Shown here piece after piece: positions 1 through 27,194 of a DNA stretch of 27,194 nt (positions are counted from its first letter, which is position 1; each line of letters starts with the position of its first letter). The translations under genes were made by a program, and so were the position numbers. This DNA comes from a virus. The stretch is taken from positions 1 through 27,194 of the IMG/VR virus record IMGVR_UViG_3300017751_000173; one strand, written 5' to 3'. The notes below the pieces were generated by a model. The model saw only the letters and a program-made list of their open reading frames with translations. It was not told the DNA's origin and did not search any database.

Positions 1-1
1 C

Positions 2-649
2 CCAGAGATCGCTGAGGAAGCGTGGGAACGTGCCGGACGTGAGATGCGTTCTGGTTATGACCTAAGAACAGCTAGACGCTCTATGAACTTGCTTACTATT
101 GAGTGGGCAAACCGTGGCGTTAATATGTGGACTATAGATGAGAAGTCTGTAGACCTAGTTAAGGGTACGCAGTCATACACGCTACCTGCTGATACGGTAG
201 ATGTTATAGAGCAGGCTATACGCACTAATGAGGGCGTGCAAGCTACACAGAATGATCTTGCTGTAACACGTGTCAGTGTGAGTACTTACAGCTCACTCCC
301 TAACAAGTTAACACAGGGTAGACCATCACAAATATTTATAGAGCGTGGTGCAGCTGCTCCTAAGTTATATGTGTGGCCTGTCCCAGATAAAAATACATAC
401 AAGCTAAACTACTGGCGTTTAAGACGTATAGAAGACGCGGGACAAGGGGCATACACAGCAGATATGCCGTTTAGATTTTTACCTTGTTTAGTAGCTGGTT
501 TAGCTTATTATATTGCTATGAAGACTCCTGAGTTATCGGACAGAGTAGTAATGCTAAAACAGATGTACGACGAGCAGTTTGAGATGGCTTCTACAGAAGA
601 TAGAAGCAAAGTATCAGCTAGATTTGTGCCGCGTATTGGGTACCCATAA
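2..649 (+). CDS. Head-tail adaptor-like protein (5' partial)
   Basis: The reading frame is open to the left edge of the window, so the gene begins upstream. The first internal Met is at base 44, but 14 codons before it (starting PEIAEEAWERAGRE) read naturally into the protein, so I treat this as a 5'-truncated gene. The N-terminal part (Arg-Ser-Gly-Tyr-Asp, TARRSMNLLTIEWANRGVN, then a short YTLPADTVDV strand) is the layout I associate with neck or tail-tube adaptor proteins of marine podoviruses, in the T7 gp11 / P22 gp4 functional class. These proteins sit under the portal and form the ring to which the tail nozzle docks. The next genes are also neck or structural genes, which supports this. 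The stop codon overlaps the next start by one base (TAATG), suggesting translational coupling. The exact family is uncertain because I matched a pattern and no search was possible. Confidence 0.6.
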   Translation, partial: PEIAEEAWERAGREMRSGYDLRTARRSMNLLTIEWANRGVNMWTIDEKSVDLVKGTQSYTLPADTVDVIEQAIRTNEGVQATQNDLAVTRVSVSTYSSLPNKLTQGRPSQIFIERGAAAPKLYVWPVPDKNTYKLNYWRLRRIEDAGQGAYTADMPFRFLPCLVAGLAYYIAMKTPELSDRVVMLKQMYDEQFEMASTEDRSKVSARFVPRIGYP

Positions 650-990
650 TGGCTAAGTTTGCTGCAGGTAGAAAGGCGTTTGGCTTCTGCGATATATGTG
701 GGTTTCGTATAAAAATCCGTGATATGAAGGCGGTTATAGTCAAGCGGCAAGATACTGGATTATTAGCTTGTAGGTCGTGTTGGGACAAAGATCACCCACA
801 AAACATGCAAGGTGAGTACCCAGTTACAGATGCAGAAGCATTACGTATATCACGCCCAGACACAAGTTTAAGTGCAGACTCTGCTGATACCAGTAGTCGC
901 GCAGTAGATTGGGGTTGGAACCCAGTGGGTACAGGGCCAAACACATTAATAGAAGTTAAAACAGGCACAGTTACAGTGACGGTAGAATGA
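649..990 (+). CDS. Small CxxC/CxxC putative zinc-binding phage protein
   Basis: This is a 113-residue protein with two CxxC knuckles, Cys14/Cys17 (CDIC) and Cys41/Cys44 (CRSC). The spacing and surrounding basic residues fit a zinc ribbon, and His49 lies just after the second knuckle. The C-terminal half (roughly residues 55-113) is low in complexity and Ser/Thr/Val-rich, with beta propensity. The gene lies between two adaptor-like genes and shares a one-base TAATG junction with the upstream one, so it is probably made with the neck proteins. It could be a minor virion protein, an assembly factor or a nucleic-acid-binding protein; the sequence does not decide. Small CxxC proteins at this position occur in other marine phages as far as I recall, but I know of no established function. 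Confidence 0.7.
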   Translation: MAKFAAGRKAFGFCDICGFRIKIRDMKAVIVKRQDTGLLACRSCWDKDHPQNMQGEYPVTDAEALRISRPDTSLSADSADTSSRAVDWGWNPVGTGPNTLIEVKTGTVTVTVE

Positions 991-991
991 T

Positions 992-1756
992 ATGATGACA
1001 TATACAGAACTAAAAACTAATGTGCAAGACATCACCGAGATGACTTTTACTGACGCACAGTTAGCTATGTTTACTAAACAAGCTGAGCAAAAGATCTATG
1101 GTTTTGTAAAAGATTTACCTATACTACGAAGACGCGCTAATGAGGCTTTTGGTGCTTCCGCTGGGTATCCGTTGCCTGCAGACTGTGTATACGTGCATAG
1201 CGTAATACAAAGAACGGGTCTGCAGGATGCGGCTGAAGAACATCAACTTATACAAAAAGACCCTGAGTTTTTGAGAGAAGCGTATCCCCTAATAACGCAA
1301 CCAAATACTGATGGGGTAGCAGAGCCGTTATTTAAATATTACGCTATAGAAGGCATGGATATTGGTGACGGTACCGCCGGCGCTTCTACCGAAATAGCTA
1401 GGATGCGTCTTATGATTGCGCCCGGATATTCTGGAAGTGGGGCATTCTATGTAATATATCAATCAGGCCAACCTATATCTATAGTAGATTTTTCTAACTC
1501 AAACTACAACTCCACGTGGTTAGGGGGTAACTATGACTCAGCGTTGCTAAACGCCACTTTGATAGAAGCTGCAAGATTTATGAAATCCGAACCAGACATT
1601 GTTCAGTTGTACGAACAGCAGTTTATGTTAGCCTTACAACCCCTAGTTGATACGGCGAATGTACGTATAAAGAATGATTCGTATAGACCCACATCTTCCC
1701 CAGCAAGGCCGCTTACTGTACCTGCTCCTGCACAACCACCACAGAGAGAGGGCTAG
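992..1756 (+). CDS. Phage adaptor protein, SU10-type
   Basis: This 254-residue protein starts MMTYTELKTNVQDITE and continues with a helical segment (FTKQAEQKIYGFVKDLPILR) and a YPLPADCVYVHSV strand. That is the pattern of the SU10-type adaptor family of podovirus necks. A conserved late segment (LLNATLIEAARFMK, about residues 185-198) is followed by a helix ending in VRIKND, and the C-terminal tail is Pro/Ala-rich (residues about 235-254). Adaptor rings of this class connect portal to nozzle and start tail assembly. Two ATG codons stand in tandem at 992 and 995, and either could be used; I kept the first. No strong Shine-Dalgarno is visible, so translation may be coupled to the upstream gene, which ends two bases earlier. 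Family assignment is by pattern recognition; structural role is likely. Confidence 0.65.
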   Translation: MMTYTELKTNVQDITEMTFTDAQLAMFTKQAEQKIYGFVKDLPILRRRANEAFGASAGYPLPADCVYVHSVIQRTGLQDAAEEHQLIQKDPEFLREAYPLITQPNTDGVAEPLFKYYAIEGMDIGDGTAGASTEIARMRLMIAPGYSGSGAFYVIYQSGQPISIVDFSNSNYNSTWLGGNYDSALLNATLIEAARFMKSEPDIVQLYEQQFMLALQPLVDTANVRIKNDSYRPTSSPARPLTVPAPAQPPQREG

Positions 1757-1759
1757 TAG

Positions 1760-2179
1760 ATGGCTATTTCACAAGTGTTATGTACATCATTTAAAAAAGA
1801 GCTACTAGAAGGCACACATAACTTCGGCTCGCATACTTTTAAGGTAGCTTTGTATACTAACGCTGCCACGTTAAATGCGGACACTACTGCGTATTCTACA
1901 GATAATGAAGTATCTGGCACTAATTATAGTGCTGGTGGAGTTACGCTTACAGCTAGTACAGTAGCTAGTGGTGATGGTGTAGGGTTTGTTAATTTTTCTA
2001 ACGCTACTTGGGCAAGTAGTAGTTTTACGGCTAGGGGTGCTTTAATATATAATTCTAGTCAGAGTAATAAAGCAGTCATGGTATTAGACTTTGGCGACAA
2101 CAAAACAAGTAATAACAGCACGTTTGCGGTAGCTATGCCTGCTAATACGTCTAGTACAGCACTTATAAGGATTACATAA
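1760..2179 (+). CDS. Small phage structural protein (marine phage family)
   Basis: This is a 139-residue, beta-rich, Ser/Thr/Ala-rich protein. It starts MAISQVLCTSFKKELLEGTH and continues with HTFKVALYTNAATLNADT and later a GGVTLTAS strand. I recognise this as a small virion-protein family common beside fibre and neck genes in marine and cyanophage genomes. Its precise position in the particle (decoration, tail or fibre accessory) is not known to me. A purine-rich stretch (AGAGAGGG) ends about seven bases before the ATG and is a good Shine-Dalgarno. The stop codon overlaps the start of the fibre gene by one base (TAATG), so it is likely made in step with that fibre and may act as its partner. 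It has only one Cys and no signal peptide or membrane segment. Confidence 0.6.
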   Translation: MAISQVLCTSFKKELLEGTHNFGSHTFKVALYTNAATLNADTTAYSTDNEVSGTNYSAGGVTLTASTVASGDGVGFVNFSNATWASSSFTARGALIYNSSQSNKAVMVLDFGDNKTSNNSTFAVAMPANTSSTALIRIT

Positions 2180-3627
2180 TGAGTACATCTTACACAAACA
2201 ACCTTAAACTTGGTAAGCCTGCTGCGGGTGATACTGGCTGGGGTAATACCTTAAACGCTGAAGTCACTGACATGGTGGAAGAAGCCATTGCAGGCATAAG
2301 AACCATAAACTCTTGGAGTTCGGGTACTCCTGCGGTTCATACTCTTACTACAGCTAACGGCACTACGTCAGAGGCTAGAGCCGCTATATTAACGCTAAAA
2401 GATACTACTAGTGATATAGGCACTACCGCGCAACTAATTGTACCTAACGTATCAAAATTATATTGCATAATTAATGAGACAGGCCATACAGTAACGGTAA
2501 AAACTGCCTCGGGCTCTGGAGTTTCTGTACCTACAGCTAAACAGTTTAATGTTGTGTGTGATGGCACTAATGTTATTGAGCAAGTTAATTATCAAGGTGC
2601 CGCCGACGTTAATACTCTAACAACTGCAGGGCTTGCAACAGTTAATTCGCTAGTAATAGGCTCCTCTGGGACACCAGTCACTCAGATTGCTGACGAAGAT
2701 GCTATGTCTTCCGATAGCGCTACAAAACTCGCTACTCAACAATCAATCAAGGCGTATGTAGACAATAACTCAACATACCACCGACAAGCTAACTACTTTG
2801 CGTGGGATGTACCGACTTTTAACCAGAGTACCAATGTAACATCATCCCCTCCTAAGTTTCACGTAGCAGATGGCGCTAGTGCTACGTTAGTTGAGTTTGA
2901 ATTACTTCGCCCATCGCCAGCTACCGCATCGCGCCATAAAATAGACATTACGTTAATGGGGGACAAAGATTTTCCTAACCCCTCAAACCTAAATTACTCC
3001 ACCGGTTTTCAACAGTATTGCGATATAATTTACTATATCCAGAGAAAATCTAAACTAGCTACCGGTGTTGGCATAGGCACTAATTCTGTTGCGCAAGATC
3101 AGTTGGGGGCGGGAAACTCTTATTTTTATAAGATATACGTAAGCGGTGATGTTACTAGTGAACTAGATAATTTTAGTTGGATAGCAAAAACAGCGGCTCC
3201 GGCATCAAATGCCAAGTATCAAGTTATGAGTTACGAGTATGAGGTAGCCGGTAATAGAACGGGTATAGTATTTAACGGGGGCTCAGGCTCAGCTACGCCT
3301 TATACAGGCACGGGCAATAGTATTTTTGTTAGTAACACAGGCTTTACTGCTGTAGATAGTTGGCATACCGCTACCCATAGCATACCCTCTAATTCAGGAT
3401 ACCCATTCTATACTGGTTCTATGGGTGAATACTTTGCGGCTTATAGCGGCACCAACTTCCAACGCAAGTACCGCCTGAAAGATGTTCTTCCTCCTGTAGT
3501 AGTAAAACCTGAGTCTGCAGGTACGATAGAAATGAGAATAGAAGTAACCTGCGGTGTTTTGGGCTCTGACGGAGAATATTACTTCCAACAGGCCACTATA
3601 GACCAAACAACTATAGGGAGAGATTAA
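2179..3627 (+). CDS. Tail fibre-like protein
   Basis: This 482-residue protein has the N-terminal signature LKLGKPAAGDTGWGNTLN followed by AEVTDMVEEAIAG. I recognise this as the virion-attachment end of many marine phage fibre or tail proteins. Residues about 50-150 are beta-rich (a TLTTANGTTSEARAAILTLK stretch, then Val/Thr strands). A segment near 165-195 resembles fibre linkers (SDSATKLATQQSIKAYVDN). The C-terminal 280 residues are rich in aromatics and Gly/Ser and probably form the receptor-binding or shaft part; I do not recognise a specific fold there. A second, unrelated fibre-like gene lies at 9010, so the particle may carry two fibre types. The last codons contain a run resembling part of a T7-family promoter (see findings). 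Confidence 0.65.
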   Translation: MSTSYTNNLKLGKPAAGDTGWGNTLNAEVTDMVEEAIAGIRTINSWSSGTPAVHTLTTANGTTSEARAAILTLKDTTSDIGTTAQLIVPNVSKLYCIINETGHTVTVKTASGSGVSVPTAKQFNVVCDGTNVIEQVNYQGAADVNTLTTAGLATVNSLVIGSSGTPVTQIADEDAMSSDSATKLATQQSIKAYVDNNSTYHRQANYFAWDVPTFNQSTNVTSSPPKFHVADGASATLVEFELLRPSPATASRHKIDITLMGDKDFPNPSNLNYSTGFQQYCDIIYYIQRKSKLATGVGIGTNSVAQDQLGAGNSYFYKIYVSGDVTSELDNFSWIAKTAAPASNAKYQVMSYEYEVAGNRTGIVFNGGSGSATPYTGTGNSIFVSNTGFTAVDSWHTATHSIPSNSGYPFYTGSMGEYFAAYSGTNFQRKYRLKDVLPPVVVKPESAGTIEMRIEVTCGVLGSDGEYYFQQATIDQTTIGRD

Positions 3628-3629
3628 TC

Positions 3630-3836
3630 ATGGAAGAGAATAAAGAAGCCCTACTTAAACTAGAAGCCCATGAAAGAGAGTGTGCTCAGCGTATGAAGAA
3701 CATACAGTTTCAACTAGATACGGTGGATAAGCGTTTAGATCAGGGTATGCATAAGTTTAGAAATATTGAGCGTTTATTATGGCTTCTTTTTCCGGTGATT
3801 CTAGGGGCAGATGCAATTGCTCAGAACCTACTCTAA
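3630..3836 (+). CDS. Small tail-anchored coiled-coil membrane protein
   Basis: This is a 68-residue protein. Residues 1-45 are a charged helix with heptad character, and residues about 48-62 (RLLWLLFPVILGAD) form one short membrane segment close to the C-terminus. That is a tail-anchored topology with the charged part most likely in the cytoplasm. Size and position at the head of a set with a holin and an endolysin suggest a role in lysis, for example a holin accessory or antiholin, but this is inferred from context. GGGAGAG at 3617-3623 lies about six bases before the ATG and serves as a good ribosome binding site. The next gene starts 26 bases before this one stops, in another frame, so translation of the two is probably linked. 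Confidence 0.6.
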   Translation: MEENKEALLKLEAHERECAQRMKNIQFQLDTVDKRLDQGMHKFRNIERLLWLLFPVILGADAIAQNLL

Positions 3837-4449
3837 GATTTGTTTATTACTGTTCAGCTCCGTTGTTTTTGCTAACAACCAAGAGGGTAGCCTTAACACC
3901 TACCACGGCGAGAATAGCGTAGCTAATAGTAATAATAGTACTAAAGATGACTCAGTATCTAATACTTACAATGGTGCGGGGTCTTCTTCTGAAATGCCTG
4001 TTGGTAGCGCTATAAGTCCTAGTTATATGTCTAATGGCATGGATACTTGTTTAAAAGGTACGGGTGGGTCACTACAGACTGTAGGTGTAGGATTTAGTAG
4101 TGGGGGATATAATGTTGATCCCGAATGTAACCGGCGTAGAGACGCAAAAGTATTGTCTGATTTGAACATGAAAGTAGCCGCTGTCGCTAGGATGTGCCAG
4201 TCAGTAGATGTGTGGAAATCTATGTTCATTTCTGGTACGCCATGTCCTATACTATCTAATGGTAAACTTATAGTTGGTAAGCGGGCGTTTCTTATGATGA
4301 AACAAAACCCCAAAACTTACATCCCAGATTACAGTAAAAAAACTAGAGAGTGGTATAATACAATACTTAAAATAGGAGAGAGCGATGTCGATGAAGAAGA
4401 AGATGATTTTACCTCTATTAGCGCTAAGTACCGCAGCTCACTCCAGTGA
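3811..4449 (+). CDS. Secreted phage protein with Sec signal peptide (PSYMS family)
   Basis: This 212-residue protein has a Sec-type signal peptide: basic start, hydrophobic core KICLLLFSSVVF and a likely cleavage after Ala21 (VFA then NNQ). The mature part begins with an Asn/Ser-rich linker (residues about 22-60). A compact domain follows with AISPSYMSNGMDTC and a helical segment (LSDLNMKVAAVARMCQ). Cys80, Cys106, Cys129 and Cys145 could form two disulfides outside the cytoplasm. I recognise this as a family widespread in marine phages near holin genes; its function is unknown to me. The start overlaps the previous gene by 26 bases with AGGGG just before it, at a tight spacing of three bases. 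The C-terminal tail is acidic (DVDEEEDDFT) and is read from the same DNA as the next gene's signal peptide. Confidence 0.65.
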   Translation: MQLLRTYSKICLLLFSSVVFANNQEGSLNTYHGENSVANSNNSTKDDSVSNTYNGAGSSSEMPVGSAISPSYMSNGMDTCLKGTGGSLQTVGVGFSSGGYNVDPECNRRRDAKVLSDLNMKVAAVARMCQSVDVWKSMFISGTPCPILSNGKLIVGKRAFLMMKQNPKTYIPDYSKKTREWYNTILKIGESDVDEEEDDFTSISAKYRSSLQ

Positions 4450-5233
4450 GTTAGACAACTTAGTTAACACGTCGTCGGCTATTGTAAACCAACTTGATAA
4501 AGGTATCGCGTATGTGGGTTCTGCCACTGAGTATTCTCATCTTGGTACTGCTATGTCTGATGGCAGTGTTTCAGAGTCCGCGCATATTACCTCACAACAG
4601 ATCCAAGCATACAATGATGCTCTTAGTAATATGGCTAATTACATGCCTTATGGCGATGTCCGCGCTGTCCTAAACGAACGTGCTATTACTGAGTTAGAGC
4701 TTATGGATACGGCCATTGACACATTTACAGAAGCAGTTGTAGAAATGGTGCAGGTTGTAGAAGTAGCTGAGCTGGCAGAGACAGCGGCTACCCCTGATGA
4801 AGAAGCTGCCGTACAAGAATTTGTGGCTAACAACCAAGAAGTTCTAACTATTAGCCAAGAAGAAGTCACTGAGTATAATCAGTCTATAGATGATATTGAG
4901 ACACACGCTAACAACGCGAGTGCATTTATTGCCGTTGCCGAAAACACTGCGGCAATAGATTTCCTACAGCAGGGCGCAGAGAATAACAATACTACTGCGG
5001 AGCAAGCTGTAGTTACGTATTCAGCTAACAACCAGTGGGTAAGTATGCAGTGGGCGGGGACTAACAATGCTTCTGCTGTATATCTAAACGGGAACGATAA
5101 CTTTGGTTTAGATGTATACGCCACACAAGCGGAAATATTAGTTGCAGGCCAAGAGTCTGAGTTTTATTTAACTGGCCCTACTGCACAAGGATATAGCTGC
5201 TTTATGTATGGAGATTGTAATTATGAGCCTTGA
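4385..5233 (+). CDS. Secreted, mostly helical phage protein of unknown function
   Basis: This 282-residue protein starts MSMKKKMILPLLALSTAAHS, a clear Sec signal peptide with a basic n-region and a probable cleavage around Ala18 to Ser20. The mature part is acidic and helical up to about residue 200, with long Ala/Glu/Val runs (VVEMVQVVEVAELAETAA) suggesting an extended or coiled-coil rod. A beta-like C-terminal domain of about 75 residues ends in two Cys (272 and 278) that could pair. I do not recognise the family. It is predicted to be exported during infection and lies between another exported protein and membrane/lysis genes. A role in envelope disruption, or a change to the host surface such as superinfection exclusion, is possible. 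AGGAG at 4374-4378 supports the start at 4385; a second in-frame ATG at 4391 is an alternative. Confidence 0.6.
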   Translation: MSMKKKMILPLLALSTAAHSSELDNLVNTSSAIVNQLDKGIAYVGSATEYSHLGTAMSDGSVSESAHITSQQIQAYNDALSNMANYMPYGDVRAVLNERAITELELMDTAIDTFTEAVVEMVQVVEVAELAETAATPDEEAAVQEFVANNQEVLTISQEEVTEYNQSIDDIETHANNASAFIAVAENTAAIDFLQQGAENNNTTAEQAVVTYSANNQWVSMQWAGTNNASAVYLNGNDNFGLDVYATQAEILVAGQESEFYLTGPTAQGYSCFMYGDCNYEP

Positions 5234-5699
5234 GTCTAGCGAACTGACGATTGGTGGTCAGACGTTTAAAGGGGCTTGGATTGCTGTAGTATTAGCTATT
5301 GGTTCTACTATTGGCGGTGGGGTATGGACTGCAAGTAGTTTGTACTCTAGACTAGAAGCTGTAGAGGCGGTACAAATACCAAATATAGTGCCCCTAGAAG
5401 AAGAAGTATTGTTGATAAAGCAAGAATTAGAGGCTAATGATGTATCTAAGTTACAAGGTAAACTAGCGGAATTAGGCGCTAACTTAGTAACTATAAAAGA
5501 CCAACAATCCGGACTGTTACTTATAAAACAACAAGTTACTGATGTAGAAAAGTCAGTAACAGAGATGCAAACTGTTGTTCAGAAAGCAGAGATTGTTGTT
5601 AAGGCGGTAGAAAACTTTGAAGGAGATATAAAAGTTTTAAAGCGTGAAATACAAGATTTGTGGGATGGTATGGACGAGTTATACAACCCACTAAAGTGA
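5223..5699 (+). CDS. Membrane-anchored coiled-coil protein, possibly lysis-related
   Basis: I place the start at the ATG at 5223 rather than the in-frame ATG at 5208. GGAG at 5210-5213 sits nine bases before 5223, and the overlap with the upstream gene then falls to 11 bases. The resulting 158-residue protein has a single membrane segment at about residues 18-38 (AWIAVVLAIGSTIGGGVW). A long charged helix with coiled-coil character follows to the end, including repeated Leu/Val/Glu/Lys heptads at about 60-145. One N-terminal membrane anchor with a long helical rod outside is the general plan of an inner-membrane spanin or a structural partner of the holin. I see no lipoprotein partner, so the spanin idea is only contextual. 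No known family is recognised. Confidence 0.6.
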   Translation: MSLESSELTIGGQTFKGAWIAVVLAIGSTIGGGVWTASSLYSRLEAVEAVQIPNIVPLEEEVLLIKQELEANDVSKLQGKLAELGANLVTIKDQQSGLLLIKQQVTDVEKSVTEMQTVVQKAEIVVKAVENFEGDIKVLKREIQDLWDGMDELYNPLK

Positions 5700-5706
5700 G
5701 GTATAT

Positions 5707-6078
5707 ATGTTACAACATCTTATAGGCCCTATAACTAATATAGCTGGGGGCTACCTAAAGAACAAAGCGGAAGAGAAACAAGCTAAGCATAAAGCCAAAA
5801 TGAAGGTCATTGAGAATGATGGTGAGTGGGAATCTAAAATGGCTGATGCCTCTGCCCATAGCTGGAAAGACGAATTTTGGACTATTGTACTTTCAGTGCC
5901 CATTTTTATGATTGGGTATGCTATTGTGGTTAACGATATAACAGTCATAGATAGAGTAGAGCAAGGGTTTGTCGCTCTTAGTAATTTACCTGAGTGGTAC
6001 CAATACTTATTGTTTATCGCCATATCAAGTAGCTTTGGTGTTAAAGGTGTTTCTAAACTAATGAGCCTAAGAAAATGA
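5707..6078 (+). CDS. Holin, GTA/3TM-type
   Basis: This 123-residue protein matches the pattern of the holin family named for gene transfer agent release (GTA holin, 3TM). It has an N-terminal amphipathic part, a Lys/Glu-rich stretch and a SWKDEFW motif at residues 52-58. A membrane segment follows at about 57-75 (VLSVPIFMIGYAIVV), with a second at about 97-115 (QYLLFIAISSSFGV). Holins of this type form lesions in the inner membrane at a set time and let the endolysin reach the cell wall. The next gene encodes the peptidase and overlaps this one by four bases (ATGA), the classical holin-endolysin pairing. GAGG at 5698-5701 lies five bases before the start. Only two clear membrane helices are visible; the N-terminal amphipathic part could be a third. 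Confidence 0.8.
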   Translation: MLQHLIGPITNIAGGYLKNKAEEKQAKHKAKMKVIENDGEWESKMADASAHSWKDEFWTIVLSVPIFMIGYAIVVNDITVIDRVEQGFVALSNLPEWYQYLLFIAISSSFGVKGVSKLMSLRK

Positions 6079-6422
6079 GTTTAAAGTATTTTAAAGTAGA
6101 AGATTTTAACTGTCAGGAAACTGGTGAGAATGAGATGTGTCCTGACTTTTTACAGAAACTTGATGCACTACGTGAAGTGTGTGGGTTTCCATTTATTGTA
6201 ACTAGTGGGTACAGATCGCCTAACCATAGTATTGAAGCTGCTAAGGCCAAGCCGGGAACACATGCACAAGGTATTGCTGCAGATATTAAAGTGACTGGTG
6301 GTGCACAGCGTATGTCTATTATACGTAACGCTTCTATTATGGGCTTCAATGGTATTGGGGTTGCCAAAGGTTTCGTACATGTTGACACGCGAGAGACTAC
6401 CCCCGTAGCTTGGAAATACTAA
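6075..6422 (+). CDS. Endolysin, M15A-type cell-wall peptidase
   Basis: This 115-residue protein has the motifs of the M15A peptidases (hedgehog/DD-peptidase fold), which include phage endolysins cutting peptide bonds in peptidoglycan. SGYRS at residues 44-48 is followed by THAQGIAADI, with His63 and Asp70 as the first two zinc ligands, and by FVHVDTR, with His102 as the third ligand. The spacing fits the family, and the length of about 115 residues is normal for the single-domain form. No signal peptide is present, so release would rely on the holin just upstream. Whether the cut is at D-Ala-D-Ala-type or L-Ala-D-Glu-type bonds cannot be told from sequence. The Shine-Dalgarno is weak, and the ATGA overlap suggests coupling to the holin. 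Confidence 0.88.
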   Translation: MSLKYFKVEDFNCQETGENEMCPDFLQKLDALREVCGFPFIVTSGYRSPNHSIEAAKAKPGTHAQGIAADIKVTGGAQRMSIIRNASIMGFNGIGVAKGFVHVDTRETTPVAWKY

Positions 6423-6423
6423 T

Positions 6424-9009
6424 ATGCCATTAAGTAAAGTCCAGTTTAACCCCGGTATAAATAAAGAACTAACTAGATATACCAACGAGGCCGGTTGGAG
6501 CGACTGTAATAAAGTTCGTTTTCGTCAAGGCTACCCTGAAAAAATTGGTGGTTGGACTAGACACGGCGTTAATACGTTTACAGGCGTTTGTAGATCTCTG
6601 CACCAATGGTTAAGCCTCGGGAGTATAAAATATACCGGTCTTGGCACTAACCTAAAATTTATGGTGGAGCAGGGGCAAAACTACTACGATGTAACGCCTT
6701 TACGTGAAACTGTGTCTTTGACCGACAAAATATTTGTTACTAATGGTTCTACTACAGTAAAAGTGCAAGACCCTAATGGGGGTTTTACTCTAGGCAGTTA
6801 TCTTACAATTGCTGGTAGTGCCGCTGTTGGTGGTATATCTGCAGATGCTCTAAACAAAGAACATGTCATAACGAGTGTAGGTTCTTCGTTTACCCAAAAT
6901 TGTCTCTACGGCAATGGTGGCCCCGGGGTAACACACACAGGAAACGTTGATATAGTTGTAGGACTTCCTGTAAGTGGCCCCAACATCCCTGCGGGAGCGT
7001 TTATAACAGCAATAACAAGCTCAAGTGGGTTTAACCTGAACGTTGTTCCCTCGGGGGGCTTACAACAAAATGACTTAACTTTTGATGGTAGTAAACTCTT
7101 CTCTATACAGGCAGATTCAGCAGCGACTAGCACTCCCGCTAACCCGGGTGGGGGCACTTTCACTATAGCGTATCAGGTTAACGTAGGGCCGGACTTTCAG
7201 GTACCAGTAGACGGCTGGAGTTCTTCTGCTTGGAACGAAAGCACTTTTAATGGCGGTAATCCCGGTGGTGAGTCTCTACGGGTGTGGAATCAAGCTAACT
7301 ACGGCGAAGATTTAGTTATAGGGCCTCGTGGTGGGGAGTTGTATTATTGGGATACAAGTGCGGGTTTGACCACAAGAGCTATAGCCCTAAAAAACGTACT
7401 CCATACTAGTACGGTTGCGCTGTCTCAAACATCCACAGGGAATATAGGTACTGGCCTTCCGGGGATTACCGACTTAGACCCCAACGTAACGCCAAAAATT
7501 AGAGGTGGCGCGGTAGTTACATGTACCACAGCAGGTAAGATTGCCGCAGGCACAACAGTTTTATCGGTAATGCCGAACAATACGGTAGTTAACACAAGTG
7601 CTAATCCGCTAGACACTGTAAATGGACTAACATATGTATTTGATGGTGATCCTATATCAGTTACTAAAGACTCTACGGCAATAACCGTATTTGACCCTAC
7701 ACTGGAATTTGCTTATAAAGTTGGGCAATATGTCACTATAGCTGGGGCTACAACCGTAGCGGGAATAACTAACACAGTTATAAACGCAAGACATAAGATA
7801 GCATCAGTGGACTCTGCGGCTAATACTTTTACTACAGAATCTATAGCGGGCGCTAACCCTGCTACTAGTACAACTTCTGGGGGCGGTGCATCTGTTACTT
7901 TGCAGTACGAACTATCCGCTGAAGTCCCCATAGTACAAGATCATTTGTTAGTGTCTGACGCTAGTAGGTTTACTTTTGCTTTTGGGTGTAACGCGTTTGG
8001 AGATGCCACTGAAACACAGAATCCATTGTTACTACGTTGGTCAGACCAAGAAGATGTTTATGATTGGCGACCACGTTCAACTAATCAAGCAGGGAGTTTG
8101 CAGTTATCGCAAGGCGCAGAGATAGTTACAGCCATACAGTCACGGCAAGAAATATTGGTGTTCACAGATTCTGCGTTGTACTCGTTGCAGTATGTTGGAG
8201 CGCCAGTAGTATGGGGTTCTCAATTGGTTGGGTCGAACATGTCCATAGCTTCATCGAAGGCCGTTGCGTACGCCAACGGAGTAGCGTATTGGATGGGCAA
8301 AGAAAAGTTTTATAAATATGATGGGTCAGTCCAACCACTAAATTGTGATGTTAGGAAGTATGTATTTGATGACTTAGATAAAGATCAGTACCAACAAGTA
8401 TTCGCCGGTACGCTTGAAGAGTTCCACGAAATATGGTGGTTTTACTGTGATTCTCAACGTGTAGCGCCAAACAAGTATGTAGTGTATAACTACTTGGAAG
8501 ATATTTGGTATATAGGCAGTATGGATCGTAGTGCTTGGTATGATTCTCCTATTAACGACTTCCCACTAGCTGCTACTGACACCTACAATTTAGTAGAGCA
8601 TGAGAACGGAAATGATGATGGGCAATACAGCACTCTATCGGCTATAGATGCATACATAACTTCCGGCCAATTTGGTATAGAGTCGGGCACTAGTTTTACC
8701 TTTATAGATAAAATTATACCTGACGCGTCTTTTGTAGGTTCAGACTCCGCTACTCCTAGTGTAAGCCTGTCTCTATTGGGTAGCAGTGAACCCGGTTCAG
8801 CTACTAATTCACCTACGTCTGAAGGGGGTGTAAACACTGGACAAACCGTGCTAGAATCAGGTACTGTAGACCAATACACCGAGCAGCTAAACGTGCGGGT
8901 GCGTGGCAGACAAATCGCCATTAAGGTAGAATCAGACTCATTAGGTACTAAGTGGCAACTTGGAACTCCTAGGTTGAACATGCGTCCGGATGGCAGACGA
9001 GGTAAGTAA
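6424..9009 (+). CDS. Large tail nozzle / stabilisation-like protein
   Basis: This 861-residue protein starts with VQFNPGINKELTRYTNEAGW, then CNKVRFRQGYPEKIGGW. This N-terminus is widely shared by large marine podovirus proteins annotated as tail or DNA-stabilisation proteins, in the role of P22 gp10 or T7 gp12: a nozzle built on a beta-propeller. A later stretch of repeated Trp-rich strands (LLRWSDQEDVYDW, then GMDRSAWYDS-like segments at residues about 530-720) fits a propeller. Two related beta modules are inserted (about residues 100-260 and 325-500; see repeat entry). The C-terminal 80 residues look like a separate beta domain ending in MRPDGRRGK. Its place between the endolysin and a fibre gene fits a tail component to which fibres attach. 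Assignment to a particular family is tentative. Confidence 0.55.
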   Translation: MPLSKVQFNPGINKELTRYTNEAGWSDCNKVRFRQGYPEKIGGWTRHGVNTFTGVCRSLHQWLSLGSIKYTGLGTNLKFMVEQGQNYYDVTPLRETVSLTDKIFVTNGSTTVKVQDPNGGFTLGSYLTIAGSAAVGGISADALNKEHVITSVGSSFTQNCLYGNGGPGVTHTGNVDIVVGLPVSGPNIPAGAFITAITSSSGFNLNVVPSGGLQQNDLTFDGSKLFSIQADSAATSTPANPGGGTFTIAYQVNVGPDFQVPVDGWSSSAWNESTFNGGNPGGESLRVWNQANYGEDLVIGPRGGELYYWDTSAGLTTRAIALKNVLHTSTVALSQTSTGNIGTGLPGITDLDPNVTPKIRGGAVVTCTTAGKIAAGTTVLSVMPNNTVVNTSANPLDTVNGLTYVFDGDPISVTKDSTAITVFDPTLEFAYKVGQYVTIAGATTVAGITNTVINARHKIASVDSAANTFTTESIAGANPATSTTSGGGASVTLQYELSAEVPIVQDHLLVSDASRFTFAFGCNAFGDATETQNPLLLRWSDQEDVYDWRPRSTNQAGSLQLSQGAEIVTAIQSRQEILVFTDSALYSLQYVGAPVVWGSQLVGSNMSIASSKAVAYANGVAYWMGKEKFYKYDGSVQPLNCDVRKYVFDDLDKDQYQQVFAGTLEEFHEIWWFYCDSQRVAPNKYVVYNYLEDIWYIGSMDRSAWYDSPINDFPLAATDTYNLVEHENGNDDGQYSTLSAIDAYITSGQFGIESGTSFTFIDKIIPDASFVGSDSATPSVSLSLLGSSEPGSATNSPTSEGGVNTGQTVLESGTVDQYTEQLNVRVRGRQIAIKVESDSLGTKWQLGTPRLNMRPDGRRGK
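6724..7926 (+). repeat. Duplicated beta module inside the nozzle-like protein
   Basis: Two protein-level repeats are visible. A first element (a VKVQDP-type strand, then GSYLTIAGSAAVGGI and a KEHVITSV strand) at about 6724-6890 returns as AITVFDP, GQYVTIAGATTVAGI and ARHKIASV at about 7670-7830. A second element containing an IPAGAFITAI / IAAGTTVLSV pattern occurs at about 6940-7060 and again at about 7490-7600. Gly/Ser/Thr-rich linkers separate them. Identity at the DNA level is low, so the duplication is old. Modules of this style are common insertions in large marine phage tail proteins; they probably form surface-exposed beta domains. Confidence 0.55.
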
Positions 9010-10995
9010 ATGGTTACTAAGGTACGTGATACGCAGAAGATTTTTGCGGCACCTGCACTACCCGAAGCCCCTACGGAGTACAGCCAACTATGGCAGTCAC
9101 AGCATAACGCTGTGCTTAGACTTTTTTTCTCGAACGTAGATAATTCTATTGCCGCAGCTTTAAAGCTAGACACCGATGACATCATTGATGGCTCTATACC
9201 TAACAGTAAACTAGAAAACTCTACTGTGTCTTTTGGGGGCGTAACTGTGTCATTAGGTGGCGCTGATGCTACCCCTGCGTTTGACCTGTCTGATGCCACA
9301 AACTACCCTACATCTAGTTTAAGTGGAACTATAGCTACAGCCCAGATAGCTGATGGTGCAGTTACACCCGTGAAGTTATCTGCTACATACCTACAAAATA
9401 TCGTGGAAGATACTAGCCCACATCTGGGCGGGCAGTTAAACGGTAATTCCAATTCGATTACTAATATAGGTAGTATCACCGCTAGCACTGGAACATTTTC
9501 TACTGTAACTGGTGCAATAGTCACGACCAGTGGAAATATAGAAGCAACAGGCGGCAACATTACAGCAGGTGGTAACATTGTTGTTGGTGGCACAGTCGAT
9601 GGTGTAGATATAGCAGGACTAAACACTACTGTAGCAGGTAAAGCAGACTTATCAGGTGCTACCTTTACTGGCGGTGTAAGCATTGGAACTCTTCCAAGTA
9701 ACCCAGAAAATTTTTCTGTAACAGGTGTGGCTTACTTATATGGTGGCGCAAGTGTAACAGGCAATATTACAGTTACAGGTACAGTAGACGGTGTAGACAT
9801 AGCGGCACGGGATGCTGTTCTAACTTCTACAACTACTACCGCTAACTCTGCAATGCAAGACTTAGTAGATGATACTACTCCACAGTTAGGTGGTACTTTA
9901 AACCTGAACGGCAATGTTGTTACAGGTGCAGGGACAATATCTACGTCGTCAGGTATTGGAACTACAAATGGAGATGTTGGCACAACTAACGGTAATCTAT
10001 ATGCGACATCAGGTCATGTACAAGCACGAGAAGCCGAGATTGGGAGTGGTAAAACTGGCTCGTTTGACGATAATTACAGTACAGGTACAAATTCTGGCAG
10101 CTCCACTAAAGTAGTTGATATAGGCACTGGATACCATAATGGTGGCACAACAACAATTAACATTGGCCCAACATCGGGAACTACCACTAAGACCATTAAC
10201 CTAAATGCTAATACAAATGTAGCTGGTAATATTGCAGTTACGGGTACAGTAGACGGCAGAGACGTAGCCGCAGATGGCGCCAAGATAGATGTCCTAGGCA
10301 AGTTTGCTTATGGTGATGCAATGGCTGTAGGTATATCAGGCACAGGGGAGAAGACAGTATTTACATTTGGCTTACCTGCACCTGCATCTGGCACGGTTAT
10401 GCGATCAATAACAGGCAGTATTCAGGTTAGATTTTACCTTAATAGCGGCAACACACCTCCCAGAGACATCCAATATCAGGCATGGCTTCAAATCCTGAGC
10501 ACTGCCGCGGGGGGTACATCTTTAGGCACAGCAACTTACTCTTCGTCTCCCTCTAGTTATCAGGCTTGGTATTATGTATCTGGCAATAAAACAGACTTAG
10601 TTAGCCCGTATAGGGGCAGACTAGCAACTAGTGTGACTGGGGCAAACTATGGTACTATGATGGGGTGCTACTATGATGTTGCTACTAATCGAACTTATAT
10701 AAGAGTAAGTAAATACCCCAACGCGACAACTGTATATGCCAATGTGGAAGTATTTTATAGCCCAACTAACTTTTACAGCCCCGGGACTTATGTTTCGCCT
10801 TATGTTTCTAACTATAACCGTATACGCATAGATGCCGCTACTGTTTATAGCACTAGGATGATAGACTTTAACGAAGTATTCCCAAGAACAGGAGATTCAT
10901 TGTATTTGCGAATGCGGTACAGAAGCCTAACTGGTACTACGGGCATGAGTATACTTGCATATAATAACCAAGGATTTTTAGAGGTCACTCCATGA
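9010..10995 (+). CDS. Tail fibre protein with repeated shaft motifs
   Basis: This 661-residue protein has a short N-terminal part (ALPEAPTEYSQLWQSQHNAV) that probably attaches to the virion. A long beta-rich shaft follows with repeated Gly/Thr/Asn motifs, including two copies of a Val-(E/D)-Asp-Thr-(S/T)-Pro-x-Leu-Gly-Gly element and three copies of a GTVDG(V/R)D element. Both are common in marine phage fibres and resemble trimeric beta-helix shafts. The last 220 residues (from about residue 440) are aromatic- and Ser-rich, without the repeats, and are the likely receptor-binding tip. No enzymatic motif is seen. GAGG at 8999-9002 precedes the start at good spacing. The stop overlaps the next start by four bases (ATGA), so the 76-residue protein that follows may be a fibre chaperone or cap. 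Confidence 0.75.
   Translation: MVTKVRDTQKIFAAPALPEAPTEYSQLWQSQHNAVLRLFFSNVDNSIAAALKLDTDDIIDGSIPNSKLENSTVSFGGVTVSLGGADATPAFDLSDATNYPTSSLSGTIATAQIADGAVTPVKLSATYLQNIVEDTSPHLGGQLNGNSNSITNIGSITASTGTFSTVTGAIVTTSGNIEATGGNITAGGNIVVGGTVDGVDIAGLNTTVAGKADLSGATFTGGVSIGTLPSNPENFSVTGVAYLYGGASVTGNITVTGTVDGVDIAARDAVLTSTTTTANSAMQDLVDDTTPQLGGTLNLNGNVVTGAGTISTSSGIGTTNGDVGTTNGNLYATSGHVQAREAEIGSGKTGSFDDNYSTGTNSGSSTKVVDIGTGYHNGGTTTINIGPTSGTTTKTINLNANTNVAGNIAVTGTVDGRDVAADGAKIDVLGKFAYGDAMAVGISGTGEKTVFTFGLPAPASGTVMRSITGSIQVRFYLNSGNTPPRDIQYQAWLQILSTAAGGTSLGTATYSSSPSSYQAWYYVSGNKTDLVSPYRGRLATSVTGANYGTMMGCYYDVATNRTYIRVSKYPNATTVYANVEVFYSPTNFYSPGTYVSPYVSNYNRIRIDAATVYSTRMIDFNEVFPRTGDSLYLRMRYRSLTGTTGMSILAYNNQGFLEVTP
9562..10275 (+). 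repeat. Fibre shaft repeats (GTVDG(V/R)D and DTSPxLGG elements)
   Basis: Within the fibre, GTVDGVDIA, GTVDGVDIA and GTVDGRDVA occur near 9588, 9778 and 10246. Each is preceded by a Gly-Asn-Ile strand (GGNIVVG, TGNITVT, AGNIAVT). A second element, EDTSPHLGGQLN / DDTTPQLGGTLN, occurs near 9408 (just upstream of the coordinates given) and 9867. The spacing is irregular, so these are conserved shaft motifs rather than a strict tandem repeat. Confidence 0.6.
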
Positions 10996-11222
10996 TACAA
11001 GTAGGGTATATAAAGACAGTAGGTGACGAAGAGGTAGACGTTATAGAAACTACTGTCGAAACGCCTGATATGGTGGACGTAAACACAGCGTTAGCTTCTT
11101 TGCAGACAACTTTGGCTGGTAGAACCGACATAGTAGAGCTATTTGCCCAAGAATACTTTGGTGAAGATGATGAAGACGGTAACAGAATTTACCATAAAGT
11201 TGCATTTCAGGATTTAATCTAA
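10992..11222 (+). CDS. Small acidic protein, unknown
   Basis: This is a 76-residue acidic protein (MIQVGYIKTVGDEEVDVIET, then a helical NTALASLQTTLAGR segment, an acidic EYFGEDDEDGNR turn and a final beta strand). I do not recognise the family. It overlaps the fibre stop by four bases and touches the giant gene by a TAATG junction, so the three are probably translated together. GAGG at 10981-10984 sits seven bases before the start. Candidate roles are a fibre chaperone, an assembly factor or a small virion protein; nothing in the sequence favours one. No signal peptide, membrane segment or Cys is seen. Confidence 0.55.
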   Translation: MIQVGYIKTVGDEEVDVIETTVETPDMVDVNTALASLQTTLAGRTDIVELFAQEYFGEDDEDGNRIYHKVAFQDLI

Positions 11223-14200
11223 TGTCTGATTACGTAGGCATGACCTTCGATGAAATAAAAGCTGCCAAATCTAAAGAGTGGATAGAGTCTGAAGAATACA
11301 CGCAAATCATCGCCGACCTTGAGCAGGCGAATCAGGTTCACAAGAGTGCACTAGACGCCTACCGTGAGGCGGGCGGAATTAAGGGCGACGAGGATTACCC
11401 TAGCTACTTTCCTACTCCGCACCCGGATTCTTGGTATAGTCAGCAGATTAACGATATTTACAATCTTTTGAACGTGAGCTTCAACGGTTTTTTTAAGGAC
11501 AGGATTCCATATTACGACCCCAGCCTAGTCCCTTACATGAAACAACTGCTTTTGGACGAATACATTCTACCTCCTCCTACGTCGGAGGGTCAAGCCAGAT
11601 TGCGCGCATGGAGTGATGAGGCCATACCCGGCATGGAGGGGGCATTTGCTGAGGCGGAATCTGCCCATAGTTATATTTTAGAATACGAAAGTCGTTACCC
11701 AAAACGTCAAGGCTACCCGCGAGTAAAAGAGCACTTCGGCGGTCACCGGAGCTTGATTCGCCCAACATATGAGGATCTGTATGGGGATCAAGGCCCGACC
11801 CTTGTGGATATAATGACAGAGACAGGGAACGCAAGAAACGGGATTAGTAAGTTAAAGAGTAAAGTCGAAAATGTTAACCAGCATAACACTAATGTAGAGT
11901 CACACTTTGAGTTTATAAAAAGTAACTACGACGAAGCAAAAAGGCTTGTAGAGGCCGATGAAAGCAGGAGGGGCGACTTTGCTACCGAAGAAGAGTATGA
12001 CGCGTGGTTTGCCACTCACGATTCAGATGGCGACGGAGTAAATAACGCAGATGATCCCTCCTTGTATGACGCGTCCGTGTCTGATGACGGTGCCTACGCC
12101 CGAAAATTTTCTGAATTAAGAGAATCTTTAGATTTTATTAATATGTACCCTCTTAAACGAGTGGTGTACGACCCAAGCGGCAACCCCACAACTGAGGAGT
12201 ATGATCCGGAATTCTCGGGGCTCCCCTCCAAATCTTCAACTGGGTTTGTATCGCCCGACGAATACGACCCCGCCAACGTTTTTACCTATGACTATGACGG
12301 CGATGGTATCCCTGATTCTAGCGAAGTAGGTATACCGGAGTGGATTAGACAACTGCCCGAAGAGACCGACGAAGAGTACAAGGCATTCCTCGAAGAATGG
12401 TTTGGTGATATGAGTATAGGTAATCCTCAATTTGGTTTTGTCGGCGCAGACCTTGATTACGAGGCGGACATCTCCTTAATTGATTACCTGACTGCGACTA
12501 GCGGTTGGAAAACCCCCGACATGGACGTAGATGGGGACGGCATAAACAACCTTGAAGATGAGTTTGCATTTTTATCGTCAGAGTGGGAAGACGCCGATGG
12601 TGATCGGCTTGGCGATAACGAAGCGGATGACGACGTAACCACGGCAGACCCAAATCGGATAGATACTGATGGCGATGGCGTGTACGATGTAGACGACGCT
12701 TTTCCAAACGATGCTACTGAAGATACTGACTCAGACGGGGATGGTGTTGGGGATGCGGCTGATTTTTACCCGGACGACTCGGATCGCCAAGAATTACAAG
12801 ATGCTGACGGGGATGGAGTGGATGACAGAGACGATGCTTTCCCCAACAACCCTAATGAGTACATTGACACGGATGGAGATGGTGTAGGTAATAACACTGA
12901 TTTTTACCCGGACGACCCGGATCGCGTTGAAATCAAAGATTCTGATGGTGATGGTTTACAAGACAGTCTAGACGCATTTCCCTATGACCCCGACAAACAA
13001 ACCTCAGCAGATGCAGATCCGGTAGAAGATTTAGCGCCAGAATTTAAAAATCCTAGTGCGAACACCGACGATGAGACCCAAGCTAGGGAGGCAGGAAAAG
13101 AAGCCGCGGGGGAGAAACTAAAAGAATACTCGGAACGGTTTTATACGCATTCTGAGTCGGGGTACTATACTCACCAAAATACCGAAGAACTAAAAGAAAT
13201 ATTGGGTATAACCGACATAGCTGAATTTACTAGTGGGCAAGCCCTTAAAACGGGCACTAACGCCATACTGTATCAGGGATATGAGCGACCGCTTACTGTA
13301 GACGAGGTGTGGGCCGGGTACCAAGCGATCATGAATGGGGCTAAAACCGTGTTAGACCCACGAGCCAAAGAGCTTATGAGTCAGGGCAGCATGTCCGGTA
13401 ATGCTAGGTTGATAGATTATGGCAAACTAGCGGTAGGTTCTCAGCCTTTTGTAGGTATGTCTGGCGCTTTTGATGATATAGGATATATATGGGACGGACA
13501 AGAATACTTTTATAAAACAAACGAAGACCCTAGTGTAAGGGCAAACATTAACTTAGCTAATCACGGGGCGTTTTTTGGGGATGGCCCTGCTAGCAGAGTT
13601 GACCTGACGAACGATACATACCTTGACATGGTTAAAGCGGGCGCTACTCCCATAATCTTTAATGGGTATTATGATGTTCTGTCTAGGGCCGCCATGCTAC
13701 CAGAACTTTTTGACTTTGAAATGTCTGGCAAAAATCCGTCTGACCAAACAGATGGTGTATGGAGACCTGAGACCACAACTCCGCAGATGTTAGTCTACTA
13801 TGGTTCAAAGGAAGGGGCTGAAAACGGGGACAACACTGACATAGTAGACATAGTAATTAACTATGATCGACAAACTGGGTATGGGTACAAGCTAGACAAA
13901 CAAGATAGGTTTGTAAGCGCAAAACAAGCGGGTACCGCAAAGGCCATGCAGTTTGGCCCGGAGGTAATGTTCTTAACAGCAACCACAACTCAGGCGAACA
14001 ATGGTTGGGAGTCGGTAACTCCCAGACTACGAAAAATAGCGGCGGATCAATACGTAAAAGACCATTCTCAAGGAGTATTGTGGGAATCGGGAGCCGTGAA
14101 GCCGGGACAAGCTATATCCTTTGACATCCAGACGGGCGAGAATCCCGATGGTAGTCCTATAACTCTGTGGGAAGGGTTTGAGACAAAGTATAATTTTATA

Positions 14201-17200
14201 GACACGGAGCATGGAGTACCTATACGCGCCGAAGACCCTACTGCAGGGTTAATACGTGGTGCGGATGTAATACCAAAAGCAGAGGATGTAGCAGAAGCAT
14301 ACTTCATGATAAAAAGCCCTGCCTTCGGAATAGATAACCGTAGGGGCGCCGACTTATGGTTAGCATCCCTAGACCCAGTAATACAAGATTTGTTTTTTGA
14401 TCGAGATTTTTATAACCCTAATGAAAAGGTGATAGACGATCTAATATCTACAGTGGGCGCTGCAAATATAGTAGGTGGTGGTGGGCTAGCTAGAATTGAC
14501 TCCGAGAAAATTAAGGCTTGGGGTAATAATTTTAGTGGCACAGCGGCGGAGAAAAAATCAGCAAAAGAGTTAACAGATGCTTTAGTAAGCTACCATGCCG
14601 GAGAATACCTAGAGTTTGGTGCCCTAAGCATAATAGTAGATGTTAATACGCTTGCAGAAATAGAGTTTGAGGCAGATCCTCCGGAGGTAGAGGAAGGCAC
14701 TTTCGTAGGTAAAGACACACTTCTAAATGAATTAGCAAGAAGTAACGCAATCATAGGTTTGCAGGATGCATGGAGTAATGCGAGCCTTCAGCCCGAATAC
14801 CAACGCATCCATGACAACGAGTTTAGGATAGAGCAGGATAGGCAGATAAAATACGCGATAGAGCGGTCTAGCGCTTACGTACTTAGAGACAGTGCGGGTC
14901 GTCCAGTACATGAAGGAATGTATTTTAATTCATCTGCTACTAGCTTGGGTGGCTTCGTACCCCCTACCACTTTTGGTACTTCTGACGGGTACCCTACAAT
15001 TATACAGTCGCTGTTATTCGAAGAGAAGTGGTGGATACAGGCGTTTCAGTCTTCGGTGGTAGGTAGGTTTGAACCCCCGATGTATATGGACGTGCCAGAA
15101 GAGAACCAAGCGCAGTTATGGCCGGGGGAAGCGAGTGGTGAGGAGTTGTGGAGAGACACTTCGCGGCTATACATGAAGTTGCCTTCCGCTGCGCCCGTAG
15201 TTAGGTCTCCTGCCCTGCAGCCCCGCGGAGACCTTATGGGCAAAGATGACTCTACCTATGTGGGTTCTCAGTTTGACCTAATAGCTATGGATGGCCCTTA
15301 CCAAGCGTACAAAAAAGCAATAGAGGAAGGAAAAACAGAAGCTCAAGCTCAAGCAGCTGCAGCCGCAGTGCCCAACCCAAATGATCAACTACTTGCGACT
15401 TGGGCTGGCATGGGGGAAGACAGGTCTGAGCGGCGTAATCAGTTTCTAGGCGCTATCAACGAGTCAGTGTACTCTGACGGGGGTTGGGATGTCTCCTCGG
15501 GGGGCTGGCCTACAGACTTATACGCCCAAAACGCTCCCAACGGCGGGGTATGGATAGATATATCTAACGGCATGGCTCCCATAGGCGCTTATACCATGAT
15601 GTATATAGCACAACCCCCACTAGTAGACGCGGTAACTGGGTGGTCTAGCCCTGTAGGCAAACTTATCTCTACTACTTTGTCTCTGGCTTTCCCTCCACTT
15701 TACTTGGTGGTTCAAGGCCTACGAGCCGCTAATGGGGAGACACTAAAAACAAGTGACTGGATAAGTATTGTAACCGCGGGACTAAAAGTAGGTGGTAAGC
15801 TGAAAGCAGGCACTACTAAAGAAGGCGCGGAAACTGCGGGTGAGACAGCTAGAGAGGCAGCTGAAGCAGAAGCTATAGCGGATGGGTTTAATGGGCAGGC
15901 AGTTACCTCTATGGGCGATAGTGCTTACAGCGCCGCATACACAACTGCTATTAATGGTATAGGTATAGCAGGGTTAACTGCAAAACAAACCGTAGCGCTT
16001 ATAAATGTAGCGGGTGGGCAGAATCCCGGCACTGCCTTATTAACTTCTTTTGGCCCAGATTACCTAGAAAAAGGGTTTTCGAACCTAGGAGTAGATACTT
16101 CTCTTTATACTAACATGAGCCAACCTGTGAAAGACGGGTTTAATGTGTTCTTGGCCGAACGTTTAGACGGCAACAGTTTTTCTGATTCGTTAAGACAGGG
16201 CGGAGTAGAGTTCTTTGCAGAATACATATCTGAGAATGACCTAGTAGACGAAATAAAATTAATAGCTGAGGGTTTTATAGACGACCTAGGCCCCGCTATT
16301 TCGGCAGTGGGTGACTTATTCAACGAAAGTCAGTTGAGTGATGCTCTTGATGCGGTGCTTGATCTAGTGCCAGAGAGTGTTGTAGAAGAGTTGTCGGCCC
16401 TTTTGACTAGTACGGGAGAAGCGTTAGATCCTATACTAGACTTCGCAGAGGCGAGCATAGATCTTGTAACGGATGTGGTTGTAGAGCCACTGTCAGATTT
16501 AGTATCAGGTATTAGTAATAGGGTAGATTTAGCAGTAAACGGCGTGGTGAACTTATTTCCTGATGGGCTGCCAGAGGCGGTGGATGCGAAAATAACCGCT
16601 ATTGTTGACGGGCTAAGTGGGGCGTCTAAAATCTCATTTGAAAAATTGCCGGAAGCGTCTAAAAAAGCCTTAGAGACTAGTGTAGCCCAACTCGTTGTAA
16701 ATGGAGAGATAGACAATCAAGGACTAGAAACGGCGTTTACTAAAGAACTAATAACGGCAGAAACCGTAAACGATCTAATAGACTCTAGCGAGGGTAAGAC
16801 AAAAGATGTTCTGATGGCCATAGGCCCGGGAACACTAACCACTGCTATGCGTGCGTCTATAAACATGGGGCTTGCGGGTGGTAGTGTCGGTGGCGCATTT
16901 ATACAGACTATTGCTGCCGCTACAGCTAACGCACTTAAATATGCGGCAGACGTTGGGGGTATAGAGGGATTAACTCGAGAAATTAGTCAGTTCCAAGATA
17001 ATATTTCTGGGCAACAAAGACGCGTAGAAGATGCCGCGGCAGAAGTAAACTCTAAAGACGAGGAAGTGACCGCTAAGCTATTAGAAATAGAGGCTATAAC
17101 TACGGATATAGAAGCGCAACGAGCAAGGTTGTCCGAACTGTACGAAGCGGCTATAGCTGAAGGAGCTACTGAGGCTGATCGTGTAGCGTTTGAGAGCTAC

Positions 17201-20200
17201 CAAGAAAACTTTACTGCTTCTTTACCTTACCTTGAGACGGACATAAACAACATAAAAGGAGAGTTGGCGGGCATAGAAGAAGAGTATGAAGTAGCCTTGG
17301 GGATATACAATGACAACATAGACCTGTTAGAACAATATTCTCGAGATACAGATCCCAAGTTACAGCTTGAATTTTCTAACATGCACGTTGCGGTAGCAAA
17401 CCAACTAAACCAAGACTTCGGTGCCACGTGGCAACAATATGCTCAGGTTAATGGGCTTGGGGAAGGCGCTACTATATTTGATGTTGCGGAGCACTATATA
17501 TCTCAAGGGTATGTAGACAGTGTACCTACCACAGTTGAAGATTATAATGCCAGAATAAACTTAGCTACTAACGCGTTTGTGGATAATGTAGTTGCAGACG
17601 CGGGTATTAATTTGGCCGAGCTGCCTCCCAACAGCCGAGCGGATATACGAGCGGCAATACTAAACGAGGTGAATACTTTCGCTGGCGTCGAAGGCGTTAC
17701 CCCCCTACAAATGCTAGAAACTATGCAGGATGACCCCACCTACCGCGATGGATTTAAGGCAGGTACTGAGTTTGATGATGTAATCTTGCAGGCGTACAAC
17801 CAGTCTTATATTACCGACGATGGCGAGCCCCTAAATTTTACAAGTTTGGCAGAGGTAGAAAACTACGAGCTAGAGCAGCGTGCTAACCAGTTCATTAATG
17901 CGTACCTCCCCATAGACATTAATACTGGAGCTCCTGTTGACCCAGAAGAGTACAGCAAATACCTCACCGACCTTATTGAAGGGCGGTTGTTTGTTGCGTT
18001 TGATGAAAGTGGTATGTATTCGTGGGACGAAGCTACACAAACAATAAAATTTAACACCCTAACAGGTTTACAGGAAGTTGTTGACGTTGTCCCGGGAAAA
18101 ACACTTTCTCAGATGGCAGCAGAAGACCCTATATTCTATGTACAAACCTTGGGGCAGTTAGAAAATAATGCCAATGCACTTGATTTGGTAGCAAAGGTAC
18201 AAGAAGAAATAGGCGAGACTTTTGAAATTCCTAACTATGCTGATACCGTGCTTGGCGTGCCCGATTCAGAGCTGCCTTGGATAGTAAGAGTTTCTAGAGA
18301 CTATATGCAAGACATAGCGGTAACACGCCAAGAATACTTAGATAAAGTAGAAGAACTAGAATCTTTTGAAGGCCCACTAACCCCTGAACAGGAATTAGAG
18401 TTAGAAGAAACTAGAGGCGCTTACGAAACAGCCGACCGACAGTTAATGACTGCTTACAATGTTATAAATGTTGGCGAGAACATGGTAGGGGCTTACAACA
18501 CAATATACCAAACTTTTGGTGTGGCGGGACAAGAAGGTAGGGCTAGGAAGGAAGGCGAAATGGCTATGCTCAATGCTATACAGCAGGGCATGGATACCGA
18601 AGAAGCTAAAGAACTAGGCGCTAAGGTTACTGAAGAACTTCTAAACGCGATAGATTACTCCACACTAGCAGACAATGAACTTAATCGCACGTTAACCATG
18701 CTAGAGGGTGTAGCCAAAGAGTTCGTACCCGAGACATACACAAAAGAAGTAGAGGAGATGTATGCTCGTTGGGATGAAGCCGAGACTTTTGGGGAAGGTG
18801 TCGCAGCAGTATTCGGTTCTATAGCAGCTACTCCAAGGGCTTTTTGGAACGAAGTTATAATACAAGAGCTTGGAGAGACTGCTATACAACTAGCTACCTC
18901 TGGGGGTTTGGGCCTTGTAACTAAAGAAGTAGCTATGCGACAGGCGGATAATATACTTGCAGAAATGACCGCCGTTCAGATAGGTACAGGTGTTTATACT
19001 GCTAGCGTGGCGCAAGATGTAGCGATGGAGTACGGACAAAATGTAGCGGAAGTATACGACACTACTATGTCTTTGTTATTTACTAAAGACGAGTATGTAA
19101 ATCCCCCGCAATACATAGCCGATCAGGGCGAGGACGCGGTACAAACGTACCGAGAAGATTTAGAGCAAGGGTATAACCAAATAGCTTTTGACACCTCTGT
19201 AAATGCAGGTACTTTCGCTATGGCTACGGTGCTAGCTACATTACCGTTTGAGGGCGGCTTAGATAAGCTACTATCTAGAAAATTCTTTGGTGATGTTGGG
19301 TTAGATACACTAGAGTTAGTAGCGGAAGACACAAATTTGCTACAAAATACTATTGGTGATTACCTATCAGTAATAGGCAAAGAAAGTTTCGCAGAGGGTG
19401 TACAAGAAGGTCTTACTGTGGGGTATGCCGAGAACGCATACTATAACTTAGGGTTTACTGACCGCCCAGCTGCCGCTCAGGTAGGCGTAGGTATGACTGT
19501 GGGTAGTATAGCAGGTGCAGGTACTACGGCGATTATAGCTCCTATAGGGTACCCAACTCCACAAGCGGAGGTTGCTAGCCAAATAAACGACCCTATAGGC
19601 AGGATACTTGTCACTACTAATGATGAAGTATATCAGGCTATTGAGTTGGGGGATGTGCCTAAAGTTAATGAATTAATAGCCTCTATTGGTTTAGCCACTG
19701 TTATTCCCCTGAACATAGAGCTACTAAATGCCACGGACGACAGTTATATATTAACCCCAAACGAAGTTGTCGCGGCTTATGAGGGTATGGGGCTAGAGCC
19801 CCCAGAAGGCTTTGTAGATACTATAGCTACTCAGTACATAGTAAATGATGAGACTGGGGAAGTTACAGTGTCAAGCCCCGTGACTGACAGTGATACGCTA
19901 GAGCAACAACTTGCTGAGCAGTGGGAATTAGCGTTTCCTTCGGATGCTGATGGTGATGGTGTACCCGACCGCACAGACGCATTTCCTGATGACCCTGCGG
20001 AGACAGTTGATACTGATGCTGATGGTGTAGGTGACAATGCGGATGCCTTTCCTGCAGATCCCGCTGAAACACTGGACTCAGATAGTGATGGTGTAGGCGA
20101 CAACACTGATGTATTTCCTACTGACGCTTCTGAGTACATTGATACCGATGCTGATGGTATGGGTGATAATGCTGATGAGTTACCTAACGATCCTTTATAT

Positions 20201-22294
20201 ACAACTGAAGCAGCCTTTGAAGATGCTAACGACATGGAACGGTTGGGTAAACACGCGTTAGTGGCAGATATTGATGGTGACGGCATAGTAGACGCGCTTA
20301 GTGATGGCCTATTATTCCTAAGACACTCGTTTGGTATGCGAGGTGATGAGTTAATAGAGGGGCTAATTAAGGACGACTCAATACGAAATACCGCAAAAGA
20401 AGTAGAGGAGTATTTAAGCGACCCTAGAGTACAGCAGCTATATGATTTTAACAAAGATGGCCAAATAGATTCGTTGACCGATGGTCTAGCTTTCCTCAGA
20501 GCCGCTTTTGGTATTCATGGAGATGAGCTGACTACGGGGTTACTGCTTCCCGAAGATGATGCGGTACAAGTGTTGGATAACTTGGTCACGGCCACTCACT
20601 CAGCTTTCGCACTTGATGCAGACGGTTTGCCCACAGATGAGTTAAAAAACATACCTGCCCCTGCAGGAGCTATACATAATGCTGCACTTACTGCCCCTGA
20701 ACTAACAGATACTGACGCTAAAAATGCATTAGATGATTTGGCCGCTTATAGCTATGACGAGCTAAACGCGCTAACTTATTCAGACACTGACGCAGACGGA
20801 GTTGTGGATGCCGAAGACGCATTCCCAGAAGATGCTACCGAAACACTAGACTCGGATGGCGATGGTGTAGGCAATAACACTGACCCACTCCCCAACGATG
20901 GTTCTGTCTACGATCAGGCTACATACGACATTTTCTATGCTAACCAAGACAACGACGATGACGGCGTTAGAAATGCAGACGATGTGTTTCCCGATGACCC
21001 CACAGAAACTATTGACACTGATGCTGATGGTGTAGGTGATAACGCTGACTTCTACCCACAAAACCCAAACCGCCAAGAATTACAAGATGCTGATGGTGAT
21101 GCGGTAGATGATAGAGACGATGCGTTCCCTAACGATGCTACGGAGTCTGCTGATACCGATGCTGATGGTGTAGGTGATAATGCTGACGTATTCCCAGAAG
21201 ATGCTACTGAAACTATTGATACCGATGCTGATGGCATAGGTGATAATGCCGACTTCTACCCACAAAATCCAGACCGCCAAGAGTTACAAGATGCTGATGG
21301 TGATACGGTAGATGATAGAGATGATGCATTCCCTAACGACGCTTCAGAAACTACTGATTCGGACGGTGATGGTGTAGGTGATAATGCTGACGTATTCCCA
21401 CAAGATGCTACTGAAACTATTGACACTGATGCTGATGGTGTAGGTGATAATGCTGATATTAGGCCTACTGACCCTGATGTATTTGATGAAGCAGGGTATG
21501 AAGCAGGGCTAGACACAAAAGATTCTGTTATTGCTGAGCAAAAAGACGCGCTTGAGGCTACTTCAGAAATACTTGGTAAAGAAGCTAACGAAGTCACACA
21601 AGAAGACATAGATTTAGTAACTGACTATTTAGCAGGCGTAGAGCTAGCTCAAGACAAAATAGACACCCTAATGCGTTATGACGTAACTGGGCAGGATAAT
21701 TTAGTTACGCAAGATGACTTGGCTTTATTGACGCAAGCGTATACACTAGGAGACTATACAGGTTTTGATCCTGACGCAGATTTTAATCCTGCAACAGGTA
21801 TGTACCTAACGGCACAAGAAAAACAAGCCGAGATAGATGCGCTACAGCAGGCGGAGCTTGACCGAGAAGCAGAATTTGAACAGCAGTTAGAAGAGGAATT
21901 GGCTCAAAAAGCTAGCGAGGTAACAAGTGACATACAAACTCAGGTTCAAACAGGAGTTGAGCAGTTAGCGGAGCGAGAGGAAGAGAAACGAAAAGCTAAC
22001 TTACTAGAGTCGTTAACTGCTCCGGGGCGAAAAGTGGATGTAGAGACTCCCGACCCTGCGGTCATACAATATGAATACGATATTTCAGGAGACAGCATTT
22101 TTGCAAACCCTGACCAAGAAGCGGCTTATGAGCAACGCAGTCCGTACGCGCTTCAAGATAGTCAAGATAACCCGTACGGAGATAGTTTAATTTATAAGAT
22201 ACAAGACAGACTTCAGAAACAACAAGGCTTAGCTTCTGGAGGAGCGGTTAAAAACAAAACAAACGAGATCCTACGGATACTTGGAGAAAGGTAA
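11222..22294 (+). CDS. Giant 3690-residue virion/ejection-type protein with calcium-loop arrays
   Basis: This single uninterrupted 3690-codon frame starts in a TAATG junction with AGGA nine bases upstream. Rough plan: residues 1-260 are a charged helical start; 267-592 carry nine thrombospondin type 3-like loops; about 600-1440 are a mixed region I do not recognise. Residues 1480-1500 are hydrophobic, 1576-1612 and 1867-1913 are Gly/Ala-rich helices, and 1917-2040 are a coiled coil. Gly/Ala-rich stretches return at about 2541-2600, 2658-2684 and 2757-2780. Residues 2908-3420 hold fourteen further calcium loops and two dockerin-like units; 3487-3500 are one more EF-like loop; and a Gln/Glu-rich helix leads to a SGGAV tail. 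Position and composition suggest an internal protein ejected with DNA, as T7 gp16 or the N4 virion polymerase are. I see no polymerase, transglycosylase or protease motif. No signal peptide is present. Role inferred. Confidence 0.7.
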   Translation: MSDYVGMTFDEIKAAKSKEWIESEEYTQIIADLEQANQVHKSALDAYREAGGIKGDEDYPSYFPTPHPDSWYSQQINDIYNLLNVSFNGFFKDRIPYYDPSLVPYMKQLLLDEYILPPPTSEGQARLRAWSDEAIPGMEGAFAEAESAHSYILEYESRYPKRQGYPRVKEHFGGHRSLIRPTYEDLYGDQGPTLVDIMTETGNARNGISKLKSKVENVNQHNTNVESHFEFIKSNYDEAKRLVEADESRRGDFATEEEYDAWFATHDSDGDGVNNADDPSLYDASVSDDGAYARKFSELRESLDFINMYPLKRVVYDPSGNPTTEEYDPEFSGLPSKSSTGFVSPDEYDPANVFTYDYDGDGIPDSSEVGIPEWIRQLPEETDEEYKAFLEEWFGDMSIGNPQFGFVGADLDYEADISLIDYLTATSGWKTPDMDVDGDGINNLEDEFAFLSSEWEDADGDRLGDNEADDDVTTADPNRIDTDGDGVYDVDDAFPNDATEDTDSDGDGVGDAADFYPDDSDRQELQDADGDGVDDRDDAFPNNPNEYIDTDGDGVGNNTDFYPDDPDRVEIKDSDGDGLQDSLDAFPYDPDKQTSADADPVEDLAPEFKNPSANTDDETQAREAGKEAAGEKLKEYSERFYTHSESGYYTHQNTEELKEILGITDIAEFTSGQALKTGTNAILYQGYERPLTVDEVWAGYQAIMNGAKTVLDPRAKELMSQGSMSGNARLIDYGKLAVGSQPFVGMSGAFDDIGYIWDGQEYFYKTNEDPSVRANINLANHGAFFGDGPASRVDLTNDTYLDMVKAGATPIIFNGYYDVLSRAAMLPELFDFEMSGKNPSDQTDGVWRPETTTPQMLVYYGSKEGAENGDNTDIVDIVINYDRQTGYGYKLDKQDRFVSAKQAGTAKAMQFGPEVMFLTATTTQANNGWESVTPRLRKIAADQYVKDHSQGVLWESGAVKPGQAISFDIQTGENPDGSPITLWEGFETKYNFIDTEHGVPIRAEDPTAGLIRGADVIPKAEDVAEAYFMIKSPAFGIDNRRGADLWLASLDPVIQDLFFDRDFYNPNEKVIDDLISTVGAANIVGGGGLARIDSEKIKAWGNNFSGTAAEKKSAKELTDALVSYHAGEYLEFGALSIIVDVNTLAEIEFEADPPEVEEGTFVGKDTLLNELARSNAIIGLQDAWSNASLQPEYQRIHDNEFRIEQDRQIKYAIERSSAYVLRDSAGRPVHEGMYFNSSATSLGGFVPPTTFGTSDGYPTIIQSLLFEEKWWIQAFQSSVVGRFEPPMYMDVPEENQAQLWPGEASGEELWRDTSRLYMKLPSAAPVVRSPALQPRGDLMGKDDSTYVGSQFDLIAMDGPYQAYKKAIEEGKTEAQAQAAAAAVPNPNDQLLATWAGMGEDRSERRNQFLGAINESVYSDGGWDVSSGGWPTDLYAQNAPNGGVWIDISNGMAPIGAYTMMYIAQPPLVDAVTGWSSPVGKLISTTLSLAFPPLYLVVQGLRAANGETLKTSDWISIVTAGLKVGGKLKAGTTKEGAETAGETAREAAEAEAIADGFNGQAVTSMGDSAYSAAYTTAINGIGIAGLTAKQTVALINVAGGQNPGTALLTSFGPDYLEKGFSNLGVDTSLYTNMSQPVKDGFNVFLAERLDGNSFSDSLRQGGVEFFAEYISENDLVDEIKLIAEGFIDDLGPAISAVGDLFNESQLSDALDAVLDLVPESVVEELSALLTSTGEALDPILDFAEASIDLVTDVVVEPLSDLVSGISNRVDLAVNGVVNLFPDGLPEAVDAKITAIVDGLSGASKISFEKLPEASKKALETSVAQLVVNGEIDNQGLETAFTKELITAETVNDLIDSSEGKTKDVLMAIGPGTLTTAMRASINMGLAGGSVGGAFIQTIAAATANALKYAADVGGIEGLTREISQFQDNISGQQRRVEDAAAEVNSKDEEVTAKLLEIEAITTDIEAQRARLSELYEAAIAEGATEADRVAFESYQENFTASLPYLETDINNIKGELAGIEEEYEVALGIYNDNIDLLEQYSRDTDPKLQLEFSNMHVAVANQLNQDFGATWQQYAQVNGLGEGATIFDVAEHYISQGYVDSVPTTVEDYNARINLATNAFVDNVVADAGINLAELPPNSRADIRAAILNEVNTFAGVEGVTPLQMLETMQDDPTYRDGFKAGTEFDDVILQAYNQSYITDDGEPLNFTSLAEVENYELEQRANQFINAYLPIDINTGAPVDPEEYSKYLTDLIEGRLFVAFDESGMYSWDEATQTIKFNTLTGLQEVVDVVPGKTLSQMAAEDPIFYVQTLGQLENNANALDLVAKVQEEIGETFEIPNYADTVLGVPDSELPWIVRVSRDYMQDIAVTRQEYLDKVEELESFEGPLTPEQELELEETRGAYETADRQLMTAYNVINVGENMVGAYNTIYQTFGVAGQEGRARKEGEMAMLNAIQQGMDTEEAKELGAKVTEELLNAIDYSTLADNELNRTLTMLEGVAKEFVPETYTKEVEEMYARWDEAETFGEGVAAVFGSIAATPRAFWNEVIIQELGETAIQLATSGGLGLVTKEVAMRQADNILAEMTAVQIGTGVYTASVAQDVAMEYGQNVAEVYDTTMSLLFTKDEYVNPPQYIADQGEDAVQTYREDLEQGYNQIAFDTSVNAGTFAMATVLATLPFEGGLDKLLSRKFFGDVGLDTLELVAEDTNLLQNTIGDYLSVIGKESFAEGVQEGLTVGYAENAYYNLGFTDRPAAAQVGVGMTVGSIAGAGTTAIIAPIGYPTPQAEVASQINDPIGRILVTTNDEVYQAIELGDVPKVNELIASIGLATVIPLNIELLNATDDSYILTPNEVVAAYEGMGLEPPEGFVDTIATQYIVNDETGEVTVSSPVTDSDTLEQQLAEQWELAFPSDADGDGVPDRTDAFPDDPAETVDTDADGVGDNADAFPADPAETLDSDSDGVGDNTDVFPTDASEYIDTDADGMGDNADELPNDPLYTTEAAFEDANDMERLGKHALVADIDGDGIVDALSDGLLFLRHSFGMRGDELIEGLIKDDSIRNTAKEVEEYLSDPRVQQLYDFNKDGQIDSLTDGLAFLRAAFGIHGDELTTGLLLPEDDAVQVLDNLVTATHSAFALDADGLPTDELKNIPAPAGAIHNAALTAPELTDTDAKNALDDLAAYSYDELNALTYSDTDADGVVDAEDAFPEDATETLDSDGDGVGNNTDPLPNDGSVYDQATYDIFYANQDNDDDGVRNADDVFPDDPTETIDTDADGVGDNADFYPQNPNRQELQDADGDAVDDRDDAFPNDATESADTDADGVGDNADVFPEDATETIDTDADGIGDNADFYPQNPDRQELQDADGDTVDDRDDAFPNDASETTDSDGDGVGDNADVFPQDATETIDTDADGVGDNADIRPTDPDVFDEAGYEAGLDTKDSVIAEQKDALEATSEILGKEANEVTQEDIDLVTDYLAGVELAQDKIDTLMRYDVTGQDNLVTQDDLALLTQAYTLGDYTGFDPDADFNPATGMYLTAQEKQAEIDALQQAELDREAEFEQQLEEELAQKASEVTSDIQTQVQTGVEQLAEREEEKRKANLLESLTAPGRKVDVETPDPAVIQYEYDISGDSIFANPDQEAAYEQRSPYALQDSQDNPYGDSLIYKIQDRLQKQQGLASGGAVKNKTNEILRILGER
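12020..12997 (+). repeat. N-terminal calcium-loop (TSP3-like) array
   Basis: There are nine acidic loops of the form Asp-x-Asp-x-Asp-Gly-x-x-(Asp/Asn). The first three are spread out (residues about 267, 357 and 435), and the other six are packed into residues about 457-592, joined by DAFPND or DFYPDD linkers. This is the pattern of thrombospondin type 3 repeats, which wrap around calcium ions and fold only when calcium is bound. The DNA here is visibly richer in G+C than the middle of the gene. Confidence 0.8.
19943..20200 (+). repeat. Calcium-loop (TSP3-like) array, C-terminal side, part 1
   Basis: Four loops (DADGDGVPD, DTDADGVGD, DSDSDGVGD, DTDADGMGD) begin at residue 2908 at intervals of about 23 residues and are joined by AFPDDPAET-type linkers. 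The array leads directly into the dockerin-like pair. The repeat style is typical of secreted proteins of marine Gammaproteobacteria as I know them. Confidence 0.8.
20267..20545 (+). other. Pair of dockerin/EF-hand-like units
   Basis: Two copies of the same unit start at residues 3016 (DIDGDGIVDALSDGLLFLR) and 3075 (DFNKDGQIDSLTDGLAFLR), 59 residues apart. Each has a calcium loop with Asp at positions 1, 3, 5 and 9, a helix, and a shared tail of Phe-Gly-x-(R/H)-Gly-Asp-Glu-Leu. Such duplicated units occur in bacterial extracellular proteins annotated as dockerin type I or EF-hand. In cellulosomes a duplicated dockerin binds a cohesin; whether this pair binds a partner is unknown. Confidence 0.7.
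20783..21480 (+). repeat. Calcium-loop (TSP3-like) array, C-terminal side, part 2
   Basis: About ten loops occur between residues 3188 and 3420, alternating two types: a DTDADGVGDNAD loop with a (V/A)FPxDATET linker, and a DADGDxVDDRDDAFPND loop preceded by DFYPQNPxRQELQ. The array includes the 204-base duplication listed separately. A short region with a less regular DNDDDGVRNADD loop lies near residue 3242. Confidence 0.82.
21044..21451 (+). repeat. Tandem 204-base duplication (68 codons) in the giant gene
   Basis: Bases 21044-21247 and 21248-21451 are two in-frame copies of a 68-residue block that contains several calcium loops. By eye they differ at about 22 of 204 positions, many of them silent, so the duplication is younger than the divergence of most other loops. 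Unequal crossing-over or slippage in such an array would change its length in whole-loop steps without breaking the frame. Confidence 0.8.
21680..21718 (+). other. Isolated EF-hand-like loop
   Basis: Residues 3487-3499 read DVTGQDNLVTQDD, a calcium-loop-like run followed by a helical LALLTQAY segment. It resembles half a dockerin unit. The Asp spacing (1, 6, 12, 13) is less canonical than in the pair upstream, so calcium binding is uncertain. Confidence 0.4.
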
Positions 22295-24148
22295 ATGAGT
22301 GAAGAGAACGACGGTAATTTTCTAACAGATGCATTCGGTTCTATTGGAAACCTGTATGAAGGTGCAGGTAACTTCCTAACTAAACAGGATAACCCGCTAT
22401 CTAGGTTTACAAACTTGGCTTTGTCTGCTGCCGTGGCGAAGTATGCTCAACCGCAAAAAGAAAAATTAGGCTACCAAGGTAAGGTAGATATGGACAAACA
22501 ACGCGTCCGAGAGCGCGTGCCTATGCAACAATCCCAAAATGCTGGGCGAGATATAGGTATACTTAGTCTTTCGCAACCTACACAAGAAGGACAAGACCCT
22601 GTAGCAACCAATAAGTATTTGACTGGTGAGGAGCGCAGGCCGGGCGGTGCAGGAAGACGTTACTTCTCTGACCCTATAATGGCGAAACGCCCAGAAACGG
22701 GAATCCCTACTTTAGAAGAAGCTCAAACTACAGCCAAAGCTCAAGCTGACGCGCTAGCAGCCAAGCAAGCACCTACGCCACCCCCTGAACAACCCGCTAT
22801 GGCTATGGGAGGACGTGTACCTAAGTATGCTAACGGTGGTATTGCGGGTGCACATAAAGGTTACTACTTAGGTGGTAAGACTGATGGTATGGCAGACGAG
22901 GTACCTGCTCGTATTGATGGTAATCAAGAAGCTCGTTTGAGTGATGGTGAGTTTGTTATTCCTGCAGATGTTGTAAGTCACCTAGGCAACGGTAATTCTG
23001 ATGCAGGCGCAGACCAGTTACATAGTATGATGGACGGAGTACGTAAAGCTCGTACAGGTAATCCAGAACAAGGTAAACAAATAAACCCCCAGAACTTCAT
23101 GCCTAAAATGGCACAGGGTGGTATAGCTCAATATGCTGGTGGTGGTTCTGTATACGAAAACAAACCATTTAAAGATAAGTTCCCTGATGGAGATGCTGTA
23201 GTTGGCACAACGAGCACTGCGCCCACAGCGGGAGATGCTACGACTACCACTTCTAGCGACAATACAACTCCTGTAGGACAAGCGACAGGGAAAGAGTCTT
23301 CTCTATCTAATTGGGTAGGAGACTATGTTACTGAAGGTATACTAGAACCTGCTAGCGCATTGGCAGCAGATCCGTATGAGGCTTATGAGGGCCCACTTAC
23401 TGCGGGAACTAGTTCACTACAAGACCAAGCGTTTACGGGTATTTCTCAACTAAATAACCCTTTGAGTGGTGGTTCAGTAACTAACCAAATGGGTACGTTT
23501 ACTCCTGATGCAGCCACATTAGACCCATACATGAACCCCTACACGCAAAACGTTATCGACCGCACTGCTGCTGACATGCGTAGGCAAAGTCAGATTGACG
23601 CACTACAAGACCGCTCAACAATGACAAGGGCCGGTGCATTTGGTGGTTCAAGAGATGCGCTAATGCGTGCTGAAAGAGCTAACAACCTGAACCGTGGTAT
23701 CGGTGATATGTCCGCAACAGCAAGGGCACAAGGGTTTGATACCGCTATGACTAACGCCCGTACTGGGCAGGAACTAGCTAATCAGTATGGACAAGACATA
23801 TTGGGCTTACAAGCTGATGCGGGGAACCTACAAAGACAAGTTGCTGCTGAGGGCGTTGCTGCTGATTACGAGCAGTTCAGAGAAGAGAGAGACTTTGGTT
23901 ATAAACAACTACAGTTCTTACATTCTTTACTGCAAGGTATGCCAGTGGCTGCTCAGAACTACGCATACACGGAGCCAAGTGAGATTGATACCTTATTACA
24001 AGCAGGTGTTGCGGTTGAAGATATTTACTCAATCTTGGGACTTGGTTCTAATAGTGATAGTGGTAGTGGTAGTGAATCCCAAAATGATGATGGCGCTAGT
24101 CAGGTAGTTGACGAAAATCAAGCCGCAGCTAACGCAAATACAGCTTAG
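22295..24148 (+). CDS. Internal virion-type protein with DGEFVIPADVVSHLGNG motif
   Basis: This 617-residue protein starts one base after the giant gene's stop, with GGAG and AAAGG just upstream. Residues about 140-170 are Pro/Ala/Gln-rich. Residues 169-200 carry Gly-Gly signatures (MAMGGRVPKYANGGIAG and a YYLGGKTDG run), and residues about 212-245 contain SDGEFVIPADVVSHLGNG followed by a MMDGVRKARTGNPEQGK helix. This segment is a family signature I recognise from internal or structural proteins of marine podoviruses. The second half has YMNPYTQNVIDRTAADMRRQ and an Ala/Gly/Arg-rich helical repeat region (residues about 415-545) that I also associate with ejection or virion proteins of marine phages. 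The C-terminus is Ser/Asp/Gly-rich. It is probably packaged inside the capsid with its neighbours. Biochemical activity is unknown. Confidence 0.65.
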   Translation: MSEENDGNFLTDAFGSIGNLYEGAGNFLTKQDNPLSRFTNLALSAAVAKYAQPQKEKLGYQGKVDMDKQRVRERVPMQQSQNAGRDIGILSLSQPTQEGQDPVATNKYLTGEERRPGGAGRRYFSDPIMAKRPETGIPTLEEAQTTAKAQADALAAKQAPTPPPEQPAMAMGGRVPKYANGGIAGAHKGYYLGGKTDGMADEVPARIDGNQEARLSDGEFVIPADVVSHLGNGNSDAGADQLHSMMDGVRKARTGNPEQGKQINPQNFMPKMAQGGIAQYAGGGSVYENKPFKDKFPDGDAVVGTTSTAPTAGDATTTTSSDNTTPVGQATGKESSLSNWVGDYVTEGILEPASALAADPYEAYEGPLTAGTSSLQDQAFTGISQLNNPLSGGSVTNQMGTFTPDAATLDPYMNPYTQNVIDRTAADMRRQSQIDALQDRSTMTRAGAFGGSRDALMRAERANNLNRGIGDMSATARAQGFDTAMTNARTGQELANQYGQDILGLQADAGNLQRQVAAEGVAADYEQFREERDFGYKQLQFLHSLLQGMPVAAQNYAYTEPSEIDTLLQAGVAVEDIYSILGLGSNSDSGSGSESQNDDGASQVVDENQAAANANTA

Positions 24149-24162
24149 GAGAAGTATAGGTG
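24146..24162 (+). promoter_or_regulatory. Ribosome binding site and GTG start
   Basis: The upstream stop (TAG, 24146-24148) overlaps AGGAG at 24147-24151, which lies eight bases before a GTG at 24160. The strong Shine-Dalgarno and the absence of an ATG at this point fix the start as GTG. Confidence 0.75.
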
Positions 24163-26451
24163 AGTATAGATAGTCTTATAAACGACAAAAAAGACGCAAT
24201 GCAGCTAGGCGGTCAGCCGCTAAACCAAGGCGTTGGCCCTGACTTAATTGAGGTTTTAGCTACTCGTAAGTTGTTAGAAGAAAAGGCAACTATTGCTAGG
24301 GACTTAGCGTTAAAGCAGCAGCCTACTCCTAACACTATAGCTGAACAGCAAGATCAAAAGTTATTAGGCTTGACTCAAAAAGAGATAGCTACGCAAACAG
24401 GTGGCATACTAGCTAATCGTGCTCAACAGCAAGGTAAGCCTCAGCCTCGCCCACAACAAGGTGGGATTATGGGTGCTATGGGTGGTGCTCCTCGTCCTCC
24501 AATGGGTGGTATGGGTGGTGCTCCTCGTCCTCCAATGGGTGGTGCTCCTCGTCCTCCAATGGGTGGTGCTCCTCGTCCTCCAATGGGCGGCATTGCTGGT
24601 GCTGCTCCACGCCCTCCCATGATGGCTAGTGGTGGCATTGTTGGGTATAACGTGGGTGGCAAAGTAAAAAGTGCGGAAGAAGCTGTTCGTGCTCTAGGGT
24701 TAGTAGATGACCCCACCAGTCCAGCACACCAAGCTAAGCTACAAAAAATAATGCAAACTCTTACGGCGCAAAGTAACCCCGAAGAAAAAGCTGCTGTACA
24801 AAAAGTCCTTGTGGATGCTGGTTTGAAAACTGGCCCTACAGATAAAATTAGGTCAGGTGCTTACGCTGATGATGGTTACGTGTTCCCTGAAGATAGAAAA
24901 GGCGAAGACACTTCTGCGGCAGGGGTTTCTGATGCGGATAGAGAAAAATTAAAACAACACAAAAACTACAATATGGGTAGTCCATTCGGTGGTGGGGCAG
25001 GCAGTCCTGCACACGGAGACCTTATAACAAAGCAAATTGATGAACGTGGCGGTATGGCTATTGTAGATCAGGCTATGATGTTGGGTGGTCTTGGGGCAGT
25101 TAAACAAATTATCGCTAACGTAGGCAAAAAGTATGGGCCAAAGGTCATCAATTATGCCAAACAAAAACTAGCAAAGGGTAAAGATTTTGTTAGGACTCCG
25201 GCTACAAAACCAAAATATAAAATGGGTGCTGATGGCAAGCCAGTAATGACAGCTCCCGGCCAAGCAGCCTCTCCGAATACTGGGAATTTAACTGGTGCTA
25301 TGTTAGGGCTTGGCGGGCTTGCTTATGGTGCCGATGCTGTTATGGGTGGCACTAAACCTCCTACGGCTGACATGGGCGGTGCGGGAGTATTACGTCCTGA
25401 GACTGATCAGAAATCTGTGGATCAAAAACTGATCGATGATACTAATAGAGACGCTATCGCGCAGTACGGAAGTAAGGATGGCCCCACTGTGGATGACGCT
25501 AAAGCATTTGTGCGTGACCAGTACAATAAAGAAGCCGCTGGCCCTCAAGCTGGTACAGGAAAAGAGTTTGACCTTAGTGTAGATCCTTCTGAGTTCAGTT
25601 CTACAAGTGTTAGTGATTCTATGAATCCTCAGATGAAGAAGCAACTAGACAGACAACTAGCATTAGACCCCAAGACCGCTGCTGATGAAGAACGAACAGT
25701 TGCTATGGAGAGGTATAAGGTTGACGAGACTACTAGCGGCCTACAAGATATATTAGATAGACAATTAGCTGAGTCTAGAAGAGTGGCGGACGACCCACAA
25801 GCTAAGTACAAGCGTGACAAAGCTAGCATATATGCTGCAAGGGCAGGTGCTCCGGGCCGTGCATACCAACAACGTGTTCTTGACGAACAAGGGAAAGAAG
25901 GTAAGCTACTAGCACAAGAGCTAAATAACTTTGCAACTGCGGCTAACACTGAAGCAGCGTTAATAACTAAGGTAGATGCAGAAGCAGGTAAAGCCGCTAC
26001 GCTAGCTGCTACTATGTTAAATAACTCCATGCAAGTAGCTTCAACGTTCACTGTAGCTAACCAACAAGCGTTCCGTGAGATGATAGCTAATAGAGGAACG
26101 CAACTTAAAAGCGAGGCAGAACTTAAACTTAAACGCGAGTATAATATAGCTCTAAATGAGATACAAACTATGCAGCAAATAGTCGCTGCCAGTAATGCTA
26201 TGTCATCCATCATTGCTGCAGAACTAACTCAGCTGCAAAATTCTCAAAAATACATGGCGGCAGGTACAGAAGGCCGTAAAGAGCTAGAAAAAACGTTGGT
26301 CATGGAACAGAATATTAAGTATATATACCCACAACAAGAGTTGATAAAGAGAATAAGTACGGGTTTCGATATTGACTTAGGTGACTCTGGTGGTTCTGGC
26401 GGTTCTGAAGTTGGTATGACTGATGAAGAAGCTGCAGCGATGGCTCAATAA
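24160..26451 (+). CDS. Internal virion-type protein with PRPPMGG repeat, GTG start
   Basis: This 763-residue protein starts at GTG. Residues about 1-100 are charged and Gln-rich. Residues 108-150 hold four clean copies of GGAPRPPM plus degenerate flanks. A MASGGIVGYNVGGKV signature then matches Gly-Gly signatures in the two upstream proteins. Residues about 295-345 and 370-395 have Gly/Ala-rich, weakly hydrophobic helices that may interact with membranes. From about residue 480 to 740 the protein is a long, Ala/Gln/Glu/Lys-rich helical region (QQRVLDEQGKEGKLLAQELN and similar). It ends in a Gly/Ser run and an acidic tail. The combination of flexible Pro/Gly-rich repeat, amphipathic helices and long helices fits a DNA-ejection or core protein. 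Family not firmly identified. Confidence 0.6.
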   Translation: MSIDSLINDKKDAMQLGGQPLNQGVGPDLIEVLATRKLLEEKATIARDLALKQQPTPNTIAEQQDQKLLGLTQKEIATQTGGILANRAQQQGKPQPRPQQGGIMGAMGGAPRPPMGGMGGAPRPPMGGAPRPPMGGAPRPPMGGIAGAAPRPPMMASGGIVGYNVGGKVKSAEEAVRALGLVDDPTSPAHQAKLQKIMQTLTAQSNPEEKAAVQKVLVDAGLKTGPTDKIRSGAYADDGYVFPEDRKGEDTSAAGVSDADREKLKQHKNYNMGSPFGGGAGSPAHGDLITKQIDERGGMAIVDQAMMLGGLGAVKQIIANVGKKYGPKVINYAKQKLAKGKDFVRTPATKPKYKMGADGKPVMTAPGQAASPNTGNLTGAMLGLGGLAYGADAVMGGTKPPTADMGGAGVLRPETDQKSVDQKLIDDTNRDAIAQYGSKDGPTVDDAKAFVRDQYNKEAAGPQAGTGKEFDLSVDPSEFSSTSVSDSMNPQMKKQLDRQLALDPKTAADEERTVAMERYKVDETTSGLQDILDRQLAESRRVADDPQAKYKRDKASIYAARAGAPGRAYQQRVLDEQGKEGKLLAQELNNFATAANTEAALITKVDAEAGKAATLAATMLNNSMQVASTFTVANQQAFREMIANRGTQLKSEAELKLKREYNIALNEIQTMQQIVAASNAMSSIIAAELTQLQNSQKYMAAGTEGRKELEKTLVMEQNIKYIYPQQELIKRISTGFDIDLGDSGGSGGSEVGMTDEEAAAMAQ
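24481..24585 (+). repeat. Short tandem repeat, unit of 24 bases (GGAPRPPM)
   Basis: Exact 24-base units (ggtggtgctcctcgtcctcc plus aatg) lie at 24481-24504, 24514-24537, 24538-24561 and 24562-24585, with a 9-base Gly-Gly-Met insert after the first. A degenerate fifth unit follows up to about 24621. Exactness at silent positions indicates recent expansion by slippage; the copy number is likely to vary between relatives. Confidence 0.9.
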
Positions 26452-26469
26452 CCCTATAAGGCTAACACT

Positions 26470-27194
26470 ATGCCTAGCATACAAGAGATATACACTGCTA
26501 TAAATAAAGCAGAAGCTCGGGGAGACAAGAAGTCTGTAGAAATTCTTTCGGGGCTATTTGAGAAACAGCGACGCGCTGATATGGGCTTGCCTCCACTCCC
26601 AAAAGAAGCTGATGGTTCTGCCAAGAAAGAAAAGACGGACGAAGAAGTTGGGTTCTTGGAGAACGTAGCTACGGGTATTGGTTCAGGTTTTGTTGGGACT
26701 ACTGCTACGGCTGCGCTAGGTGCTGCTACGGTACTTGAAGAAGATACCGAGTTAAAAGCTAGAAAAAAGATACTAGACTTACAAGAAGACTTCACTCCTG
26801 AAGGCGGTGACAAAGACTCTATCACATATAAATTAGCATCTGGCGTAGGTTCGCTTGGTGCATTTGCTAGTACCGCACTATTAGGTAAAGCAGCGTTACC
26901 TGCTGCCGGTGTACTAGCTCTTGGCGCAGGCGCTGGTGAAGCGTCAGAACGTGCTAGGGCGTATGGCGCTAGCGAAGAAGAAAGAAACGCAGCTAGCTTA
27001 CGTGGTGCTGCTATTGGTACGCTAGAACTTCTACCCCTAGGTAGACTCGCTAAGGACTTAGACATTCCCGGCCTACCTGACTTCATAGAAAAATTATCTG
27101 GTAAGGTTACACCAAAGACCATTACTGGTATCAGAGATAGACTACAGCGTATGGCTGCCACTGGGGTATCTGAAGGCACGCAGGAAGCAACAGC
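26470..27194 (+). CDS. Internal virion-type protein, 3' partial
   Basis: An open frame starts at the ATG at 26470 (MPSIQEIYTAINKAEARG) and is still open at the right edge after 241 complete codons. AAGG at 26457-26460 lies nine bases upstream. An in-frame stop at 26449-26451 belongs to the previous gene, so no longer start is possible. Residues about 60-80 (ENVATGIGSGFVGTTATAAL) and 115-160 are Gly/Ala-rich and hydrophobic, separated by an acidic stretch. A segment GAGEASERARAYGASEEER then leads to a helix, and SEGTQEA stands at residues about 234-240. I associate the Gly-Ala-Gly-Glu-x-x-Glu-Arg / Glu-Gly-x-x-Glu pattern with large internal proteins of marine phages. It resembles a motif in the giant protein, so this is probably the next member of the ejection block. 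Confidence 0.65.
   Translation, partial: MPSIQEIYTAINKAEARGDKKSVEILSGLFEKQRRADMGLPPLPKEADGSAKKEKTDEEVGFLENVATGIGSGFVGTTATAALGAATVLEEDTELKARKKILDLQEDFTPEGGDKDSITYKLASGVGSLGAFASTALLGKAALPAAGVLALGAGAGEASERARAYGASEEERNAASLRGAAIGTLELLPLGRLAKDLDIPGLPDFIEKLSGKVTPKTITGIRDRLQRMAATGVSEGTQEAT

What the first reader, a model, noticed from the sequence alone, without database searches (positions are those of the whole stretch)
3630..6422. Six-gene overlapping lysis module with two exported proteins of unknown role
A usual lysis cassette has a holin, an endolysin and spanins. Here the holin and endolysin are preceded by four genes: a tail-anchored protein, two Sec-signal proteins (212 and 282 residues, Cys in the mature parts) and a membrane-anchored coiled coil. 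The genes overlap by 26, 65 and 11 bases, and the holin and endolysin by 4. The two exported proteins are too large for ordinary spanins. They could form a new outer-membrane disruption system or act on the surface of the infected cell.
Basis: partly seen in the sequence, partly recalled or inferred. Interest (0 to 1): 0.6.

Follow-up and report, generated by a model that had tools for sequence, protein, structure and literature searches.

The report
Exported three-gene module of marine phages
Many ocean phages carry the same unstudied trio of genes, for two secreted proteins and one inner-membrane rod, usually beside the genes that burst the host cell, and the trio may be an unknown way of breaking the bacterial outer membrane.

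Summary
In detail: six overlapping + strand genes (3630-6422), with the stated coordinates, sizes and overlaps. They are real genes under purifying selection (dN/dS 0.03-0.21). Relatives show that the conserved unit is not all six genes but the middle three: A (212 aa, exported, four invariant Cys), B (282 aa, exported, helical) and C (158 aa, inner-membrane coiled coil). C ends in an invariant [NS]P[LMI] tail in 106 of 109 distinct tails. Most loci sit beside holin or endolysin genes. In many roseophage-like relatives a small lipoprotein, a paralogue of the A core, overlaps A. A heuristic scan of nine complete phages found no conventional o-spanin. Best reading: a periplasm-spanning lysis module doing the job of spanins (confidence 0.45). 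Against: one relative also has true Rz/Rz1, another has a second pair in the same cluster, and Achromobacter phages carry an A relative away from lysis genes. Envelope defence (superinfection exclusion) is the main rival. No function has been tested.

The parts
3630..3836 (+). Tail-anchored protein (68 aa): cytoplasmic coiled coil, C-terminal hydrophobic stretch. Neighbour, not part of the conserved trio.
   Evidence: ORF and sequence; related genes in 33 of the loci examined; no Pfam match above cut-off
3811..4449 (+). A: exported protein (212 aa); signal about 3811-3873, N/S/T-rich stretch, Cys-containing core about 4042-4380
   Evidence: Cys 80, 106, 129, 145 invariant in 66 sequences; AlphaFold2 core, blocks from residue 101 to 190 at mean pLDDT 92-97; phrog_20531, unknown function, E 1.2e-10
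4385..5233 (+). B: exported helical protein (282 aa); signal about 4385-4444; overlaps A by 65 bases
   Evidence: AlphaFold2 mean pLDDT 89.6, long helices 21-53, 92-121, 158-185; no PHROG family and no Pfam match above cut-off
5223..5699 (+). C: inner-membrane-anchored coiled coil (158 aa); N-terminal membrane helix about 5274-5336
   Evidence: start at 5223 supported by relatives; phrog_736, unknown function, E 1e-4
5685..5696 (+). C-terminal NPLK tail of C, conserved [NS]P[LMI] motif
   Evidence: 106 of 109 distinct C tails (one false C hit removed)
5707..6078 (+). Holin-like membrane protein (123 aa)
   Evidence: phrog_2524 E 5e-38, unknown function; 345 phage records hold relatives, among them PA11 and HMO-2011
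6075..6422 (+). Endolysin, M15 peptidase (115 aa)
   Evidence: PF08291 E 1.9e-13; phrog_894 endolysin E 2.5e-31

Best explanation
A, B and C are three parts of one periplasm-spanning complex made late in infection, which acts at the last step of lysis and breaks or fuses the outer membrane once the endolysin has removed peptidoglycan, doing the job of spanins without being spanins. C is held in the inner membrane and reaches into the periplasm as a coiled-coil rod; its conserved NPL tail docks on the exported partners. B supplies length and, in other phages, a binding domain. A's Cys-containing core is the connector on the outer-membrane side; in roseophage-like relatives a lipoprotein copy of the A core supplies the outer-membrane anchor. 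Shown here: three-gene linkage, exported or membrane topology by sequence, the conserved tail, the lipoprotein paralogue, placement in lysis cassettes. Inferred: complex formation, late expression, the docking role of the tail, and outer-membrane disruption itself.
For: (1) Strict linkage: A, then an exported ORF, then C in 152 of 152 determinable loci; loci without C end within 752 bases of A. (2) Lysis neighbourhood: 72 of 87 evaluable loci, and 19 of 20 evaluable clusters by at least one member, have a holin- or endolysin-like gene within 3.5 kb, in cassettes that otherwise differ. (3) In podophages A-B-C lies just before the large terminase gene (HTVC202P, Baldr, S28-C10, L075), where T7 keeps Rz/Rz1 (own knowledge). 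In HTVC111P and HTVC026P (terminase 95% and 81% identical to HTVC202P) that slot holds an inner-membrane coiled coil plus a 66-72 aa protein with a signal-like start. (4) C has i-spanin topology and a near-invariant tail; its only clear loss of the motif is in L156, the one locus found with real Rz/Rz1. (5) A 70-95 aa lipoprotein overlapping the start of A is a paralogue of the A core (hhalign 96.6%, E 5e-10). (6) A lipobox scan found no plausible conventional o-spanin in the complete phages examined, apart from that lipoprotein.
Against: L156 carries A-B-C together with true Rz/Rz1, and HTVC115P carries A-B-C plus the alternative coiled-coil pair, so the trio is not simply a spanin substitute. 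Window-type phages have no lipoprotein, so what would hold the outer membrane is unknown. Six loci read by eye (L106, L113, L131, L135, L083, L172) have A-B-C without recognisable lysis genes close by. Achromobacter phages carry a distant A without B or C nearby, away from lysis genes. Nothing here tests function, localisation, timing or binding. The host of the window phage is not known.
Confidence: 0.45

Rival explanations
1. Envelope defence: A-B-C alters the envelope of the infected cell from inside, blocking adsorption or DNA entry of competing phages (superinfection exclusion) or remodelling the surface.
For: An A relative occurs without B or C nearby in unrelated Achromobacter phages, next to another exported protein and among small or replication genes. 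B carries exchangeable binding-type domains in other phages (jelly-roll, weak CBM_4_9). Co-occurrence with Rz/Rz1 in L156.
Against: Most A-B-C copies lie beside lysis genes, where an early exclusion gene is not expected; the i-spanin-like C and its tail are not explained.
Confidence: 0.2
2. Lysis timing: the exported proteins sense envelope state and act on the holin through C, like the T4 RI/T lysis-inhibition system.
For: Frequent adjacency to holin-like genes (65 of 87 loci); periplasmic Cys-containing A.
Against: The holin type next to the trio changes between phages while A-B-C stays; no match to an antiholin family in PHROGs or Pfam.
Confidence: 0.12
3. Accessory lysis factors: A and B weaken peptidoglycan-outer membrane links or the outer membrane without forming a complex with C, adding to spanins or to osmotic rupture.
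For: Co-occurrence with Rz/Rz1; variable B; a class 3 lipase in the same cassette of L226.
Against: Strict linkage to C and the conserved C tail point to one complex.
Confidence: 0.1
4. Virion or tail-associated proteins that only look exported.
For: The genes lie next to fibre genes in many loci.
Against: Sec-type signals recur in A and B of the relatives, and C is membrane-anchored.
Confidence: 0.05

Closest known systems
Two-component spanins (Rz/Rz1)
   Same: Inner-membrane coiled coil with N-terminal anchor, overlapping genes in the lysis cassette, same slot before the terminase in podophages; a small lipoprotein in one branch.
   Different: Two large non-lipidated exported proteins, three linked parts, conserved C-terminal tail, no match to spanin PHROGs; the lipoprotein is absent from the window type.
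Pelagiphage slot pair (HTVC111P/HTVC026P/HTVC019P type, phrog_20984 + phrog_24646)
   Same: Inner-membrane coiled coil plus small exported Cys protein in the same place before the terminase.
   Different: No A or B homologue, different sequences, two genes rather than three; itself of unknown function.
Pelagiphage curli (type VIII secretion) cluster
   Same: Exported, envelope-acting genes of marine phages (PMC9599517).
   Different: A and B match no Csg family in Pfam; different gene set.
PBSX XhlA-type tail-anchored lysis protein
   Same: The 68-aa neighbour has a coiled coil with C-terminal anchor (resemblance from own knowledge).
   Different: No XhlA match in Pfam.

Membership tests
Two-component spanins | i-spanin: N-terminal membrane helix and periplasmic coiled coil | tested here: met
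   C, by sequence and alignment of 21 relatives
Two-component spanins | o-spanin: lipoprotein with lipobox | tested here: not met
   none found in the window (a genome fragment). A lipoprotein exists only in the roseophage-like branch
Two-component spanins | sequence similarity to known spanin families | tested here: not met
   no spanin PHROG among matches of A, B or C; phrog_456 gives no good match in the A-B-C records except L156
Two-component spanins | required for outer-membrane disruption | not testable with these tools
   needs a lysis assay
Unimolecular spanins | lipobox plus C-terminal membrane helix in one protein | tested here: not met
   no such ORF among the module proteins
M15 peptidase endolysins | profile match and lysis context | tested here: met
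   PF08291 E 1.9e-13, phrog_894
GTA_holin_3TM holins | profile match of the 5707-6078 protein | tested here: inconclusive
   no Pfam match above cut-off; hhalign 59% over 23 columns only
XhlA (PBSX lysis) | profile match of the tail-anchored protein | tested here: not met
   no XhlA among Pfam matches
Curli / type VIII secretion | Csg family match of A or B | tested here: not met
   no Pfam Csg match for A or B

The most novel reading that the evidence does not exclude
A-B-C (plus the A-like lipoprotein in one branch) is a multi-protein periplasm-spanning machine for outer-membrane rupture unrelated to spanins, widespread in marine phages of Pelagibacter, Roseobacter and others, and explains how some phages without recognisable spanins finish lysis.
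Probability: 0.33. Interest if true: 0.8.

Novelty: new variant of a known kind. Interest (0 to 1): 0.6.

Why it matters
About 13% of surveyed phages (91 of 677) had no recognisable spanin, and how they open the outer membrane is an open question (PMC6139136). This trio is common in marine phages, including cultured Pelagibacter and Roseobacter phages, usually sits in the right place, and gives named genes and a short motif that can be tested directly. If it is a lysis system it is a new mechanism in phages of very abundant ocean bacteria; if it is an exclusion system it is a conserved envelope defence that annotation has missed.

Tried and rejected
Fold searches: the A model has no meaningful PDB match (best Foldseek E 2, best VIA Z 2.4); the B model gives only generic helical matches (Foldseek E 0.14, VIA Z up to 7.3, within the noise for helical models). 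In the viral library the A model finds other uncharacterised proteins, including known A relatives. B of window type and B of pelagiphage type show no detectable homology (hhalign 0.1%), so 'B' is a position with a variable protein. Genome scan: the first query was too diverse to search; the second found three MAG contigs only, so no cellular family was found. Promoter and terminator scans of 2000-7000 were at or below chance; no tRNA or Rfam RNA. Literature searches found no paper describing A-B-C; papers on the phages concerned do not discuss these genes in the passages found. A C-profile hit in L072 was a false match to a fibre gene and was removed.

Full report
Check of the observation. 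The window is a whole IMG/VR record of 27,194 bases. Six overlapping + strand genes lie at 3630-6422 as described. Purifying selection is clear for all six (dN/dS 0.03-0.21 in three comparisons).

What is conserved. In these loci A is followed by B and then C. After removing one false C hit, C follows A in 152 of 152 loci where the contig is long enough; where the B profile does not match, another long ORF, mostly with a signal-like start, fills the gap. The tail-anchored gene, holin and endolysin are exchanged between phages, so the unit is A-B-C. The loci are not independent: they form 33 clusters at 70% identity.

Features of the three proteins. A has a signal, an N/S/T-rich stretch and a core with four invariant Cys that AlphaFold2 models with high confidence and that has no PDB match. 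B in this window is a long helical protein; in other phages its place is taken by proteins with a jelly-roll and E/P-rich region, a Cys-rich region, or another N-terminal domain. C is an N-anchored coiled coil whose last residues keep [NS]P[LMI] in 106 of 109 distinct tails. The three exceptions are L162 (DPY), L173 (NPY) and L156 (GSLKGK).

Where it sits. In podophages the trio lies just before the terminase. In HTVC111P and HTVC026P, close to HTVC202P, that slot holds an inner-membrane coiled coil and a small exported protein. GenBank phages with A found by tblastn from four A queries are 11 of 50,697 records, marine or spring-water phages; a fifth, distant query added five Achromobacter records.

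A lipoprotein paralogue. In CRP-207, CRP-810, a Manatee Spring phage and many IMG/VR relatives a 70-95 aa gene with a lipobox lies at or over the 5' end of A. Its mature part aligns to the A core (hhalign 96.6%, E 5e-10). The window type lacks it.

Classical spanins. A lipobox scan over CRP-207, CRP-810, HTVC023P, HTVC202P, HTVC115P, HTVC033P, Baldr and two Manatee Spring phages, and several IMG/VR contigs, gave no convincing conventional o-spanin; it reported the A-like lipoprotein in CRP-810 and in one contig. The scan is a heuristic and did not report the CRP-207 lipoprotein seen, so absence is not proven. Mosig was not scanned this way. L156 has both Rz/Rz1 and A-B-C; HTVC115P has A-B-C and the slot pair.

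Evidence pulling away from lysis. Achromobacter phage phiAxp-2 has a distant A (hmmsearch E 5e-10) without a B or C match in the 50 kb examined, next to another exported protein; A relatives occur in three other Achromobacter phages, and in phage 2-1 the gene lies among nuclease and helicase genes. Six loci read by eye have A-B-C with no recognisable lysis gene nearby, while L138, L150 and L158 have holin-like genes that the first queries missed.

Judgement. The best reading is a spanin-like periplasm-spanning module (0.45), with envelope defence (0.2), lysis timing (0.12), accessory lysis factors (0.1) and virion proteins (0.05) as rivals. It is not filed as a spanin: the lipoprotein and family-similarity tests were not met for the window. 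Whether it works like one can only be settled at the bench.

Noticed in passing
window 11222-22294: A single ORF of 3,690 aa with no match in Pfam or PHROGs.
   Followed up: partly
L226 8269-9003: A class 3 lipase (PF01764, E 1e-16) lies between A-B-C and the lysozyme in a MAG-derived phage lysis cassette.
   Followed up: partly
L221 44598-45155 and 45216-45710 (phage phiAxp-2): Two adjacent exported proteins, one a distant A relative, outside the lysis region.
   Followed up: partly
L156 5750-6423: Classical Rz/Rz1 pair directly after A-B-C; the only locus where the C tail motif is clearly lost.
   Followed up: yes
L082, L083, L087: Public annotations mislabel these genes: C as lysozyme (CRP-207 gp73, CRP-810 gp51), A as OmpA family (CRP-810 gp53), B as TonB (ctXG6705).
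   Followed up: yes
L217 3228-3811 (HTVC111P): Inner-membrane coiled coil plus 72-aa exported protein in the trio's slot; candidate unrecognised spanin-like pair of pelagiphages (phrog_20984, phrog_24646).
   Followed up: partly
L165, L166, L168, L161: B position filled by ORFs of about 740-790 aa with a shared 'FNFTFYG'-type N-terminal domain.
   Followed up: no

Follow-up and report, generated by a model that had tools for sequence, protein, structure and literature searches.

The window, by which we mean the whole stretch of DNA analysed, is a 27,194-base virus record that is open at both ends. One open reading frame in it encodes a giant protein, relatives of which are found in the same gene slot in L086/L087, L088, L089 and L193, and no tRNA was found in it. 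The genes and features are as follows.

6424..9009, plus strand: virion structural or 'stabilization' protein (phrog_3287), upstream of the giant
9010..10995, plus strand: tail-fibre-like protein (phrog_32829), upstream of the giant
11222..22294, plus strand: giant protein of 3,690 aa, a single open reading frame
12020..13003, plus strand: N-side array of nine TSP3-like loops, residues 267-594, net charge -81, below the Pfam TSP_3 cut-off
18071..19978, plus strand: family core, residues about 2284-2919 (profiles A1/A3/c3)
18785..19552, plus strand: residues 2522-2777, a domain putatively akin to the N4-type virion RNA polymerase N-terminal domain (hhalign)
19943..20206, plus strand: C-side array, first block of four loops, residues 2908-2995
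20261..20491, plus strand: dockerin-like pair with loops from residues 3016 and 3075, below the Dockerin_1 cut-off
20783..21487, plus strand: C-side array, second block of ten loops, residues 3188-3422, net charge -73, with DNA repeats of 66 and 204 bp
21491..22291, plus strand: conserved C-terminal domain (alignment A2)
22295..24148, plus strand: ejection-cluster protein (phrog_4287 'DNA ejection protein', a weak match, E 0.0045)
24160..26451, plus strand: second small cluster protein of 763 residues, in synteny with relatives
26470..27192, plus strand: start of a second giant protein, inside which the contig ends; its relative in L005 resembles polyvalent proteins

The translation of the giant contains 23 loops resembling those of thrombospondin type 3 (TSP3) repeats. 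Nine start at residues 267, 357, 435, 457, 481, 503, 527, 549 and 573 and fourteen at residues 2908, 2930, 2952, 2974, 3188, 3210, 3243, 3265, 3289, 3311, 3333, 3357, 3379 and 3401, which is the count and the placement, dockerin-like pair included, given in an earlier note on this DNA. The C-terminal domain has a degenerate EF-type loop at 21680 (residue 3487) and a GG..EILRILGE tail at 22226.

The motif DxDxDG occurs 24 times in the giant, a count that takes in dockerin and overlapping hits, compared with a mean of 0.82 and a maximum of 6 in 2,000 whole-protein shuffles. With 5,000 local shuffles, the corresponding figures are 10 (mean 0.46, maximum 5) within residues 255-600 and 14 (mean 0.71, maximum 5) within residues 2900-3430. 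The loops were retrieved with a pattern requiring D at position 1 and D/N at positions 3 and 5, with positions 9 and 12 left free, so that the presence of D at positions 1, 3 and 5 in 23/23 loops is partly forced by the search. At the free positions, D/N is found in 23/23 loops (position 9) and D/E in 22/23 (position 12). The ligand positions of TSP3 are 1, 3, 5, 9 and 12, and tandem loops with Asp/Asn ligands at these positions are what the giant carries.

Codons were compared between repeats using 55 non-independent pairs from 11 chosen repeats of the 23, over the first 14 codons of each. In this set, the synonymous:nonsynonymous count is 51:10 for the free ligand positions 9 and 12 together and 30:0 for position 12 alone, all ten nonsynonymous changes thus falling at position 9, where N is also a ligand. 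Taking all five ligand positions, it is 115:10, versus 120:228 at the nine other compared loop positions. Judging from this difference between the free ligand codons and the codons elsewhere, calcium binding, and with it the calcium-ligand residues of the loops, looks to be under selection. The loop arrays on both sides of the core and their calcium ligands, as described in the earlier note, are present, and to this description can be added the apparent selection on the ligand codons.

The TSP3 or dockerin family label appears weaker than the loop observation itself. Pfam TSP_3 scored 14.0-16.3 bits on three array pieces (cut-off 25), Dockerin_1 scored 19.9 bits on the two stretches of the dockerin-like pair (cut-off 22.9), and a TSP_3 scan gave no match in the whole contig, nor in 14 control genomes. 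The single PDB sequence match at E <= 1 was the OmpA-family protein 5wtl (residues 3265-3376, E 3.5e-5). The arrays resemble such bacterial TSP3 repeats in their DxDxDG.xDxxD loops, in a spacing that is mostly 22-24 residues and in the P and F that follow the loop; unlike TSP3, they fall below the Pfam cut-off, are devoid of cysteines and belong to a gene of phage ejection type. TSP3 is a calcium-wrapped fold without regular secondary structure. A fold model of the array has few helices and no strands, but its pLDDT of 56.9 makes it unusable, and array stiffness is for that reason taken from what holds for thrombospondins. The loops should work like TSP3 beads even though they score below the Pfam cut-off.

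The gene slot of the giant recurs in its relatives: each of 20/20 family loci, chosen by us for this comparison, has the phrog_3287-type protein upstream, the ejection protein downstream, or the two together. Over its first 241 residues, the second giant shares 97% identity with a 2,095-residue protein of L005, which matches phrog_10089 (DarB-like, E 3.7e-38). LPD39 was detected in relatives of the second giant, at 31 bits in L014 and at 26.5 bits, just under the cut-off of 27, in L005. When the N-terminal region of the second giant was compared by hhalign, it reached 20.5% with the family core and 69.7% with the N4 domain over 30 columns (reversed controls 1.2 and 0.3%), a weak signal from which we claim no link to the N4-type domain.

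Three GG-centred motifs, LASGGAVK, MAMGGRVP and MASGGIVG, occur in the C terminus of the giant (22226-22291) and in the proteins at 22295-24148 and 24160-26451; they are possibly a shared packaging or processing signal. Near-perfect repeats of 24-33 bp at 24469-24587 encode a Met/Gly/Ala/Pro/Arg-rich stretch of the 763-residue protein, and L006 and L007 have short repeats at the matching place.

The whole giant gave no Pfam match above cut-off, with local InlJ_IG and Spectrin matches below it, and nothing usable against PHROGs. Profile comparison points to a kinship of the core with the N-terminal domain of the N4-type virion RNA polymerase (vRNAP). Using a 23-row family profile against three N4-type polymerases, hhalign paired window residues 2522-2777 with residues 207-444 of N4 gp50 at 95.6% (E 1.3e-8), compared with 0.3% or less for seven controls (reversed domain, polymerase domain, C-terminal domain, and gp51-, gp53-, portal- and coat-type proteins). 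The array-bearing clade alone reached 84.6% with the N4-type N-terminal domain, and the family profile reached 55.5% with N4, 86.7% with RPP1 and 71.1% (27 columns) with DSS3phi2 taken singly. Six of the 18 family members matched phrog_2206 ('virion RNA polymerase') at E <= 1, the best at 1.9e-7; the window's own core gave no match to it at E <= 1. An hmmsearch of the polymerases with the family profile (Z set to 1000) was near noise, with E values of 0.0044 for RPP1, 0.31 for DSS3phi2, 3.2 for N4 and 2.1 for a shuffled decoy. On these profile comparisons, the core is taken to hold a domain homologous to the N-terminal domain of N4-type virion RNA polymerases, which, together with the ejection-type neighbour genes, strengthens the earlier assumption that the giant is an ejected protein.

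The kinship does not appear to extend to the polymerase itself, of which HDD is a motif. A leave-one-out profile of the polymerase domain, built with N4 excluded, found N4 at 3.2e-39, and the window was not listed at E <= 100; any of the eight other giants that were listed had E values no better than 27 with the leave-one-out profile and no better than 14 with the full profile. By these searches, the giant is without a single-subunit RNA polymerase domain and is not a polymerase.

In its fold model, which is of mediocre quality (pLDDT 66.2), the core is nearly all helix. The model matched no PDB structure at E <= 0.001, the best viral structure match being an RNA polymerase fragment (E 0.0053, TM 0.15). 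In VIA-align, rows reached Z 6.2, a level common for helical models, and no ejection protein was among the 50 matches listed, which is uninformative either way. For the N-terminal domain of N4, the published study describes putative membrane helices at 224-278 and entry into nanodiscs, and the domain is thought to help build an inner-membrane complex (PMC12633501, preprint). By its relation to this domain, the core of the giant is a probable membrane domain.

A search with the whole protein returned one near-identical fragment, and a neighbour gene search led to L006 and L007, both with related giants. Core profile A1 yielded 4 loci and C-terminal profile A2 35 loci, the latter opening a wider family with protein lengths of about 1,000 to 4,055 residues. 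In tblastn against 50,697 phage records, there was no match for window residues about 627-2893 or for the first 2,177 residues of L087, one match over 5% of its length for the distant member L121, and one unannotated faecal phage record for the array and C-terminal region. When profile A1 was run against 84,980 species of bacteria and archaea, each represented by one genome, it gave 72 pattern matches and no relative, and we therefore assign no host.

The core of L087 is 82% identical to that of the window, of which it is the sister (tree support 100/99). On the tree, the root of which serves for drawing only, the label 'three or more loops' needs at least two changes, forced by well-supported branches. 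The EF-type loop of the C-terminal domain is intact in 24/35 rows, degenerate in four (window, L005, L006 and L007) and without a pattern match in seven, near-identical contigs being included among the rows; calcium loops of the family are thus not confined to arrays. The conserved C-terminal tail is present in array-free members as well.

The arrays themselves vary widely. The joint past the core contains about 31 loops in L088, 21 in L089 and 14 in the window, in a family range of 0 to about 31, and in L193, whose contig stops 213 residues beyond the core, three loops are followed by a coiled coil. In L087, the C-side joint is 914 residues long with one loop and no array, and the N-side array is kept. 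We reject an assembly artefact as the cause of this missing array, since the separate contig L086 is identical to L087 in 194/194 residues past the core, up to its own end, and in 2,991/3,001 residues overall; the farther part of the joint is covered by the one contig L087. Elsewhere in the family, the joint is filled differently: in L162 and L204 by a PE-rich stretch, (PE)n, and three loops, in L155 by loops and DSGDNLG-type repeats, in L014 by acidic DPDPVVA-type repeats, and in L094, L095, L099, L102 and L121 by extra copies of a module of roughly 65 residues. The N end of L088 has Ala/Lys/Glu-rich stretches; in the N-terminal part of its protein (L088:3230-15394), long stretches of this kind alternate with repeats of a domain starting TFQDFVNYYNRNH, so that this gene carries a further type of spacer.

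N-side arrays of three or more loops were found in 6/34 contigs, all in the clade of the window, with a regular expression that counts 8 rather than 9 loops in the window and with L107, L135 and L150 cut at the 5' end; among the 34 rows, L141 has only a partial core match and L017 and L116 are doubtful. The number of loop carriers is biased, 11 of these 34 contigs having been retrieved by scanning for the loop. Without them, 5/23 (window, L088, L089, L107 and L113) show at least three loops beyond the core, and in L107 and L113 the C-terminal EF loop makes up one of the four.

The dockerin pair changes sides, lying in the N-side region in L087 and L193 (residue 32) and L089 (residue 404) and in the C-side joint in the window (residue 3016) and L088 (residue 2869). 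Upstream, L193 and the window share 93-98% identity over four genes or gene ends, and 69% for the 6424 protein. The first 182 residues of the L193 giant are 92% identical to those of L087 and have no match in the N-terminal 258 residues of the window giant. Tandem DNA repeats of 66 and 198/204 bp are found in the window, L006 and L007. With joint contents, dockerin side and tandem repeats all varying, the loops appear to grow, shrink and move, the arrays lengthening by tandem duplication, and the core and C-terminal domain stay. Family comparison speaks against the arrays as a conserved two-sided device: the layout on both sides of the core, raised in the earlier note as a possible folding switch, is broken by the absence of a C-side array in L087, by the occurrence of N-side arrays in one clade only among the 34 contigs and by a dockerin pair that lies on either side.

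The reading we prefer, with a probability of about 60%, is that the giant is an ejection-apparatus protein in which calcium-stiffened, exchangeable acidic spacers flank a membrane domain of the vRNAP type. It would belong to the ejection apparatus of an uncultured podovirus-like family, and its core would be a membrane-inserting domain akin to the N-terminal domain of the N4 vRNAP, with the polymerase part absent. Spacer regions would flank the core on either side, filled in the window giant by TSP3-type calcium loops. With calcium bound, each array would be an extended, semi-rigid and strongly acidic string of beads, giving the link from the membrane domain to either end of the protein its reach and stiffness. 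We infer packaging, ejection and membrane insertion, as well as the calcium-dependent stiffness and the membrane side of each array; loops, ligand selection, gene slot and module exchange are observed here. Array length would change fast by tandem duplication and whole modules would be exchanged, which suggests that neither the precise loop count nor the side is critical. What speaks against this reading is that the ligands are conserved more strongly than a passive linker would require, and that the C-terminal EF loop, intact in 24/35 rows, is degenerate in the window, L005, L006 and L007.

If the arrays were simple acidic flexible linkers, calcium binding being an unused by-product of their origin, the filling of the same joint by DPDPVVA-type (L014), (PE)n (L162/L204) and DSGDNLG-type (L155) sequences would be readily accommodated, as would the low-complexity linker that follows the related domain in N4 (PMC12633501, preprint). 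Against it, the selection on the free ligand codons (51:10 against 120:228) goes beyond net charge, and the C-terminal domain retains one EF-type loop in 24/35 rows. We regard this explanation as unlikely. Arrays of TSP3 and dockerin type are characteristic of surface and secreted proteins in bacteria, and the one PDB match is to an OmpA-family protein; with a tail-fibre-like neighbour at 9010, the giant might also be an outer tail appendage or adhesin with the arrays as external stalks. This is quite improbable, as the core is related to an ejected, membrane-inserting domain and its model is almost all-helical, the gene sits among ejection genes, and the C-terminal tail is conserved in array-free members too.

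The earlier note had raised a calcium-driven folding switch, in which the arrays would be unfolded in passage, fold in a calcium-rich compartment and lock or pull the chain, in the manner suggested for the secretion of RTX toxins. The loops and the conservation of their ligands stand, and the arrays flank a probable membrane domain. What weakens the proposal is the sister L087 without a C-side array, the occurrence of N-side arrays in one clade only and a joint that is variable family-wide; from these comparisons, a calcium ratchet does not appear to be a conserved feature of the family. Moreover, seawater contains about 10 mM calcium, and it is in the cytosol of the host that calcium is low, rather than in the periplasm. 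If the phage is marine, as the same note assumed, the arrays would probably load with calcium before ejection unless the shell excludes it, and a capsid excluding calcium seems unlikely. As a marine virion would already be in about 10 mM calcium, the premise that the arrays are loose in the virion and fold outside is doubtful. The GGxGxD motif of RTX proteins occurs 0 times in the giants of the window, L087, L088 and L089. Like RTX, the giant has Asp-rich calcium repeats that were proposed to be loose at low calcium, but repeat and fold differ, RTX being a beta-roll. RTX domains are described as a random coil without calcium that folds at about 0.1-0.2 mM, the basis of the ratchet, and their secretion as running from C to N through a dedicated channel (PMC6891781). 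All in all, we give the switch little credence, and the alternative of a rigid rod offered alongside it fits the comparative data better. In a calcium-polarised variant, the membrane domain would lie in the inner membrane, one array would stiffen in the calcium-rich periplasm and the other loosen in the calcium-poor cytosol, so that the host gradient would direct passage, with array-free members using other means or none; this we hold to be very improbable.

Among known systems, N4 gp50 (Schitoviridae) resembles the window giant in being a giant single chain encoded near ejection genes, with a domain homologous by profile comparison. A long linker follows this domain in gp50, and a long spacer likewise in the giant; in the N4 study, the linker that ties the N-terminal domain to the polymerase is a 100-residue low-complexity stretch, the chain is likened by the authors to beads on a string, the passage of a 3,500-residue chain through the narrow tail is an open question, and the word calcium does not occur (PMC12633501, preprint). 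Whereas gp50 has the domain close to its N terminus, the giant has it at residues 2522-2777 of 3,690, and arrays and a coiled coil occupy the place of the polymerase. Polyvalent proteins are also giant and thought to be injected with phage DNA, and the paper describing them makes no mention of calcium, thrombospondin or EF-hand (PMC5512222). The second giant of the cluster is like them in the DarB-like and LPD39 matches of its relatives; the array-bearing giant is unlike them, having no Pfam match above cut-off. Searches of open-licence PubMed Central literature gave no description of such an array-bearing phage protein among the papers listed.

A loop-pattern scan of viral contigs returned 86 stretches, 80 of which were examined. 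They include further family members and at least two other sets of proteins alike in length and loop positions, TSP3-type arrays therefore not being unique to the giant. Proteins of about 1,900 residues have 10-12 TSP3-like loops near the N terminus (L189:1608-7328, L132:5563-11316, L138 and L195); both members scanned match phrog_31887, of unknown function, and some of the contigs reach about 205 kb. A set of about 1,050-1,090 residues has 6-7 calcium-type loops in like positions (L140:5221-8481, L177, L188, L128, L165 and L171), and L140, the one scanned, gave no PHROG match. The most loops seen, 55 of calcium type, are in a 2,515-residue viral protein on the minus strand (L148:3986-11530).

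The analysis connects a family of giant proteins from uncultured phages with the membrane part of the N4 virion RNA polymerase, which is poorly understood, and suggests that the N4-type domain occurs also without a polymerase, beside long exchangeable spacers. The natural variants of the joint, with no array or with 14, 21 and about 31 loops, and three or more in the truncated L193, would amount to a set of length and stiffness mutants. Should calcium act in ejection, divalent ions could matter for infection at more than the adsorption step.
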